A DNA stretch of 64,000 nt from Streptomyces sp. JJ38 (GTDB lineage: Bacteria > Actinomycetota > Actinomycetes > Streptomycetales > Streptomycetaceae): assembly GCF_019303475.1 (NCBI RefSeq), contig NZ_JABLSI010000023.1, positions 1 to 64,000 on the forward strand. Direction: 5' to 3'. A program made the translations under genes and the position numbers. This document shows positions 1 through 64,000 of the stretch, piece by piece (position 1 is the first letter of the stretch; each line of letters starts with the position of its first letter). Below the pieces are notes generated by a model. That model did not search any database. It was not told the DNA's origin and saw only the letters and a program-made list of their open reading frames with translations.

Positions 1-39
1 CATCAGGGGTTTCCAACAACGAGCGAGAGAGAGTTCCGC

Positions 40-360
40 GTGTACGCGATCGTGCGCACCGGCGGCCGTCAGCAGAAGGTTGCTGTCGGCGACGTCATCG
101 AGGTTGACCGTATGTCCAGCAGCAAGGTCGGCGACACCGTCGAGCTCTCGACCGTGCTCGTGGTCGACGGGGACGCCGTCACCAGCGACCCGTGGGTGCT
201 GGCCGGCGTGAAGGTCCAGGCCGAGGTCGTGGACCACCACAAGGGCGTCAAGATCGACATCCAGAAGTACAAGAACAAGACCGGTTACAAGAAGCGCATC
301 GGTCACCGTCAGCTGCACACCGCGCTGAAGATCACCGGCATCCCCGCCCCGGCGAAGTAA
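40..360 (+). CDS. rplU: 50S ribosomal protein L21
   Basis: Encodes L21, a 106-residue structural protein of the large ribosomal subunit that binds 23S rRNA. The N-terminus ([20 protein letters not shown]) and the basic [14 protein letters not shown] stretch near the C-terminus are typical of the family, and the length is normal. The start is a GTG at 40 preceded by purine-rich GAGAGAGAG. It lies 14 bases upstream of rpmA, the near-universal rplU-rpmA pair, and they are surely cotranscribed. The promoter lies outside the window. Identification is from direct recognition of the sequence. Confidence 0.97.
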
Positions 361-374
361 GGGACTGAGAACAG

Positions 375-632
375 ATGGCACACAAGAAGGGCGCATCGTC
401 CACTCGGAACGGTCGTGACTCCAACGCGAAGCGCCTCGGCGTGAAGCGGTTCGGCGGTCAGGTCGTGAGCGCCGGCGAGATCCTCGTCCGCCAGCGTGGC
501 ACCCACTTCCACCCGGGCGCGGGTGTCGGCCGCGGCGGCGACGACACGCTGTTCGCGCTGGACGCCGGTGCCGTGCAGTTCGGCACGGCCCGTGGCCGCA
601 AGGTCGTCAACATCGTGCCGGTCGGCGAGTAA
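375..632 (+). CDS. rpmA: 50S ribosomal protein L27
   Basis: Encodes L27, 85 residues, located near the peptidyl-transferase centre of the 50S subunit. The sequence begins [20 protein letters not shown] and contains the family signature [14 protein letters not shown]. The N-terminus is the short mature-like form, without the cleavable extension found in Firmicutes. It follows rplU by 14 bases. A strong GC hairpin at 672-726 separates it from obg, so obg may be partly uncoupled from the ribosomal-protein transcript. Confidence 0.97.
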
Positions 633-671
633 CCACTCCCCGTCGCACACGAGCACGGCCAGCAGCACTCT

Positions 672-726
672 GCCGAGGGCGGACCGCCTCACGCGCGCAG
701 CGCGGGGAAGCGGTTCCGCCCTCGGC
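672..726 (+). terminator. Long GC hairpin between rpmA and obg
   Basis: The segment GCCGAGGGCGGACCGC (from 672) can pair with GCGGTTCCGCCCTCGGC (ending at 726), leaving a loop of roughly 23 bases and one or two bulged bases. No T-run follows, which is common for Streptomyces terminators. It may end or attenuate the rplU-rpmA message before obg. Termination itself is inference. Confidence 0.5.
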
Positions 727-793
727 GTGTTACCAAGCCTGTGAGCACCCCGTGCGGTCGCACGGGCATCGAACCAGCCGGGAGGCATCCGTC

Positions 794-2239
794 ATGACCA
801 CCTTCGTGGACCGCGTCGAGCTGCACATCGCCGCGGGTAACGGAGGCCACGGCTGCGCCTCCGTGCACCGGGAGAAGTTCAAGCCGCTGGGCGGCCCGGA
901 CGGAGGCAACGGCGGCCGCGGCGGGGACGTCGTCCTCGTCGTCGACCAGAGCGTGACGACGCTGCTGGAGTACCACCACAGCCCGCACCGCAAGGCCACC
1001 AACGGCAAGCCGGGGGCGGGCGGCAACCGGATGGGCGCGAACGGCGAGGACCTGGTCCTGCCGGTGCCGGACGGCACGGTCGTCCTGGACAAGCGGGGCA
1101 ACGTGCTGGCCGACCTCGTGGGCGAGGGAACCAGCTTCGTCGCCGGTGAGGGCGGTCGTGGCGGGCTGGGCAACGCGGCGCTGGCCTCCGCCCGCCGCAA
1201 GGCCCCCGGCTTCGCGCTGCTGGGCGTGCCCGGCGAGACGCGCGACATCGTGCTGGAGCTGAAGACCGTCGCCGACGTGGCGCTGGTCGGGTACCCCTCG
1301 GCGGGCAAGTCCTCGCTGATCTCGGTACTCTCCGCGGCCAAGCCCAAGATCGCCGACTATCCCTTCACGACGCTCGTCCCCAACCTGGGCGTCGTGACCG
1401 CCGGATCGACCGTCTACACCGTCGCCGACGTCCCCGGGCTGATCCCCGGTGCGAGCGAGGGCAAGGGCCTGGGCCTGGAGTTCCTCCGGCACGTCGAGCG
1501 CTGCGCGGTCCTCGTCCACGTCCTCGACACGGCGACGCTGGAGTCCGACCGCGATCCCGCCTCCGACCTGGACGTCATCGAGCAGGAGCTCGCCCAGTAC
1601 GGGCGGGGGCTGGAGGACCGGCCGCGGCTCGTGGTGCTCAACAAGGTGGACATCCCCGACGGGCGGGACCTGGCCGATCTGGTCCGTCCGGACCTGGAGG
1701 CCCGCGGCTACCGGGTGTTCGAGGTGTCCGCGCTCAGCCGGGAGGGGCTGAAGGAGCTGTCCTTCGCGCTGGCCGGCATCGTCGAGGAGGCCAGGGCGGC
1801 TCGCCCCAGGCAGGAGGCCACGCGCATCGTCATCCGGCCGCAGGCCGTGGACGACGCGGGGTTCACCGTGACCCGCGAGACCGAGGGCCTCTTCCGCGTG
1901 CGCGGGGAGAAGCCCGAGCGCTGGGTGCGGCAGACGGACTTCAACAACGACGAGGCCGTCGGCTACCTCGCCGACCGGCTCAACCGCCTCGGGGTCGAGG
2001 AGGAGCTGCTGAAGGCCGGGGCCCGGGAGGGCGACGGCGTGGCGATCGGGGACGAGGAGAACGCCGTCGTCTTCGACTGGGAGCCCACCGTCATGGCCGG
2101 AGCCGAGATGCTGGGCCGGCGCGGTGAGGACCACCGCATGGACGTGGCCCGCCCCGCCGCGCAGCGCCGCCGCGACCGGGAGGCGGAGCGCGGCGACTCC
2201 TCCCAGCGCGAGTACGACGACTTCGACCCGTTCGCCTGA
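794..2239 (+). CDS. obgE: GTPase Obg/CgtA
   Basis: Encodes the essential Obg GTPase, 481 residues, which associates with the large ribosomal subunit; in Streptomyces it is linked to the onset of morphological differentiation. The glycine-rich Obg fold occupies about residues 1-160 ([15 protein letters not shown]). The G domain follows, with the P-loop GYPSAGKSS at about 166, the switch motif DVPGL at about 211 and NKVD at about 282. The Obg C-terminal domain spans about 350-430 and an acidic/arginine tail ends at the stop. The ATG at 794 is chosen because GGGAGG lies just upstream and the Obg fold begins at once ([18 protein letters not shown]); upstream in-frame codons lack a ribosome-binding site. 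Convergent with the next gene. Confidence 0.96.
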
Positions 2240-2250
2240 GCCGCGGCCGC

Positions 2251-4371
2251 TCAGGCGGTGACGGAGCTCTCCGGGCTCGCGGGCCCTTCGGCCCGGGAGC
2301 CCGGAGAGCTCCCGGCCTGCGCCGCGTTCCCGGCCTGCCCGTCCACGTCAGCCTTCGGCCCGGTCGCGTCGGCGGGGTCCGCGGGACGTCGGGTGCGCCG
2401 CTCCTCGGCGCGGGCGCACAGGGCCTGCACCGCCGCGTCGAAGCGGTCCAGGGAGGGCGGCTCGTCGGGCCCCAGCAGCCGCGTCTTCAGCTCGGCCCGG
2501 GCCTCGGCGAGGGTGTCCCGCGCCGGGTCGCGGACGGCGGCCAGCAGCTCGGCGAGCCCCTCGCCGTCCGGCGGCAGGACGGTGGCCGCGTGGACGGTGG
2601 GGAAGGCGGCCCGGAACTCCTCCTCGCCCAGCCCCGAGGTGTTCACCACGGCGTAGGGCTTCTCGCTGGCCAGGTAGTCGGACACGACGCTGGACACGTC
2701 GCTGACCAGCAGGTGGGTCTCGTTGAAGCACGCGTACAGCCCGGGGATGGCCCCGTCGACCACCTGGTGCTCCCACTCGGGCACCGCGGCCCAGTACGCC
2801 GCCTCACAGGCATCCTGCGCCCGCTCCACGGCCTCGGCCCGGCCCGGCTCGGGGACCGACTGCACGAGCATCCGCTCGACGTCGTCCGCGTCCGGCCGGA
2901 AGACGCCGTCGGCCAGCCGGTCCAGCTCCGCGGTGCGCCGGGCCAGCTCGGCCCGTGTCTCCGGCCCCGGGCGGCGGCGGCCCGGCTCGGCCGCGCGGGC
3001 CGCGTTCGCCTCGGCGATGAGCGCCCTGATCCGGACGTCGGCCGCACCCGCGCGGGGGTCGACCGAGCCGGTCATGGGGTGCGGCTTGTAGACGAGGCGG
3101 ACCCCGGGGTCGGCCAGCAGGGCGCGGACGATCCGCTCCCCGGCCAGCATGATCGACGTGTTGCCCGGGTCGTCCGTCCAGCCCTCCCAGGTGGGGGCGT
3201 AGAGGACGGTCACGTACGGTCCGGCGGGCGGGCCCGCGGCGGGGCGGATGGGGGCGAGCTGGGGGCGCCCGACCTCCACCACGTCCCGGTCGTCCACGCC
3301 GATGTCGGCCAGCTGGTAGCGCTCCCGCGCGGCCTGGCCCGCGACCCAGACCTCGTCGTACGCCTTCGCGTAGGGGTTGCAGCTCGACAGCTTGTCGCTC
3401 TCGCCGTGGTTGACGAAGGTGTGCATGAGGGAGGGGATGCGCAGCACCTGGGACGTCTTCCCGGAGTTGGCCGGGTGGATCATGATCTTCAGCGGGGAGC
3501 GTTCGAGCACCATCAGGTGCGCCACCTTGGGCAGACACACGACGGGCACGTCCGTCGCCGCGATCTTCTGCATCATGAACCGCTCGCGCAGCACGATCAG
3601 CGGTCGCCCGTGCACGGCCGCCAGGGTGCCCAGCCACATGTTGGCCTGGTAGGCGGACGAGGACCCGCCGGAGAAGTACATCGCGTGGGTCGGCCGGTAC
3701 GCGGCGAGCCAGGCTTCCAGCCACGCGAGCACCGTCCGCTCGTCCGGCGCCCGTCGGCCGCCCAGCAGCCACTGGGCCAGTCGGCCGGTGCCGAGGACGA
3801 GAGCCGTGAGGGTGAGTGCGACGCCGCCCACCGCCCACAGCGGCTCCCGTGTCGCCGTGGCCGTCAGCATCCCCGCCGTCGCGGGCACCATGAACGTCAG
3901 CAGCCGTCGCCCCGGCTGGCGCGCCAGGATGCGCGGGGGTGCGGGGCTCAGCCCGAGCGCGGAGGCGTCCACGTTGCGGGTGAGGACCGGCAGCGCCCGG
4001 TCACGCCGTACCAGCAGGGCGACGAGCTGGCAGGCGAAGTGCGTGACGTAGGCGGCCAGCAGGCCCCCGACCAGCGCCGCCTGCTCCCAGCGGCCCGGCT
4101 CCGCCAGGCGCAGCAGGCCGACGAGCACGATCAGGTCGCGCACGAGCTGCCGGGCGGTGACGTCGAACCGGACGCGGCCGAGGAACGACAGCAGCCCGGG
4201 GCGCAGCTGCTGCACGAGGAGATCGAGGCCGAGGCAGCCAGCGGAGGCCACGATCAGTAGCGGCACCTGCGGCAGCAGTGCGCCGACGAGCTGGGCGGCG
4301 TACAGGCCCAGAAGGGCGAGGAGCGCGCAGAGCTGCCCCTTGCGGTGTGCGAGGAGTCCGGCGGAAGGCAC
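2251..4371 (-). CDS. Membrane-anchored TagF-like glycerophosphotransferase (wall glycopolymer polymerase)
   Basis: A 706-residue protein with hydrophobic membrane segments in about the first 200 residues (around 13-45, 65-110 and 155-200), then a large soluble domain resembling CDP-glycerol:poly(glycerophosphate) glycerophosphotransferases. Visible motifs are FVNHGESDK, VLYAPTWEGW, LVYKPHPMTGS and LVSDVSSVVSDYLASEKPYA, in the order expected for the TagF/TagB nucleotide-binding fold. It probably polymerises or modifies a polyol-phosphate wall polymer at the inner membrane face; substrate is inferred from family only. The start is a GTG with AGGAG about 9 bases upstream. A promoter lies about 200 bases upstream at 4572-4600. 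The C-terminal about 40 residues are low-complexity Ala/Gly/Ser-rich. Confidence 0.8.
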   Translation of the reverse strand: MPSAGLLAHRKGQLCALLALLGLYAAQLVGALLPQVPLLIVASAGCLGLDLLVQQLRPGLLSFLGRVRFDVTARQLVRDLIVLVGLLRLAEPGRWEQAALVGGLLAAYVTHFACQLVALLVRRDRALPVLTRNVDASALGLSPAPPRILARQPGRRLLTFMVPATAGMLTATATREPLWAVGGVALTLTALVLGTGRLAQWLLGGRRAPDERTVLAWLEAWLAAYRPTHAMYFSGGSSSAYQANMWLGTLAAVHGRPLIVLRERFMMQKIAATDVPVVCLPKVAHLMVLERSPLKIMIHPANSGKTSQVLRIPSLMHTFVNHGESDKLSSCNPYAKAYDEVWVAGQAARERYQLADIGVDDRDVVEVGRPQLAPIRPAAGPPAGPYVTVLYAPTWEGWTDDPGNTSIMLAGERIVRALLADPGVRLVYKPHPMTGSVDPRAGAADVRIRALIAEANAARAAEPGRRRPGPETRAELARRTAELDRLADGVFRPDADDVERMLVQSVPEPGRAEAVERAQDACEAAYWAAVPEWEHQVVDGAIPGLYACFNETHLLVSDVSSVVSDYLASEKPYAVVNTSGLGEEEFRAAFPTVHAATVLPPDGEGLAELLAAVRDPARDTLAEARAELKTRLLGPDEPPSLDRFDAAVQALCARAEERRTRRPADPADATGPKADVDGQAGNAAQAGSSPGSRAEGPASPESSVTA

Positions 4372-4550
4372 GGGTCAAGCTCCTGGAGGGGCGTACGGGG
4401 CGTCGGCGGAGGGCGGACGCGGGTCCGGCTCCGCCGACGGGACGCGGAGGGATGCGGAAGGGTGCGAATGCATGGGGATGCGGGGGACTGAGGGGATGGG
4501 GGGAAGCGGGGGACGCGGGACAGCGGCTGTGGGGGCCAAAGGATGACCAC

Positions 4551-4571
4551 CGTGGAGCCGATGGCTCCACG
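4551..4571. repeat. Perfect 9-bp inverted repeat at the transcription start of the TagF-like gene
   Basis: CGTGGAGCC, loop GAT, GGCTCCACG: nine perfect pairs. It starts immediately downstream of the minus-strand -10 element (4572-4577), so the predicted +1 lies inside it. It could be an operator for a dimeric repressor or a 5'-end stem-loop of the mRNA. Confidence 0.7.
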
Positions 4572-4600
4572 ACCCTAATCCGAACCACAACCGCTGACAA
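4572..4600 (-). promoter_or_regulatory. Sigma70/HrdB-type promoter of the TagF-like gene
   Basis: Read on the minus strand, TTGTCA (4600-4595) is separated by exactly 17 bases from TAGGGT (4577-4572). Both hexamers and the spacing fit the principal sigma-factor consensus. The predicted start near 4565 leaves a leader of about 195 bases before the GTG at 4371. Confidence 0.7.
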
Positions 4601-4811
4601 TTCCCGGTGAACCACGGTGCGCGGGTTTTTCCGGTAAGCGCTCCCCTCGCACCACGCCGCGCGCCGGTGGGTTCTCGCTCATCCGTCCGGGGGCGGTTCC
4701 GCGCCCCGGACGAGCCGTCCGTCCCATGGACCGCACGAGCGGGGCAAGAGCGACCTGACGTACATTGCGGCCGTAGAGCGCGAGCAGCACGCGCATCCGA
4801 CAGACGCACAC

Positions 4812-5966
4812 ATGGGGGTCTCCGTGACAGCGGCAGCCGAGGCACGCGACGAAGCCGTCCGGCCCGAGGTCGAGCGCGCCCGGAGAATCGTGGTCAAGGT
4901 CGGCTCCTCCTCCCTGACGACGGCCGCGGGCGGGCTGGACGCCGACCGCGTCGACGCCCTCGTCGACGTCCTCGCCAAGCACGGCGACCGGGACGTCGTA
5001 CTCGTCTCCTCCGGCGCCATCGCCGCCGGGCTCGCTCCCCTCGGCCTCCGCCGCCGCCCGCGCGACCTGGCCCGCCAGCAGGCGGCCGCCAGCGTCGGCC
5101 AGGGCCTCCTGGTGGCCCGCTACACCGCCTCCTTCGCCCGCTACGGGCGCCGCGTCGGGCAGGTGCTGCTGACCTCGGACGACACCAGCAGGCGCGGCCA
5201 CTACCGCAACGCCTTCCGCACCCTGGAGCAGCTGCTCGCCATGGGCGCTGTCCCGGTGGTCAACGAGAACGACACCATCGCCACCGACGAGATCCGCTTC
5301 GGCGACAACGACCGGCTCGCCGCCCTCGTCGCCCACCTCGTCCGCGCCGACCTGCTCGTCCTGCTCTCCGACGTCGACGGCCTCTACGACGGTGACCCGA
5401 GCACCCCCGGCACCACCCGCATAGCGGAAGTGCACGGCCCCGCCGACCTCGCCGACATCTCCCTGGGCAGCGTCGGCTCGGCCGGCGTGGGCACGGGCGG
5501 CATGGTCACCAAGGTGGACGCCGCCCGGATCGCGGCCGGGGCCGGCATCCCCGTCGTCCTCACCTCGGCCAGCCACGCCGCCGACGCCCTCGCCGGCCGG
5601 GTGACCGGCACGTTCTTCCACCGGACCGGCCGGCGCAGCGCGGACCGGCTGCTGTGGCTCGCCCACGCCTCCAGCCCGCGCGGCGCCCTCGTCCTCGACG
5701 CCGGGGCCGTCGACGCCGTCGTCCAGCGGCGCACCTCGCTGCTGCCCGCCGGGGTGCAGCGGGTCGAGGGCGACTTCTCCGCCGGCGACCCGGTGGAGCT
5801 GCGGGACGGCCAGGGGCGCCCCGTCGCCCGCGGGCTCGTCAACTTCGACGCCAAGGAGATCCCCCAGTTGCTCGGCCGATCCACCCGGGAGCTCGCCCGC
5901 GACCTCGGACCGGAGTACGAGCGGGAGATCGTCCACCGCGATGACCTGGTGTTGCTGCGCCCCTGA
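4812..5966 (+). CDS. proB: Glutamate 5-kinase
   Basis: Catalyses ATP-dependent phosphorylation of L-glutamate, the first step of proline synthesis, in the cytosol. The 384-residue protein has an amino-acid-kinase domain with RRIVVKVGSSSLTT near the N-terminus, VLVSSGAIAAGL, VVNENDTIATDEIRFGDND and SVGSAGVGTGGMVTKVDAA, followed by a C-terminal PUA domain (about 290-380, ending RELGPEYEREIVHRDD-like). The start is uncertain: ATG 4812 has no clear ribosome-binding site, while GTG 4824 follows GGGGGTCTCC and is a good alternative. proA lies about 800 bases downstream, with a small unrelated gene between them. Confidence 0.95.
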   Translation: MGVSVTAAAEARDEAVRPEVERARRIVVKVGSSSLTTAAGGLDADRVDALVDVLAKHGDRDVVLVSSGAIAAGLAPLGLRRRPRDLARQQAAASVGQGLLVARYTASFARYGRRVGQVLLTSDDTSRRGHYRNAFRTLEQLLAMGAVPVVNENDTIATDEIRFGDNDRLAALVAHLVRADLLVLLSDVDGLYDGDPSTPGTTRIAEVHGPADLADISLGSVGSAGVGTGGMVTKVDAARIAAGAGIPVVLTSASHAADALAGRVTGTFFHRTGRRSADRLLWLAHASSPRGALVLDAGAVDAVVQRRTSLLPAGVQRVEGDFSAGDPVELRDGQGRPVARGLVNFDAKEIPQLLGRSTRELARDLGPEYEREIVHRDDLVLLRP

Positions 5967-6175
5967 CCCGTCCGCGCCACCCCGCGCCTCCGCGGTTCCC
6001 GACGGCCCCGCGACGTCAGCCTTTCCACGGACACCTTCGGGAAAAAGGCCACGCGAGCGGCCGAGGACTGGTCAACTGTGGTGCGGCGGTCGGCAGTACG
6101 GCCGCCCGGGCCTCCCGGCGAGAGCCGGCGGAGCCCGGCACCAAAGCCAGCACCCGCACGCACAAGGAGGCCGCC

Positions 6176-6631
6176 GTGAGACGACTGGCCAGCGTCGGTG
6201 ACGTCTCTTCGGGGCAGCACACCGCGCCGCAGGCCACCGTGCCCCCGCAGCAGGCCGTGTCCGGTGAGGAGCGGACCGTCGACCCGGACGCGGCCCGGTT
6301 GTGGCACGTCACGCTCAGCGTCTCCGGGCGCGAGGTACCGCTCGGTGAGGTCCGCCGGAGCCTGGAACAGCTCGCCCACGACCATCCCTTCCTCATGACC
6401 AGCCGCTACGCCAACGACCATGCCGAGATCCGGTACTGGGAGGAGGCCCGCGACCTGCGGGACGCCGCGGCGGTCGCGCTGCGACTGTGGGGCGAGCACC
6501 GCGCGAGCGCGCAGCTACCGCCCTGGGAGATCGTCGGTCTGGAGGTCATCGACCGGGAGACGTACCGCCAGCGCATCGCCGAGGGCTACGGCCCGCCGCC
6601 CGCGTCCCCGGTCGGCGTCCACCCGTTCTAG
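6176..6631 (+). CDS. Conserved hypothetical protein between proB and proA
   Basis: A 151-residue soluble protein I cannot assign to a characterised family. The start is a GTG preceded by an excellent AAGGAGG at 6164-6170. The first about 35 residues are low-complexity (Gln/Pro/Ala); the rest (RLWHVTLSVSGREVPLGEVR ... AEIRYWEEARDLRDAAA) looks like a compact alpha/beta domain with a conserved Trp/His-rich core. No signal peptide or membrane segment. I recall similar proteins beside proA in other Streptomyces, so it is probably real. A role in proline synthesis is only suggested by position. Confidence 0.8.
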   Translation: MRRLASVGDVSSGQHTAPQATVPPQQAVSGEERTVDPDAARLWHVTLSVSGREVPLGEVRRSLEQLAHDHPFLMTSRYANDHAEIRYWEEARDLRDAAAVALRLWGEHRASAQLPPWEIVGLEVIDRETYRQRIAEGYGPPPASPVGVHPF

Positions 6632-6760
6632 GCCCGGTGGAGGCCGCGGCGCGTGGCCGCGCCACCACCGGGCGGCAGCCGAGCCGAGGGGGACAGTGCC
6701 ATGTCTCGCACCGTGGACGACCGCGTGGGCACGCCGCCCCACCTGTCATACGCTGGCCGC

Positions 6761-8080
6761 ATGACCAGCGCTTCGATGTCCTCTGGGTCCTCGGGCTCCT
6801 CCGGGTCCGCCACCGCCACCGCGCCCGCCGCGGGCTCTCCCGTGCTGGAGACCGCCCACCGTGCCCGGGAGGCCGCCGCCCTCCTCGCGCCCCTGCCGCG
6901 CACGGCCCGGGACGCTGCCCTGCTCGCCATCGCGGACGCCCTCGTGGCCCGTACCGAGGAGATCACCGCCGCCAACGCGGAGGACGTCGCCCGGGCCCGC
7001 GAGGCCGGCACCGCCGAGGGCATCGTCGACCGGCTCACCCTGACCCCGGAGCGTGTCGCCGCCATCGCCGCCGACGTGCGCGACGTCGTCGCCCTGCCCG
7101 ACCCGGTCGGTGAGGTTGTCCGCGGTTCGACGCTGCCCAACGGTCTGGAGCTGCGGCAGATCCGGGTGCCCCTCGGCGTCGTGGGCATCATCTACGAGGC
7201 CCGGCCCAACGTCACCGTGGACGCCGCGGCCCTGTGCCTGAAGTCCGGCAACGCCGTGCTGCTGCGCGGCTCGTCGTCCGCCTACGCCTCCAACACCGCG
7301 CTCGTCGCCGTCCTGCGCGACGCCGTGGCCTCCGCCGGGCTCCCCGCCGACGCCGTCCAGCTCGTGCCCGGGCAGAGCCGGGACAGCGTCACCGAGCTGA
7401 TGACCGCACGGGGCCTCGTCGACGTCCTCATCCCGCGCGGCGGCGCCTCACTGATCAAGACCGTCGTCGAGGGCTCCACCGTCCCCGTGATCGAGACGGG
7501 CACCGGCAACTGCCACGTCTACGTCGACGAGCACGCCGATGTGGACATGGCCGTGGAGATCCTCGTCAACGCCAAGGCCCAGCGGCCGAGCGTGTGCAAC
7601 GCGGCCGAGACCGTCCTCGTCCACCGGGATGTGGCCGACGCCTTCCTCCCCAGCGCGCTCAAGGCGCTGGCCGAGGCCGGGGTGACCGTCCACGGCGACG
7701 CCGCCTGGCAGCAGGCCGGTCCGGACGTCGTCGCGGCCACCGAGGAGGACTGGGAGAACGAGTACCTCTCCCACGACATCGCCGCCGCCGTCGTGCCCGA
7801 CCTGGACACCGCCGTCGCCCACATCCGCCGCTACAGCTCCGGGCACACCGAGGCCATCATCACCCGTGACACCGCCGCGGCCCGCCGCTTCGTGGCCCTG
7901 GTGGACTCCACGGCCGTCATGGTCAACGCCTCCACCCGGTTCACCGACGGCAGCCAGTTCGGCTTCGGCGCCGAGATCGGCATCTCCACCCAGAAGCTGC
8001 ACGCCCGCGGCCCGATGGGGCTGCCGGAGCTCACCTCCACCAAGTACGTCGTCACCGGCGACGGGCACGTGCGCGGCTGA
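6761..8080 (+). CDS. proA: Glutamate-5-semialdehyde dehydrogenase (gamma-glutamyl phosphate reductase)
   Basis: Reduces gamma-glutamyl phosphate with NADPH to glutamate-5-semialdehyde, the second step of proline synthesis. Visible features are the aldehyde-dehydrogenase fold, [48 protein letters not shown], the catalytic-cysteine region [14 protein letters not shown], and the C-terminal [14 protein letters not shown]. From ATG 6761 the protein has 439 residues, close to the family length. That ATG sits six bases after TACGCT (6749-6754), fitting a leaderless transcript. ATG 6701, with GAGGGGGA just upstream, is a possible longer start. A Ser/Gly-rich stretch opens the 6761 form. Confidence 0.95.
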
Positions 8081-8204
8081 GCCGGCGCCCGGGCGTCCCC
8101 GGCCGGTTCCGGGGGCGCCCGGAGCGGGTTGCGGTCCGGCGCGGAGGCGGCGCGAATCCGCCGATCCGTCGCCTCCGCGGTCCGAACCCGTCTACTCTGA
8201 AGGG

Positions 8205-8813
8205 GTGTCGGACGAGGCCACGGGTCGCCCGCCCCACGAGAGCGGCGAGCCCGACGACCGAGACCACGGAGCGGCGGAGGATGCCTTCGCCTCCGTGGTG
8301 TTCGACGAGGACTTCATCCGAGCGGCACCCGTGCACGAGCCCACCGCGGCCGAGCGGCGGCTCGCCGCGGCCCGCGCCGAGGCCGAGGCGGCGGCGTCCC
8401 GCGAGGACGGCTACCCCGAGACCGGCCCCGGCGCCGAGAAGCCGGGCTACGGTGGCCCCGGCGGCCACGGACACGACGAGCGCCACGGACACGACGAGCC
8501 CTGGGGCCCGGCGGCCTCGGGCCGCCATGCGCGGGACGACGGCGCCTACGCCCAGTGGGCCCGGGGCCGCCGGGCTGATGGCCGGGGGCCCGTCCGCTGG
8601 TACCGTCCGGTCGCCTGGCTGCTCGCCCTGGTCATGGGCATCGGCCTGGTCGCCACGGCCTTCGCCGCCGTGCAGCGGGCCGGCTCGGGGCAGCGTGAGG
8701 AGCCCCGCCGCCCACCGGCCAGCAGCGAACCGGAGGGCTCGCTCGGCGCACCCGCCCCACCGGCTTCCGGAGCCGCCGCCGCGGCCGGCCCCCCCACCTC
8801 CCCGACGGCCTGA
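8205..8813 (+). CDS. Single-pass membrane protein with FDE-x-F motif (first of a tandem pair)
   Basis: A 202-residue protein of unknown function. The cytoplasmic N-terminal part carries FASVVFDEDFIRAAPVHE, followed by a charged Ala/Glu and Gly/His-rich stretch. One membrane segment (about residues 133-153, VAWLLALVMGIGLVATAFAA) leads to a short Pro/Ala-rich outer tail. The start is a GTG exactly six bases after TACTCT (8193-8198), so the transcript is probably leaderless. The same N-terminal motif recurs in the next gene, suggesting a duplicated pair with a shared partner. I recall such pairs next to proA in other Streptomyces and a possible link to spore-wall assembly, but cannot confirm it here. 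Confidence 0.75.
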   Translation: MSDEATGRPPHESGEPDDRDHGAAEDAFASVVFDEDFIRAAPVHEPTAAERRLAAARAEAEAAASREDGYPETGPGAEKPGYGGPGGHGHDERHGHDEPWGPAASGRHARDDGAYAQWARGRRADGRGPVRWYRPVAWLLALVMGIGLVATAFAAVQRAGSGQREEPRRPPASSEPEGSLGAPAPPASGAAAAAGPPTSPTA

Positions 8814-8867
8814 ACTCGTCCCAGGCCAGGGCGTTTACTCCGCGACGCCGGGGCCTACCCTGTTGGT

Positions 8868-9986
8868 ATGACCGGGCGTGCAGACCCTCCCGACGGCAAG
8901 CCCGAGGGACGCGGTGACGACGAGTTCGGCTCGACGGTCTTCGACGAGTCGTTCGTACGCGAGGCGCGGCTGCAGGAGTACTCGGCGCAGGAGCGCCTCG
9001 ACGACCCGGAACACCGGGAGCACCCGGTGCGGAGCCTGCCCCGGCGCATGGCCGTCCTCGGTCCCGGCTCCTCGGCCAAACAGGGGATCGTGCTGGTCGC
9101 GCTCGTGGTGCTCGCCTTCGCCACCGCCATCTACCTGGGCATCACCAGCCCCTACCAGCAGCCCTCCACCGCCGGGGACCAGCCGCTGCGCGCCACCGTC
9201 GTCCCGCTCAGCCCCAGGAGCCCGGTGCCCGAGGGCGCGCCCGAGGCCCTGTTCGCCGAGAGCCCCGCGGCCGACTTCCCGGTGGGCGCCGCGGGGGTGA
9301 CGCTGCCCTCGCCGATCGCCACCCGGGACTTCAGCGACACCCAGGTGATGACGGCCCTCACCCTGGCCAAGGACTACGTGGTCGCCTCCGCCGTGGACTC
9401 TCGCGTCATCAGCGGCAGCACCGCGACGCCGGTGCGCGAGCTCCTCGTCGCCGACCAGCGCACCCGGCTCGACCGCAGCCTGCGGGAGCCCGCCCCCGAG
9501 GACGTCACCGGTGCGGGGGACCCCGACACCGTCCCGCCCGCCACCGGCTGGCTCGTGCGCTTCGACAGCCAGCGGGTGACGGTGTCCGACGCCGGCGTGC
9601 GGGTCCGGGGCGCGATGACCGTCACCCAGCGCGACGAGAGCGCGCTCGAGGTCACGGCCGACCACGTTTTCGTCTACGCCGTCCGGCCCGCCGGAGAGGC
9701 CGACACCGACCGCTCGTCGCTGGTCACCGTGCGCCGCCAGGTGCGGCTGCTGATGGAGCGGGGCGACCTGCTGGACAAGCGCCTCTCGGTGCAGCACGTG
9801 GTGATGCAGGCGGGCCCGCTGGCCTGCGGCACCGCCCACTCCGACCTGCTGCGGCCGCTGACGGCGGGGGAGTCAGCCGACGCCACCGAGGTCACCGGAA
9901 CGGACCCGTTCGCCGACCGGCCGGTGGGCTCCCCGCTCTGCGGTGTACTGGCCGACACGGCGCAGCCGGGCCCGCCCGGCGGCTGA
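8868..9986 (+). CDS. Single-pass membrane protein with large extracytoplasmic domain (second of a tandem pair)
   Basis: A 372-residue protein. Its N-terminus FGSTVFDESFVREARLQE parallels the preceding gene's motif. A membrane segment at about residues 64-86 (GIVLVALVVLAFATAIYLGI) precedes an outer domain of about 280 residues with TLAKDYVVASAVDSRVISG and two cysteines near the C-terminus (LACGTAHSDLL and SPLCGVLAD) that could form a disulfide. No enzymatic motif is visible. ATG 8868 follows TACCCT (8856-8861) by six bases, again a leaderless arrangement. Convergent with the M48 protease gene. Confidence 0.78.
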   Translation: MTGRADPPDGKPEGRGDDEFGSTVFDESFVREARLQEYSAQERLDDPEHREHPVRSLPRRMAVLGPGSSAKQGIVLVALVVLAFATAIYLGITSPYQQPSTAGDQPLRATVVPLSPRSPVPEGAPEALFAESPAADFPVGAAGVTLPSPIATRDFSDTQVMTALTLAKDYVVASAVDSRVISGSTATPVRELLVADQRTRLDRSLREPAPEDVTGAGDPDTVPPATGWLVRFDSQRVTVSDAGVRVRGAMTVTQRDESALEVTADHVFVYAVRPAGEADTDRSSLVTVRRQVRLLMERGDLLDKRLSVQHVVMQAGPLACGTAHSDLLRPLTAGESADATEVTGTDPFADRPVGSPLCGVLADTAQPGPPGG

Positions 9987-9998
9987 GCCGCGCCACGC

Positions 9999-10043
9999 GC
10001 GAGGCCGCGGTGCCGGGGCCGTAGCCGGGGCTCCGGGCCTCGC
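9999..10043. terminator. Candidate terminator between convergent genes
   Basis: GCGAGGCC (9999-10006) and GGCCTCGC (10036-10043) are perfect complements around a GC-rich 29-base loop. It sits in the short gap between two convergent genes and lacks a T-run, so the call is tentative. Confidence 0.35.
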
Positions 10044-10068
10044 ACACTCAGCTCGTGGCCGCTCGGGT

Positions 10069-11169
10069 CTAGTTGCCGCCCGAACCGCTCTCGCCCGCTG
10101 CCGTCCCGGCGCCGCTCCCGGAATCGTTCGGCCGCCGGCCGCCGCCCGTCGCGAAGTCCCGCAGCTTGCCGCCCAGATCCCCGGCGCCGCCCGCGACGTC
10201 CCGGATGAGCCCCATGAGCGGGTCCTTGCTCTGCTTCACCGACTCCCGGTAGTGGTTCGCCGAGTCCCGCACGGAGTCCGACACCGAGGCGTCGCCGTCC
10301 TCCGAGCGGCGCGGGTAGTGGCCGTCCATCAGCCGCTGGTAGTCCCGGGTGCGCGCCCACTTGCCCAGCTCGGCCGCGCGCACCGTGGTGAACGGGTGCG
10401 TGCGCGGCAGCACCTGGAGGATCTTCAGCACGGAGTCCCGCAGGTCCCCGCCGGCGTGCTCGTACTCCTCGGCCTGGGCGAGGAACGCGTCTATGTTCAT
10501 CTCGTGCAGGTGGTGCCCGCCGGCGAGCTTCATCAGCCCGCGCAGGGAGGCCTCCAGGTCCTGCCCGACGAGCAGCCCCGCCCGGTCCGCCGACAGCTCC
10601 GACTTGCGGAACCACTCGCGCAGCGCTGTCACCAGGGCCATGATCGCGACGTTCCCCAGCGGGATCCAGGCGACCTTGACGGCGAAGTTCGTCAGGAAGA
10701 GCAGGATCGTGCGGTAGAGGGCGTGCCCGGACAGCGCGTGCCCGACCTCGTGCCCGATGACCGCCCGCATCTCCTTCTCGTCCATCAGCTCCACCAGACC
10801 GGTGGTCAGGACGATGATCGGCTCATCCAGCCCGATGCACATCGCGTTGGGCTGCGGGTTCTGCGTCACGTACATCGACGGGACCTTCTCCAGGTCCAGG
10901 ATGTGACAGGCGTCCCGCAGCATGTCGTTGAGGTGCGGGAACTGCTGCTCGCTGACCCGCACCGAGTCCGAGAGGAAGAGCAGCCGCAGGCTCCGCTCCG
11001 GCAGCAGACCGCTGAGCGTCTTGAAGACGGTGTCGAAGCCGCTCAGCTTGCGCAGCGCCACCAGCGCCGAGCGGTCGGCAGGGTGCTCGTAGGCGCGGGA
11101 GGAGATCCCCGGAAAGCGCCGCCGGCTGCGCCCCGGAAGATTTTCGGTGTTGCCCTGGCTGTCGCTCAT
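10069..11169 (-). CDS. M48-family zinc metalloprotease, HtpX/Ste24-like
   Basis: A 366-residue protein with the zinc-protease motif HEVGH (about residues 139-143, in AVIGHEVGHALSGHALY) and a downstream glutamate ligand candidate in KSELSADRAGLL (about 190). The segment in between (TILLFLTNFAVKVAWIPLGNVAIMAL) is hydrophobic enough to insert in the membrane, as in HtpX-type proteases that remove damaged membrane proteins. The last about 45 residues are Gly-rich and disordered. It starts at ATG 11169 and diverges from the small membrane peptide at 11339. Substrates cannot be inferred. Confidence 0.88.
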   Translation of the reverse strand: MSDSQGNTENLPGRSRRRFPGISSRAYEHPADRSALVALRKLSGFDTVFKTLSGLLPERSLRLLFLSDSVRVSEQQFPHLNDMLRDACHILDLEKVPSMYVTQNPQPNAMCIGLDEPIIVLTTGLVELMDEKEMRAVIGHEVGHALSGHALYRTILLFLTNFAVKVAWIPLGNVAIMALVTALREWFRKSELSADRAGLLVGQDLEASLRGLMKLAGGHHLHEMNIDAFLAQAEEYEHAGGDLRDSVLKILQVLPRTHPFTTVRAAELGKWARTRDYQRLMDGHYPRRSEDGDASVSDSVRDSANHYRESVKQSKDPLMGLIRDVAGGAGDLGGKLRDFATGGGRRPNDSGSGAGTAAGESGSGGN

Positions 11170-11338
11170 TCGGCCCCCTGTGTCGAGTCTGTGGCGGCCC
11201 GTCCCCTCACAGGCCCTGCTCGCCGGCCTCCCCGGCCGGTTCGGCCCAGCCTACGGGGTGGGTGCACCAGCCGCGAGAAACCCGTCCGCTTACGATGTGC
11301 TGAACCTCCTGCCCGTTTCCCTCCCGGACAAGGTCCAG

Positions 11339-11509
11339 ATGACGATGAATATCCTCAGCTCCGCTCCCGCTCTCTCGCTGCTCGCCTCGGGCTCCGAGGA
11401 ACACGGTGGCGCACACGCGAGCCTGAACCCGTGGCTCATCGGCGCCTCCGGCCTGCTCATGCTCCTGCTCCTGCTGTGGATCACCACCCGCTTCAACCGG
11501 GACCGCTGA
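11339..11509 (+). CDS. Small single-span membrane protein
   Basis: A 56-residue peptide beginning MTMNILSSAPALSLLASGSE, with one strong membrane helix near the C-terminus (PWLIGASGLLMLLLLLWITT) and a basic end (RFNRDR), so probably N-out/C-in. AAGGT lies about 8 bases before ATG 11339; ATG 11345 is an alternative. TACGAT at 11291-11296 may be its -10 element. It ends 41 bases before nadD. Function unknown. The strong helix, the ribosome-binding site and the codon bias support a real gene. Confidence 0.65.
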   Translation: MTMNILSSAPALSLLASGSEEHGGAHASLNPWLIGASGLLMLLLLLWITTRFNRDR

Positions 11510-11550
11510 GCCCGGCGATCGGCGGGCGGGACAGCGGTTAGGGTCAGCGC

Positions 11551-12186
11551 ATGGCAGAGCACATAAGGCCGCAGCCGGAGCCGGGCAAACGGCGGCTCGG
11601 TGTGATGGGCGGGACGTTCGACCCGATCCACCACGGCCACCTGGTCGCGGCCAGCGAGGTCGCGGCGCGGTTCGACCTCGACGAGGTCATCTTCGTGCCG
11701 ACGGGCCAGCCGTGGCAGAAGAGCCACCAGCGGGTGTCGCCCGCCGAGGACCGCTACCTGATGACGGTCATCGCGACCGCGTCCAACCCGCAGTTCTCCG
11801 TCAGCCGCCTGGACATCGACCGCGGCGGCAAGACGTACACCATCGACACCCTGCGGGAGCTGCGGGCCGAGCACCCCACGGACGACCTGTTCTTCATCAC
11901 CGGTGCCGACGCGCTCTCCCAGATCCTCACCTGGCGCAACGCGGACGAGCTGTTCTCGCTCGCCCACTTCATCGGCGTCACCCGGCCCGGACACCACCTC
12001 ACCGACCCCGGGCTCCCGGACGGCGGGGTGTCCCTCATCGAGGTGCCTGCGCTGGCGATCTCCTCCACCGACTGCCGCGCCCGGGTGGCGAACGGCGACC
12101 CGGTCTGGTATCTCGTGCCGGACGGTGTGGTGCGGTACATCGCCAAGCGCCGGCTCTACCGGGACCCGTCCGCACCGAACAGCTAG
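11551..12186 (+). CDS. nadD: Nicotinate-nucleotide adenylyltransferase
   Basis: Transfers AMP from ATP to nicotinate mononucleotide, giving deamido-NAD in NAD biosynthesis. The 211-residue protein shows the nucleotidyltransferase signature [17 protein letters not shown] at about residue 20 and [10 protein letters not shown] (SSTxxR) near residue 170. ATG 11551 lies six bases after TAGGGT (11539-11544), fitting a leaderless mRNA. The downstream order, LCP protein, rsfS, histidine phosphatase, resembles the conserved actinobacterial nadD-rsfS-gpgP neighbourhood. Confidence 0.96.
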
Positions 12187-12199
12187 AGGGGCGGCAGCC

Positions 12200-14017
12200 G
12201 TGAACGACCGACAGGACCCGTACGGGCAGCAGCAGTTCACCGGGTACGACGAGTACGGTCGGCCGCTCTACCGCGACCCCTACGCCCAGGGTCCCGACGG
12301 CGTCGACACGCGTTCCGAGCCCGAGGCTCCGGCCGTCCCGCAGAGCTACGGCCACGACTACGGGTACCCGGCCCCCGACGGCTACGGGCAGCAGGGCTAC
12401 GGCTACGACCCCTACGCCGGTCAGCAGGACGTGACGGCCTGGGTACCGCAGCAGCCCCAGCCCGAGGAGGCCTACCCGGCTCCGTCGTCCTACCCGGACC
12501 AGGGAGCGGGCCCGTCGTACCCGCAGTCCTCGCCGTACCCGGACCCTGACCCGTACCCGTACCCGTACCCGGACCAGGGAACGGCGTCCCCCTACGCGAA
12601 CGCGGCGCCGTACGAGCCGGATGCCCCGTACGAGCCGGCGGCGCCGTACACGCCGGAGCCGCTGTACGAGCCGGAGGCCGGGCGGCCGGCGGGGGAGGCC
12701 GCCGGAGGTCACGACGCGGAGTCCGCCACCACGGCAGGGTCGGAGCCCGGGGGCGAGAGCGGCGAGGAGTACCGGACCGAGCAGTTCTCCTTCATCGAGG
12801 AGGAGGACGAGGAGTCCGAGGACGTCATCGACTGGCTGAAGTTCAGCGAGAGCCGCACCGAGCGGCGCGAGGAGGCCAAGCGGCGCGGGCGCAACCGCAT
12901 GATCGCGCTCGTCGTCGCGCTCGTCGTGGTCCTCGTCGGAGGCGTCGGCTATCTGTGGTCCTCCGGGCGGCTCCCCGGCCTTGGCGGGGAGGAGACGGAA
13001 GCCGCCACGCAGGCCGCCGAGCAGCGCGACGTCATCGTCCTCCACCTGCGGGACATCGACACCGAGAACGTCTCCACGGTGCTGCTCGTCGACAACGAGA
13101 CGGCCGGGCGCGGGACCGCCGTGCTGCTGCCCAACTCGCTCGCGCTGACGACCGCCGACGGCTCCACGACCACCCTGGGCAAGTCCTTCGACAGCCAGGG
13201 CGCCGGGGCGACCCGCGAGGCCCTCGGCACCCTGCTCGGCGCCACGTTCCAGGGCACCTGGCGGCTGGACACCCCGTTCCTGGAGAACCTGGTCGACTCC
13301 GTCGGGGGCGTCACGCTCGACGCCGATGTCACCATCCCCGCCGACGAGAAGGGCGAGGCGCCCCTCGTCGAGAAGGGCGCGGACCGGGAGCTGAACGGAG
13401 GCGCCGCCATCCGGTACGCGACGCACCTGGCGTCGGGCGAGGAGCAGACGAAGCAGCTCGCCCGCTTCGGCCAGGTGGTGGTGGCGGTGCTGGGCAAGCT
13501 CTCCACCGACCCGGCGACCGCCACCCGGACCGTCGTCTCACTGGGCCAGGTCCCGGACCCGTCGCTCACGGACGGGCAGCTCGGCGGCGCCCTGGCGGAG
13601 CTGGCCGCCCACGCCGGGAAGGACCGGCTGGACACCCGGCTGCTGCCGGTCGAGCAGAACGGCACGCTGAGCGACGAGACGGCCCACGGCCTGGTCAAGG
13701 AGGTCCTCGGCGGCACCGTGCGGAACTCCGACCCGGACGCCGCCGTCCGCGTCAGCGTCCGCAACGCCACCGGCGACGGGGACGCCGCGCAGTCGGCCCA
13801 GATCACGCTGATCAACGGCGGCTACACCGTCGTCCCGGCGAAGGAGTCGGATACCGCGGTGGAGGCCAGCAGCGTCACCTACGCGGAGAAGGAGGACGCG
13901 CAGCGCGCCGCGGGGGTGGCGAAGACGCTCGGGCTGCCCGAGGACGCCGTCCGGCAGGACGATGGCGCGGCCAACGCCGACGTCACCGTCGTGCTCGGCG
14001 AGGACTACGAGGGCTGA
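12200..14017 (+). CDS. Divergent LytR-CpsA-Psr (LCP) family membrane protein with LytR C-terminal domain
   Basis: A 605-residue protein from GTG 12200. Residues 1-200 are Tyr/Pro/Gln-rich and disordered (YPDPDPYPYPYPDQG). An acidic stretch (FIEEEDEESEDVIDWLK) and basic segment precede a membrane helix at about 233-255. An LCP-like outer domain spans about 276-450 and a LytR_C domain about 513-603 (VRVSVRNATGDG ... GGYTVVPAKES). LCP enzymes attach undecaprenyl-linked glycopolymers to peptidoglycan. Here the position of the usual PRD arginine motif reads LLPNSLAL and the second arginine cluster is not recognisable, so catalysis is doubtful. The gene sits between nadD and rsfS. Confidence 0.85.
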   Translation: MNDRQDPYGQQQFTGYDEYGRPLYRDPYAQGPDGVDTRSEPEAPAVPQSYGHDYGYPAPDGYGQQGYGYDPYAGQQDVTAWVPQQPQPEEAYPAPSSYPDQGAGPSYPQSSPYPDPDPYPYPYPDQGTASPYANAAPYEPDAPYEPAAPYTPEPLYEPEAGRPAGEAAGGHDAESATTAGSEPGGESGEEYRTEQFSFIEEEDEESEDVIDWLKFSESRTERREEAKRRGRNRMIALVVALVVVLVGGVGYLWSSGRLPGLGGEETEAATQAAEQRDVIVLHLRDIDTENVSTVLLVDNETAGRGTAVLLPNSLALTTADGSTTTLGKSFDSQGAGATREALGTLLGATFQGTWRLDTPFLENLVDSVGGVTLDADVTIPADEKGEAPLVEKGADRELNGGAAIRYATHLASGEEQTKQLARFGQVVVAVLGKLSTDPATATRTVVSLGQVPDPSLTDGQLGGALAELAAHAGKDRLDTRLLPVEQNGTLSDETAHGLVKEVLGGTVRNSDPDAAVRVSVRNATGDGDAAQSAQITLINGGYTVVPAKESDTAVEASSVTYAEKEDAQRAAGVAKTLGLPEDAVRQDDGAANADVTVVLGEDYEG

Positions 14018-14020
14018 CCC

Positions 14021-14061
14021 CGCCCGGCCCCGCCGGGCGGCGGGACCGGCGGGGCCGGGCG
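14021..14061. terminator. Perfect 16-bp GC inverted repeat after the LCP gene
   Basis: CGCCCGGCCCCGCCGG (14021-14036) and its exact complement (14046-14061) flank a nine-base loop, starting three bases after the LCP stop codon. It lacks a U-tract, but its strength and position make it a likely transcription terminator or RNA-processing barrier before rsfS. Confidence 0.6.
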
Positions 14062-14160
14062 TCAACCCTGCGCCGAGCACAGGCCCCGTGGCGGCCGTGA
14101 GACCCTGGGAAGGCGTGCACGTCGTGCGCGCCCCGTGATCCCGACCGAAAGCATGCACCT

Positions 14161-14577
14161 GTGACCGCAACGGACCGTTCCCTGGAGCTGATCAACGCCG
14201 CCGCGCAGGCCGCCGCCGACAAGCTCGCGCACGACGTCGTCGCCTACGACGTGAGCGACGTGCTCTCCATCACCGACGCCTTCCTGCTCGCCTCGGCGCC
14301 CAACGACCGCCAGGTCAAGTCGATCGTCGACGGCATCGAGGAGCGGCTGCTGAAGGAGCTGGGCGCCAAGCCGGTGCGCCGCGAGGGCGAGCGGGACGGC
14401 CGCTGGGTGCTGCTCGACTACGTGGACATCGTCGTGCACGTCCAGCACAGCGAGGAGCGCGTCTTCTACGCCCTGGAGCGGCTGTGGAAGGACTGCCCCG
14501 AGCTGGAGCTCCCCGAGGACGCCAAGGCCACCCGCGGCAAGGGGGCCGCCGAGGCGGACGCGGCGGAGGAGCGGTGA
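14161..14577 (+). CDS. rsfS: Ribosome silencing factor RsfS
   Basis: A 138-residue RsfS/Iojap-family protein that binds ribosomal protein L14 and blocks subunit joining when nutrients are scarce. Typical features are ELINAAAQAAADKLAHDVVA, DVLSITDAFLLASAPNDRQV and the C-terminal LLDYVDIVVHVQHSEERVFY. The start is a GTG. Its stop overlaps the next start (TGATG), indicating translational coupling with the histidine phosphatase. The tail after residue 120 is charged and variable. Confidence 0.95.
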   Translation: MTATDRSLELINAAAQAAADKLAHDVVAYDVSDVLSITDAFLLASAPNDRQVKSIVDGIEERLLKELGAKPVRREGERDGRWVLLDYVDIVVHVQHSEERVFYALERLWKDCPELELPEDAKATRGKGAAEADAAEER

Positions 14578-15212
14578 TGCGCGGTCGCAAGATCGTCCTG
14601 TGGCGGCACGGTCAGACGTCGTGGAACCTCGAGCGCCGCTTCCAGGGGTCCACGGACATCCCGCTCACCGCCGAGGGGCTGAACCAGGCGCGCCGGGCCG
14701 CACGGCTGCTCGCCGCGCTGAAGCCCGACGCGATCGTCTCCTCCGACCTCGTCCGCGCCCGGGCCACGGCCGCCGAGCTGGCGGGCCTCACCGGCCACGA
14801 GGTGCTGCACGAGGAGGCCCTGCGCGAGACGTACGCGGGGAAGTGGCAGGGCCTGACCCACGACGAGATCGTGGAGCGCTTCGGCGAGCAGTACGCGGCG
14901 TGGAAGCGCGGGGAGCCCGTCCGCCGCGGCGGTGGTGAGCTGGAGACGGAGGTGGCCGACCGGGCCGCGCCCGTCGTGGAGCGCAACGCCGACAAGCTTC
15001 CGGACGGCGGCACCCTCGTCGTCGTCAGCCACGGCGGGACGATCCGGACGACCATCGGCCGGCTGCTCGGGTTGGACCCGGCGGCCTGGGAGTCGCTGGG
15101 CGGCCTGTCCAACTGCTCCTGGTCGGTGCTCGGTGAGAGCCTGCGCGGCTGGCGGCTGCTGGAGCACAACGCGGGCAGTCTGCCCGAACCCGTCCTCGGC
15201 GACGACGACTGA
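14577..15212 (+). CDS. Histidine phosphatase family protein (GpgP-like)
   Basis: A 211-residue phosphoglycerate-mutase-superfamily phosphatase. The phosphohistidine motif is VLWRHGQTSWN (about residue 10), with the conserved acid/arginine in ALRETYAGKWQG and the second catalytic histidine in VVSHGGTIR (about 152-156). The ATG overlaps the rsfS stop by one base. In mycobacteria the gene in this position, after nadD and rsfS, encodes glucosyl-3-phosphoglycerate phosphatase, so that activity is a reasonable guess. General histidine-phosphatase function is firm; the substrate is inference from context. Confidence 0.88.
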   Translation: MRGRKIVLWRHGQTSWNLERRFQGSTDIPLTAEGLNQARRAARLLAALKPDAIVSSDLVRARATAAELAGLTGHEVLHEEALRETYAGKWQGLTHDEIVERFGEQYAAWKRGEPVRRGGGELETEVADRAAPVVERNADKLPDGGTLVVVSHGGTIRTTIGRLLGLDPAAWESLGGLSNCSWSVLGESLRGWRLLEHNAGSLPEPVLGDDD

Positions 15213-15238
15213 GGCCTGCCCGGCGGTTCGGGCCGGAC

Positions 15239-15286
15239 GGTGCCGTGATCCGCACCGTGATCGGTGCCGTGATCCGCGCTGTCATG
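15239..15286. repeat. 12-bp imperfect tandem repeat, four copies
   Basis: Units are GGTGCCGTGATC, CGCACCGTGATC, GGTGCCGTGATC and CGCGCTGTCATG. Copies 1 and 3 are identical and the others differ by a few bases. It lies in the gap between the histidine phosphatase gene and the first tRNA-Ala; no function is apparent. Confidence 0.7.
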
Positions 15287-15376
15287 CGGCCGGGCCCTGG
15301 TGGGAGCCCCGTGGGCTCGCTGTGGACGGCGTCGGATCCCGGCGACCCGGATTTCGCGTTCCGCCAGGTCACCAGG

Positions 15377-15382
15377 TAGAGT
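15377..15382 (+). promoter_or_regulatory. Probable -10 element of the first tRNA-Ala gene
   Basis: TAGAGT lies about 46 bases before the tRNA. The same hexamer precedes the second copy by 42 bases. The -35 region upstream (TTCGCG near 15353) is a poor match. Confidence 0.45.
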
Positions 15383-15428
15383 TCTACTCGTTCACGGCGC
15401 GCCGGTCAGGCCGGAGAGCCGAGAGCGC

Positions 15429-15501
<73 letters not shown>

Positions 15502-15512
15502 CAATCATCAAG

Positions 15513-15543
15513 ATCCCGTCCTCCTCCGGAGGGCGGGATTTCG
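15513..15543 (+). terminator. Intrinsic terminator after tRNA-Ala copy 1
   Basis: ATCCCG-T-CCTCC and GGAGG-G-CGGGAT form a stem with one internal mismatch around TCC, followed by TTTCGT. It begins 12 bases after the tRNA 3' end. Confidence 0.75.
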
Positions 15544-15710
15544 TCGTGCGGTCGTCATCGGCGGACTCCTGCGTTCCGACGTGACGTGGCAGAATCATCC
15601 GCAGTAGGGGGACGACCCGAAAGGGGAGGGACGCCGCGGTGCCCAGGCGCATCCACCGTTCACGCGAGGGCCGGCTCGCACTCGGACCGACTCCCGGCTG
15701 CGGGGCCTGA

Positions 15711-15944
15711 ATGGGCGCCCACAGCAGAAAGTGCGACTGGTGCGGCAGCGGTACGCCCATCGTGCGCGACATGGAGCCGCTCAACGTCCGTTACCAGTAC
15801 TGGTGCGTCGAGTGCGCCAGGGCGCTGATCATCAAGGGCGATCCGATCGAGACGTACCGCGAGCTGGAGGGTGAACCCATCTACGGGCGCCTGCTGGAGG
15901 AGCACTGCACCCTCAAGCGCTTCTACTCGTTCGTCACGGTCTGA
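15711..15944 (+). CDS. Small CxxC...CxxC protein between the two tRNA-Ala genes
   Basis: A 77-residue protein with two cysteine pairs, KCDWCGSG (about 8-13) and YWCVECARA (about 31-38), arranged like a small zinc ribbon. The rest is compact and charged (GDPIETYRELEGEPIYGRLL, CTLKRFYSFV). I recall similar proteins in other Streptomyces but know no function. There is no strong ribosome-binding site at ATG 15711. Zinc binding is inferred from cysteine spacing; nucleic-acid or ribosome binding would be speculation. Both flanking tRNA genes have their own terminators, so it is an independent unit. Confidence 0.72.
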   Translation: MGAHSRKCDWCGSGTPIVRDMEPLNVRYQYWCVECARALIIKGDPIETYRELEGEPIYGRLLEEHCTLKRFYSFVTV

Positions 15945-15981
15945 GTCCGCGAGGGGCCTGGACGGCTGCCGGGAAACGGAT

Positions 15982-16012
15982 TTGGCAAGCGGTGCCCCGG
16001 GCCGTGTAGAGT
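15982..16012 (+). promoter_or_regulatory. Promoter of the second tRNA-Ala gene
   Basis: TTGGCA (15982-15987), a 19-base spacer and TAGAGT (16007-16012). The spacer is slightly long, but both hexamers fit the principal sigma consensus and the element lies 42 bases before the tRNA. Confidence 0.6.
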
Positions 16013-16054
16013 AGGCGACGCCGCCGCGGGGGAAACCCGCGGAGGTCCAGACCT

Positions 16055-16127
<73 letters not shown>

Positions 16128-16133
16128 CAGATC

Positions 16134-16169
16134 CGGAAGCGGGCCACTCGTTCGAGTGGTCCGCTTCCG
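16134..16169 (+). terminator. Terminator hairpin after tRNA-Ala copy 2
   Basis: CGGAAGCGG-G-CCACTC and GAGTGG-T-CCGCTTCCG pair around the loop GTTC with one internal G-T. No U-run, but it begins seven bases after the tRNA and is strong. Confidence 0.65.
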
Positions 16170-16292
16170 TGTCTCCGCCGCTCGGTGCTCCCTGGACGGG
16201 CCGGGCTCCGCCCGCGCTCTCCCGATCCGCCACCGGGAACGTCCGCCGCTTCCGCTCCGTGGGACGCGCCCGGCCGGGCCGCTCGGCTGCGG

Positions 16293-16298
16293 TACCCT
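16293..16298 (+). promoter_or_regulatory. -10 element of the leuS leader transcript
   Basis: TACCCT ends six bases before the leader-peptide ATG at 16305, so transcription should begin at or next to that ATG. I see no convincing -35 element. Confidence 0.55.
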
Positions 16299-16304
16299 GA
16301 CGGC

Positions 16305-16343
16305 ATGCGTGCCGTACGCCTTCTGCTTAGCCGGCCGCGCTGA
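16305..16343 (+). CDS. Leucine leader peptide upstream of leuS
   Basis: A 12-residue open reading frame, MRAVRLLLSRPR, with three consecutive leucine codons CTT-CTG-CTT. CTT is rare in such GC-rich genomes, which makes the ribosome sensitive to charged tRNA-Leu supply. It starts six bases after a TACCCT box and is followed within 40 bases by an intrinsic terminator, ahead of the leucyl-tRNA synthetase gene. This is the classic arrangement of a ribosome-mediated transcription attenuator: stalling at the Leu codons would prevent termination and raise leuS expression. Not demonstrated here, but the layout is explicit. Confidence 0.8.
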   Translation: MRAVRLLLSRPR

Positions 16344-16379
16344 CCACGGGCCCTCCCACGGGCCGACGCGGCGCGGCTA

Positions 16380-16403
16380 CCCCTCATGCGTGAGGGGCTT
16401 TTT
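16380..16403 (+). terminator. Attenuator terminator in the leuS leader
   Basis: CCCCTCA (16380-16386), loop TGCG, TGAGGGG (16391-16397), C, then five T (16399-16403): a clean rho-independent terminator 41 bases before the leuS ATG. The stretch CCCUC at 16351-16355 could compete for the 3' arm, and TAGCC (16328-16332) in the leader peptide can pair with GGCTA (16375-16379) next to the terminator, so alternative folds are possible. Confidence 0.82.
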
Positions 16404-16444
16404 CATTTCGGCGGGCAGAGACGAGACGATGGAGCCTTGAGGAC

Positions 16445-19315
16445 ATGACCCAGACCACCACCCCCGCGGAGAGCGCGGCCCCGCACCGCTACACGGCGGC
16501 ACTGGCCGCCGACATCGAGGCGCGCTGGCAGGACTTCTGGGAGAAGCACGGCACGTATCAGGCCCCGAACCCCACCGGGGACCTGTCCGGTGACCCCGAG
16601 CTGGTGGCACGGCCCGAGAAGTTCATCATGGACATGTTCCCCTACCCGTCCGGGGCCGGACTGCACGTCGGCCACCCGCTGGGGTACATCGCCACCGACG
16701 TCTACGCCCGGTTCCAGCGGATGACCGGCCACAACGTCCTGCACACCCTGGGCTTCGACGCCTTCGGCCTGCCGGCCGAGCAGTACGCGGTGCAGACGGG
16801 CACCCACCCGCGCGTCTCCACCGAGGCGAACATCGTCAACATGAAGGCGCAGCTGCGCCGGCTGGGCCTGGGGCACGACCAGCGGCGGTCCTTCGCCACG
16901 ATCGACCCGGACTACTACAAGTGGACCCAGTGGATCTTCCTGCAGATCTTCAACTCCTGGTACGACGAGGACGCCGACCGGGCCCGCCCCATCGACGAAC
17001 TGGTCAAGGAGTTCGAGAGCGGTCAGCGGCCCACCCCCGAGGGCCGGGCGCCCTGGGCGGAGCTGACCGCCGCCGAACGCGCCGACCTGCTGGGTGACTA
17101 CCGGCTGGCCTACGCCTCGGACGCACCGGTCAACTGGTGCCCGGGCCTGGGCACCGTGCTGGCCAACGAGGAGGTCACCGCCGACGGCCGCTCCGAGCGC
17201 GGGAACTTCCCCGTCTTCAAGGCCAAGCTGCGCCAGTGGAACATGCGCATCACCGCCTACGCCGAGCGGCTGCTGACCGACCTGGACGGGCTGGACTGGC
17301 CCGAGGCCATCAAGCTGCAGCAGCGCAACTGGATCGGCCGCAGCGAGGGCGCCCGCGTCGAGTTCCCCGCCGGGAAGCCCGGGCATGCCATCACCGTCTT
17401 CACCACCCGCCAGGACACCCTGTTCGGCGCCACCTACATGGTCCTGGCCCCCGAGCACCCGCTCGTCGACGAGCTGGTCCCGGACGCCTGGCCCGAGGGC
17501 ACGCACGAGGTGTGGACGGGTGGCCACGCCACCCCCGCCGACGCCGTCTCCGCCTACCGCGCCCAGGCCGCCGCCAAGTCGGACGTCGAGCGGCAGGCCG
17601 AGGCCAAGGACAAGACCGGCGTCTTCACCGGTGCCTACGCGCTCAACCCCGTCAACGACGAGCGCGTTCCCGTCTTCATCGCCGACTACGTCCTGATGGG
17701 CTACGGCACGGGCGCCATCATGGCCGTCCCCGCCCACGACAGCCGGGACTTCGCGTTCGCCCGGGCCTTCGAACTGCCCATGCGCTGCGTCGTCGAGCCC
17801 ACCGACGGCCGCGGTACCGACCCGGCCACCTGGGACGACGCGTTCGACTCCCACGAGGCGCCGCTGGTCAACTCCACCTCCGCCGCGGTGTCGTTGGACG
17901 GGCTGCACGTGCCCGAGGCCAAGGCCGAGATCACCCGCTGGCTGGCGGAGCGCGGCATCGGCGAGGGCACCGTCAACTACCGTCTGCGCGACTGGCTGTT
18001 CAGCCGTCAGCGGTACTGGGGCGAGCCGTTCCCGATCGTCTACGACGAGCAGGGCGTCGCCCATCCGCTGCCCGAGTCGATGCTGCCCCTGGAGCTGCCG
18101 GAGGTCGAGGACTACTCGCCGCGCACCTTCGACCCCGAGGACGCCGACACCTCCCCGGAGACACCGCTCTCCCGCAACGAGGAGTGGGTCAACGTCACCC
18201 TGGACCTGGGCGACGGTCCCAAGCGCTACCGGCGCGAGACCAACACGATGCCCAACTGGGCCGGTTCGTGCTGGTACGAGCTGCGCTACCTGGACCCGCA
18301 CAACGAACAGCGGCTCGTCGACCCGGAGATCGAGCGGTACTGGATGGGCCCGCGTGAGGGCGCCCCGCACGGCGGTGTCGACCTGTATGTCGGCGGCGCC
18401 GAGCACGCCGTGCTGCACCTGCTGTACGCCCGGTTCTGGTCCAAGGTGCTCTACGACCTGGGGCACGTCTCCTCGGCGGAGCCGTTCCACAAGCTGTTCA
18501 ACCAGGGCATGATCCAGGCCTACGTCTACCGGGACGAGCGCGGCTTCCCGGTCCCCGCGGCCGAGGTCGAGGAGCGCGACGGCGCCTTCTTCCACGGGGG
18601 CGAGCGGGTCAGCCGCGAGCTGGGCAAGATGGGCAAGTCCCTGAAGAACGCCGTCACCCCGGACGAGATCTGCGCCGAGTACGGCGCCGACACCCTCCGG
18701 CTGTACGAGATGGCCATGGGCCCGCTGGACGTCTCCCGGCCCTGGGACACCCGTGCCGTCGTCGGTCAGAACCGGCTGCTCCAGCGACTGTGGCGCAACG
18801 TCGTCGACGAGGCGACCGGCGAGGTCACCGTCGTCGACGAGGAGCCGGCCGAGGACACCCTGCGCGCCGTGCACAAGGCCGTCGACGGCGTCACCCAGGA
18901 CATGGACGGCCTGCGGTTCAACACGGCGATCGCGAAGATCACCGAGCTGAACAACCACGCGACGAAGCTGGACCGGGTGCCGCGTGCCGTCGCCGAGCAC
19001 CTCGTGCTGCTCATCGCCCCGCTGGCCCCGCACATCGCGGAGGAGCTGTGGCGGCGGCTGGGCCACGAGGACAGCGTCGTGCACCACCCCTTCCCCGTCG
19101 CCGACCCCGCCTACGTGGTCGACGAGACGGTGACCTGCGTCGTCCAGGTGAAGGGCAAGGTCAAGGCCCGGCTGGAGGTCTCGCCCGAGATCCCCGAGGC
19201 CGAGCTGGAGGCCCAGGCTCTCGCCGCGCCGGGCGTCGTCGCCGCGCTGGGCGGTGCCGGCGTCCGCAAGGTGATCGTCCGGGCGCCGAAGCTCGTCAAC
19301 ATCGTCCCCGCCTGA
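16445..19315 (+). CDS. leuS: Leucyl-tRNA synthetase
   Basis: Class I synthetase charging tRNA-Leu, 956 residues. The HIGH-type motif is LHVGHPLGY (about residues 75-78), the editing domain lies in the middle ([20 protein letters not shown]), and the C-terminal half has [18 protein letters not shown] and the KMSKS-type loop KMGKSLKN (about 728), where the usual second serine position reads glycine. An N-terminal zinc-binding-type domain is absent. The start ATG 16445 follows TTGAGGAC. Expression is probably controlled by the attenuator immediately upstream. Confidence 0.98.
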
Positions 19316-19433
19316 GGCGGGGGAGCCCCCTAGGGGTTGTGCTGCGGGAGCGGTCCGGGGACGCAGTGGTCCCCGCCGCCCCCGCAGCGCTTAGGCTGGG
19401 AGGGACGGCAGGCGACGGACGGAGGCGTGCCCC

Positions 19434-20036
19434 ATGGAGATCGCCGTGGCGGTGGGAGCCCTGATCTTCCTGGTCCTCGTGACCCTCGGCGTGATCGCCA
19501 CCACCAAGGCCGTGCGGGCTGTGGGGCGAGGCGTCGAGCGCGCGAGCACCGAGGTCCGCAAGACCATCGACAACACGGCCCTGCGGGCCCGTTCCGCCCA
19601 GTTCGGCCCGGCGGGCGAACTCGCCCGCACCCGCCTCGAACTGCGGACGTCCATCGAGAGCACCCGCCGCGAACTCGCCCTCGGTCAGCCCGGGGACGCC
19701 TCCCTCGCCGAGGCCGTCGCCCTGCTCGACCGGCTGCACGAGCATGCTCGCGGGCTGGACCGCGAGATGGGCGCGCTGATGGACCGCGAACCCGACCGTG
19801 CGCGCATCGCCGCCCGCCTGCCCGAGCTGCGGGGCCGCGCGGAGGAGATCCGGCAGTCCGCCGACTCCCTGCGGTTCGCGGCCCAGGACCGGGCGCGCCG
19901 CCACCAGGCCGAGGAACTGGGCTCCCTGCGCGAGCAGATCGCCCTGGAGTCCGGTGCCCTGCGGCACTGGGAGCAGCCCCCGGCACAGGCGCCCGAGAAG
20001 CGGGACGCGCCGCCCTCCGGCGAGCCCGCGCCCTGA
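19434..20036 (+). CDS. Membrane-anchored coiled-coil protein of unknown function
   Basis: A 200-residue protein with an N-terminal membrane helix (residues 3-24, IAVAVGALIFLVLVTLGVIA) and then almost entirely charged helix (RARSAQFGPAGELARTRLEL, AEEIRQSADSLRFAAQDRAR), likely a cytoplasmic coiled coil. TAGGCT (19392-19397) is a good -10 box and GGAGG lies about 13 bases before ATG 19434. No enzymatic motif. I recall similar proteins downstream of leuS in other Streptomyces; the role is unknown, and a scaffold or secretion-linked function would be guesswork. Confidence 0.75.
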   Translation: MEIAVAVGALIFLVLVTLGVIATTKAVRAVGRGVERASTEVRKTIDNTALRARSAQFGPAGELARTRLELRTSIESTRRELALGQPGDASLAEAVALLDRLHEHARGLDREMGALMDREPDRARIAARLPELRGRAEEIRQSADSLRFAAQDRARRHQAEELGSLREQIALESGALRHWEQPPAQAPEKRDAPPSGEPAP

Positions 20037-20123
20037 CGCCGGGCGGCGCGGCGTCGTCTCGCCGGCTTACGACCTCGGAGACCAGGCTGCCGAGGGACCT
20101 CGGGACGCAGTAATCTCCGGGCC

Positions 20124-20969
20124 ATGGCCCGTCATGTCGCGATCATCACCGATTCCACGGCGTACCTGCCGCAGGAGGCGCTGCGGCGGCACCGCATCAC
20201 CTCGGTGCCCCTGACCGTGGTCGTGGACGGCGAGCCGCTGGAAGAGGGGACCGAGATCTCCGCCCGCTCCCTGGCGGAGGCGCTGCGGCGGCACCGGCCG
20301 GTCACCACCTCCCGGCCGAGCCCGGAGACCTTCGCCGCCGCGTACCGGGACGCGGCCGATGCCGGGGCGGACGCCATCGTCTCGCTGCACCTGTCCGCCG
20401 AGTTCTCCGGCACCTACGACGCCGCCGTCCTGGCTGCGGCCGACGCCCCGGTGCCGGTGCGCGTGGTGGACTCGGGCGTGGTGGCCATGGCGCTGGGCTT
20501 CTGCGCCCTGTCCGCCGCCGAGGCGGCGGAGTCCGGCGGCTCGGTGGACGAGGCCGTCGCCGCCGCCGAGAAGCGGGCCGCCGCCACCTCCGCCTTCTTC
20601 TACGTCGACACCCTCGACTACCTGCGCCGTGGCGGACGCATCGGCGCCGCCCAGGCGTTGCTGGGCTCCGCGCTCGCGGTCAAGCCGCTGCTGGAGCTGG
20701 CGGACGGGCGGATCGGGCCGCTGGAGAAGGTCCGCACGGCGAGCCGGGCGATCGCCCGGCTGGAGGAGCTGGCCGTCCTCCGGGCCGGAACGGCGCCGGT
20801 GGACATCGCGGTCCACCACCTGGCCGCCCCGGAGCGGGCCCGGCAGCTCGCCGAGCGGCTGCGGGAGCGGGTGCCGGGGCTGGGGGAGCTGCACGTGAGC
20901 GAGGTCGGCGCCGTCATCGGTGCCCACACCGGCCCCGGTCTCCTCGGCACCGTGCTCTCTCCGCACTGA
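20124..20969 (+). CDS. DegV family fatty-acid-binding protein
   Basis: A 281-residue DegV-fold protein. Family motifs are IITDSTAYLP at the start, VTTSRPSPETF, LHLSAEFSGTYDAA, and DTLDYLRRGGRIGAAQAL around residue 165, ending in GAVIGAHTGPGLLGTV. DegV/FakB proteins bind a fatty acid and, with a FakA kinase, feed acyl-phosphate into lipid synthesis; no FakA gene is visible in this window. ATG 20124 follows TAATCT (20111-20116) by seven bases, another leaderless-type start. Confidence 0.92.
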   Translation: MARHVAIITDSTAYLPQEALRRHRITSVPLTVVVDGEPLEEGTEISARSLAEALRRHRPVTTSRPSPETFAAAYRDAADAGADAIVSLHLSAEFSGTYDAAVLAAADAPVPVRVVDSGVVAMALGFCALSAAEAAESGGSVDEAVAAAEKRAAATSAFFYVDTLDYLRRGGRIGAAQALLGSALAVKPLLELADGRIGPLEKVRTASRAIARLEELAVLRAGTAPVDIAVHHLAAPERARQLAERLRERVPGLGELHVSEVGAVIGAHTGPGLLGTVLSPH

Positions 20970-21182
20970 CGGGCTCGGCGGTGGCGGGAGGTGTGGTGGG
21001 TGTGTGAGGGGCTCGGCGGTCGCGGGGCGCGCGCCGACGGCGTGCGCGTGACGGGTCCGGGCGGTCAACTCCACGGGTCGGATTCACCCCTGAGGGTGGC
21101 CGAGATATCCACAACCGGCGGGTAATCCACCGGATCTCATCAAGATCAACATTGCGCTCGCTCGCTCCCTACCGTCGGGCGC

Positions 21183-22343
21183 ATGACTTCGCGATCTCCT
21201 CGTGACACGGTCGGACCGGGGCGGAGGCCGCGCGCCCGGCGGGTCACCGACGCCCGGCGGACGGCCACGCGCGCCGCGACCCTCTTCGACGTGCCGCCGC
21301 TCGACGCGCCACCGCCCGCCGCTGCCCCGAACCCTCCGCCCGGGGCGCCACTGCCACGTGCCGAGGCCATCGCCGCGGCCCGATCGGCCGTACGGGCCAG
21401 CCAGTACCGGGGTGAGCTCGTCCCGCCGGAGCCGGGCGCTGCCCGGGGTGCCGAACGGGTGCGGGCGGCGTCGCCGGATGGGGACGACGGGTCTGCCCTC
21501 GACGCGCCCCCGAAGGCCGGGGCGCGAGCGGATGCGGTCCGGGCGGGGGCGTCCGAAGCGGAGGCGGCCGGGCCCGAGGCGCGGGCAGAGGCACCGCCTT
21601 CCGGACAGGACGCCCCCGCGCCGTCGGCCGAACGGCCCACCGGGCCGGGCCAGGCCTCGCGTGCCCTGCGGGAACGGCTGCCGCTCTGGCTGCAGACCCG
21701 TTGCGCCGTCGAGCCCAGAGCCCTGGCCGCGCTCCTCGTCGTGCTGCTCGTGGCGGGCGGCTTCGCGGCCCACACGTGGTGGGACAGCCGCCCGGAGCCG
21801 GTCGGGGTGCCGGTGGCGGCCGCCGCGTCGTCCGGCCCGGAGGCCTCGCGGCCACCCCCGCGACCGCCGTCGGCCCCACCCGGCGAGCCGCCGCCCCGGG
21901 CGGACGGGCAAGTGCTCGTCGACGTCGCCGGGAAGGTCGAGAAACCGGGGGTGCACCGGCTTCCGGCGGGCGCGCGGGTGGCTGACGCCCTGGAGGCCGC
22001 GGGAGGCGTCCGCCGGGGCACGGACACGGTGGGCCTCAACCGGGCCCGCGTACTGGTCGACGGCGAGCACCTCCTCGTCGGCGTCACACCCCCGCCGGGC
22101 ACGGTGCTCGGCCCCCACGGTGCCGGAGCGCCCGGCGGCGGCCTCCCCGCCGGCCGGATCAGCCTCAACGCGGCCACGGAAGAGCAGTTGGACAGCCTGC
22201 CCGGCATCGGGCCCGTCCTGGCCCGGAAGATCGTGGAGTACCGCACGGAGCGGGGCGGCTTCCGCTCCGTCGGCCAGCTGCGGGAGGTGAGCGGCATCGG
22301 GGACGGCCGGTTCGCCGAGCTCGAACCCCGCGTCGCGCCATGA
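21183..22343 (+). CDS. comEA: ComEA family DNA-binding competence protein
   Basis: A 386-residue protein. Residues 1-175 are a low-complexity Ala/Pro/Arg/Glu cytoplasmic region. A membrane helix at about 180-200 (ALAALLVVLLVAGGFAAHTW) is followed by a Pro-rich linker, a SLBB-type domain (VLVDVAGKVEKPGVHRLPAG), and a C-terminal pair of helix-hairpin-helix motifs (SLNAATEEQLDSLPGIGPVL, REVSGIGDGRFAEL) that would bind DNA outside the membrane. The stop overlaps the comEC start by four bases, so the two are translationally coupled. ATG 21183 lies seven bases after TACCGT. Natural transformation is not established in Streptomyces, so the physiological role is open. Confidence 0.92.
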   Translation: MTSRSPRDTVGPGRRPRARRVTDARRTATRAATLFDVPPLDAPPPAAAPNPPPGAPLPRAEAIAAARSAVRASQYRGELVPPEPGAARGAERVRAASPDGDDGSALDAPPKAGARADAVRAGASEAEAAGPEARAEAPPSGQDAPAPSAERPTGPGQASRALRERLPLWLQTRCAVEPRALAALLVVLLVAGGFAAHTWWDSRPEPVGVPVAAAASSGPEASRPPPRPPSAPPGEPPPRADGQVLVDVAGKVEKPGVHRLPAGARVADALEAAGGVRRGTDTVGLNRARVLVDGEHLLVGVTPPPGTVLGPHGAGAPGGGLPAGRISLNAATEEQLDSLPGIGPVLARKIVEYRTERGGFRSVGQLREVSGIGDGRFAELEPRVAP

Positions 22344-25084
22344 ACGCCCCGCCGGCCGCCCGGCCACGGGCCGCCGTGCACGCCGCGTCCGGCCACCGGC
22401 TCGGCGCCGCACACCCACGGCAGGAGGCGCCACCGGACCTCAGACTCGTTCCGCCCGCTCTGGCGGCCTGGGCGGCGGCCGCGCTCTCCCTGGGCGCCGC
22501 CGGGCGCACGGCGGCCGTCGGAGTCGGCTGCTGCTGCCTCCTCGCCCTGGGGCTGCTCGTCACCGCAAAGCGCGGCGGGCGGACGGCCCGGCGGCGGCCC
22601 GGCTGCCGCGGCGTCCTCCTCGCCGCGGCCCTGGCCCTGCTCTGCGCGGCGGCCGGCGGCGCCGTCGCCGCCCTGCACACGGCCGCGGTACGGGCCGGGC
22701 CGGTGGCCGAGCTCGCCGAGCGGCGGGCGCGGGCGCTCGTGGAGGTGACCCTGACCGGGGACCCACGGCTCGCCCGGCCCCGGGCGGACGGCGGGCCGCG
22801 CCCCGTCGTCGTCCCCGCCGAGGTCACCCGGATCACGGCCCCCGACGGCCGACGGACGGGCGTGCGCAGCCCCGTGCTCGTGGTCGCCCTGAGCGACACG
22901 CCGCGCGGCTGGCTCGCTCTGCTGCCCTCCACCCGGCTCCGGCTCACCGCCCGCCTCGCCCCGCCCCTGCCCGGCCAGGGCGGCGAACTCACCGCGGTGC
23001 TCCGGCCGTCGGGAGCGGGGCCGCCGACGGTCATCGGCGGCCCCGGCACCGTGCAGCGGCTGGCGGGCGCCGTGCGGGCCGACCTGCGAACAGCCTCGGC
23101 AGGCCTCCCCGCCGACGCCCGCGCGCTCCTGCCCGCCCTGATCGTCGGCGATGCCTCCGGCATTCCGCCCGACCTCCAACAGGCGGTCGAGGCGGCCGAC
23201 ATGACCCACATGATCGTGGTCAGCGGCAGTCAGCTCGCCGTGGTGCTGACCGTCCTCATCGGCTCGCCGGGGCTGGCCTCGCGGGCCGAACGGGGCGGAC
23301 TCGCGGGCCGGTTCGGGGTGCCGCTGCGGTGCACCGCGGTCCTGGGCTGCGGGCTGATCCTGGCCTTCGTCACCGTCTGCCGTCCCGGGCCGAGCGTCCT
23401 GCGGGCGGCCGTCTGCGGCGGCCTGACCCTGCTGGCCCTCGCCACCGGTCGCCGCCGCTCGCTGCTCCCCGCGCTCGCGGCCGCCGTCCTGCTGCTCGTC
23501 CTGTATGACCCGGCCCTGGCCCGCTCCTACGGCTTCCTGCTCTCCGTCCTGGCCACGGCGGCGCTGCTCACGCTCGCGCCCTCCTGGAGCCGCCTGCTCC
23601 AGCGCCGCGGCCTGCCGGGGCGGCCGGCGGAGCTTGTGGCGGTCGCCGCCGCCACTCAGGTCGTCTGCGCTCCGGTGGTCGCCGTGTTCGCCGCCCGGGT
23701 CAGCCTCGTGGGCATCCCGTGCAACCTGTTGGCCGAGCTGGCTCTCGCCCCGGTCACGGTGCTCGGCTGGGCCGCGCTGGCCGCCGGGCCGGTGGCGATA
23801 CCGGTGGCCGCGGGGCTGTTGTGGCTGGCGAGCTGGCCGGCCCGGTGGATCGCCCTTGTCGCCCGCACGGGCGCGGCGTTCCCCGGGGCCGAGCTGACCT
23901 GGCCGGACGGCTGGGCGGGCGCCGCCCTCCTGCTCGTCGCCACCCTGGCCGCCCTCGCATTCGTCCGCCGGGCGCTCGACCGGCCCTCGCTGGCCGCGCT
24001 CGCCGCCGTCCTCCTCCTCGTCGCGCTGCTGCGTCCCGTTCCGCTCACTCGCGCCGTCACCGGCTGGCCGCCTCCGGGGTGGCGGCTCGTGGCCTGCGAC
24101 GTCGGCCAGGGGGACGGGCTGGTGCTCGCCGCGGGATCCGGTACCGCGCTGGTCGTCGACGTCGGCCCCGACCCCTCGGCCATGGACCGCTGTCTGCGGC
24201 GGCTGGGCGTGGACCGGGTACCGCTGATCGTCCTCAGCCACTTCCACGCCGACCACGTGCGCGGCCTGCCCGGCGCCCTGCGCGGCCGGGCCGTCGGAGC
24301 GGTGCAGACGACGGCACCGGGCGGCGCCTCCGGGCAGGCCCGTTTCGTGCGCCGGACGGCCGCGGCGGCCGGCGTGCCGGTGCTGCGGGCCCGCCCGGGG
24401 GAGCGCCGCCGTATCGGTGAGCGGCTGAGCTGGGAGGTCCTGTGGCCCCCCGCAGGCATGCGCGGTCTCAGCGCCAACGACAGCAGCATCACCCTGCTGG
24501 TGCGCACGGCCGGGCTCACCGTCCTCCTGCCCGGTGACCTGGAACCGCCGGCGCAGCGCGGGCTGCTGGCGCGCCACCCCGGGCTGTCCCGGGTTGACGT
24601 GCTCAAGGTGGCCCATCACGGTTCGGCCCACCAGCACCGGCCCCTGCTCGACCGGCTGTCGCCGGCCGTCGCCCTCGTCTCGTGCGGGGAGGCGAACGAC
24701 TACGGGCACCCCGCCCCCGTCACGCTCGCCGCCCTGCGGGCGGCGGGGGCGCGGGTCCGGCGCACCGACGTGGACGGCGCCCTCGCGGTCGACGCCGCCG
24801 GGCGGGTCAGCGTGAGCGGGCGGCGCGGGCGATCGTCACCACGGCCTTCTCCAGCGCGTAGGCCGGGTCGTAGCCGCCGCCCTTCACCGCCGCGTCCGCC
24901 TCCGCCACCGCGCGCAGCGCCACGGAGACGCCGTCCGCCGACCAGCCGCGCATCTGCTGCCGCACCCGGTCCACCTTCCACGGCGGCATGCCCAGCTCCC
25001 GCGCCAGGTCGGCCGGGCGCATGCCCCGTGGCGCTGAGGCCAGCTTGCCGATGGCGCGCACCCCCTGGGCCAGCGCGCTCGTGA
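22340..25084 (+). CDS. comEC: ComEC/Rec2 family DNA-uptake channel protein
   Basis: A 914-residue polytopic membrane protein. Hydrophobic segments at about 30-75 precede a soluble OB-like domain (VEVTLTGDPRLARP, AEVTRITAPDGR), then the Competence domain with many membrane helices (about 265-570; ADMTHMIVVSGSQLAVVLTV). A C-terminal metallo-beta-lactamase domain (about 585-830) has LSHFHADHVRGL, VLLPGDLEP and VAHHGSAHQHR. The reading frame runs about 90 Arg/Pro-rich residues beyond the usual domain end and overlaps the convergent holA gene by 278 bases. A stop codon in the +1 frame at 24813 would end the protein at a normal place. Confidence 0.9.
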   Translation: MNAPPAARPRAAVHAASGHRLGAAHPRQEAPPDLRLVPPALAAWAAAALSLGAAGRTAAVGVGCCCLLALGLLVTAKRGGRTARRRPGCRGVLLAAALALLCAAAGGAVAALHTAAVRAGPVAELAERRARALVEVTLTGDPRLARPRADGGPRPVVVPAEVTRITAPDGRRTGVRSPVLVVALSDTPRGWLALLPSTRLRLTARLAPPLPGQGGELTAVLRPSGAGPPTVIGGPGTVQRLAGAVRADLRTASAGLPADARALLPALIVGDASGIPPDLQQAVEAADMTHMIVVSGSQLAVVLTVLIGSPGLASRAERGGLAGRFGVPLRCTAVLGCGLILAFVTVCRPGPSVLRAAVCGGLTLLALATGRRRSLLPALAAAVLLLVLYDPALARSYGFLLSVLATAALLTLAPSWSRLLQRRGLPGRPAELVAVAAATQVVCAPVVAVFAARVSLVGIPCNLLAELALAPVTVLGWAALAAGPVAIPVAAGLLWLASWPARWIALVARTGAAFPGAELTWPDGWAGAALLLVATLAALAFVRRALDRPSLAALAAVLLLVALLRPVPLTRAVTGWPPPGWRLVACDVGQGDGLVLAAGSGTALVVDVGPDPSAMDRCLRRLGVDRVPLIVLSHFHADHVRGLPGALRGRAVGAVQTTAPGGASGQARFVRRTAAAAGVPVLRARPGERRRIGERLSWEVLWPPAGMRGLSANDSSITLLVRTAGLTVLLPGDLEPPAQRGLLARHPGLSRVDVLKVAHHGSAHQHRPLLDRLSPAVALVSCGEANDYGHPAPVTLAALRAAGARVRRTDVDGALAVDAAGRVSVSGRRGRSSPRPSPARRPGRSRRPSPPRPPPPPRAAPRRRRPPTSRASAAAPGPPSTAACPAPAPGRPGACPVALRPACRWRAPPGPARS

Positions 25085-25799
25085 CGAGCACCGGGGCGAC
25101 CCCCGTGGCCAGCGCCCAGCGCAGCGCCTCCAGCGCCTCCGCCGTGCGTCCCTCCACCGCGCGGTCGGCCACGGTGAAGCTGGACGCCTCAGCCCGGCCC
25201 GTGTAGTACCGGCCCACCACGGACTCGTCGATCGTGCCGTCGACATCCGCGGTGAGCTGCGCACAGGCCGAGGCCAGCTCGCGCAGGTCGCTGCCGATCG
25301 CGTCCACGAGGGACTGGCAGGCCTCCGGGGTCGCCGAGCGGCCGAGCGCCCGGAACTCGGCCCGCACGAACGCCAGGCGGTCCCCCGGCTTGGTGACCTT
25401 CGCGCAGGCGACCTCGCGGGCCCCGGCCTTGCGGGCGGCGTCCAGCAGCCCCTTGCCCTTGGCGCCGCCGGCGTGCGCCAGCACCAGGATGATCTCCTCG
25501 GCGGGGGCCGACAGATACGCCTTCACGTCCTTGACGGTGTCCGCCGAGAGGTCCTGCGCCTGCCGGACGACGACGACCTTGCGCTCGGCGAAGAGCGACG
25601 GGCTGGTCAGCTCCGCCAGGGTGCCGGGCTGCAACTCGCCCGGGGCGAGCTCGCGTACGTCCGTGTCGGCGTCCTCCGCACGGGCGGCCTCGACGACCTC
25701 GCGCACGGCGCGCTCGATGAGCAGCTCCTCCTGGCCGACCAGGACGCTGCACGGAGCGAGGACGTGCTCCGCTGGGGGCTTCTTCGCTTTCGGGGGCAT
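24807..25799 (-). CDS. holA: DNA polymerase III delta subunit
   Basis: Encodes the delta subunit of the clamp loader, which opens the beta sliding clamp; 330 residues from ATG 25799. The N-terminus MPPKAKKPPAEHVLAPCSVL leads into LVGQEELLIERAVREVVEAA, then IILVLAHAGGAKGKGLLDAA and the C-terminal helical domain (FTVADRAVEGRTAEALEALR, MPPWKVDRVRQQMRGWSADG). An upstream in-frame start at 25862 exists but adds an unlikely Cys/Arg-rich leader. The gene follows comEC in convergent orientation, the usual actinobacterial order, and the 3' ends overlap. Confidence 0.93.
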   Translation of the reverse strand: MPPKAKKPPAEHVLAPCSVLVGQEELLIERAVREVVEAARAEDADTDVRELAPGELQPGTLAELTSPSLFAERKVVVVRQAQDLSADTVKDVKAYLSAPAEEIILVLAHAGGAKGKGLLDAARKAGAREVACAKVTKPGDRLAFVRAEFRALGRSATPEACQSLVDAIGSDLRELASACAQLTADVDGTIDESVVGRYYTGRAEASSFTVADRAVEGRTAEALEALRWALATGVAPVLVTSALAQGVRAIGKLASAPRGMRPADLARELGMPPWKVDRVRQQMRGWSADGVSVALRAVAEADAAVKGGGYDPAYALEKAVVTIARAARSR

Positions 25800-25869
25800 C
25801 GCCGACCAGCATCGCACGTCGCTCGGACACCGCTGCCGCCCCCGGCCCGGGGCCCGGCACAATGGCCCG

Positions 25870-26115
25870 GTGAGCGATGTACGACACCTGCTCGTCCTGC
25901 CCGACCGGGACAGTGCGGAAGAGGTGGCCGAGGAACTGACCGAGCGGCTGGGCCTGCCGGAGGAGCCGCAGCTCGTCCGGGACGCGCTGGCCGGTGAGGA
26001 CGACGCCGAGGACGCCCAGTGGCTGGTCGTGGTGGAGGACCCGGACGGCCGCTGGGAGCCCGCCGCCCTCGACGCCCTGGCCGCCGCCCACGAGGGCTGG
26101 CTGGAGCGGGACTGA
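25870..26115 (+). CDS. Small acidic conserved protein
   Basis: An 81-residue protein, VSDVRHLLVLPDRDSAEEVA to AAHEGWLERD, rich in Asp and Glu with a regular alpha/beta pattern. No motif I can name. The GTG at 25870 follows CACAAT (25858-25863) by six bases, so it is likely leaderless. Codon usage is typical of the region. It is divergent from holA with only 70 bases between start codons, so they share a promoter region. Confidence 0.7.
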   Translation: MSDVRHLLVLPDRDSAEEVAEELTERLGLPEEPQLVRDALAGEDDAEDAQWLVVVEDPDGRWEPAALDALAAAHEGWLERD

Positions 26116-26257
26116 GTGCGCCCCGGCCCGTGTCCCGCCCCGTGTGTCCGGGGCGTGCCTCCGGCCGGGCGGTCGCAGGACCTAGGACCGCGGTAGAGGT
26201 GGGGACGGCGCCGCAGTCCGATGCCCGGGAGGGGGCTCGCGCCGTAGCGTCGCCCGT

Positions 26258-26722
26258 ATGACGATCACCGAGCCCGAACCTCCCCGCACCGCCGAGCAGC
26301 GCAAGCGCGACGTGTTGCGGCGGCTGTCCCGCGACAACGACGTCTGGGTGGCCACGGCCTCCCGGGACGGGCAACCGTGCATGGTGCCGCTGTCATTCGC
26401 CTTCCACGACGGCGCGCTGATCCTGTGCACGCGGCGCACTACGCCGACGGCCCGCAACCTCCTCTCCGGCGACGGGCAGGTCACCCTCGGCGTGGGACTC
26501 ACGCGTGACGTCGTGCTGATCCGGGCCGTGGCGGAGGCCGTCGACACCGATGGCCTCTCCGGGGCCGAGGGGGAGTCCTTCGCCGCGCGGACGGGCTTCG
26601 ACCCGCGGGGCCGCGCCGACTGGGTGTTCTTCCGCTGCCGCCCCCGCACCCTGCGGGCCTGGCGCGAGGAGAACGAACTCGCGGGCCGCCTGCTGATGCG
26701 GGACGGCGTCTGGCTGGTGTGA
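26258..26722 (+). CDS. Pyridoxamine 5'-phosphate oxidase/F420-type flavin reductase-like protein
   Basis: A 154-residue split-barrel protein. The pattern NDVWVATASRDGQPCMVPLS, HDGALILCTRR and TARNLLSGDGQVTLGVG matches the PNPOx-like superfamily, which includes FMN- and F420-dependent oxidoreductases. ATG 26258 is seven bases after TAGCGT, a leaderless arrangement. Cofactor (FMN, F420 or haem) cannot be told from sequence alone; Streptomyces make F420. A perfect 18-bp hairpin follows at 26775. Confidence 0.82.
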   Translation: MTITEPEPPRTAEQRKRDVLRRLSRDNDVWVATASRDGQPCMVPLSFAFHDGALILCTRRTTPTARNLLSGDGQVTLGVGLTRDVVLIRAVAEAVDTDGLSGAEGESFAARTGFDPRGRADWVFFRCRPRTLRAWREENELAGRLLMRDGVWLV

Positions 26723-26774
26723 GGCTCGGGAGCCCCTGTTCCCCGGGGCCCTGGCGAGCAGGGAACAAGGAAAA

Positions 26775-26813
26775 CGCGGTGGGGGCCGGAACGACGTTCC
26801 GGCCCCCACCGCG
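26775..26813 (-). terminator. Terminator with perfect 18-bp stem between convergent genes
   Basis: Left arm 26775-26792 and right arm 26796-26813 are exact complements around the loop GAC. AAAA at 26771-26774 gives a four-base U-tract on the minus strand, so it ends the acyl-CoA synthetase transcript best, and can also block readthrough from the plus-strand gene. Confidence 0.85.
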
Positions 26814-26828
26814 GCGCGTGCGCGGCGG

Positions 26829-28721
26829 CTACTTCTCCCGCGTCCCCTGATACATCTCCTCCAGCAGATGGCCGAACTCGCGCTCGACGACGGGGCGCTT
26901 GAGCTTCAGGCTGGGCGTCAGCTCGCCGTGCTCGACGTCCAGGTCGCGCGGGAGGATGCGGAACTCCTTGATGGTCTGCCAGCGCTGGAGCCCGGTGTTG
27001 ACCTGGTCCACGTAGCCGCGGATGAGCTCGCGCACCTCGGGCGAGGCGACGACCTCCGCGTAGCCGCGGCCCTCCTGCCCGTTCTCGGCCGCCCAGCCGA
27101 GGATCGAGGGCTCGTCCAGCGCGATGAGCGCGGTGCAGAAGTTCCGGTCCGCGCCGTGCACCAGGATCGTGGAGACGTACGGGCAGACGGCCTTGAACTG
27201 GCCCTCGACCTCGGTCGGTGCCACGTACTTGCCGCCGGAGGTCTTGAACATGTCCTTCTTGCGGTCGGTGATCCGCAGGTAGCCGTCCTCGGACAGCTCG
27301 CCGATGTCACCTGTGTGGAACCAGCCGTCGGACTCCAGGACCTCGGCGGTCTTCTCGGGCAGACCGTGGTAGCCCTGCATGATGCCGGGGCCGCGCAGCA
27401 GGATCTCGCCGTCCTCGGCGATCCGGACCTCGCAGCCGGGCAACGGCTTGCCGACCGTTCCGGTGCGGTAGGACATGCCGGGGTTGACGAAGCTGGCGGC
27501 ACTGGACTCGGTCAGACCGTAGCCCTCCAGGATGTGGATGCCGGCGCCGGCGAAGAAGTAGCCGATGTCCGGGGCGAGGGCGGCCGAGCCTGAGACGCAG
27601 GCCCGCAGCCGCCCGCCGAAGGCGTCGCGCAGCTTCTTGTAGACGAGCCGGTCCGCGAGCGCGTGCTTCATCCGCAGCCCGGCGGGCGCGGAGGCGGTGC
27701 CGGTGCGGCGGAAGTTGTCCTGCGTGACCTTCGCGTACTCGCGGGCCACCTCTGCGGCCCAGAGGAAGATCTTGTACTTGGCCCCGCCGCCGGCCTTCGC
27801 CTTGGTGGCGACGCCGTTGTAGACCTTCTCGAAGATCCGCGGCACGGCGGCCATGTAGGTGGGCCGGACGACGGGCAGGTTCTCGATGATCTTGTCGATC
27901 CGGCCGTCGATGGCGGTGACGTGACCCACCTCGATCTGTCCGGCGGTCAGCACCTTGCCGAAGACGTGGGCCAGCGGCAGCCACAGGTACTGGACGTCCT
28001 CCTGCCGCGCCAGGCCCGTCATGGCGATGGCCTTGGCCATGTAGGACCAGTTGTCGTGCGGCAGCCGCACGCCCTTCGGCCGACCGGTGGTGCCCGAGGT
28101 GTAGATCAGGGTCGCGAGCTGGTCCGAACGCAGGGACTCGATCGTCTCCCGGACCGCCTCGGGCTTCTTCTCCAGGTGGGCCCGGCCGCGCTCCATCAGC
28201 TCGTCGAGGGTCAGCGCCCAGCCCTCGGGGTCCTCTTCGGCCGTGACCGGCTCACCGGCGGGGTCGATGACGACCACGTGGGCCAGGTGCGGCAGCTCGG
28301 AGCGCTTCTCCCGGGCCTTGGCGAGCTGGACGGCGTCCTCGGCGATCAGGACACGGCTCTCGGAGTCCGCCAGGATGAAGGCCGTCTCCTCGGCGTTCGT
28401 GCCGGGGTAGACGGTGGTGGTCGCCGCTCCGGCACACAGGATGCCCAGGTCGGCCAGGACCCAGTCCACCCTGGTGTTGGAAGCGATCGCGACCCGTTGC
28501 TCGGGCTCCACGCCCAGCGCCATCAGGCCGGCGGCGACGGCGAAGACGCGGTCGGCGGCCTCCGCCCAGGTGTAGGACTTCCAGTCGTCCGGCCCCGTGC
28601 CGGAGGCCGGGGGTACCGGATAGCGGTATGCCTCGTCGTCCGGGGTGGCCTTGATGCGCTCGAGAAAGAGCGCCGCCACGGAGGGCGGCCGGTTTTCGAT
28701 CAGGGATTGCGTGTCGCTCAC
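26829..28721 (-). CDS. Long-chain fatty-acid-CoA ligase (AMP-forming)
   Basis: Activates fatty acids to acyl-CoA through an acyl-adenylate; 630 residues. The P-loop-like motif LIYTSGTTGRPKGVRLPHDN lies around residue 205, the A5 region EGYGLTESSAASF at about 410, and GWFHTGDIGELSEDGYLRIT with DRKKDMFKTSGGKYVAP at about 480-510. C-terminal ELTPSLKLKRPVVEREF supplies the usual lysine. The GTG start at 28721 follows GGAGG by five bases. A weak promoter is seen at about 28783-28811. Confidence 0.92.
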   Translation of the reverse strand: MSDTQSLIENRPPSVAALFLERIKATPDDEAYRYPVPPASGTGPDDWKSYTWAEAADRVFAVAAGLMALGVEPEQRVAIASNTRVDWVLADLGILCAGAATTTVYPGTNAEETAFILADSESRVLIAEDAVQLAKAREKRSELPHLAHVVVIDPAGEPVTAEEDPEGWALTLDELMERGRAHLEKKPEAVRETIESLRSDQLATLIYTSGTTGRPKGVRLPHDNWSYMAKAIAMTGLARQEDVQYLWLPLAHVFGKVLTAGQIEVGHVTAIDGRIDKIIENLPVVRPTYMAAVPRIFEKVYNGVATKAKAGGGAKYKIFLWAAEVAREYAKVTQDNFRRTGTASAPAGLRMKHALADRLVYKKLRDAFGGRLRACVSGSAALAPDIGYFFAGAGIHILEGYGLTESSAASFVNPGMSYRTGTVGKPLPGCEVRIAEDGEILLRGPGIMQGYHGLPEKTAEVLESDGWFHTGDIGELSEDGYLRITDRKKDMFKTSGGKYVAPTEVEGQFKAVCPYVSTILVHGADRNFCTALIALDEPSILGWAAENGQEGRGYAEVVASPEVRELIRGYVDQVNTGLQRWQTIKEFRILPRDLDVEHGELTPSLKLKRPVVEREFGHLLEEMYQGTREK

Positions 28722-29101
28722 GACATCCTCCGTGGCCCGCGTTGTGCTGGGGGGTGACTCACGAGTAACTGAAGCGCTGATCAGCCTAGGGGCGATGGCC
28801 CTCCGGGGAAAGACTTCGGGAGCGCGGCAACGCTTTCGTTACCCCTGGATACGTTGCCGGGAGGCCCGTCACCTGGGGATTTGCACCCTTCGGTGCGCCT
28901 GTCACCGGGTGTCCCCCCACGTGTCCGCCGCCGCTTCGGAGGGTCGGTCAACGGGCACGAAGCGTCGAAATCGGATCATGTCGCGCCCCCAGGTTCGTTC
29001 TCGCGATGGGGTGGTCCGAATTCCGGGCACTGCCGGGGTGTCGGAAAAACGGGAGTGCGCCGGGGAAAACCGGCGCACTCCCGCTGCGTCATCCGGGGGC
29101 T
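28722..29101. other. Gene-free region between the acyl-CoA ligase and lepA
   Basis: About 380 bases. The right end holds the lepA terminator (29045-29082). Near the ligase, minus-strand TTTCCC and TAGGCT (28783-28788) at 17-base spacing are a weak promoter candidate, and the palindrome GCTGATCAGC sits beside it as a possible operator. The middle part shows no convincing gene or repeat. Confidence 0.5.
29045..29082 (-). terminator. Intrinsic terminator of lepA
   Basis: GGGAGTGCGCCGG (29051-29063) and its exact complement (29070-29082) flank GGAAAA. On the minus strand the stem is followed by one base and then five U (plus-strand AAAAA at 29045-29049). It begins about 20 bases after the lepA stop. 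Confidence 0.88.
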
Positions 29102-30991
29102 TTACTTCTTGCTCTTGTCTCCGGCCTCGTCGCTGGAGAGGGCGGAGATGAAGGCCTCCTTGGGGACCTCCACGCTGCCCACCATCTTCATGCGCTTCTT
29201 GCCTTCCTTCTGCTTCTCCAGCAGCTTGCGCTTCCGGGAGATGTCACCGCCGTAGCACTTGGCCAGCACGTCCTTGCGGATCGCCCGGACCGTCTCGCGG
29301 GCGATGACCCGGGAGCCGACGGCCGCCTGGATCGGCACCTCGAAGTGCTGCCGCGGGATCAGCTCGCGCAGCTTCCCGGCCATGCGGACGCCGTAGGCGT
29401 AGGCCTTGTCCTTGTGGACGATCGCGGAGAAGGCGTCCACCTTGTCGCCGTTCAGCAGGATGTCGACCTTCACCAGGTCGGCGCTCTGCTCGCCGGTGGG
29501 CTCGTAGTCCAGCGAGGCGTAGCCGCGGGTCTTCGACTTCAGCGCGTCGAAGAAGTCGAACACGATCTCCGCCAGCGGCAGCGTGTACCGCAGCTCGACG
29601 CGGTCCTCGGAGAGGTAGTCCATGCCCTGGAGGTTGCCCCGGCGGGTCTGGCACAGCTCCATGATCGCGCCGACGTACTCGCTGGGCGCCAGGAGCGTCG
29701 CCCGCACGACCGGCTCGTGTACCCGGTCCACCTTGCCCGCGGGGAACTCGCTCGGGTTCGTGACGACGTGCTCCGTGCCGTCCTCCATGACGACCTGGTA
29801 GACGACGTTCGGCGCCGTGGCGATCAGGTCCAGCCCGAACTCGCGCTCCAGCCGCTCGCGGATGACCTCCAGATGCAGCAGGCCGAGGAAGCCCACGCGG
29901 AAGCCGAAGCCCAGGGCCGCCGACGTCTCCGGCTCGTAGACGAGCGCGGCGTCGTTCAGCTGGAGCTTGTCGAGCGCGTCCCGCAGCTCCGGGTAGTCGG
30001 AGCCGTCCAACGGGTACAGCCCCGAGAACACCATGGGCTTGGGGTCCTTGTACCCGGGCAGCGCCACTTCGGCGCCCTTGTGGAACTGCGTGATCGTGTC
30101 ACCGACCTTGGACTGCCGCACGTCCTTCACACCGGTGATCAGATAGCCGACCTCGCCCACGCCCAGGCCGTCGGCGGCCTTCATCTCCGGGGAGTTGGTG
30201 CCGATCTCCAGCAGCTCGTGGGCGGCGCCGGTGGACATCATGCGGATGCGCTCGCGGCGGCCCAGCTCGCCGTCGACGACCTTCACGTAGGTCACGACGC
30301 CCCGGTAGGCGTCGTAGACGGAGTCGAAGATCATCGCACGGGCGGGGGCGTCCTTGACGCCGACCGGCGCGGGGACCAGCCGCACGACCTCGTCGAGCAG
30401 CTCCCCCACGCCCTCGCCCGTCTTGGCGGAGACGCGCAGGACCTCCTCGGGCTCGCAGCCGATCAGGTGGGCCAGCTCGGCGGCGAACTTCTCCGGCTGC
30501 GCGGCCGGCAGGTCGATCTTGTTCAGGACCGGGATGATCGTGAGGTCGTTCTCCATCGCCAGGTAGAGGTTGGCGAGGGTCTGCGCCTCGATGCCCTGGG
30601 CCGCGTCCACGAGCAGGATGCACCCCTCGCACGCCGCCAGCGAACGGGAGACCTCGTAGGTGAAGTCAACGTGGCCCGGGGTGTCGATCATGTTCAGGAT
30701 GTGCGCGGTCCCCGAGTCGTCCCCCGAGGTGGGGGCCCACGGCATCCGCACGGCCTGGGACTTGATCGTGATGCCGCGTTCACGCTCGATGTCCATGCGG
30801 TCGAGGTACTGCGCGCGCATCTGGCGCTCTTCGACGATGCCGGTGAGCTGGAGCATCCGGTCGGCGAGCGTGGACTTGCCGTGGTCGATGTGCGCGATGA
30901 TGCAGAAGTTGCGGATCAGCGCCGGGTCGGTACGACGCGGCTCGGGCACGTTCGAGGGGGTCGCGGGCACGCGGGGTCCTGTCGGGGTCAT
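29102..30991 (-). CDS. lepA: Elongation factor 4 (LepA)
   Basis: A translational GTPase that acts on stalled or mistranslocated ribosomes; 629 residues. GTP-binding motifs are [17 protein letters not shown] (near residue 30), [17 protein letters not shown] and [10 protein letters not shown]. LepA-specific C-terminal features are [20 protein letters not shown] and [20 protein letters not shown]. The start at ATG 30991 has no strong ribosome-binding site and the first about 25 residues ([19 protein letters not shown]) are variable, so a slightly later start is possible. Divergent from rpsT. Confidence 0.97.
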
Positions 30992-31073
30992 GGCTTGCGG
31001 ATCGGTACGTCGTCCCCCATCGTCCCATGTCCGTCGGCCCTGGTCCGATTAGGGAGGGGCGGAGCCCGACTGC

Positions 31074-31079
31074 TAGTGT
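31074..31079 (+). promoter_or_regulatory. Candidate -10 element of rpsT
   Basis: TAGTGT lies 111 bases before the rpsT start in the lepA-rpsT divergent region. I see no good -35 match, so it is tentative; it implies a leader of about 105 bases for S20 mRNA. Confidence 0.35.
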
Positions 31080-31190
31080 GGACGACTGTGCTTCGTGCCG
31101 CCGCGTGCCCTCTTCACCGGCGGACCCGCGGGCCGGTCCACCGGCCAGCAAGCACGGAAGAGACATCTCCGATCCTGAAAAGGCTCCTTC

Positions 31191-31457
31191 GTGGCGAACA
31201 TCAAGTCCCAGATCAAGCGGATCAAGACCAACGAGAAGGCCCGCCAGCGCAACAAGGCCGTCAAGTCCGAGCTGAAGACCGCCATCCGCCGCGTGCGCGA
31301 GGCCGTCGCCGCCGGTGAGGCCGAGAAGGCCACCGCCGCCGTCGCCGTGGCCGGCCGCAAGCTGGACAAGGCCGTCAGCAAGGGCGTTCTGCACAAGAAC
31401 AACGCCGCCAACAAGAAGTCGGCGCTCGCCCAGCAGGTCTCCGCTCTGCAGAAGTGA
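31191..31457 (+). CDS. rpsT: 30S ribosomal protein S20
   Basis: An 88-residue, strongly basic helical protein that binds 16S rRNA. It begins [20 protein letters not shown] and ends [20 protein letters not shown], typical of the family. The start is GTG at 31191 with AAAAGG about 9 bases upstream. It is transcribed divergently from lepA, as in other Streptomyces. A hairpin at 31612-31650 is a plausible terminator. Confidence 0.97.
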
Positions 31458-32237
31458 TCCCGGCCGCCTCGGCGGCCCCCTCCGCCCTGTTCCGGTGACG
31501 GACCCCGGCTGCCCTCTCATCAGCCGCCCGCTCCGGGTCACCGGCGGAAGCACGACTCGCGCCGCACGCGGCCTGCGTTCGCCACGCGGGTGCGGCGCAC
31601 CAGCACCACCCGAAGGCCCCGCCTCCCTCCCCAGGGAACGCGGGGCCTTCCGCATGCGTCCAGACGGGCCTCGGGGGCGACCTTCACGCCGATTCAGGTG
31701 AACGTCCCATGTTCAGCTGACGTTCTCGTCGGCGCTGCCCGTGTGCTGTGTCCACGTCGCCGCGCTGGGGTGGTGGTCGGCGTGGAGAGCAGGGCCCAGC
31801 AGTGGTGCGATACCATGTGCTGCCGCGTTTCGGGAAGGTTAAGTGCCCCACTTCAGGGGTCGATTAGATCACGAATGGATAACGCTCGGCAACTGTTTGC
31901 CGTCGGGTGTCGTCTCTTCAGTGAGGAATCACCGAGCGTGCCCTCATGTGGCGTACTAGCAGATCAAGGGGAGGGTTTTGCCGCGCTTCATGCTCGTCGA
32001 GCCTGCCCTGAGCGCGGCGGGGCGGCCCAGGCTGTCCGTAGAGCGCCGGCTCACCGGTGACCCCGGGGCCCCTGCACTCTGCGGTCCCAGCATGGAGGGA
32101 TGCCTCACCGGCGCTCGGATGGACGGTACGCCTTGATGCCCCACGGCTCTGCCGATCCGGGGCTCGGCGCACCGTGCCTGCGAAGACGCCAGCACACCAA
32201 GCGCCCGGACAGCCACGGATTCGAGTCAGAGGTAACT
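31458..32237. other. Gene-free region between rpsT and the glycosyltransferase operon
   Basis: About 780 bases. It contains a hairpin (31612-31650). From about 31680 onward the base composition drops noticeably towards A/T, which continues through the next two genes, so the junction of an acquired segment may lie here. Open frames in it show no family resemblance or ribosome-binding site. I see no convincing promoter, repeat or integrase-type attachment site. Confidence 0.55.
31612..31650 (+). terminator. Candidate terminator downstream of rpsT
   Basis: GAAGGCCCCGC (31612-31622) and GCGGGGCCTTC (31640-31650) are perfect 11-base complements with a 17-base loop. It is 155 bases after the rpsT stop and has no U-run. 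Confidence 0.55.
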
Positions 32238-35120
32238 GTGTCAGTGCCCTATGCCAACGACGGTACGCCGGACATCAGCGTCGTCGTGATCGTGTTCAAC
32301 GATGCCGCGCGTCTTCCGACGGCAGTGCACTCCGTGCTCGATCAGACCCTGCAGAACGTCGAGGTCGTCATCGCCGACGACTGCTCCACAGACGGCTCGT
32401 ACGAGGTCGCCCAGGCGATCGCCGCAGAGCACCCCAGAGTACGGGCGATCCAACTGCCGGAGAACAGTGGCGGCTGCGGTGAGCCCCGGAACCAAGGTGT
32501 GGCCATTGCCCGTGGTCGTTACGTGATGTTCCTGGACAGCGACGACACCCTCGAGGTGAACGCCTGCCGCAACATGTTGGAGGCGGCTGACCGGACGGGA
32601 GCCGATCTCGTCTCAGGTCTGTGCACACGCGTGCACGTTGACAGTCGCACGGGCAAGACCGCTAAGTGGTACCAGTGGCTGTACCGTCAGACCCGCACGC
32701 TGGAGTCCATCTCCGACCTCCCGGACCTGATGGTCTTCGACACGCTGTCCACCAACAAGTGCTACCGACGTGAATGGCTGCTGGAGAAGGGGCTCACGTT
32801 TCCCCGTGGCATCCACTATGAGGATTTGCTCTTCTCCGCCGAAGCGTATCTCGCTGCCTCTCGTATCACGTTGATACCCAACACGGTCTACTTCTGGAAC
32901 GTCGCGGAGAAGGCGGAGCAGAAGTCGATCAGCAACCGGCGTCACGAGATCAACAATTTCGCAGACAGAATCGAGATTCACCGGCGCATCGACGCGATCC
33001 TCGCCTCCCGGGGCCTCGACGGTCTGAAGCTGCACAAGGATCGCAAGTTCCTGAAGCACGACCTGGTGTTGTACCTGCGAGACCTTCCGTTCCTGGATGA
33101 CGACTACCGCCACCGATTCGCCGAGATGGCCCGGGAATACGTCGAGGGGTTCTCCAAAGAGGCATACGACGCGTTGAGTCCGATCCACGCGCTTTGCGCC
33201 TGCCTCCTGCTCCGGGAGGACTGGAAGAACCTCATGCCGGCAATCGACACCCTCATCAACAAGCGGAAAATCTCCTCGCCCCTCGTCAAGCGGGACGGCC
33301 GTGTCTACTGGTGCCCGGAGCATCTGGAGGACGCGCATGCCCGCGAGGTCCTTGACGTGACGGACCTCGGGTACCACAGCAGGTCCGTCGACCGGATGTT
33401 CTTGCGCAACCGCCTGACCGGGTACGCGGAGCGGCCGGCCGGCATCATCCTCGAAGGAGAGGTCGTTAATCCGCTGGGCGTGATACCGGAAGGCGCGGAT
33501 ATTGCGGCCGAGTTGGAGTTCCGTGCTCGCCGCCGAAGCCTCCAGACGTTCCGCTTCCCGGTGCGGCGGCTTGTCCACACCGGTGACTTCGTAACGTGGC
33601 GGGCCGCGGTGCCCCTGGGGCACCGTTTGCGCCCTCTCGGAGTCGTGGACGAGGTGTGGGACGTTCGGATGCACCTCACGGTGGACGGGCGGCGTACGAC
33701 GAGTCGCCTGACGGCTGAAGGGGCCGAACTCGAAGATTCCGTAGGCTCCCGTGTCCGCCCGCGCCTGAGCCGGATCGTGGCCGACCACATAGAACCGCAT
33801 GTCTCGGCCAACGGCCACCTCGCGTTCCGCCTCAGCCAACAAACCAGGGTCGCGCAACGTACCAGGGAACTGGTCGGCCGGAATCTGCACGGTACCCCCG
33901 CGAACGCTGCCAAGTCCGTGGTGAGGAAGGTTCAGGCGGTCCGCAAGGATCTGAACTCCGGACAGCGCAAGATCCAGGGTTACCGTCGGATGCTGCGCCT
34001 GCTGCCCGTTCGCAAGGGCACGATCGTCTTCGAAAGCCACCTCGGCAAGCAGTACAGCGACAGTCCGCGGGCCATCCTCGAGGAGCTGCGGCGCCGTGGC
34101 GTGCCGATTACGCCGATCTGGTCGTACGCCGGTGCGCGCCCGGAGGACGTCCCGGAGGGAGTGGAGCTCGTCCGCCGCTGGTCATGGCAGTACCTGCGGG
34201 CGTTGGCACAAGCCGAATACTGGATCGACAACCAGGGGTTCCCCCTCAAGCTGCCCAAGAGGCCGGAGACCACCTACATCCAGACTTGGCATGGAACGCC
34301 CTTGAAGAAGATGGGCTTTCACGAGCCCGGATACCGGATGCTGCCCGAACATGAGCAACGCGCCTATCAGGAGGCGCTGGACAGGTTCGACTACTTTGTT
34401 GTCCGCGGTGAGCATGACGTACGCACTCTCGCCCGCGCGTACCGCATTCCTGAGGAGAAGCTGCTGCGAGTCGGTTACCCGCGCAACGACGCTCTCGTCA
34501 GGGCGCGGGACAGGAAGGCATCCGACCCCGAGGCGGTCCGGACGGCGGAGCGACTCGGCATCAAACTGGACCGCCCAGTCCTGCTCTACGCCCCGACCTT
34601 TCGCGCGCAGAGCAACGGCAAGGTGCGGAAGTTCCAGTGCCCCTTCGACGTTGAGGAGTTCGTCGAAAGATTCGGCGATCGCTACACGCTTCTCATCCGC
34701 TCCCACTACCTCAACTCGGTGACGCTTCCGCCGTCCGTTGAGGGGCGTGTCATCAACGTGAGCAAGGAGCCGGACGTTTCTCCCCTCCTGATCCTTGCCG
34801 ATGCCCTGATCACGGATTACTCGTCTGTCATGTTCGATTACTCGCTGCTCCAGCGGCCCATGATCTTCTTTGCTTACGACTGGGAGGAGTACGCCCAAGA
34901 CATTCGCGGCACGTATTTCCATCTTCCCAGTGAGGCCCCTGGTCCGGTGGTCCGCACCGAGACCGAGCTCTTCGAGGCACTGTCCGACCTCGAGGGCATC
35001 GGCGTGCGGTACGCGGTGCCACTGAAGGAATTCCTTGACAAGTACGGCGAGTACGACCGCGGCGATGCCGCCGCGCAGATCGTGGACCGGTTCTTCGGCC
35101 GGGTGGGGGGCGCTCGATGA
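32238..35120 (+). CDS. Bifunctional GT2 glycosyltransferase / CDP-glycerol glycerophosphotransferase
   Basis: A 960-residue fusion. Residues about 10-230 are a GT-A family 2 transferase (DISVVVIVFNDAARLP, VVIADDCSTDGSYEVA, MFLDSDDTLE with the DxD metal motif). A middle region of about 350 residues is of uncertain fold. The last about 370 residues are a TagF domain (IVFESHLGKQYSDSPRAI, TYIQTWHGTPLKKMG with the likely catalytic His, LLYAPTFRAQ, LLIRSHYLN, DALITDYSSVMFDYSLL). The start GTG 32238 follows AGAGG. It probably builds a sugar-decorated polyol-phosphate wall teichoic acid in the cytosol. Lower GC than its neighbours suggests acquisition. It overlaps the next gene by four bases. Confidence 0.85.
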   Translation: MSVPYANDGTPDISVVVIVFNDAARLPTAVHSVLDQTLQNVEVVIADDCSTDGSYEVAQAIAAEHPRVRAIQLPENSGGCGEPRNQGVAIARGRYVMFLDSDDTLEVNACRNMLEAADRTGADLVSGLCTRVHVDSRTGKTAKWYQWLYRQTRTLESISDLPDLMVFDTLSTNKCYRREWLLEKGLTFPRGIHYEDLLFSAEAYLAASRITLIPNTVYFWNVAEKAEQKSISNRRHEINNFADRIEIHRRIDAILASRGLDGLKLHKDRKFLKHDLVLYLRDLPFLDDDYRHRFAEMAREYVEGFSKEAYDALSPIHALCACLLLREDWKNLMPAIDTLINKRKISSPLVKRDGRVYWCPEHLEDAHAREVLDVTDLGYHSRSVDRMFLRNRLTGYAERPAGIILEGEVVNPLGVIPEGADIAAELEFRARRRSLQTFRFPVRRLVHTGDFVTWRAAVPLGHRLRPLGVVDEVWDVRMHLTVDGRRTTSRLTAEGAELEDSVGSRVRPRLSRIVADHIEPHVSANGHLAFRLSQQTRVAQRTRELVGRNLHGTPANAAKSVVRKVQAVRKDLNSGQRKIQGYRRMLRLLPVRKGTIVFESHLGKQYSDSPRAILEELRRRGVPITPIWSYAGARPEDVPEGVELVRRWSWQYLRALAQAEYWIDNQGFPLKLPKRPETTYIQTWHGTPLKKMGFHEPGYRMLPEHEQRAYQEALDRFDYFVVRGEHDVRTLARAYRIPEEKLLRVGYPRNDALVRARDRKASDPEAVRTAERLGIKLDRPVLLYAPTFRAQSNGKVRKFQCPFDVEEFVERFGDRYTLLIRSHYLNSVTLPPSVEGRVINVSKEPDVSPLLILADALITDYSSVMFDYSLLQRPMIFFAYDWEEYAQDIRGTYFHLPSEAPGPVVRTETELFEALSDLEGIGVRYAVPLKEFLDKYGEYDRGDAAAQIVDRFFGRVGGAR

Positions 35121-36262
35121 CTCAGCGTGACATCTACTTCGTGGCGAACGAGGTCAACGAACTGGGCGGCGTCGCCCGTTGGCAGACTCAGATGGCCCGC
35201 TTGTTCGCCGAGCGCGGGCACCGGGTGACCGTCATCGGGATCGCCCCGCCCGAGGCCCCGATGGACCTGGGCGACAACCCGCTGTTTGACACCGTGACGT
35301 TGTACGACGTCCGTCCCCCCGCCCGGTGGCAGGCCCGCACGCTTCGAGACCGGGCCAACATCGTGGCCCGACAGCGCGAGGCCGCGAGGGTAGCGGGCAT
35401 GCGGGAAGCCGCTCATCGTCTGTCGGGCCTCTTCCGGGCGGCCCCCGCCGGCGCGATGATCATCGTCACCCAGGTCTGGGCGATGGAGTGGGTTGCGCTG
35501 GCGGACACGGCCGGGCATCCGGTCATCGGAATGAGCCATGAGTCCTATGAGTCCACCCGCCAGTCATCCCGTTTCCAGCGCGTGCAGAAGTACTACAAGG
35601 ACGTTGACCGCCTTCTCGTTCTGACCCAGGAAGACGCGGACCTCTGGGTGGGCAAGGGGCTCAACAACACGGGGTTCATGGCGAATCCGCTGCCGGTGAT
35701 GCCGGAGTCCGCCTCCCCGCGGACGGAGAAGGTCGTGTGCAGCATCGGCCGCCTTGGACACGAGAAGGCGATCGACATGCTGCTCGACGCCTGGGCCGAG
35801 GCAGCGCCCGACAACCCCGGATGGCGGCTGCGCATCTACGGCTCAGGGCCGGACGAAGCGGCTCTCAAAGCCCAGTGCACCGGCCTGGGTTTGGACGACT
35901 CGGTTGAATGGGCCGGCCAGACCAGCGACGTCGTGGGAGCGCTGCACGGCTCCTCGGTCTTCGTACAGTCCTCCCGAGGCGAGGGCTTCCCCCTGGCCCT
36001 GCTCGAAGCCATGGCCTGCGGCGTCCCATGCGCGGCGTTCGACTGCGCTCCCGGGGTACACGAGATCATCCAGGACGGTGTGGACGGGTTGCTAGCCCGT
36101 CCCGGCAACACCTCTGAGCTCGCCCGGCAGATGAGCCGTCTCATGGCCGACGCCGATCTGCGGGACAGCATGGGCGACGCGGCACGCGCCAACGTGCAGC
36201 GGTACTCGCCCCAGGCCATCACCGACCGTTGGGAGCAGCTTTTCGCGTTCCTGGAGCGTTGA
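35117..36262 (+). CDS. GT4-family glycosyltransferase
   Basis: A 381-residue GT-B enzyme. The N-terminal NELGGVARWQTQMARLFAER matches the glycine-rich acceptor loop. The C-terminal half has VCSIGRLGHEKAIDMLLDAW, WRLRIYGSGPDEAALKAQ and the nucleotide-sugar E-x7-E motif in SSRGEGFPLALLEAMACGVP. Its ATG overlaps the previous stop (ATGA), so it is cotranslated with the GT2-TagF enzyme and likely adds sugars to the same wall polymer. Base composition is lower in GC than the flanks. Donor and acceptor cannot be told from sequence. Confidence 0.88.
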   Translation: MTQRDIYFVANEVNELGGVARWQTQMARLFAERGHRVTVIGIAPPEAPMDLGDNPLFDTVTLYDVRPPARWQARTLRDRANIVARQREAARVAGMREAAHRLSGLFRAAPAGAMIIVTQVWAMEWVALADTAGHPVIGMSHESYESTRQSSRFQRVQKYYKDVDRLLVLTQEDADLWVGKGLNNTGFMANPLPVMPESASPRTEKVVCSIGRLGHEKAIDMLLDAWAEAAPDNPGWRLRIYGSGPDEAALKAQCTGLGLDDSVEWAGQTSDVVGALHGSSVFVQSSRGEGFPLALLEAMACGVPCAAFDCAPGVHEIIQDGVDGLLARPGNTSELARQMSRLMADADLRDSMGDAARANVQRYSPQAITDRWEQLFAFLER

Positions 36263-36306
36263 ACGCCGCCCGGGCCGGCTCGGGCCGCCCTCGGCTCGCG
36301 TGGGCG

Positions 36307-37539
36307 TCAGTCGACGAGGTCGCGGACGACGGCGTCGGCCAGGAGGCGGCCGCGGCGGGTGAGGGCGGCGCGGCCCGTGGCGTAGGCGTCCTCGCGGAGC
36401 AGACCGTCGGCCAGGGCGCGGCGGGCCGCGGCCGCGCCCGCGGGGGCCAGGAGGTCGAGGGGGCAGCCGGCCTCCAGGCGCAGCTCCAGGAGGATGCGCT
36501 CCACGCGCCGGTCCTCGTCGGTGAGCAGTTCGCGGCCGGCGCCGGGGGAGCGGCCCTCGGCGAGGGCCTGGGCGTAGGCGCCGGGGTGCTTGACGTTCCA
36601 CCACCGCACCCCGCCGACGTGGCTGTGTGCTCCGGGTCCGGCGCCCCACCAGTCGGCGCCCGTCCAGTACAGCTCGTTGTGGCGGCAGCGGGCGGCCGGG
36701 GTGCGGGCCCAGTTGGAGACCTCGTACCAGGCGTAACCGGCGGCGGCGAGGGCCTCGTCGGCGATGAGGTAGCGGTCGGCGTGGACATCGTCGTCCGTCA
36801 TCGGGACCTCGCCGCGGCGGATGCGCCGGGCGAGCCCGGTGCCCTCCTCGACGATCAGGGCGTAGGCGGAGACGTGGTCGGGCTCGGCGCCGATCGCGGC
36901 GTCCAGGGAGGCGCGCCAGTCGTCGTCCGACTCGCCGGGGGTGCCGTAGATGAGGTCCAGGTTGACGTGCTCGAAGCCGGCGGCGCGGGCCTCGGCGACG
37001 CACGCTTCGGGGCGGCCCGGCGTGTGGGTGCGGTCGAGGACGCGCAGGACGTGGTCCCTGGCGCTCTGCATGCCGAAGGAGACGCGGTTGAAACCGGCGG
37101 CGCGCAGCTCGGCCAGGTAGGCGGCGTCCACGGACTCGGGGTTGGCCTCGGTGGTGACCTCCGCGTCGTCCGTCAGCCCGAAGGTGTCGCGGACGGTGGC
37201 GAGCATGCGGCCGAGGTCCGCGGCGGGCAGCAGGGTGGGGGTGCCGCCGCCGACGAAGACGGTCTGGACGGGGCGCGGGTCGTCGCCCAGGACCTTGCGG
37301 GCGAGATGGATCTCGTCGGCGAGCGTCGCGGCGTAGTTGTCGCGGGAGGCCAGCACGCCGCCGGAGCCGCGCAGCTCGCTCGCGGTGTAGGTGTTGAAGT
37401 CGCAGTAGCCGCAGCGGGTGGCGCAGTAGGGGACGTGCAGGTAGAAGCCGAGGGGGCGGTCGGCGCCGTCGGCCAGGGCGGCGGCGGGCAGGGCGCCGTC
37501 CTCGGGCACGGCTTCGCCGTCGGGGAGTGCGGAGGGCAT
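36307..37539 (-). CDS. hemW: Radical SAM heme chaperone HemW
   Basis: A 410-residue radical-SAM protein, the coproporphyrinogen-oxidase-like family now assigned to heme delivery. The cluster motif is CATRCGYCDF (about residues 39-46), followed by TVFVGGGTPTLLPAADLGRM and FGMQSARDHVLRVLDRTHTP. The protein is cytosolic and has a winged-helix-like C-terminus (RLEAGCPLDLLAPAGAA). The start ATG 37539 lies six bases after minus-strand GACAAT, consistent with a leaderless mRNA. It precedes DUF3097, MBL and hrcA genes as in other Streptomyces. Confidence 0.93.
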   Translation of the reverse strand: MPSALPDGEAVPEDGALPAAALADGADRPLGFYLHVPYCATRCGYCDFNTYTASELRGSGGVLASRDNYAATLADEIHLARKVLGDDPRPVQTVFVGGGTPTLLPAADLGRMLATVRDTFGLTDDAEVTTEANPESVDAAYLAELRAAGFNRVSFGMQSARDHVLRVLDRTHTPGRPEACVAEARAAGFEHVNLDLIYGTPGESDDDWRASLDAAIGAEPDHVSAYALIVEEGTGLARRIRRGEVPMTDDDVHADRYLIADEALAAAGYAWYEVSNWARTPAARCRHNELYWTGADWWGAGPGAHSHVGGVRWWNVKHPGAYAQALAEGRSPGAGRELLTDEDRRVERILLELRLEAGCPLDLLAPAGAAAARRALADGLLREDAYATGRAALTRRGRLLADAVVRDLVD

Positions 37540-37619
37540 GCGTCCATTGTCCGTGATCGGGCCGGCTCGTCGGGCCGCGTGTGGTTCGGCCGTCGGCCGG
37601 CCCGGCGGTGTCGCGTCGG

Positions 37620-38471
37620 TCAGCCCGTCGGGCCACCGACCGTGACGTGGTCGATGAGCCGCTCGACCGGGCCGAGGAGCTCGGGCTCCAGGTCGCGGTA
37701 GGAGCGCACGGCGGCCAGGACGCGCTGCCAGGCGGCGCCGGTGTTCGGCGGCCAGCCGAGCGCCCGGCACACACCGGTCTTCCAGTCCTGGCCGCGCGGC
37801 ACCTCCGGCCAGCGTTCGATGCCCAGCGAGGCGGGCTTCACGGCGGCCCAGACGTCCACGAAGGGGTGGCCGACGACGAGGACGTGGGGGCCGCTCACCG
37901 ACGCGGCGATCCGGGACTCCTTCGAGCCCGGCACCAGGTGGTCGACGAGCACGCCGAGGCGGGCGTCGGCGCTCGGGCCGAAGCGCTCGACGACGGCGGG
38001 CAGGTCGTCGACGCCCTCCAGGTACTCCACGACGACGCCCTCGACACGCAGGTCGTCGCCCCACACCCGCTCGACGAGCTCCGCGTCGTGCCGCCCCTCG
38101 ACGTAGATCCGGCCCGCCCGGGCGACCCGGGCCCGGGCTCCGGGCACCGCGATCGAACCGGAGGCCGTGCGCCGGGGCCCGGCGGCCGGGGAGGCCGGAG
38201 CGGTCCGCCGCGGGCCGACGAGGGTCACGGGCGCGCCGTCGACGAGGAACCCGCTCGGTGTCGTGGGGAACACGCGGAGCTTGCCGAAGCGGTCCTCCAG
38301 CGTGACCGTCGGCCCCTCGGCCGTCTTCTCCCAGCGGACGACGGCGCCGCAGAAGCCGGTGGCGGCTTCCTCGACGACGAGCCCGGCGTCGGCCGGCACC
38401 TCGGGAGCGGCCGTGCGCCGCTTCCACGGCGCGGTGAAGTCCACGTTGTCGTAACGATTGTCGCTGCGCAT
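37620..38471 (-). CDS. DUF3097 family protein
   Basis: A 283-residue actinobacterial protein of unknown biochemical function. It starts MRSDNRYDNVDFTAPWKRR, contains VFPTTPSGFLVDGAPVTL, then a TOPRIM-like stretch (RIYVEGRHDAELVERVWGDD, LGVLVDHLVPGSKESRIAA, VLVVGHPFVDVWAAVKPASL). The EGxxDAE and DHxxxGSKE patterns resemble the metal-binding acidic residues of TOPRIM domains, hinting at nucleic-acid activity; that is inference. It ends 80 bases before hemW and probably shares its transcript. ATG 38471 is preceded on its strand by CAGAAT at six bases. Confidence 0.85.
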   Translation of the reverse strand: MRSDNRYDNVDFTAPWKRRTAAPEVPADAGLVVEEAATGFCGAVVRWEKTAEGPTVTLEDRFGKLRVFPTTPSGFLVDGAPVTLVGPRRTAPASPAAGPRRTASGSIAVPGARARVARAGRIYVEGRHDAELVERVWGDDLRVEGVVVEYLEGVDDLPAVVERFGPSADARLGVLVDHLVPGSKESRIAASVSGPHVLVVGHPFVDVWAAVKPASLGIERWPEVPRGQDWKTGVCRALGWPPNTGAAWQRVLAAVRSYRDLEPELLGPVERLIDHVTVGGPTG

Positions 38472-38496
38472 GCGCGCATTCTGCCCGCAGGCGGGC

Positions 38497-39252
38497 TCAG
38501 CCGAGCGCCGGGCCGGGTGCCGGGGGCGGGGCCGGGCGGCGGCGGAGCTGGTCGCGCTGGGCGGCGACGAAGGCGGCGTCGACGACGGCACCGTGGCCGG
38601 GCACGTACAGGGCGTCCTCGCCGCCGAGGGCGAGGAGCCGGTCGAGGGCGTCGGGCCACACGGCGGGGTGGGCGTCGGGGCCCGCCTGGGGCTCGCCGGA
38701 CTCCTCCACCAGGTCGCCGCAGAACACGACCTCCGGCTCGCCGGGAGCCTGGCCGGGGACGAGGACCGCGAGGTCGTGCCCGGTGTGGCCCGGGCCGACG
38801 TTGGCCAGCATGACCCGGCGTCCGCCGCCCAGCGACAGCGTGAGCTCGCCGCAGACCTGGTGGTGCGGGGCCACCAGGAGGTCGACGGCGTCCGCCGCCT
38901 CCTCGGGGGCGAGGCCGTGCCGGACGGCATCCGCGCGCAGCTCGTCGGCGAGGTGGGGGAGCCGCGTCGTCAGGCCGACGGCCCCGTAGACCTCCACCCC
39001 GGCGAAGGCGGCGGTGCCGAGGACGTGGTCGAAGTGCGGGTGGGTGAGGACGACGTGGGTGACGGGGAGGCCGAAGAGGTCGCGCAGCTGCCGCCGGATC
39101 TCGGCTCCCGCGCGGAGCGACGCGCCGGTGTCGACGACGAGCACCCCGTCCCGTCCGCGCACGGCGCCGACCGTCTCGTCCCAGCCGGGCATGCGGCGGC
39201 GCACGACGCCGGGGGCGAGCTCCTCCCACAGCGCGTTTCCCTGTGCCGTCAT
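38497..39252 (-). CDS. Metallo-beta-lactamase fold hydrolase
   Basis: A 251-residue MBL-fold protein with the zinc motif LTHPHFDHVLGTAAF (HxHxDH at about residue 79) and later ligands in VGPGHTGHDLAVLVPG and PGHGAVVDAAFV. GVLVVDTGASL opens the core. The general fold is clear (glyoxalase II/quorum-lactonase type), the substrate is not. ATG 39252 lies seven bases after minus-strand TAGCGT. It is divergent from hrcA and 201 bases away, with the CIRCE element between them. Confidence 0.88.
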   Translation of the reverse strand: MTAQGNALWEELAPGVVRRRMPGWDETVGAVRGRDGVLVVDTGASLRAGAEIRRQLRDLFGLPVTHVVLTHPHFDHVLGTAAFAGVEVYGAVGLTTRLPHLADELRADAVRHGLAPEEAADAVDLLVAPHHQVCGELTLSLGGGRRVMLANVGPGHTGHDLAVLVPGQAPGEPEVVFCGDLVEESGEPQAGPDAHPAVWPDALDRLLALGGEDALYVPGHGAVVDAAFVAAQRDQLRRRPAPPPAPGPALG

Positions 39253-39318
39253 AGGGCCGACGCTAGTCGTACCGGCGCCACTTCGCCCGACGCGGGGTAC
39301 CTTCGGGTCCGGCCGCCC

Positions 39319-39349
39319 TTGCCCGGGTCGTGGTACCCGGCCGTACACT
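39319..39349 (+). promoter_or_regulatory. Promoter of the hrcA-dnaJ operon
   Basis: TTGCCC (39319-39324), a 19-base spacer and TACACT (39344-39349) form a sigma70-type promoter. The predicted start point at about 39356 lies immediately before the CIRCE operator. Confidence 0.6.
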
Positions 39350-39358
39350 GGTCCCGGA

Positions 39359-39385
39359 TTGGCACTCAGGGATGCCGAGTGCCAG
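39359..39385. promoter_or_regulatory. CIRCE operator (HrcA binding site)
   Basis: TTGGCACTC, nine bases, GAGTGCCAG: matches the CIRCE consensus TTAGCACTC-N9-GAGTGCTAA with one change in the left arm and two in the right. It lies just downstream of the predicted start site and 67 bases before hrcA, so HrcA should repress its own operon, with release on heat shock. Confidence 0.93.
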
Positions 39386-39452
39386 GGGCGGGAAAGAGCC
39401 AGGGAAGACCCAGCAAGAGACCCGGTCACGGCCGGACGGGAGGTGCGCCACC

Positions 39453-40469
39453 ATGCTCAGCGAACGCCGACTCCAGGTGCTGCGTGCCATCGTCCAGGAC
39501 TACGTGGGCACGGAGGAGCCGGTGGGTTCCAAGGCGCTCACCGAGCGGCACAACCTCAACGTCTCCCCGGCCACCGTGCGCAACGACATGGCCGCGCTGG
39601 AGGACGAGGGGTACATCGCCCAGCCGCACACCAGCGCGGGCCGTATCCCCACGGACAAGGGCTACCGGCTGTTCGTGGACCGGCTGGCGGGCGTCAAGCC
39701 GATGTCGGTGCCCGAGCGGCGCGCCGTGCAGCACTTCCTGGACGGCGCGGTGGACCTGGACGACGTCGTCGGGCGCACCGTGCGGCTGCTGGCGCAGCTC
39801 ACCCGGCAGGTGGCCGTGGTGCAGTACCCGTCGCTGACCCGTTCCTCGGTGCGGCACGTGGAGCTGCTGTCGCTGGCCCCGGCCCGCGTCATGCTCGTGC
39901 TGATCACCGACACGGGCCGGGTCGAGCAGCGCATGGTGGACTGCCCGGATCCGGTGAGCGAGGCGTCGGTCGCCGACCTGCGGGCCCGGCTGAACAGCCG
40001 GGTGGCGGGGCAGCGCTTCACCGAGGTGCCGCGGCTGGTCCAGGACCTCGTGGACTCCTTCGACGGGGAGGACCGCGGCGCGGTCGCCGCCGTCGTCGCG
40101 ACGCTGCTGGAGACCCTGGTGGAGGAGACCGAGGAACGTCTGGTCATCGGCGGCACCGCCAACCTGACGCGCTTCGGCCACGACTTCCCGCTCACGATCC
40201 GGCCGGTACTGGAGGCGCTGGAGGAGCAGGTCGTCCTGCTCAAACTGCTCGGTGAGGCAACCGACCCCGGTGTCACCGTGCGGATCGGGCACGAGAACGA
40301 GCACGAGGGGCTCAATTCCACGTCCGTCGTCTCGGTCGGTTACGGTTCCGGCGACCAGACGGTCGCCAAGCTCGGCGTGGTCGGACCGACCCGCATGGAC
40401 TACCCCGGAACGATGGGAGCGGTACGCGCAGTGGCACGTTACGTCGGACAGTTTCTCGCGGAGTCGTAA
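39453..40469 (+). CDS. hrcA: Heat-inducible transcription repressor HrcA
   Basis: A 338-residue repressor. The N-terminal winged helix has [39 protein letters not shown] and the signature [15 protein letters not shown]. The C-terminal half carries the HrcA dimerisation domain ([20 protein letters not shown]). ATG 39453 follows a purine-rich ACGGGAGG about 11 bases upstream. A CIRCE site precedes it. The stop TAA is immediately followed by the dnaJ GTG, so the two are tightly coupled. Confidence 0.96.
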
Positions 40470-41597
40470 GTGGCGACGGACTACTACGCGATCCTGGGCG
40501 TGCAGCGCGACGCATCACAGGACGAGATCAAGAAGGCGTTCCGCCGCCTGGCGAGGGAGCTGCATCCGGATGTGAATCCGGACCCGAAGACCCAGGAGCG
40601 GTTCAAGGAGATCAACACCGCCTACGAGGTCCTCTCGGACCCGCAGAAGAAGCAGATGTACGACCTGGGCGGGGACCCGGCGGGCGGTGCCGCCGGTGGC
40701 TTCGGCGCGGGCGGCGGCTTCGGCAACTTCTCCGACATCATGGACGCCTTCTTCGGCGGCGCCGCGCAGCGCGGACCGCGCTCGCGCACCCGCCGCGGCC
40801 AGGACGCCATGATCCGGCTGGAGATCGATCTGGAGGAGGCCACGTTCGGCACCACCAAGGAGATCCAGGTCGACACCGCCACCGTCTGCACGACGTGCAG
40901 CGGCGAGGGTGCCGCGCCCGGCACCTCGGCCCAGACGTGTGACATGTGTCGCGGCCGGGGGGAGGTCTCCCAGGTCACCCGCTCCTTCCTCGGCCAGGTC
41001 ATGACATCCAGGCCGTGTCCGCAGTGCCAGGGCTTCGGCACGGTCGTGCCCTCCCCGTGCCCGGAGTGCGCGGGCGACGGGCGCGTCCGCTCCCGCCGCA
41101 CCCTGACGGTCAAGATCCCGCCGGGCGTGGACAACGGCACCCGCATCCAGCTCGCCGGAGAGGGCGAGGTCGGCCCGGGCGGCGGCCCCGCGGGCGACCT
41201 CTACGTCGAGATCCGCGAGAAGCCGCACCCCGTCTTCCAGCGCCGCGGCGACGACCTCCACTGCACCGTCACCATCCCGATGACGGCGGCGGCCCTGGGC
41301 ACCAAGTGCCCGCTGGAGACGCTCGACGGCCTGGAGGACGTCGACATCCGTCCCGGCACCCAGTCCGGCCAGTCCATCCCGCTGCACGGGCGGGGCGTGA
41401 CGCACCTGCGCGGGAGCGGGCGCGGCGACCTGATCGTGCACGTCGAGGTGCAGACGCCGAACAAGCTCGACGCCGAGCAGGAGGAGCTGCTGCGCAAGCT
41501 GGCCAAGCTGCGCGGAGAAGAGCGGCCCACGGGGCAGTTCCAGCCGGGCCAGCAGGGCCTGTTCTCCCGGCTGAAGGACGCCTGGAGCGGCCGGTGA
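40470..41597 (+). CDS. dnaJ: Chaperone protein DnaJ (DnaJ2 type)
   Basis: A 375-residue type I J-protein co-chaperone of DnaK. The J domain has [20 protein letters not shown] and the HPD motif in LHPDVNPD. A Gly/Phe-rich region ([20 protein letters not shown]) follows, then four CxxCxGxG zinc repeats ([32 protein letters not shown]), then the substrate-binding C-terminal domain. The GTG start directly abuts the hrcA stop, so expression is under CIRCE control. It is the hrcA-linked copy, not the dnaK-operon copy. Confidence 0.96.
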
Positions 41598-41604
41598 CCG
41601 GCCG

Positions 41605-42768
41605 GTGACCGTCTCCCCGCCCCCACTCGGTGCCCTGTACGACCATCCGGTCGTGCAGGCGCCGATGGCGGGCGGCGGCTCCCGGCCCGAGCTGGCGGCC
41701 GCCGTGAGCGAGGCCGGCGGTCTCGGTTTCCTCGCCGCCGGGTACAAGACGCCCGAGGCCGTGTACGCGGAGATCCGGGAGCTGCGGCGGCTCACCGCGC
41801 GCCCCTTCGGCGTCAACGTGTTCGTCCCGCAGCCCGCGCCGGTGCCGGGGCAGCCGGAGACGCCCAGCCCGACGGGTGCCCCCGGCGTGCCGGGCAAGGA
41901 CGCCTCGGCGCGGATCGCCGTCTACGCCGAGCAGCTCGCCGGTGAGGCCGAGTGGTACGAGACGGAGCTGGGCGATCCGGAGCAGGGGACCGACGACGGC
42001 TACGAGGGCAAGCTCGCCGTTTTGCTGGACGACCCGGTGCCGGTGGTCGGCTTCACGTTCGGCTGCCCGGACCCCGCGGTGCTGGAGCGGCTGGCCGCCG
42101 TCGGGACGCTCACCGTCGTCACCGTCACCTCGCCCGCCGAGGCGCGGGCCGCCCACCGGGCCGGAGCCGCTGCCCTGTGCGTGCAGGGCGTCGAGGCGGG
42201 CGGACACCTGGGCGTCCACCACGACGATCCGCACGCCGACGCCCCCGGTGCCGGGCGGGCCCTGCTGCCGCTCCTGGCCGAGGTCGCGGAGACGGTGCCG
42301 CTGCCCCTCATCGCGGCGGGCGGCATCATGCGGGGCGCCCAGATCGCGGCCGTCCTCGCGGCCGGGGCCAGCGCCGCACAGCTGGGCACCGCGTTCCTGG
42401 CCTGCCCCGAGTCCGGGGCCCACCCGCTGCACAAGGCCGCGCTGACGAGCGCGCTCTACACCCGCACGGAGCTGACCCGGGCCTTCTCGGGCCGCCCGGC
42501 GCGCGGCCTGGTCAACCGCTTCCTGCGGGAGCACGGCCCCTACGCCCCGGCCGCCTACCCACAGGTCCACCACCTCACCGCGCCCCTGCGCAGGGCCGCG
42601 GCCGCCGCCGGGGACCCGCAGGGCATGGCGCTGTGGGCGGGCCAGGGCCACCGGCTCGCCCGCGAACTGCCCGCGGCCCGGCTCGTCGCCCTCCTGGCCG
42701 AGGAGCTGGACGCCGCGTGCGCCGGGCCGCCCGCCGGGAAGAAGCCCGCACCGGGGGGCCTGGCGTGA
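41605..42768 (+). CDS. Nitronate monooxygenase family FMN enzyme
   Basis: A 387-residue TIM-barrel flavoenzyme related to 2-nitropropane dioxygenase. Features are VVQAPMAGGGSRPELAAAVS, GGLGFLAAGYKTPEA, ALCVQGVEAGGHLGVHHDD with the family histidine, and the FMN-phosphate site LIAAGGIMRGAQIAAVLAAG. It may detoxify propionate-3-nitronate or a similar compound. The GTG start lies seven bases after the dnaJ stop, within a tandem repeat, and the stop overlaps the rsmE GTG, so it belongs to the heat-shock operon by position. Confidence 0.88.
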   Translation: MTVSPPPLGALYDHPVVQAPMAGGGSRPELAAAVSEAGGLGFLAAGYKTPEAVYAEIRELRRLTARPFGVNVFVPQPAPVPGQPETPSPTGAPGVPGKDASARIAVYAEQLAGEAEWYETELGDPEQGTDDGYEGKLAVLLDDPVPVVGFTFGCPDPAVLERLAAVGTLTVVTVTSPAEARAAHRAGAAALCVQGVEAGGHLGVHHDDPHADAPGAGRALLPLLAEVAETVPLPLIAAGGIMRGAQIAAVLAAGASAAQLGTAFLACPESGAHPLHKAALTSALYTRTELTRAFSGRPARGLVNRFLREHGPYAPAAYPQVHHLTAPLRRAAAAAGDPQGMALWAGQGHRLARELPAARLVALLAEELDAACAGPPAGKKPAPGGLA

Positions 42769-43502
42769 CGGCCCCCGTCTTCGTCGTCGACGCCGGGTGC
42801 CTGCGCACCGGCCCCGTGGTCCTGGAGGGGCCCGAGGGGCGGCACGCCGTCTCGGTGCGGCGGCTGCGAGCGGGCGAGGAGGTCGTGCTGACCGACGGCG
42901 CCGGAACGGGCGGCCTCGGCACGGTGACGGCCGCCACCGGGAAGGACCGGCTGGAGGTCGACGTCCGGGAGCTGCGCACCGAGCCGGAGCCGCGGCCCGC
43001 GCTCACCGTCGTCCAGGCCCTGCCCAAGGGCGACCGGGGCGAGTTGGCCGTCGAGACGATGACGGAGACCGGCGTCGACGTCATCGTGCCCTGGACGGCG
43101 TCCCGCTGCATCACCCAGTGGAAGGGCGAGCGCGGCGCCAAGTCCCTGGCCAAGTGGCGGGCCACCGCACGCGAGGCCGGTAAGCAGGCGCGGCGGCTGC
43201 GCTTCCCGCACGTCACGGAGCCCATGACGACCCGCCAGCTCGCGCCGTTGCTCGCCGAGGCCGCGTTCGCGGCCGTGCTGCACGAGGAGGGCGGCAGCCC
43301 GCTGGCGCGTGCCGGGCTGCCGGCCGAGGGCGGCATCGTCCTCGTCGTCGGTCCCGAGGGCGGGGTCAGCCCGGAGGAGCTGGCGGCCTTCGCGGAGGCG
43401 GGGGCCCGGCCCTACCGGCTCGGCCCGAGCGTCCTGCGCACCTCCACCGCCGGCACCGCGGCGGCGGCCCTGCTGCTGGGCCGTACCGGCCGCTGGGACT
43501 GA
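42765..43502 (+). CDS. rsmE: 16S rRNA (uracil-1498-N3)-methyltransferase
   Basis: A 245-residue SPOUT-class methyltransferase that methylates U1498 of 16S rRNA. The N-terminal PUA-like part includes GPEGRHAVSVRRLRAGEEVV. The knotted C-terminal domain has VQALPKGDRGELAVETMTE, GVDVIVPWTASRCITQWKG and the SAM-site signature VVGPEGGVSPEEL, with LGPSVLRTSTAGTAAAALL at the end. The start GTG 42765 overlaps the upstream stop (GTGA), showing coupling. Confidence 0.95.
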   Translation: MTAPVFVVDAGCLRTGPVVLEGPEGRHAVSVRRLRAGEEVVLTDGAGTGGLGTVTAATGKDRLEVDVRELRTEPEPRPALTVVQALPKGDRGELAVETMTETGVDVIVPWTASRCITQWKGERGAKSLAKWRATAREAGKQARRLRFPHVTEPMTTRQLAPLLAEAAFAAVLHEEGGSPLARAGLPAEGGIVLVVGPEGGVSPEELAAFAEAGARPYRLGPSVLRTSTAGTAAAALLLGRTGRWD

Positions 43503-43523
43503 CCCCCTGTCCCGCCCCTTGCC

Positions 43524-43637
43524 GGTGCCAGGGGCTCTGCCCCCGGCACCCCGGGGGCCCTGCCGGGGCCCGCGCGCCGCTGCCTGGCGGTGCGTCGTGG
43601 CTGGTCGCGCAGTTCCCCGCGCCCCTTCGGGGCGCGG
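43524..43637. repeat. Cluster of GC palindromes typical of Streptomyces intergenic repeats
   Basis: GGTGCC-A-GGGG-CTCTG-CCCC-C-GGCACC (43524-43550), a CCGGGGGCCC/CCGGGGCCCG stretch after it, and CCGCGCCCC-TTC-GGGGCGCGG (43617-43637) preceded by GTCGCGCAGTTC. Closely similar segments occur in many Streptomyces intergenic regions. The last palindrome abuts the -10 element of the next gene. It may also terminate the hrcA-rsmE transcript. Confidence 0.75.
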
Positions 43638-43649
43638 TAGAGTCCGGGC

Positions 43650-44003
43650 ATGGCTGGAGAACCGCAGGCGGACTGCCTGTTCTGCAAGATCGTCGCGGGT
43701 GAGGTGCCGGCGACGGTCGTGCGTGAGACCGAGACGACCGTCGCCTTCCGGGACATCAACCCCCAGGCACCCACCCACGTCCTGGTGATCCCCAAGGCCC
43801 ACTACGCGGATGCCGCCACCCTCGCCTCCGCCGCCCCCGGCCTCGCCGCCGACGTGCTGCGGGAGGCCGGTGAGGTGGCCTCGGAGGACAACGCCGAGTC
43901 CTACCGGGTCGTGTTCAACACCGGCTCGGGCGCAGGGCAGACCGTCTTCCACGCCCACGCGCACGTCCTGGCGGGCCGCGGTCTGCAGTGGCCGCCCGGC
44001 TGA
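43650..44003 (+). CDS. HIT family nucleotide-binding hydrolase
   Basis: A 117-residue histidine-triad protein (HINT-like purine nucleoside phosphoramidase group). The N-terminal [17 protein letters not shown] and the active-site triad [17 protein letters not shown] are diagnostic. ATG 43650 follows TAGAGT (43638-43643) by six bases, giving a leaderless transcript directly downstream of a dispersed palindrome. The next gene begins 17 bases later. Confidence 0.94.
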
Positions 44004-44019
44004 TCGGTCGCCATCCCGC

Positions 44020-44925
44020 ATGTCCGTACGTGAACTGGTGGTGCTCGGCACCGCCAGCCAGGTCCCGACCCGGCACCGCAACCACAACGGCTACGTGCTG
44101 CTGTGGGACGGTGAAGGGCTGCTCTTCGATCCCGGCGAGGGCACCCAGCGCCAGATGCTGCGTGCCGGGGTCGCCGCGCACGACCTGAACCGGCTCTGCG
44201 TCACCCACTTCCACGGCGACCACTGCCTCGGCCTCGCCGGCGTCATCCAGCGCGTCAACCTGGACGGCGTCCCGCACCCGGTGACCGCGCACTACCCGGC
44301 GAGCGGGCAGCGGTTCTTCGACCGGTTGCGCTACGCGACCGCCTACCGCGAGACGGTGCCGCTGCGGGAGGAGCCCGTGGCGGCCGATGGTGTCCTGGCC
44401 CGCACCGCGTCCTACACCCTCTCGGCGGCCCGCCTCTCCCATCCCGTGGAGTCCTTCGGCTACCGGCTCGTCGAGCCCGACGGCCGCCGGATGCTGCCCG
44501 GGAGGCTGGCCGCCCACGGCATCTCCGGCCCCGACGTGGGCCGGCTCCAGCGCGAGGGGACGCTGCGCGGCGTCCACCTGGACGACGTCAGCGAGCTCCG
44601 GCGCGGCCAGCGGTTCGCCTTCATCATGGACACCCGGCTGTGCGACGGCGCGTTCGCCCTGGCCGAGGGGTGCGACCTGCTGGTCGTCGAGTCCACCTTC
44701 GCCGACGGGGACGAGGCCCTGGCCACGGAGCACGGCCATCTGACGGCCGGTCAGGCGGGCCGCTTGGCGGCCGAGTCCGGCGTCCGGCACCTCGTCCTGA
44801 CGCACTTCTCCCAGCGCTACCCGGACGTGTCCGCCTTCGCCGACCAGGCCCGCGCCGCGGGCTTCACCGGCGAACTGACGGTCGCCCGCGACCTCCTGCG
44901 CGTCCCGCTGCCGCGCCGACGTTGA
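44020..44925 (+). CDS. Ribonuclease Z family MBL-fold enzyme
   Basis: A 301-residue metallo-beta-lactamase protein of the tRNase Z/arylsulfatase type. Motifs are [38 protein letters not shown] (HxHxDH), [12 protein letters not shown] with the Asp ligand, [20 protein letters not shown], and the C-terminal [13 protein letters not shown]. These fit tRNA 3' processing, needed here because tRNA-Ala genes do not encode CCA. Some actinobacterial members act on other substrates, so tRNase Z is probable rather than certain. Confidence 0.88.
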
Positions 44926-44931
44926 CGCCAG

Positions 44932-45014
44932 TGGTGCGCATAAGTGTGCACATGTGTGAGGTCAGTGACCGCCAGGCCCGCGTCAGTGTGATCCACCTCG
45001 GCCGACTCCGCTGA
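44932..45014 (+). other. Possible short open reading frame after the RNase Z gene
   Basis: From a GTG near 44934 the frame reads VRISVHMCEVSDRQARVSVI then HLGRLR and stops at 45014; ATG 44952 is an inner start. Codon use is less GC-biased than its neighbours. GTGCGCA and TGTGCAC form a near-palindrome at its start. No co-directional gene follows, so a leader-peptide role is hard to place. No ribosome-binding site is evident. Confidence 0.25.
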
Positions 45015-45158
45015 CGCGTTCCCCCGCAGCGCGCCGCACCGGTGTGCCGGGGCGCCAGGAGGCCTGCGGCGTGCCGGTCGGTCCCGCGGGTCCTGTTCGG
45101 GCTTCCGGGCCACGTCTGCGCCGCGGGTAGGCCGTCCGCCCGGCGGGTGCGCGTGCGC

Positions 45159-46457
45159 TCACGGCCACCGGACGCGGGCCAGCAGGCGGTCGGCGACGGC
45201 GGGGGAGTCCACCAGGGGGTGCAGCGCGAGCGCGCGCAGCGCGGTGCGGCGGGAGCCGTCCGTGGCAGCGGTGATCACTCCCTGCTCGCTGGCCTTCACC
45301 TGGAGCATGAGCCCCAGCTCGGCGGCGCCGGGCGGGGCGCTCGGCAGCGGCCGGGCGCCGCGCGCGTCCACCTCGCACACGGTCTCCACGACGGCCTCGT
45401 CCGGCAGGGCCGCCACCGTGCCCGCGTTGCGCACGTTGAGGATCAGCCTGCGGGGACGGTCCTCGGCGATGGCCCGCATCAGCGCGAGGGCCACGCGGTC
45501 GTAGCCGCCGCCGTCGAGGTCGCGGGTGTCGCGCTGCCAGCCGCCGGAGGCGGCGCGCGCCTCGGCCAGGTAGGTCTCCTCCCGCTCCCGGCGCGCGGCC
45601 TCCCACAGCCGGGGGGCCGCCGCCGGGTCCCGGGCGGCCCGGGTGAAGAACGCGTCCTGCTGCCGGGCCAGGAACGCGCCGCGGGTCTCCCCGGCCGCGC
45701 GGGCCGCCGCGAGCGTCTCCCGGCGGAAGTAGTAGTAGTGCAGGTACTCGTTGGGGAGCACACCGAGCGCGGCCAGCCAGGGGGCCCCGAACAGCCGCCC
45801 CTCCTCGAAGGAGTTCAGCGCCTCGGGGTCCGCGAGCAGCCCGGGCAGCAGCTCCCGCCCGCCCCGGGTCAGGGAACGCAACCAGCCCAGGTGGTTGAGG
45901 CCGAGGTAGTCGTAGCCGACGGCGTCGGGGTCGGCCCCGGCCGCGCGGGCCGCCCGGCGCACGAGTCCCACCGGCGAGTCGCAGATGCCGATGACCCGGT
46001 CGCCGAGGACGGCGGACATCGCCTCCGTCACCACCCCGGCCGGATTGGTGAAGTTGACGACCCAGGCGTCCGGGGCCAGCGCCCGCACGCGCCGGGCGAT
46101 CTCCCGGGCGACGGGTACGGTGCGCAGTCCGTACAGCAGCCCGCCCGCCCCCACGGTCTCCTGGCCCAGGACGCCCTCGGCCAGCGCGGTCCGTTCGTCC
46201 CGCACCCGTCCGGCCGTGCCGCCGACGCGGATGGCGGAGAAGACGAAGGCGGCGCCGCGCACGGCCTCGTCCAGCCCCTCGGCGACCCGGACCCGGGGGC
46301 CGCCGTCGATCCCGGTGAGCACCGAGCGGATGACCCCGACCCGCCCAGGGTCGGTGTCGTGGAGCACGACCTCCTCGATCCCGCTCCGCTCACGGGCCAG
46401 CGCCGCGTACACCAGCGGGACCCGGAATCCGCCACCGCCCAGAATGGAAAGTCGCAT
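45159..46457 (-). CDS. Glycoside hydrolase family 4 enzyme (6-phospho-beta-glucosidase type)
   Basis: A 432-residue NAD- and metal-dependent glycosidase. The Rossmann start MRLSILGGGGFRVPLVYAAL, VVNFTNPAGVVTEAM, IGICDSPVGLVRRAA and LGLNHLGWLRSLTRGG match GH4 enzymes, where Cys and His of these motifs bind the metal. It would hydrolyse a phosphorylated disaccharide in the cytosol by the oxidation-elimination mechanism. It is divergent from a PfkB kinase gene with 37 bases between start codons; ATG 46457 lies seven bases after minus-strand TACCGT. The exact sugar cannot be read from the sequence. Confidence 0.9.
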   Translation of the reverse strand: MRLSILGGGGFRVPLVYAALARERSGIEEVVLHDTDPGRVGVIRSVLTGIDGGPRVRVAEGLDEAVRGAAFVFSAIRVGGTAGRVRDERTALAEGVLGQETVGAGGLLYGLRTVPVAREIARRVRALAPDAWVVNFTNPAGVVTEAMSAVLGDRVIGICDSPVGLVRRAARAAGADPDAVGYDYLGLNHLGWLRSLTRGGRELLPGLLADPEALNSFEEGRLFGAPWLAALGVLPNEYLHYYYFRRETLAAARAAGETRGAFLARQQDAFFTRAARDPAAAPRLWEAARREREETYLAEARAASGGWQRDTRDLDGGGYDRVALALMRAIAEDRPRRLILNVRNAGTVAALPDEAVVETVCEVDARGARPLPSAPPGAAELGLMLQVKASEQGVITAATDGSRRTALRALALHPLVDSPAVADRLLARVRWP

Positions 46458-46494
46458 GGGACGGACGGTACCGGCCGTCCGGCACACTGGCGGC
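46458..46494. promoter_or_regulatory. 37-bp divergent promoter between GH4 and PfkB genes
   Basis: Minus-strand TACCGT (46470-46465) ends seven bases before the GH4 ATG, and plus-strand CACACT (46483-46488) ends six bases before the PfkB ATG. Both genes are probably leaderless, and the -35 elements would lie within the opposite gene. Confidence 0.55.
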
Positions 46495-47562
46495 ATGCTC
46501 GATCCACTCGCCGCCGTGCGGACTCCGCAGGACCCGGCCTGCGACGTGTATCTGACCGGGACCGTCTTCCTGGACATCGTCTTCACCGGCCTGGACTCCG
46601 CGCCGGTGCGGGGCACCGAGTCCTGGGCGCGCGGCATGGGGTCCAGCCCCGGCGGCGTCGCGAACATGGCCACCGCGCTCGCCCGCCTGGGCCTGCGCAC
46701 CTGGCTCTCGGCGGCCTTCGGCGACGATGTGTACGGCGCGTACTGCTGGGAGGAGCTGAGCCAGGGCGAGGGCGTGGACCTCTCCCTGTCGCGCACGGTG
46801 CCGGGCTGGCACTCCCCGGTGACCGTGTCCATGGCGTACGAGGGCGAGCGCACGATGGTCTCGCACGGGCACGAGGCACCGCCCCGGCAGGCGCCGCCCG
46901 TCGACCCGCCGCCGACCCGCGCGGCGGTGGCCTCGCTGACGCCGGGCGTCGGCCAGGCGTGGATCGCCCGGGCGGCGGAGCGGGGCGCCCGGGTCTTCGC
47001 CGACGTCGGCTGGGACGGCACCGGCCGCTGGGACCTCGCAGCCCTCCCCGACCTCCGGTACTGCGAGGCCTTCCTGCCCAACGCGGAGGAGGCCGTCCGC
47101 TACACCCGCACCACCTGCCCGCGCGCCGCCGCCCGGGCACTGGCCGAGCACGTGCCGCTCGCCGTGGTGACGCTGGGCCCCGAGGGCGCCTACGCGGCCG
47201 ACGGGCGGACGGGGGAGACGGCCGAGGTGCCGGGCATCGCGGTGGAGGCCCTGGACACCACGGGCGCGGGCGACGTGTTCGTGGCCGGGTTCGTCATGGC
47301 CTCCCTCGCCGAGTGGCCCCTCGCCGACCGGCTCGCCTTCGCCGGGCTCGCGGCCGCCCTGTCGGTGCGGCACTTCGGCGGTTCACTGTCCGCGCCGAGC
47401 TGGGCGGAGATCGCGGCCTGGTGCCACCGCGTCCACGCCTGCCCCGCCACCGACTCCGGCACGGCGTGCCGCTACGCCTTCCTCCGTCGACTGCTCACCG
47501 ACGGTGAGGGCGTCGCTCCGCTGCGCCGCGCGGTCCCCACGATCGGGTTCCCGCGTCGGTGA
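46495..47562 (+). CDS. PfkB family carbohydrate kinase
   Basis: A 355-residue ribokinase-fold kinase. The substrate-side GSSPGGVANMATALARLGLR and the ATP/anion-hole signature ALDTTGAGDVFVAGFVMA (catalytic Asp in GAGD) are clear. It likely phosphorylates a sugar or nucleoside. Its divergent pairing with a GH4 phospho-glycosidase suggests one pathway for a glycoside, although no transporter lies nearby. The last about 40 residues after SWAEIAAWCHRVHACP are unusual and contain two cysteines. It converges on the peptidase gene with a 9-base gap. Confidence 0.88.
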   Translation: MLDPLAAVRTPQDPACDVYLTGTVFLDIVFTGLDSAPVRGTESWARGMGSSPGGVANMATALARLGLRTWLSAAFGDDVYGAYCWEELSQGEGVDLSLSRTVPGWHSPVTVSMAYEGERTMVSHGHEAPPRQAPPVDPPPTRAAVASLTPGVGQAWIARAAERGARVFADVGWDGTGRWDLAALPDLRYCEAFLPNAEEAVRYTRTTCPRAAARALAEHVPLAVVTLGPEGAYAADGRTGETAEVPGIAVEALDTTGAGDVFVAGFVMASLAEWPLADRLAFAGLAAALSVRHFGGSLSAPSWAEIAAWCHRVHACPATDSGTACRYAFLRRLLTDGEGVAPLRRAVPTIGFPRR

Positions 47563-47571
47563 GCGTCCGGC

Positions 47572-49254
47572 TCAGCACACCGTGCCGGCGGGCACGGGAC
47601 GCAACGCGACGAGGTACCGGTCGACGTTCCGCGTGACGCACGTGCCACTGCGTCCGTAGGCGGTGTGCCCGAGCCCCTCGTAGGTCAGCAGCATGCCGCC
47701 GGGGAACTGCTCGGCCAGACTGACGGCCTCCTCGTATGGGGTCGCCGGGTCCCCCGTGGTCCCGACCACGAGCACCGGGGGAACGCCCTCCGCCCGTACC
47801 TTGTGCGGGCGTCCGGTCCCGGAGGGCCAGCTCTTGCAGGTCAGCTCCGTCAGCACCCCCGAGGTGCCGTAGAGACCGGCCGCGTCGTGCGCGTCCTCCA
47901 GCGCGTCCCAGTAAGCCCGGTCGTCACGCGGGTGAGGGACGTCCAGGCAGTTGACGGCTGTCAGGGCCGCGTACTCGTTGTCACCGGGCACCGGGTCGAC
48001 GGGGGCCCCGTCGCCGTCGCCGTCCGTCGAGGCCGTCGCCCCGTCCCCGGCTTCGGCCTCCCCGGCTTCGGCCTCCCCGGGCTCGGTTTCCCCGGGCTCG
48101 GCTTCCTCGGCCTCCTCGTACTGCAGAGCGGCCAGCATCGTCCCGTCTCCCGACGCCGCCGCGGACAGGGCCTCGGAGAGGCCCTCCCACTGGCTCTCCG
48201 GGTTGTACATGGCCAGCGTGACCACGTTCAGTACCCCGGTGGCGTCGAGCCCGATGTCGCCGCCGTCCACGGGCAGGGGGCTGTGGGCGGCCCGCTCGTA
48301 CAGCCCGTTGACCAGATTCCGTATGCCCGCGGGCGTCGCGGCGGGACAGGAGTCTCCGACGAGATCGGCGCAGCGCTCGGCGTAGTCCTCGACGGCCCTC
48401 CGGAAGCCGAGAGACTGGCTCGTCGCACGTTCCTCCCAGTCGAGCGACGGGTCGACGGCCCCGTCCAGCACCATGGCGCGGACCCGGTGCGGGAACTGCT
48501 CGGCGTACGAGGTGCCCAGGCTGGTGCCGTACGACCAGCCGAGGTAGTTGAGCTTCTTCTCACCGAGTGCGGCCCGCAGCACGTCCAGGTCGCGTGCGAC
48601 GTCTGCGGTGCCCACGTGCGGCAGGATGTCGCCGCTGTGCTTCCGGCACGCCTCGGCTTCGGCCTGTGCAGCCGAGACGGCCGCCGCCTGCTCCTCCGCC
48701 GTCCTCGGGTACAGCGCCTGCGTTCCGGCCGGAAAATCATCCTCGTCCACCGCCCCGCCGCTGTCGCCCTCCTTCCCCTCGCAGGTCAGAGCCGGGGAGC
48801 TCGCCCCGACACCCCGCGGATCGAAGGAGACGACATCGAAGTGCTCGCGCGTCGAGGCGCCCAGGGACTCGGCCGTTCCCTCCTCCAGCAGGCTGGCCAC
48901 GCCGGAGGCGCCGGGGCCGCCCGGGTTGACCACGAGGGCGCCGACGCGCCTGTCCGGGTCGGCCGTGGCCGCCCGCGCCACCGGCAGGACGAACGTCCGG
49001 CCGTCCTGCGGGTGCGCGTAGTCCATCGGGACCGTCAGCTGCGCGCACTGGTACGTGCCGCATTCGGTCCAGTCCAGCTTCTGGCGGTAGAACGACGCGA
49101 GCTCCGGCCGGTCGGCGGGGTCGGGGGCCGCCGAGGACCGGGGCCGGTCCGGGCGGTCCGGGGACGCCGAGGTGCAGCCGGACAGTGAGAGGGGGACGAG
49201 GACGCTCAGGGCCGCGGTGACGGCGAGGCCCCGGCGGCGGATGGCACGGTTCAA
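47572..49254 (-). CDS. Secreted S33-type peptidase lipoprotein (tripeptidyl aminopeptidase-like)
   Basis: A 560-residue alpha/beta hydrolase. The signal peptide ends in the lipobox LSGC (about residues 24-27), so it is lipid-anchored outside the cell. The catalytic serine is in GWSYGTSLG (about residue 241), the acid in VVGTTGDPATPYEE, and the histidine in EGLGHTAYG; GGPGASG forms the oxyanion region. The C-terminal TAP-like domain supports peptidase activity. The start is a TTG at 49254, backed by AAGGAG seven to eight bases upstream. A 15-bp tandem repeat (48045-48119) encodes an acidic EAGEA-type insert. It lies next to a two-component system. Confidence 0.88.
   Translation of the reverse strand: MNRAIRRRGLAVTAALSVLVPLSLSGCTSASPDRPDRPRSSAAPDPADRPELASFYRQKLDWTECGTYQCAQLTVPMDYAHPQDGRTFVLPVARAATADPDRRVGALVVNPGGPGASGVASLLEEGTAESLGASTREHFDVVSFDPRGVGASSPALTCEGKEGDSGGAVDEDDFPAGTQALYPRTAEEQAAAVSAAQAEAEACRKHSGDILPHVGTADVARDLDVLRAALGEKKLNYLGWSYGTSLGTSYAEQFPHRVRAMVLDGAVDPSLDWEERATSQSLGFRRAVEDYAERCADLVGDSCPAATPAGIRNLVNGLYERAAHSPLPVDGGDIGLDATGVLNVVTLAMYNPESQWEGLSEALSAAASGDGTMLAALQYEEAEEAEPGETEPGEAEAGEAEAGDGATASTDGDGDGAPVDPVPGDNEYAALTAVNCLDVPHPRDDRAYWDALEDAHDAAGLYGTSGVLTELTCKSWPSGTGRPHKVRAEGVPPVLVVGTTGDPATPYEEAVSLAEQFPGGMLLTYEGLGHTAYGRSGTCVTRNVDRYLVALRPVPAGTVC
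48045..48119. repeat. 15-bp in-frame tandem repeat in the peptidase gene
   Basis: Five consecutive 15-base units; the first two are identical (CCCCGGCTTCGGCCT), the next two differ by three to four bases and the last is more diverged. On the coding strand they give pentapeptides such as EPGET, EPGEA and EAGEA. Unit-number variation between strains is likely. Confidence 0.85.
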
Positions 49255-49338
49255 CGAGACGCTCCTTCGAGCTGTCGGTCGGTCGACCAGAGCATCGCCG
49301 CGCCATGCTGAGGATTCGGTGAGGAAAGGCCCCGCCCG

Positions 49339-50676
49339 TCAGCCGTTCCGGGGGAGCCGGAGCACGAATCGGGCACCCCCGTGCTCCGGCCGGGCCGCGA
49401 TGAGGCGACCGCCGTGCGCATGGGCCACCCACGAGGCGATGGACAGCCCGAGCCCGGTGGAGCCGGACCCGCTGCGGAACCGTTCGAACAGGGTGTCGTC
49501 CCCGACCTGGGGTGGCAGTCCGGGACCGGAGTCCTCGACGGTCACCGTGCCGTCCTGGCGGACGTCGACCAGCACGTCGGCGCCCTCGCCCGGCGCGTGG
49601 CCGTGGGTGAGGGCGTTGTCCAGCAGGTTCGCCACCGCGCGCCGTAGAAGCTCGGGATCCGCCACGACGATGGTCTCCTGCGCCCGTACCGTCACCCGAT
49701 GTCTCTCCGTGGGCGCCTCGGCGACCACGGCCTCCACCAACTGGTCCAGCCGCAGCGGCTCCCGGTCGGGGGTCACGACGCCGGTCATCAGCCGGGCACG
49801 AGTGAGCAGCCCGTCCACCAGGTCGCCCATCGACTTCGCCAGCCGATGGGAGCGCCGCAGCACTTCCGTGGGGTCCGTGTCGCCGCGGAGCGCGGTCTCG
49901 GCGAGCGTGCGCAGGGAGGCGGCCGGGGTGCGCAGGTCGTGAGCCGCATCGGCGAGGAAGGTCTCCTGCCGGCTGAGTGCCGTCAGCGCGGGGCGTACGG
50001 CGCGTCCGGACAGCATGTGGCCGACGGCGGCCGACAGGCACACGAGCACGGCGCAGCCGGCCGCCACCGACCGGGTGAACCGTTCGTGGTCCGCCCGCTG
50101 GGCGGTGGCCTCGGAGACCATCACGAGGGCGCCCTGCGGCTGCTCGTACTCCTCCTCCAGCGCGTAGAACGCCAGGGCGAACACCCGTACGGGCGCGCCG
50201 TCGGACGCGTGCCGGTCGGCTCCCGCGACGTCCCCGACGCGCACGGCGGACGTCGCGACCTCCCGCAGGTCCGGGCTGGCCACGGACAGGCAGGGCTGGT
50301 CCGGGGCGTGCTCGACGGACAGTTCCACCTCGGGGGCGTCGGCGTCCGCGTCCGCCGACCAGCCCTCGGCGGTGAACACCGTCAGCGGCGGGCACGTGGT
50401 GCCCATGGTGTCGAGGAGGACGCCGACGTCGAGCCCGCCCGCCTCGTCGGCCTCCAGCAGCCCCAGGGCCCAGCTGAGATCGGCGTTCATCGTGTGGTCG
50501 AGTTGTTCGCGCCACCGCGCGTCGTCGCCGCGCACGGCGAAAACGGCCATCGCGACGAGGCCGGCGGCGCTGGTGAGCGCGAACACCAGGGTGATGCGGC
50601 GCCGCAGGCGCCGCACTCGCTGGGCGGGTGTCGGAGTGCGCACCCGTCGCAGGCGGGCGTCCAGAGGCCGTTTCAC
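49339..50676 (-). CDS. Two-component sensor histidine kinase
   Basis: A 445-residue membrane kinase. TM1 is at about 27-48 (RITLVFALTSAAGLVAMAVF), an outer sensor of about 150 residues follows with CPPLTVF and QPCLSVASP (two cysteines), and TM2 is near 200-220 (AAGCAVLVCLSAAVGHML). The H-box is FLADAAHDLRTPAASLRTLA, the N-box AVANLLDNALTHG, and the G-boxes VEDSGPGLPP and GSTGLGLSIASWVAHAHGG. The GTG start overlaps the regulator's stop by four bases. It presumably phosphorylates the adjacent OmpR-type regulator; the signal is unknown, and the neighbouring secreted peptidase is a candidate target. Confidence 0.92.
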   Translation of the reverse strand: MKRPLDARLRRVRTPTPAQRVRRLRRRITLVFALTSAAGLVAMAVFAVRGDDARWREQLDHTMNADLSWALGLLEADEAGGLDVGVLLDTMGTTCPPLTVFTAEGWSADADADAPEVELSVEHAPDQPCLSVASPDLREVATSAVRVGDVAGADRHASDGAPVRVFALAFYALEEEYEQPQGALVMVSEATAQRADHERFTRSVAAGCAVLVCLSAAVGHMLSGRAVRPALTALSRQETFLADAAHDLRTPAASLRTLAETALRGDTDPTEVLRRSHRLAKSMGDLVDGLLTRARLMTGVVTPDREPLRLDQLVEAVVAEAPTERHRVTVRAQETIVVADPELLRRAVANLLDNALTHGHAPGEGADVLVDVRQDGTVTVEDSGPGLPPQVGDDTLFERFRSGSGSTGLGLSIASWVAHAHGGRLIAARPEHGGARFVLRLPRNG

Positions 50677-51341
50677 GTGCCCGGCGGAGCCAAGCGGTAG
50701 CCGACTCCGCGGACGGTGTGGATGAGGGGAGGCTCGCCCAGCTTGCGCCGCAGTTGGGACACGAGCACCTCCACGACGTTGGACCGCGGCTCCGCCATCT
50801 CGTCCCAGCACCGCTCTATCAGCTCGGTCCGGGAGACGGCCTGGTCGGCCCGGGAGGCCAGCAGCTCGGCTACCGCGAACTCGCGCGGGGTGAGCGACAG
50901 CAGGACGCCCGCGCGTCGCACCTGCCGTCGGGCGGTGTCCACCTCCAGGTCGGCGACACACTGGAGCGCTGGCCGCACGGCCTGCGAACGGCGGCACAGG
51001 CTGCGTACCCGGGCGACGAGTTCGGGCACGGCGAACGGTTTGACCAGGTAGTCGTCGCCCCCGCGGGCGAAGCCCTCCACCCGGTCGTCCACCGTGTCGC
51101 GCGCGGTGAGGAACAGCACCGGTACGGACCGCCCGTCACGCCGCAACGATTCCACGTAGGCCGCCGCGTCGCCGGACGGCAGCATCCGGTCGAACACCGC
51201 GCAGTCGTAGGCGGTCACGAAGAGCGCCTCGTCGGCTCCGGGCAGGTCGGATGCCTCGTCGACGGCCAGGCCCCCGCTGCGCAGGGCCGCGGCCACACCG
51301 AAGCGGAGATCGTCGTCGTCCTCGACCAGCAGTACACGCAC
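50673..51341 (-). CDS. OmpR/PhoB-family response regulator
   Basis: A 222-residue regulator: receiver domain (VRVLLVEDDDDLRFGVAA, phosphoacceptor Asp51 in CAVFDRMLP, conserved Lys in DDYLVKPFA) and a winged-helix DNA-binding domain (LTPREFAVAELLASRADQAV, EPRSNVVEVLVSQLRRKLG, IHTVRGVGYRL). The GTG at 51341 is six bases after minus-strand TATCGT (51353-51348), a leaderless start, and is preferred to longer in-frame forms because the receiver begins there. Cotranscribed with the kinase; divergent from phoH. Confidence 0.93.
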   Translation of the reverse strand: MRVLLVEDDDDLRFGVAAALRSGGLAVDEASDLPGADEALFVTAYDCAVFDRMLPSGDAAAYVESLRRDGRSVPVLFLTARDTVDDRVEGFARGGDDYLVKPFAVPELVARVRSLCRRSQAVRPALQCVADLEVDTARRQVRRAGVLLSLTPREFAVAELLASRADQAVSRTELIERCWDEMAEPRSNVVEVLVSQLRRKLGEPPLIHTVRGVGYRLAPPGT

Positions 51342-51430
51342 CCCGTAACGATAGAGCCGGTAAATCGGGTGGGCGTGCCGCCCCGTCGGCGTAACCTGGG
51401 TAGCGCAACGCATCGCCGCGACAGAGAGGG

Positions 51431-52486
<1,056 letters not shown>

Positions 52487-52532
52487 GCTGCGCGCACCGC
52501 AGACCGAGACGACGGAGAGCATCAGCGAGCAC

Positions 52533-53030
52533 ATGTCCATCGACGTGAACAACGAGTCCGGGCAGGACGTCGACGAGGAGGCGCTCCTCGACATCGCCCG
52601 GTACGCCCTCGCCCGGATGCGCATCCATCCGTTGTCCGAGCTGTCGGTGATCGTGGTGGACTCCGCCGCCATGGAGCGCCTCCACGTGCAGTGGATGGAC
52701 CTTCCGGGGCCGACGGACGTCATGTCCTTCCCGATGGACGAGCTGCGTCCGCCCGCGAAGGACGAGGAGGAGGCCCCCCAGGGGCTGCTCGGCGACATCG
52801 TGCTGTGCCCCGAGGTCGCGGCGCGCCAGGCCGAGCAGGCCCCGACGGGGCACACCACGGACGAGGAGCTCCAGCTCCTCACCGTGCACGGCGTGCTGCA
52901 CCTGCTCGGGTACGACCACGAGGCGCCCGGGGAGAAGGCCGAGATGTTCGGCCTCCAGCAGGCCATCGTGGACGGCTGGCGGGCGGAGCGGGGCCTCACC
53001 GGGCCCTCACCGGCCCCCACCTTCACCTGA
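52533..53030 (+). CDS. ybeY: Endoribonuclease YbeY
   Basis: A 165-residue zinc metalloprotein for 16S rRNA 3'-end maturation and ribosome quality control. The diagnostic zinc motif is [11 protein letters not shown] (about residues 117-127), and SFPMDELRP with [14 protein letters not shown] are also typical. The start ATG 52533 gives the normal length; upstream in-frame codons belong to the phoH 3' region. It ends 13 bases before the CorC-like gene, so it is cotranscribed. Confidence 0.95.
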
Positions 53031-53043
53031 GGCCGGGCGGACG

Positions 53044-54357
53044 ATGGCCGAGATCCTCACCGTCGCGGTCACCCTGACCGTGCTCGCCTGGCTGGCCGCC
53101 TGCGCCGAGGCCGGGCTCTCCCGGGCGACGGGCTTCCGGGCCGAGCAGGCGGTGCGCAGCGGCCGGCGCGGCAGCGACCGGCTGGCCGCCGTCGCCGCCG
53201 ACCCGGTCCGCTACCTGAACCTGGCCATGCTGCTGCGGGTGGCCTCCGAGATGGCCGCCGGCGTCCTCGTCACCTACGCCTGCCTGCGCTACTTCGCCGA
53301 GCCCTGGCAGGCGCTCGTGGTCGCCATGGGCGTCATGGTGCTCGTCTCCTTCGTGGCCGTCGGCGTCTCCCCGCGCACGATCGGCATCCAGCATCCGCTG
53401 AACACCGCCACGGCCGCCGCCTACGTGCTGCTGCCGCTCGCCCGGGTACTCGGCCCGCTGCCCCAGCTGCTGATCCTCCTGGGCAACGCGCTCACCCCCG
53501 GCAAGGGCTTCCGCAAGGGGCCGTTCGCCTCGGAGGCCGAGCTGCGGGCCATGGTGGACCTGGCCGAGTCGGAGTCGCTGATCGAGGACGAGGAGCGCCG
53601 CATGGTGCACTCCGTCTTCCAGCTCGGCGACACCCTCGTGCGGGAGGTCATGGTCCCGCGCACCGACCTGGTGTCCATCGAGCGGTTCAAGACCATCCGG
53701 CAGGCCCTCACCCTGGCTCTGCGCTCCGGCTTCTCGCGCATCCCCGTCACGGGCGAGAACGAGGACGACGTCGTCGGGATGGTGTACCTGAAGGACCTGG
53801 CCCGCAAGGTCCACATCAGCCGTGAGGCCGAGTCCGAGCTGGTGTCCACGGCGATGCGCCCGGCCGCGTTCGTCCCGGACACGAAGAACGCCGGGGACCT
53901 GCTGCGGGAGATGCAGACCGAGCGCAATCACGTGGCCGTCGTCATCGACGAGTACGGCTCCACGGCCGGGATCGTCACCATCGAGGACATCCTTGAGGAG
54001 ATCGTCGGCGAGATCACCGACGAGTACGACCGCGAGCTGCCGCCCGTCGAGGAGCTGGGCGACGGCCGGTTCCGCGTCACCGCCCGCCTGGACATCGGCG
54101 ACCTGGGCGAGCTCTACGGCCTGCCGGACCTCGACGACGAGGACGTGGAGACGGTCGGCGGTCTGCTGGCCAAGCTCCTCGGCCGGGTGCCCATCGCGGG
54201 CGCCGCGGTGGTGGTCGACCTCTCCGAGGAGCCCGCCGACCCGCGGCTCGCCGGGCTCCGGCTCACCGCGGAGTCCACGGCGGGCCGGCGCAACCGCATC
54301 GACCGTGTCCTGGTCGAGCGTGTCGACGCCGAGCAGCCGGACGACGACGGGGAGTAG
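53044..54357 (+). CDS. Hemolysin/CorC family membrane protein (DUF21-CBS-CorC_HlyC)
   Basis: A 437-residue protein with an N-terminal DUF21 membrane domain (EILTVAVTLTVLAWLAACAE; LVVAMGVMVLVSFVAVGVSP; AAAYVLLPLARVLGPLPQLL). Two CBS domains follow (VREVMVPRTDLVSIERFKTI, FVPDTKNAGDLLREMQTERN, VVIDEYGSTAGIVTIEDILE), and a CorC_HlyC transporter-associated domain ends it. Members are linked to magnesium or cobalt export; the ion is not certain here. The start ATG 53044 lies 13 bases after ybeY. Confidence 0.92.
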   Translation: MAEILTVAVTLTVLAWLAACAEAGLSRATGFRAEQAVRSGRRGSDRLAAVAADPVRYLNLAMLLRVASEMAAGVLVTYACLRYFAEPWQALVVAMGVMVLVSFVAVGVSPRTIGIQHPLNTATAAAYVLLPLARVLGPLPQLLILLGNALTPGKGFRKGPFASEAELRAMVDLAESESLIEDEERRMVHSVFQLGDTLVREVMVPRTDLVSIERFKTIRQALTLALRSGFSRIPVTGENEDDVVGMVYLKDLARKVHISREAESELVSTAMRPAAFVPDTKNAGDLLREMQTERNHVAVVIDEYGSTAGIVTIEDILEEIVGEITDEYDRELPPVEELGDGRFRVTARLDIGDLGELYGLPDLDDEDVETVGGLLAKLLGRVPIAGAAVVVDLSEEPADPRLAGLRLTAESTAGRRNRIDRVLVERVDAEQPDDDGE

Positions 54358-54372
54358 CCCGGAGCGCCACCC

Positions 54373-54390
54373 TTCACCCGGCCGGGTGAA
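54373..54390. terminator. Perfect 18-bp palindrome after the CorC-like gene
   Basis: TTCACCCGGCCGGGTGAA is a complete palindrome 16 bases after the stop codon. With no central loop bases it is a poor RNA hairpin, though pairs at both ends still leave a possible 7-bp stem. It may be a weak terminator or a protein-binding site for the lipoprotein gene at 54432. Confidence 0.5.
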
Positions 54391-54431
54391 CGCCCCTGGC
54401 CGCGGCCGCGCCCGCGTGCCGCCATGGACCC

Positions 54432-55202
54432 ATGCACGCGTACCTGCGGCACCTTCGTTCGGGCCCGATCCGCGCCGCGCTCGTCCTGGCCCTGTTGGCC
54501 GGGCCGGGCTCGCTGGCGGCCGGTTGCGCGGGGAGCACCGGTCCCGGCGGACAGCCGGGCACACCGGGCCTCGCGGCGGGACCGCTGAGCGAGGAGCGGC
54601 TGCGGCTCGCCGTGCTGAGCCTCGCCGACCTGCCCGCCGGCTGGGCCGCCGACACCCCCGACGCCGCCCGGAGGCGCGGCATCGGCGTGCCCGAGCCCGC
54701 GGAGGGGCCCTGCCGGGCCCTCTTCCGGGACCCGCCCGGCACCGGCGGCCTGGCCCGGTTCGCCCGTACCGAGGTCGGCCCGTTCGTCGTCGCGCGCACC
54801 GGCACGCACGCGGGGGTCGACGACGCCCGGAACGCCCTCGCCTCCTTCCGCGCCGCCGCGGGGCAGTGTCCCGCCTTCCCGGTCACCGAGGGCCCGGACG
54901 CGGGCGGCCGCGAGGTCATGTACCACGCCGAGACGCTGGACGCGCCGCGGCTCGGGGACGAGAGCGTGGTCGTGCGCTTCGTGCGGACGGAGTCCGGGAG
55001 CCGCGCGGGCACCGTCGTCTCCGAGGCCGTCTACGCCCGTCTCGGCGCCCACACCGTGCACCTCGCCCGCGCGGGGCGGGAGGACTCCGACGCCCGCGGC
55101 ATCGTGCCCCTCGCCCGGCTGGCGCTGGAGAAGCTGCGCACCGTCGCCGCGGGCGGCACGCCCTCACCCGCCGGCTCCTTCCCGGGCGCGACCCGGCTGT
55201 GA
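54432..55202 (+). CDS. Putative lipoprotein of unknown function
   Basis: A 256-residue secreted protein. The signal sequence is RSGPIRAALVLALLAGPGSL and ends in the lipobox LAAGC (cysteine at about residue 32). The mature part (RLRLAVLSLADLPAGWAADT, NALASFRAAAGQCPAFPVTE) has two further cysteines and no catalytic motif, resembling solute-binding or sensor-type actinobacterial lipoproteins. The start ATG 54432 has no clear ribosome-binding site. It lies between corC and the deaminase-like gene, on the same strand. Confidence 0.78.
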   Translation: MHAYLRHLRSGPIRAALVLALLAGPGSLAAGCAGSTGPGGQPGTPGLAAGPLSEERLRLAVLSLADLPAGWAADTPDAARRRGIGVPEPAEGPCRALFRDPPGTGGLARFARTEVGPFVVARTGTHAGVDDARNALASFRAAAGQCPAFPVTEGPDAGGREVMYHAETLDAPRLGDESVVVRFVRTESGSRAGTVVSEAVYARLGAHTVHLARAGREDSDARGIVPLARLALEKLRTVAAGGTPSPAGSFPGATRL

Positions 55203-55289
55203 GCGCCCCGGCGGGCCCGGCGGTGGGCGGGCCGTGCCTCCGCTCACCGGCAAGCCGGGGCCGTCCACGGCCCCAGTAAGCTCAAGGTC

Positions 55290-55640
55290 ATGACTGACGC
55301 CCAGGCCATCGATCCCGAGGACCGCAAGATCATCACGCTGGCGCGCAGCGCCCGCGCCCGCAACTCCGTCCCCGAGGGTGCCGCCGTCCGCGACGAGACC
55401 GGCCGCACCTACGTCGCCAGCACGGTGACGCTGCCCTCGCTGGAGCTGACGGCGCTCCAGACCGCCGTCGCGATGGCCGTGGCCTCCGGCGCGCGGTCCC
55501 TGGAGGCCGCCGCGGTCGTCTCCGACGCCGGCACGCTGCCCGGCACCGACCTCGCCGCCGTCGCCGACCTGGGCGGAACGACGCCGGTCCTGCTGGCCGC
55601 CCCCGACGGCACCCTGAGCGCCACACTCACCGCGGGCTGA
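55290..55640 (+). CDS. Cytidine-deaminase-like protein lacking zinc-binding residues
   Basis: A 116-residue protein located exactly where cytidine deaminase genes sit in actinobacteria, between corC and era. The N-terminus (DPEDRKIITLARSARARNSV) and the ASTVTLPSLELTALQTAVAM helix follow the deaminase pattern. However, the C/H-A-E zinc motif reads L-E-L, and the P-C-x-x-C motif near the C-terminus is absent, so classical deaminase chemistry should be impossible. It may be structural, regulatory or nucleotide-binding. ATG 55290 is seven bases after TAAGCT (55277-55282), a leaderless start. I recall a similar form in other Streptomyces but cannot verify it. Confidence 0.78.
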   Translation: MTDAQAIDPEDRKIITLARSARARNSVPEGAAVRDETGRTYVASTVTLPSLELTALQTAVAMAVASGARSLEAAAVVSDAGTLPGTDLAAVADLGGTTPVLLAAPDGTLSATLTAG

Positions 55641-55789
55641 CCGGCCTCGCCTCCCGGGCCGGTGAGCCTGCCGGCGGCCGAGACGCCCGAGGCGAGCGAG
55701 CCGACGGGCGCGCCGGTGTCGACGCGTGTCGCCGCCGGGTCACAGCACCCGGCGGCGAACCCAGCTCGGAGAGGAGGGACAATGGGGGG

Positions 55790-56722
55790 ATGACCAGCCC
55801 TTCCCGCCCGCCGCACCGTGCCGGCTTCGCCTGCTTCGTCGGCCGCCCCAACGCCGGCAAGTCGACCCTGACCAACGCACTCGTGGGCACGAAGGTCGCC
55901 ATCACCTCGAACCGGCCCCAGACCACCCGGCACACCGTGCGCGGCATCGTGCACCGCGAGGACGCGCAGCTCGTCCTCGTCGACACCCCCGGGCTGCACA
56001 AGCCGCGCACGCTGTTGGGGGAGCGGCTCAACGACGTCGTCCGCACCACCTGGGCCGAGGTGGACGTCATCGGGTTCTGCCTCCCGGCCGATCAGAAGAC
56101 CGGCCCGGGTGACCGCTTCATCGCCGCCGAGCTGGCCAAGCTCAAGCGCACTCCCAAGGTCGCGGTGGTCACGAAGACGGACCTGGTGGACTCCAAGACG
56201 CTGGCGGCCCAGCTCGTGGCCGTCGACCGGCTGGGCCGGGAGCTGGGCATCGAGTGGGCCGAGATCGTGCCGGTCTCGGCCACGGCGGGCAGCCAGGTCT
56301 CGCTGCTGGCGGATCTGCTGGCGCCGATGCTGCCGGAGAGCCCGCCGCTCTACCCCGACGGCGATCTCACGGACGAGCCGGAGCAGGTCATGGTCGCCGA
56401 GCTGATCCGGGAGGCCGCGCTGGAGGGGGTACGCGACGAACTGCCGCACTCCATCGCCGTCGTCGTCGAGGAGATGCTGCCGCGCGAGGACCGCCCCGCC
56501 GACAAGCCGTTGCTGGACATCCACGCCAACCTGTTCATCGAGCGGCCCAGCCAGAAGGGCATCGTCATCGGCCCGGGCGGCAAGCGGCTCAAGGAGGTCG
56601 GCAGCCGCTCGCGCAAGCACATCGAGGCGCTGCTGGGCACCCCCGTCTTCCTCGACCTGCATGTGAAGGTCGCCAAGGACTGGCAGCGGGACCCGAAGCA
56701 GCTCCGCCGCCTGGGCTTCTGA
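55790..56722 (+). CDS. era: GTPase Era
   Basis: A 310-residue GTPase that binds 16S rRNA and checks 30S assembly. G motifs are GRPNAGKSTLTNALVG (about residue 17), the effector TSNRPQTTRHTV, VDTPGLHKPRTLLGE and VTKTDLV. The C-terminal KH domain has HANLFIERPSQKGIVIGPGG and RLKEVGSRSRKHIEALLG. ATG 55790 follows a GACAAT box by six bases. It converges on the TerB-like gene. Confidence 0.96.
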   Translation: MTSPSRPPHRAGFACFVGRPNAGKSTLTNALVGTKVAITSNRPQTTRHTVRGIVHREDAQLVLVDTPGLHKPRTLLGERLNDVVRTTWAEVDVIGFCLPADQKTGPGDRFIAAELAKLKRTPKVAVVTKTDLVDSKTLAAQLVAVDRLGRELGIEWAEIVPVSATAGSQVSLLADLLAPMLPESPPLYPDGDLTDEPEQVMVAELIREAALEGVRDELPHSIAVVVEEMLPREDRPADKPLLDIHANLFIERPSQKGIVIGPGGKRLKEVGSRSRKHIEALLGTPVFLDLHVKVAKDWQRDPKQLRRLGF

Positions 56723-56774
56723 ACGGCACCCGGGGCCTGCCGTCAGGCGGTGGGAGCCGTGCCCGCGGGTGGGC

Positions 56775-57488
56775 TCAGCTCCGCTCGGGGGCGGCGGCGA
56801 GCAGCCGCTGCGTCTCTTCCGCGGTGAAGTCGAGCGCGCTGCCGAGGGCGGAGAGCACGGCCCGCTCGGCCGGGACGTAAGGCCCGTCGGCGAGGGCGAT
56901 GCGGGCGCCCTGCAACAGCAGGCCGACGCGGCCGGGCTCCGCCAGGTGCGGCACCAACGGGCCCAGGGTCGCGTGCAGTTCGATCTCGACGCCGACGCCG
57001 CACTCGGCCGAGGTGTCGGCGCGCAGGGCCGTGCACAGGTCGAGCAGCCGCTTCTCGGTGCAGTCGGGGTAGCCCGCGGCGTGGACGGAGTCCACGGCGG
57101 CGCGGCGCACCGCCTCGCTGTCGCTGCCCCCGGTGGCCAGGACGGCCAGCGCCACGCACTCCACGCCGTCGCGCAGGAGCGCGGCGAGCCGGGTCGTGGT
57201 GGGCCGCTCCAGGGCCTCGGGGCCGGAATGCGTACCGCAGGACGTGCACGCGAGCACGGGGGCGGTGACGCCGCGGCGCAGAAGGGGCACCCCGAGCAGT
57301 TCGAGACGGCGGCGTCCGGTGCGGCGTTCGTAGTTGCGGTCCCCGCCGCAGGAGGCGCAGAAGAACTCGCCGTCCGCGACGGTGGTCCAGGCGGTGCGGA
57401 CACCCGTGCGCAGGCCCGTGCCCAGCCTCCCCCATCCCGCGGCCGGAGCTTCCCCCTTGCACCCGCCCGCCACGCGCAGTCCGCTCAC
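56775..57488 (-). CDS. TerB-like protein with an N-terminal zinc ribbon
   Basis: A 237-residue protein. An N-terminal segment has two cysteine pairs (FCASCGGDRNYERRTGRRRL and LACTSCGTHSGPEA) that look like a zinc ribbon. The remainder is an all-helical TerB-type domain (RLAALLRDGVECVALAVLAT, IALADGPYVPAERAVLSALG, FTAEETQRLLAAAP), like the tellurite-resistance/calcium-binding TerB fold. The function in this context is unknown. The GTG at 57488 is chosen because GGAGGTG lies at plus positions 57494-57500, five bases away; the longer in-frame GTG 57551 lacks one. Confidence 0.78.
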   Translation of the reverse strand: MSGLRVAGGCKGEAPAAGWGRLGTGLRTGVRTAWTTVADGEFFCASCGGDRNYERRTGRRRLELLGVPLLRRGVTAPVLACTSCGTHSGPEALERPTTTRLAALLRDGVECVALAVLATGGSDSEAVRRAAVDSVHAAGYPDCTEKRLLDLCTALRADTSAECGVGVEIELHATLGPLVPHLAEPGRVGLLLQGARIALADGPYVPAERAVLSALGSALDFTAEETQRLLAAAPERS

Positions 57489-57584
57489 GCCGCACCTCCG
57501 TCGCCCGGCCTCGTCGCCGGTGTCGCCACGCCAGGACGTGATGTTAACCACAGGGACGTGCCTCCGTCAGCCTCCAGTACCGGA

Positions 57585-57637
57585 CAAAAAACCGCTCCGG
57601 GGAAAGGCCCCGGCCAGGGCATCGCCGGGCCGGGGCC
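57585..57637 (-). terminator. Terminator region of leuA
   Basis: GGCCCCGGCC (57606-57615) and GGCCGGGGCC (57628-57637) form a 10-bp stem, with an overlapping smaller stem (CCGGGG/CCCCGG) on the minus strand. A six-base U-tract on that strand corresponds to AAAAAA at 57586-57591. It lies just after the leuA stop. Confidence 0.65.
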
Positions 57638-57673
57638 GATGCTGCCCGCCTCACAGGTGAGGCGTCAACTCCC

Positions 57674-59526
<1,853 letters not shown>

Positions 59527-59631
59527 GGTTTCCGTAGCGTAACCGAGCCTCCGCGGGAGTGCGGCGCCTGTATCAGTATGCGAGACCTGTCATGCCTTCG
59601 CGTTGCGCGATGCGTCGGTTACCGTAAGGAG

Positions 59632-59886
59632 ATGGACATTACGGTCATTCGCACCGGTGGCCAGGGCGGCCGGCCCCGCAGAGCCACCCTCCACACCTCG
59701 GACCCCGACCTGACGGACCTCGCCCGCACCGCCGTGGCCGAGGGCCATGACACGCCGCCGGTGGGCGGGCCCGAGGGGTTCAGCTATGAGATCACCGTCG
59801 ACGACACCGCCGTCTACTGCGCGGATCCACGCCTCACGACGGCGCAGGCCCACCTGATCACGGAGGTCTTCCAGCAGGCCGGCTGA
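59632..59886 (+). CDS. Emfourin-like small protease-inhibitor family protein
   Basis: An 84-residue protein, MDITVIRTGGQGGRPRRATL to LITEVFQQAG. The start I-x-V-x-R-x-G-G-x-x-G is reminiscent of emfourin, the inhibitor of protealysin-like M4 metalloproteases; I give this family with moderate confidence. No M4 protease gene is present in this window. ATG 59632 has AAGGAG directly upstream and also TACCGT at six bases. Divergent from the leuA leader. Confidence 0.65.
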   Translation: MDITVIRTGGQGGRPRRATLHTSDPDLTDLARTAVAEGHDTPPVGGPEGFSYEITVDDTAVYCADPRLTTAQAHLITEVFQQAG

Positions 59887-60014
59887 CCGGGCCCGCCCCG
59901 CGGCCGCCGGTCCGTCCGCCCCCCGTCCTGCCCGGTCCCGGCCGCCCCGTCCCGCCCGGTCCCGGCCGCCCGGTCCCGCCTTCCGCAGCCGCCGGCGGCT
60001 GCGAGAATGGGCCC

Positions 60015-60764
60015 ATGACCCTGTTCCGCGACGACGGCATCGTGCTGCGCACTCAGAAGCTGGGGGAAGCGGACCGCATCATCACCCTGCTGACCCGTGG
60101 CCACGGCCGGGTGCGCGCCGTGGCCCGCGGAGTGCGCCGGACCAAGTCGAAGTTCGGCGCCCGGCTGGAGCCCTTCTCCCACGTGGACGTGCAGTTCTTC
60201 GCACGCGGTGGCGAGCTCGTCGGGCGGGGCCTGCCGCTGTGCACCCAGACGGAGACCATCGCCCCCTACGGCCGGGGCATCGTCGCGGACTACGCCCGCT
60301 ACACCGCCGGGACGGCGATGCTGGAGACGGCGGAACGGTTCACCGACCACGAGGGCGAGCCGAACGTGCAGCAGTACCTCCTCCTGGTGGGTGGGCTGCG
60401 CACGCTGGCCGCCGGCGAGCACGTGCCCGGGCTCGTGCTGGACGCCTTTCTGCTGCGCTCCCTCGCCGTCGGCGGCTACGCCCCCAGCTTCGACGACTGC
60501 GCCCGCTGCGGCATGCCGGGGCCGAACCGCTTCTTCTCCGTCTCCGCGGGCGGTGCCGTCTGCCCCGACTGCCGGGTGCCCGGGAGCGTCGTGCCCTCGC
60601 CCGAGGCGGTGCGGCTCCTGGCCGCCCTGCTGACCGGCGACTGGCCGACGGCCGACGCCGCCGAGCCCCGCCACGTCCGGGAGGGCAGCGGACTGGTGTC
60701 GGCCTATCTGCACTGGCATCTGGAGCGCGGGCTGCGGTCCCTGCGCTACGTCGAGAAGGGCTGA
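60015..60764 (+). CDS. recO: DNA repair protein RecO
   Basis: A 249-residue RecF-pathway mediator that anneals ssDNA and helps load RecA. The N-terminal OB fold begins LFRDDGIVLRTQKLGEADRI, with HGRVRAVARGVRRTKSKFGA. The zinc site has FDDCARCGMPGPNRF and GAVCPDCRVPG (C-x2-C pairs). The C-terminal helical part ends HLERGLRSLRYVEKG. ATG 60015 lies six bases after GAGAAT. uppS follows 147 bases later. Confidence 0.95.
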   Translation: MTLFRDDGIVLRTQKLGEADRIITLLTRGHGRVRAVARGVRRTKSKFGARLEPFSHVDVQFFARGGELVGRGLPLCTQTETIAPYGRGIVADYARYTAGTAMLETAERFTDHEGEPNVQQYLLLVGGLRTLAAGEHVPGLVLDAFLLRSLAVGGYAPSFDDCARCGMPGPNRFFSVSAGGAVCPDCRVPGSVVPSPEAVRLLAALLTGDWPTADAAEPRHVREGSGLVSAYLHWHLERGLRSLRYVEKG

Positions 60765-60911
60765 CGGGCGCGCTCGCCGAGGGGCCGACCGGCGGCCTGG
60801 CGTGGGCGGCCGGACGCGCCAGGCGACGGGCGGCCCGGCAGCCGACTTTAGGCCGGTGGGCACGCAACCGATACCCTCGGGCTGATTCCTGCCGATCCTA
60901 CGGAGTTGAGC

Positions 60912-61736
60912 ATGCTGAGCCGGCAGACGCGCGCGTCCCGCGGCTACGTCGCCCCCGAACCCCACCCCTCCGGCGCCCGCCCGCCGGAGATCCCCGCCGA
61001 GCTGGTGCCGGGGCACGTGGCGGTCGTCATGGACGGCAACGGCCGCTGGGCCAAGGAGCGCGGGTTGCCGCGCACCGAGGGGCACCGGATGGGCGAGGCC
61101 GTCGTGCTCGACGTCCTCAGGGGATGCCTGGAGATGGGCATCAAGAACCTGTCGCTGTACGCCTTCTCCACGGAGAACTGGAAGCGCTCGCCGGACGAGG
61201 TGCGCTTCCTGATGAACTTCAACCGCGACGTCATCCGCCGCCGCCGGGACGAGATGGACGCCATGGGCATCCGCATCCGCTGGGTCGGCCGGATGCCCAA
61301 GCTGTGGAAGTCCGTCGTCCAGGAACTCCAGGTCGCGCAGGAGCAGACGAAGAACAACACCGCCATGACGCTGTACTTCTGCGTCAACTACGGCGGTCGC
61401 GCCGAGATCGCGGACGCCGCCGCGGCCATCGCCCGCGACGTGGCCGCCGGCCGCCTCGACCCGGGCCGGGTCAACGAGAAGACCTTCGCCAAGTACCTCT
61501 ACTACCGGGACATGCCGGACGTCGACCTCTTCGTCCGCCCCTCGGGCGAGCAGCGCACCTCCAACTACCTGCTCTGGCAGAGCGCTTACGCCGAGATGGT
61601 CTTCCAGGACGTGCTGTGGCCCGACTTCGACCGCCGCGACCTGTGGCGGGCCTGCCTGGAGTACGCGCAGCGGGACCGCCGCTTCGGCGGCGCCGTCCCC
61701 AACGAGGTCCCCGCACAGCCGCCCGCCGGTACGTGA
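60912..61736 (+). CDS. uppS: Isoprenyl transferase (undecaprenyl diphosphate synthase family)
   Basis: A 274-residue cis-prenyltransferase making the long isoprenyl diphosphate used as lipid carrier for peptidoglycan and wall glycopolymers. Motifs are [20 protein letters not shown] with the catalytic Asp, [39 protein letters not shown] and [20 protein letters not shown]. The ATG at 60912 is preceded by GGAG six bases upstream; a TTG at 60906 is a weaker option. The stop overlaps the next gene's GTG. Confidence 0.95.
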
Positions 61737-62254
61737 CGCCGGGCGTCGTGGAGCTGACGTACCAGGTCACGCGCGCCGAGATCGCGGAGGGGCTCCGCCT
61801 CCGTGAGGGGCCCGCCCGCGCCTCCCGGGGCGCGGCCGCGACCACGGTGGCCGTCGTCCTGCTGCTGGCCGCCGCGGCCTCGTTCGCCGTCGGACCCGTC
61901 GGCCCCGTCGGCCCCGCGGCCGCACTCCTCGTCTGTGCCGGACCCGTGGCCGTCTGGCTCGTCGTGCTGGCGCTGCGGAGCCACCAGGTGAGCAGCTGCC
62001 ATCGCGTCGCGCAGGAACAAGGCGAGTGGCGGGCGGTCCTCGACGCGGAGGGCTTCCACGCCACCGCCGGGGGCCTGCGGACGGACATCGCCTGGTCCGT
62101 CTTCCCGCGCTGCGCCGAGTCCGAGCGGATCCTGATGCTGTTCGACCCGGCCGCCCGGGCCAAGGGGTTTCTCATCCTGCCCAAGCGGGCGATCGGGGCC
62201 GACCGTCTCCCTGAGGTGCGCCGGCTCCTTGACGAGCACCTCGCGGGCGTCTGA
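61733..62254 (+). CDS. YcxB-like membrane protein
   Basis: A 173-residue protein. Its N-terminus [20 protein letters not shown] is followed by two hydrophobic segments ([20 protein letters not shown] and [19 protein letters not shown]) and a C-terminal YcxB-type domain ([51 protein letters not shown]). The GTG at 61733 overlaps the uppS stop by four bases (GTGA), so it is coupled to uppS. Function is unknown; the domain is common in bacterial membrane proteins. Confidence 0.78.
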
Positions 62255-62260
62255 CCCGCC

Positions 62261-62308
62261 GACGCCGCGGCCCCCGGCCGCCAGGGGCGGGCCGGGGGCC
62301 GCGGCGTC
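62261..62308. terminator. 19-bp perfect stem between convergent genes
   Basis: Left arm 62261-62279 and right arm 62290-62308 are exact complements around a 10-base loop. It starts seven bases after the YcxB-like stop and 31 bases beyond the glyS stop, a likely two-way terminator without U-tracts. Confidence 0.78.
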
Positions 62309-62338
62309 GGGGCGGCGTGACCCGGCCCCGGCTTTGGG

Positions 62339-63721
62339 TCAGCAGCCGATCAGGCGGGAGGCGAGGTAGGACTCGACCTGGTCGAGCGAGACGCGCTCCT
62401 GCTTCATCGTGTCGCGCTCGCGCACGGTGACCGCGTTGTCGTCCAGCGTGTCGAAGTCGACCGTGACGCAGAAGGGCGTGCCGATCTCGTCCTGGCGGCG
62501 GTAGCGGCGGCCGATGGCGCCCGCGTCGTCGAACTCGATGTTCCAGTGGCCGCGCAGCGTCTCGGCCAGGCCGCGCGCCTTCGGCGAGAGCTTCTCGTTG
62601 CGGGACAGCGGCAGCACGGCGACCTTGACGGGGGCCAGCCGCGGGTCGAGGCGCATCACGGTGCGCTTCTCCATCTTGCCCTTGGCGTTGGGCGCCTCGT
62701 CCTCGACGTAGGCGTCCAGCATGAAGGCCAGCATCGCGCGGCCCACGCCGGCCGCGGGCTCGATGACGTACGGCGTCCAGCGCTCGCCGGCCTCCTGGTC
62801 GAAGTACGACAGGTCCTGGCCGGAAGCGGCGGAGTGCGCGCCCAGGTCGTAGTCGGTGCGGTTGGCGACGCCCTCCAGCTCGCCCCACTCCGAGCCGCCG
62901 AGGTTGAAGCGGTACTCGATGTCAGCGGTGCGCTTGGAGTAGTGGGACAGCTTCTCCTTCGGGTGCTCGTACCAGCGCAGGTTGGCCTCCGACAGGCCGA
63001 GACCGCGGTACCAGTTCCAGCGCTGCTCCATCCAGTACTCGTGCCACTGCTCGTCCTCGCCCGGCTTGACGAAGAACTCCATCTCCATCTGCTCGAACTC
63101 GCGGGTGCGGAAGATGAAGTTGCCCGGCGTGATCTCGTTGCGGAACGACTTGCCCATCTGTGCGATGCCGAACGGGGGCTTCTTGCGCGAGGTCTGCTGG
63201 ACCTGGCTGAAGTTGGTGAAGATGCCCTGGGCCGTCTCCGGGCGCAGGTAGGCGACCGAGCCGGAGTCCTGGGTCGGGCCCAGGTGCGTGGAGAGCAGCC
63301 CGGAGAACTGCTTGGGCTCGGTGAAGGTGCCCTTGTTGCCACAGTGCGGGCAGTTGACGTCGGCCAGGCCGTTCTCGGGGAGCCGGCCGTGCTTGGCCTC
63401 GTAGGCCTCTTCGAGGTGGTCGGCGCGGAAGCGCTTGTGGCACGACGTGCACTCGGTGAGCGGGTCGGTGAAGGTGGCCACATGGCCGGACGCCTGCCAG
63501 ACCTCGGCCGCGAGGATCACCGAGGAGTCGATGCCGACGACGTCCTCGCGGGCGGTGACCATCGCGCGCCACCACTGGCGCTTGATGTTCTCCTTCAGCT
63601 CCACGCCCAGCGGGCCGTAGTCCCAGGCGGCCCGCTGACCGCCGTAGATCTCGCTGCAGGGGTAGACGAAGCCACGGCGCTTGCTGAGGCTGACGATGGT
63701 GTCGATCTTGTCGGCGGCCAC
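62339..63721 (-). CDS. glyS: Glycyl-tRNA synthetase (dimeric type)
   Basis: A 460-residue class II synthetase of the homodimeric type. Motifs are [20 protein letters not shown] at the start, the zinc-type pairs CTSCHKRF and CPHCGNKG (about residues 96-130), [35 protein letters not shown] (motif 2) and [20 protein letters not shown] (motif 3). An anticodon-binding domain ends it. The start ATG 63721 faces the divergent Zur-box promoter of the zinc lipoprotein gene. Confidence 0.97.
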
Positions 63722-63860
63722 GGTGCTCTCTTCGTTACGAAACGACGACGGAATAACTCAGGTTACCGGCGCGTGCGGCCCCCGGACCAAATCGGTCCGT
63801 GGGGGACCGGCGAAGGGGTGGGGGTGCGCCGGTCACCCAGCGTGCGAATGTTGTTCGAAT

Positions 63861-63890
63861 TTGACAACGGTTTCCAATACTGCTGAAAAT
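63861..63890 (+). promoter_or_regulatory. Promoter of the terminal lipoprotein gene
   Basis: TTGACA (63861-63866), 18-base spacer, GAAAAT (63885-63890). A perfect -35 and a fair -10. The start point would fall at or next to ATG 63898, so the mRNA is probably leaderless. Confidence 0.6.
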
Positions 63891-63898
63891 GAGTGTCA
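63884..63898. promoter_or_regulatory. Zur-box-like operator overlapping the -10 element
   Basis: TGAAAATGAGTGTCA is close to TGAAAATGATTTTCA, the palindrome recognised by the zinc repressor Zur in Streptomyces as I recall it (two differences). It covers the -10 region, so bound Zur would block transcription when zinc is ample. Confidence 0.7.
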
Positions 63899-64000
63899 TG
63901 AACGCACGACGCCGCCCTCACATATCCGCCCCCGCGATAGCGGGCGCCTGCACCCTCGCCCTCTTCGCCCTGACCGGCTGCGGTACGGGGAGTGCGGGTA
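63898..64000 (+). CDS. Start of a lipoprotein, probable zinc ABC-transporter binding protein ZnuA (truncated by window end)
   Basis: The open frame from ATG 63898 reads MNARRRPHISAPAIAGACTL, then ALFALTGCGTGSAG, a basic-hydrophobic signal ending in lipobox LTGC at about residue 28. It runs off the window with no stop. In Streptomyces the znuA zinc-uptake lipoprotein gene lies beside glyS, and a Zur-like box overlaps its promoter here, so ZnuA is likely. ATG 63889 is an alternative start. Only 34 codons are present, so the function rests on context. Confidence 0.65.
   Translation, partial: MNARRRPHISAPAIAGACTLALFALTGCGTGSAG

Follow-up and report, generated by a model that had tools for sequence, protein, structure and literature searches.

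How a pair of glycosyltransferase genes came to lie between rpsT and hemW in a streptomycete, and what these genes contribute to the cell, is the question raised by a stretch of 64,000 nucleotides from Streptomyces sp. JJ38 (hereafter the window; positions 1 to 64,000 of contig NZ_JABLSI010000023.1), whose genome comprises 5.9 Mb in 118 contigs. A preliminary description of this DNA regarded the pair as an AT-rich operon for a strain-specific surface polymer, replaced by transfer. The explanation that appears best as a whole, and that we consider probable, is that about 4.6 kb of DNA with a two-gene wall-glycopolymer operon would have been inserted after the split of this line from its three nearest relatives (denoted G713, G719 and G241), the point of entry, by this reconstruction, lying immediately past the terminator-like hairpin of rpsT, in the gap that separates this gene from the convergently oriented hemW.

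The gene pair and its composition

The first gene of the pair (tagF; 32244..35120, plus strand) encodes a 958-aa fusion of a GT2 domain (Pfam PF00535, 3.8e-34; about 32277-32777) with a Glyphos_transf (TagF) domain (PF04464, 2.1e-101; about 33987-35096), and the second (35117..36262, plus strand) encodes a GT4 glycosyltransferase of 381 aa (PF00534, 4.8e-40). Both frames are intact, and the last 4 bases of the first ORF (ATGA, 35117-35120) are also the first 4 of the second. The genes are preceded by a leader of 587 bases with a GC content of.658 (31657..32243, plus strand) and followed by a GC-rich tail (36263..36296, plus strand), so that the original account of two overlapping glycosyltransferase genes with a leader was accurate. 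The start of tagF is most likely the GTG at 32244 because this codon and the Shine-Dalgarno sequence AGAGGT at 32228-32233, which is found in relatives as well, align with S. flaveolus and others.

The 4640-base stretch that begins at 31657 has a GC content of.650, compared with a mean of.737 and with.686 for the lowest non-overlapping stretch of equal size, and is the AT-richest stretch of its size within the window. The GC3 values are.815 for tagF (z -5.6) and.853 for the GT4 gene (z -4.0), compared with.948 +/-.023 (minimum.899) for 31 other window genes picked as likely real, and the CAI values are.458 and.522, respectively, compared with.752 +/-.073 for the same 31 genes. The codon usage of both genes thus falls far outside that of these neighbours, and the AT-richness described at the outset is confirmed. 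The base counts initially given, 32 of 60 G/C at 32821-32880 and 53 of 60 at 36421-36480, are exact; single 60-base blocks are weak evidence of AT-richness (blocks with 32 or fewer G/C make up 4 of the 989 outside the segment and 4 of the 76 inside), and it is the segment as a whole that provides strong evidence.

The insertion site

The left flank of the insertion is rpsT (31194..31457, plus strand; tblastn to relatives 74-97%), a name that rests on the preliminary description and on the position beside lepA (29102..30991, minus strand; Pfam LepA_C and GTP_EFTU), the conserved left neighbour that also served as a species marker. The right flank is hemW (minus strand; TIGR00539, 4.3e-72), which spans 36307 to approximately 37500, within an ORF that continues to 38427; the synteny comparison used the full ORF (36307-38427), and the extra matches of its N-terminal part were disregarded.

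The rpsT-hemW gap spans 4849 bp in the window, compared with 248 bp in G241, 248 bp in G719 and 234 bp in G713, the nearest relatives found (LepA identity of 93% for G241 and 95% for both G713 and G719), and none of these three gaps contains the pair. The homology between the window and G241 ends at 31646, at the end of the rpsT hairpin, and returns at 36297, immediately behind the tail of the insert, and the similarity to the GT4 region of relatives that carry the pair ends at about 36262-36290, the best estimate being about 36272. The terminator-like hairpin (31612..31650, plus strand), just after which the insertion starts, is far more stable than expected by chance (for 31600-31656, fold z -5.2, with 0 of 200 shuffles equally stable) and, having no T run, is absent from the list of a simple terminator scan. 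A hairpin in the insert tail (36263-36296) is as stable as shuffled sequences (fold z 0.57). The claim of an insertion between rpsT and hemW is therefore borne out by empty sites in the three nearest relatives, but the notion that something had been 'replaced' is not because these sites carry only a short spacer, as befits a gain.

The pair does separate rpsT from hemW, but the expected closeness of these two genes is not the usual Streptomyces arrangement. In the 20-kb stretches around lepA from 20 relatives, where not every gene is visible in every stretch, the usual order, with lepA taken in minus-strand orientation, runs dnaJ, hrcA, hemW, fadD, lepA, rpsT, holA, comEC (one locus, L050, has a different block after holA), and hemW lies beyond fadD and lepA in all 19 of the 20 fetched relatives where it is seen. 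Because the fadD-lepA-rpsT block (26829-31457) is inverted in the window, G241, G713 and G719 compared with the other Streptomyces examined, rpsT faces hemW in these four, and G241, G713 and G719 are the only other genomes, among those examined for order, in which the two genes adjoin.

Some further variation was observed in the flanks. The holA gene (24807-25862), whose ORF shares 278 bases with the end of the comEC ORF, has plus-strand orientation in G241 and minus-strand orientation in the window, G713 and G719. The leuS gene (16445-19315, plus strand), preceded immediately by a pair of tRNA-Ala(GGC) genes with about 550 bases between them (15429-16128, plus strand), occupies this place in the window and in G241 and has no match in the 80-kb regions compared from G713 and G719, where it may sit elsewhere in the genome. 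Two long ORFs at 47572-50997 (minus strand), bounded by 45159-47081 on one side and 51431 on the other, lack a match at the equivalent position in G241, G713 and G719 and are a possible second lineage-specific insertion.

Distribution and phylogeny of the pair

Genome searches detected no TagF orthologue in G241, G719 or G713, where the best matches show 32, 36 and 35% identity, respectively, and there is no TagF match in G253 at E 1e-20. Given the empty sites and the lack of an orthologue in G241, G713 and G719, the presence of the pair is best read as a gain in the line of the window. In the collections used, which contain one genome per species, a TagF match of at least 59% identity is found in 39 of the 149 other genomes of the genus (one match is partial), and a further 25 of the 149 have a match at 38-44% that passes E 1e-100. 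Where lepA is on the contig that carries the pair (26 of the 39 genomes), the two are never less than 23.8 kb apart (24-34 kb in 11 genomes and at least 449 kb in 15).

The site itself was scanned with a DNA query spanning it in 372 other genomes of the genus (19 more were unscored) and in 393 other genomes of the family, 340 of them matching, with one or two regions scored per genome and the best matches listed. No junction of the pair with rpsT or with hemW appears in other genomes among the matches listed, so that, to this extent, the same two genes were not found at the same place elsewhere; the case for the absence of the pair from this site in other genomes thus appears strong, if not complete.

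The similarity of TagF does not follow that of the species marker. The best TagF identity, 75%, is with G660, which belongs to the same GTDB genus as the window genome, and G102, for which LepA identity is 86%, and the nearest relative with the pair, G089 (LepA 92%), has a TagF of only 62% identity encoded about 449 kb from lepA. Across the 36 genomes with both genes, the TagF and LepA identities are uncorrelated (Spearman -0.10, p 0.58). In quick trees (LG+G4), LepA of the window groups with G713, G719 and G241 (SH-aLRT 99; 83 for the window with G713 and G719 only), far from the nearest kin of the pair. In the TagF tree, by contrast with this discordant species marker, the window falls within a clade of 20 rows (SH-aLRT 100), beside the seven rows of the S. 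flaveolus/S. rochei/G102/G564 group (G102, G564, G660, L013, L014, L025 and L034; 90), and the GT4 tree agrees with the TagF tree (100 and 91). In AU tests, with the groups named after the LepA identities were known, placement of the window with G089 was rejected (p 0.0013 for TagF and 1.8e-12 for GT4), as was placement of its TagF with either of two further groups of sequences whose genomes are closer to it in LepA.

The one observation that speaks for an old gene, vertically inherited in the line of the window and separately lost in its relatives, is that orthologues of at least 59% identity are common in the genus. Such a history demands separate losses in G713/G719, in G241 and in G253, which is at odds with the clean rpsT-hemW junctions of G713, G719 and G241 and with trees that place the window copy among distant species and reject its union with G089. 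On the strength of the empty sites and the trees, vertical descent with losses was ruled out, and we regard it as highly improbable. Acquisition by transfer, as originally suggested, is supported by the identity discordance, the TagF and GT4 trees and the AU tests alike; together with the empty site, the discordant gene trees make a well-supported case that the pair would be a horizontally acquired insertion.

The low GC content and the donor

The low GC content, first taken as a mark of the donor, did not stand up in this role. The GC3 of the 40 orthologues examined ranges from.861 to.981 for tagF and from.886 to.995 for the GT4 gene, compared in this analysis with.816 and.856, respectively, for the window copy, which is the lowest of the 41; with all 40 orthologues richer, low GC was ruled out as a donor fingerprint. 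Because none of them reaches such a low GC3, either the direct donor would be unsampled or the window copy would have drifted. That the composition reflects relaxed codon selection or drift in the window copy, rather than that of the donor, is quite possible, though not the view we favour: the window copy has the lowest GC3 even when the likely donor group is included, and yet drift, which is compatible with transfer, explains the composition only, the empty sites and the trees being independent of GC.

The leader provides few additional clues to the source. Compared with the 149 other genomes of the genus, it yielded a single match of 35 bases only, and at most the last 40 bases before tagF resemble the corresponding region in relatives, from which it appears that the break of the transferred segment lies at the end of the upstream gene or slightly within it. 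The possibility that the leader is the donors' own promoter was dropped after blastn against the fetched loci gave matches only towards rpsT and in the final bases ahead of tagF. Plasmid origin was likewise rejected: two plasmid records contain a relative (E 1e-80) of only 58-59% identity, and the leader has no plasmid match. An Rfam search of 26000-42000 gave no match at the gathering threshold. A mobile element, too, found no support: the insert contains the two glycosyltransferase genes only, with no integrase or transposase, there is no tRNA gene nearby (those of the window are confined to 15.4-16.1 kb), and no end repeats bracket the insert among the repeats listed (20 of 36 direct and 25 of 64 inverted).

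The obg-proB slot and other genomic contexts

The most common place of the pair is beside obg, in the obg-proB slot, where 14 of the 32 named loci are found. The remaining 18 are spread over four further contexts (B, 7 loci; C, 7; D, 2; and a fifth, in Actinoplanes, 2), with peptidase genes among the neighbours sampled in context B and thiolase, FtsX and CMAS genes in context C, and on account of this spread the pair looks portable. The genes of S. flaveolus run proB, epimerase, GT2-TagF of 748 aa, GT2-TagF of 958 aa, GT4, obg, and in the nearest known relatives of the pair (S. flaveolus, S. rochei and others), it resides in the slot directly after an additional GT2-TagF gene (that of 748 aa in S. 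flaveolus); in L014, L025 and L034, one further gene follows GT4. The S. coelicolor genes SCO2589-2592 presumably lie beside obg as well. The two genes occur together: a GT4 orthologue is present in the same fetched stretch as GT2-TagF in 40 of 40 cases, and in 34 of 48 loci the gene caller placed GT4 immediately after TagF, having taken another frame or missed GT4 in the other 14.

In the window, the slot (752..5966) lies 28 kb from the pair and holds, between obg (752-2239, plus strand; NCBIfam ObgE) and proB (4812-5966, plus strand; NCBIfam proB), not the pair but a 706-aa gene without a Pfam or NCBIfam match (2251-4371, minus strand). Homologues of this gene with 59-64% identity are found in L014, L025, L034 and L086, and the assumption that it is unrelated was abandoned since its family shares the slot with glycosyltransferase genes in L014, L025 and L034. 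The 706-aa protein has N-terminal hydrophobic stretches and C-terminal motifs (YAPTW, KPHP, SDVSSVVSDY) that, by eye, look TagB/TagF-like; BLASTP against TagF of the window found nothing significant.

On the TagF tree of the 32 loci and the window, each of the contexts B, C and D corresponds to a single clade, with B next to D, and the fewest context changes are five, which is the minimum possible for six contexts and hence no test in itself. The window falls among the obg-slot copies (93), a group within which the tree does not resolve the branching, including that of the window relative to its neighbours S. candidus (L021) and the S. flaveolus group. The obg-proB slot may be the older home of the pair.

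This distribution invites a history in two steps, in which recombination between conserved flanking sequences first brought the pair into the obg-proB slot and a later move of about 28 kb along the chromosome took it to the rpsT-hemW site. The nearest relatives of the pair have it in the slot, which lies 31 kb (G660) and 33 kb (G564) from lepA, the area is prone to rearrangement, with the fadD-lepA-rpsT block inverted and the orientation of holA variable, and in L014, L025 and L034 the homologue of 2251-4371 occurs in the slot together with glycosyltransferase genes. However, the gene order in the slot of the window is that of G713, G719 and G241, a TagF search of the genome found no second copy on the contig of the window, and the new site lacks both the epimerase and the upstream GT2-TagF gene found in the donor slot, so that we consider two steps unlikely. 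Direct insertion at rpsT-hemW remains the preferred reading.

A broader and equally doubtful generalization would be that the pair is a portable surface-switching cassette which, with no mobility gene of its own, repeatedly leaves the obg-proB slot, settles between housekeeping genes and, by altering the wall glycopolymer, also alters how phages or the lectin-guided toxins of rival streptomycetes recognize the cell. If the slot is the older home, such a cassette would have departed from it at least three times (window, context C and contexts B/D).

Predicted functions of the two proteins

The fusion protein matches PF04464 with 340 bits, compared with a cut-off of 22.1, over positions 4-366 of the 367 in the profile, and aligns with the S. 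epidermidis TagF structure (PDB 3l7i) at 3.6e-78 over 360 residues. Two histidines aligned with 3l7i, H683 and H821 (in TWHGTPLK and RSHYL), are kept and invariant in six aligned proteins; we take them to be catalytic. PMC5974469 refers to five active-site motifs. The view that the genes encode enzymes of a wall-glycopolymer type is supported by the Pfam domains and by the 3l7i alignment; the narrower NCBIfam equivalogs are below cut-off (TarF 250 of 550 bits, TarL 98 of 1000). Compared with G660 (NG86), dN is.175 and dS 1.03 for tagF, and dN is.113 and dS.656 for the GT4 gene. As dN remains far smaller than dS in each of three comparisons with relatives, the proteins appear to be kept by selection, with the caveat that dS is near saturation.

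Two profiles were tried as pointers to a source of activated polyol, and neither named one. TIGR01518 has no match in the window genome at E 1e-5 and none above the cut-off in 12 genomes, donors included (weak matches in 9 of the 12). PF01128 has one strong and one weak match in the window genome, both above the cut-off, the strong one being taken for IspD. Because no polyol cytidylyltransferase (TIGR01518) was matched, a sugar-phosphate product would fit. According to PMC5974469, the TagF-like domain of Gram-negative capsule polymerases transfers hexose-phosphate or glycerol-phosphate and the neighbouring domain transfers hexose, and polymerases with a GT-A domain before the TagF-like domain are tied to poly(oligosaccharide phosphate) products. 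By analogy, the fusion may build a phosphodiester glycopolymer, possibly one containing sugar-phosphate, and GT4 may add a sugar. A 1454-aa protein with an N-terminal GT2 domain and a C-terminal TagF domain is encoded in G719 (L179:13402-17766).

In the pathway that we infer, the GT2-TagF protein would act in the cytosol on a lipid-linked primer, the GT2 domain adding a sugar and the TagF domain a sugar-phosphate or polyol-phosphate, to give a phosphodiester-linked chain. GT4 would attach another sugar, either to the repeat or as a side group, and resident export and LCP ligase proteins would place the product on peptidoglycan; a LytR_C-domain protein with a sub-threshold LCP match (11903-14017) is one possible ligase. 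For the cell, the probable outcome is an additional or modified surface polymer.

The proteins might instead decorate or branch the resident wall teichoic acid rather than build a new backbone. Other GT2-TagF proteins in the genome (747 and 735 aa, on other contigs) could build the backbone, the neighbours examined in two other contexts of the pair are not glycopolymer genes, and Streptomyces wall teichoic acids bear species-specific glycan additions, as stated in PMC13274773. Nevertheless, the TagF domain is complete and has both aligned histidines, which argues for phosphodiester transfer and not glycosylation alone and makes decoration possible but less plausible than synthesis of a polymer backbone.

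Comparison with known systems

Streptomyces wall teichoic/teichuronic acid loci vary between species (PMC13274773, PMC3937824). For S. coelicolor, PMC3937824 counts SCO2589-2590 and SCO2592 among the wall teichoic acid genes, and for S. griseus, PMC13274773 places TagF (SGR_4957) and TarIJ (SGR_4956) near the L21 and L27 genes. The latter, a recent study, also identifies the wall glycopolymers of Streptomyces as variable receptors of umbrella toxins and ties the targeting of these toxins to differences among S. griseus-type loci, a link that may extend to the pair of the window. The insertion itself was not encountered among the titles in the literature searched, and prior publication is possible.

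The pair adds to the surface gene set and may change the cell surface, and its clean gain, with empty sites in close relatives, offers a natural before-and-after comparison of the surface effect. It also indicates that wall-polymer genes can change outside the obg-proB slot, so that a survey anchored on that slot would miss such cases.

Three known systems invite comparison. Cps1B and Ccs2, Gram-negative capsule polymerases described in PMC5974469, likewise have a GT-A type domain before a TagF-like domain in one chain, whereas the genes of the window are predicted to serve an actinobacterial wall polymer, not a capsule, and include a separate GT4 partner. S. epidermidis TagF (3l7i) resembles the fusion over the 360 residues of the TagF domain, with the two histidines kept, but the window protein is longer (958 aa compared with 729 aa) and has a stronger GT2 domain and an extra middle region. 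The Streptomyces wall teichoic/teichuronic acid locus comprises the same enzyme classes, a likeness at the level of class, and differs in that the pair of the window sits at rpsT-hemW and is accompanied by neither the epimerase nor the upstream GT2-TagF gene. The pair is thus a known kind of Streptomyces wall-glycopolymer enzyme set at a new site.
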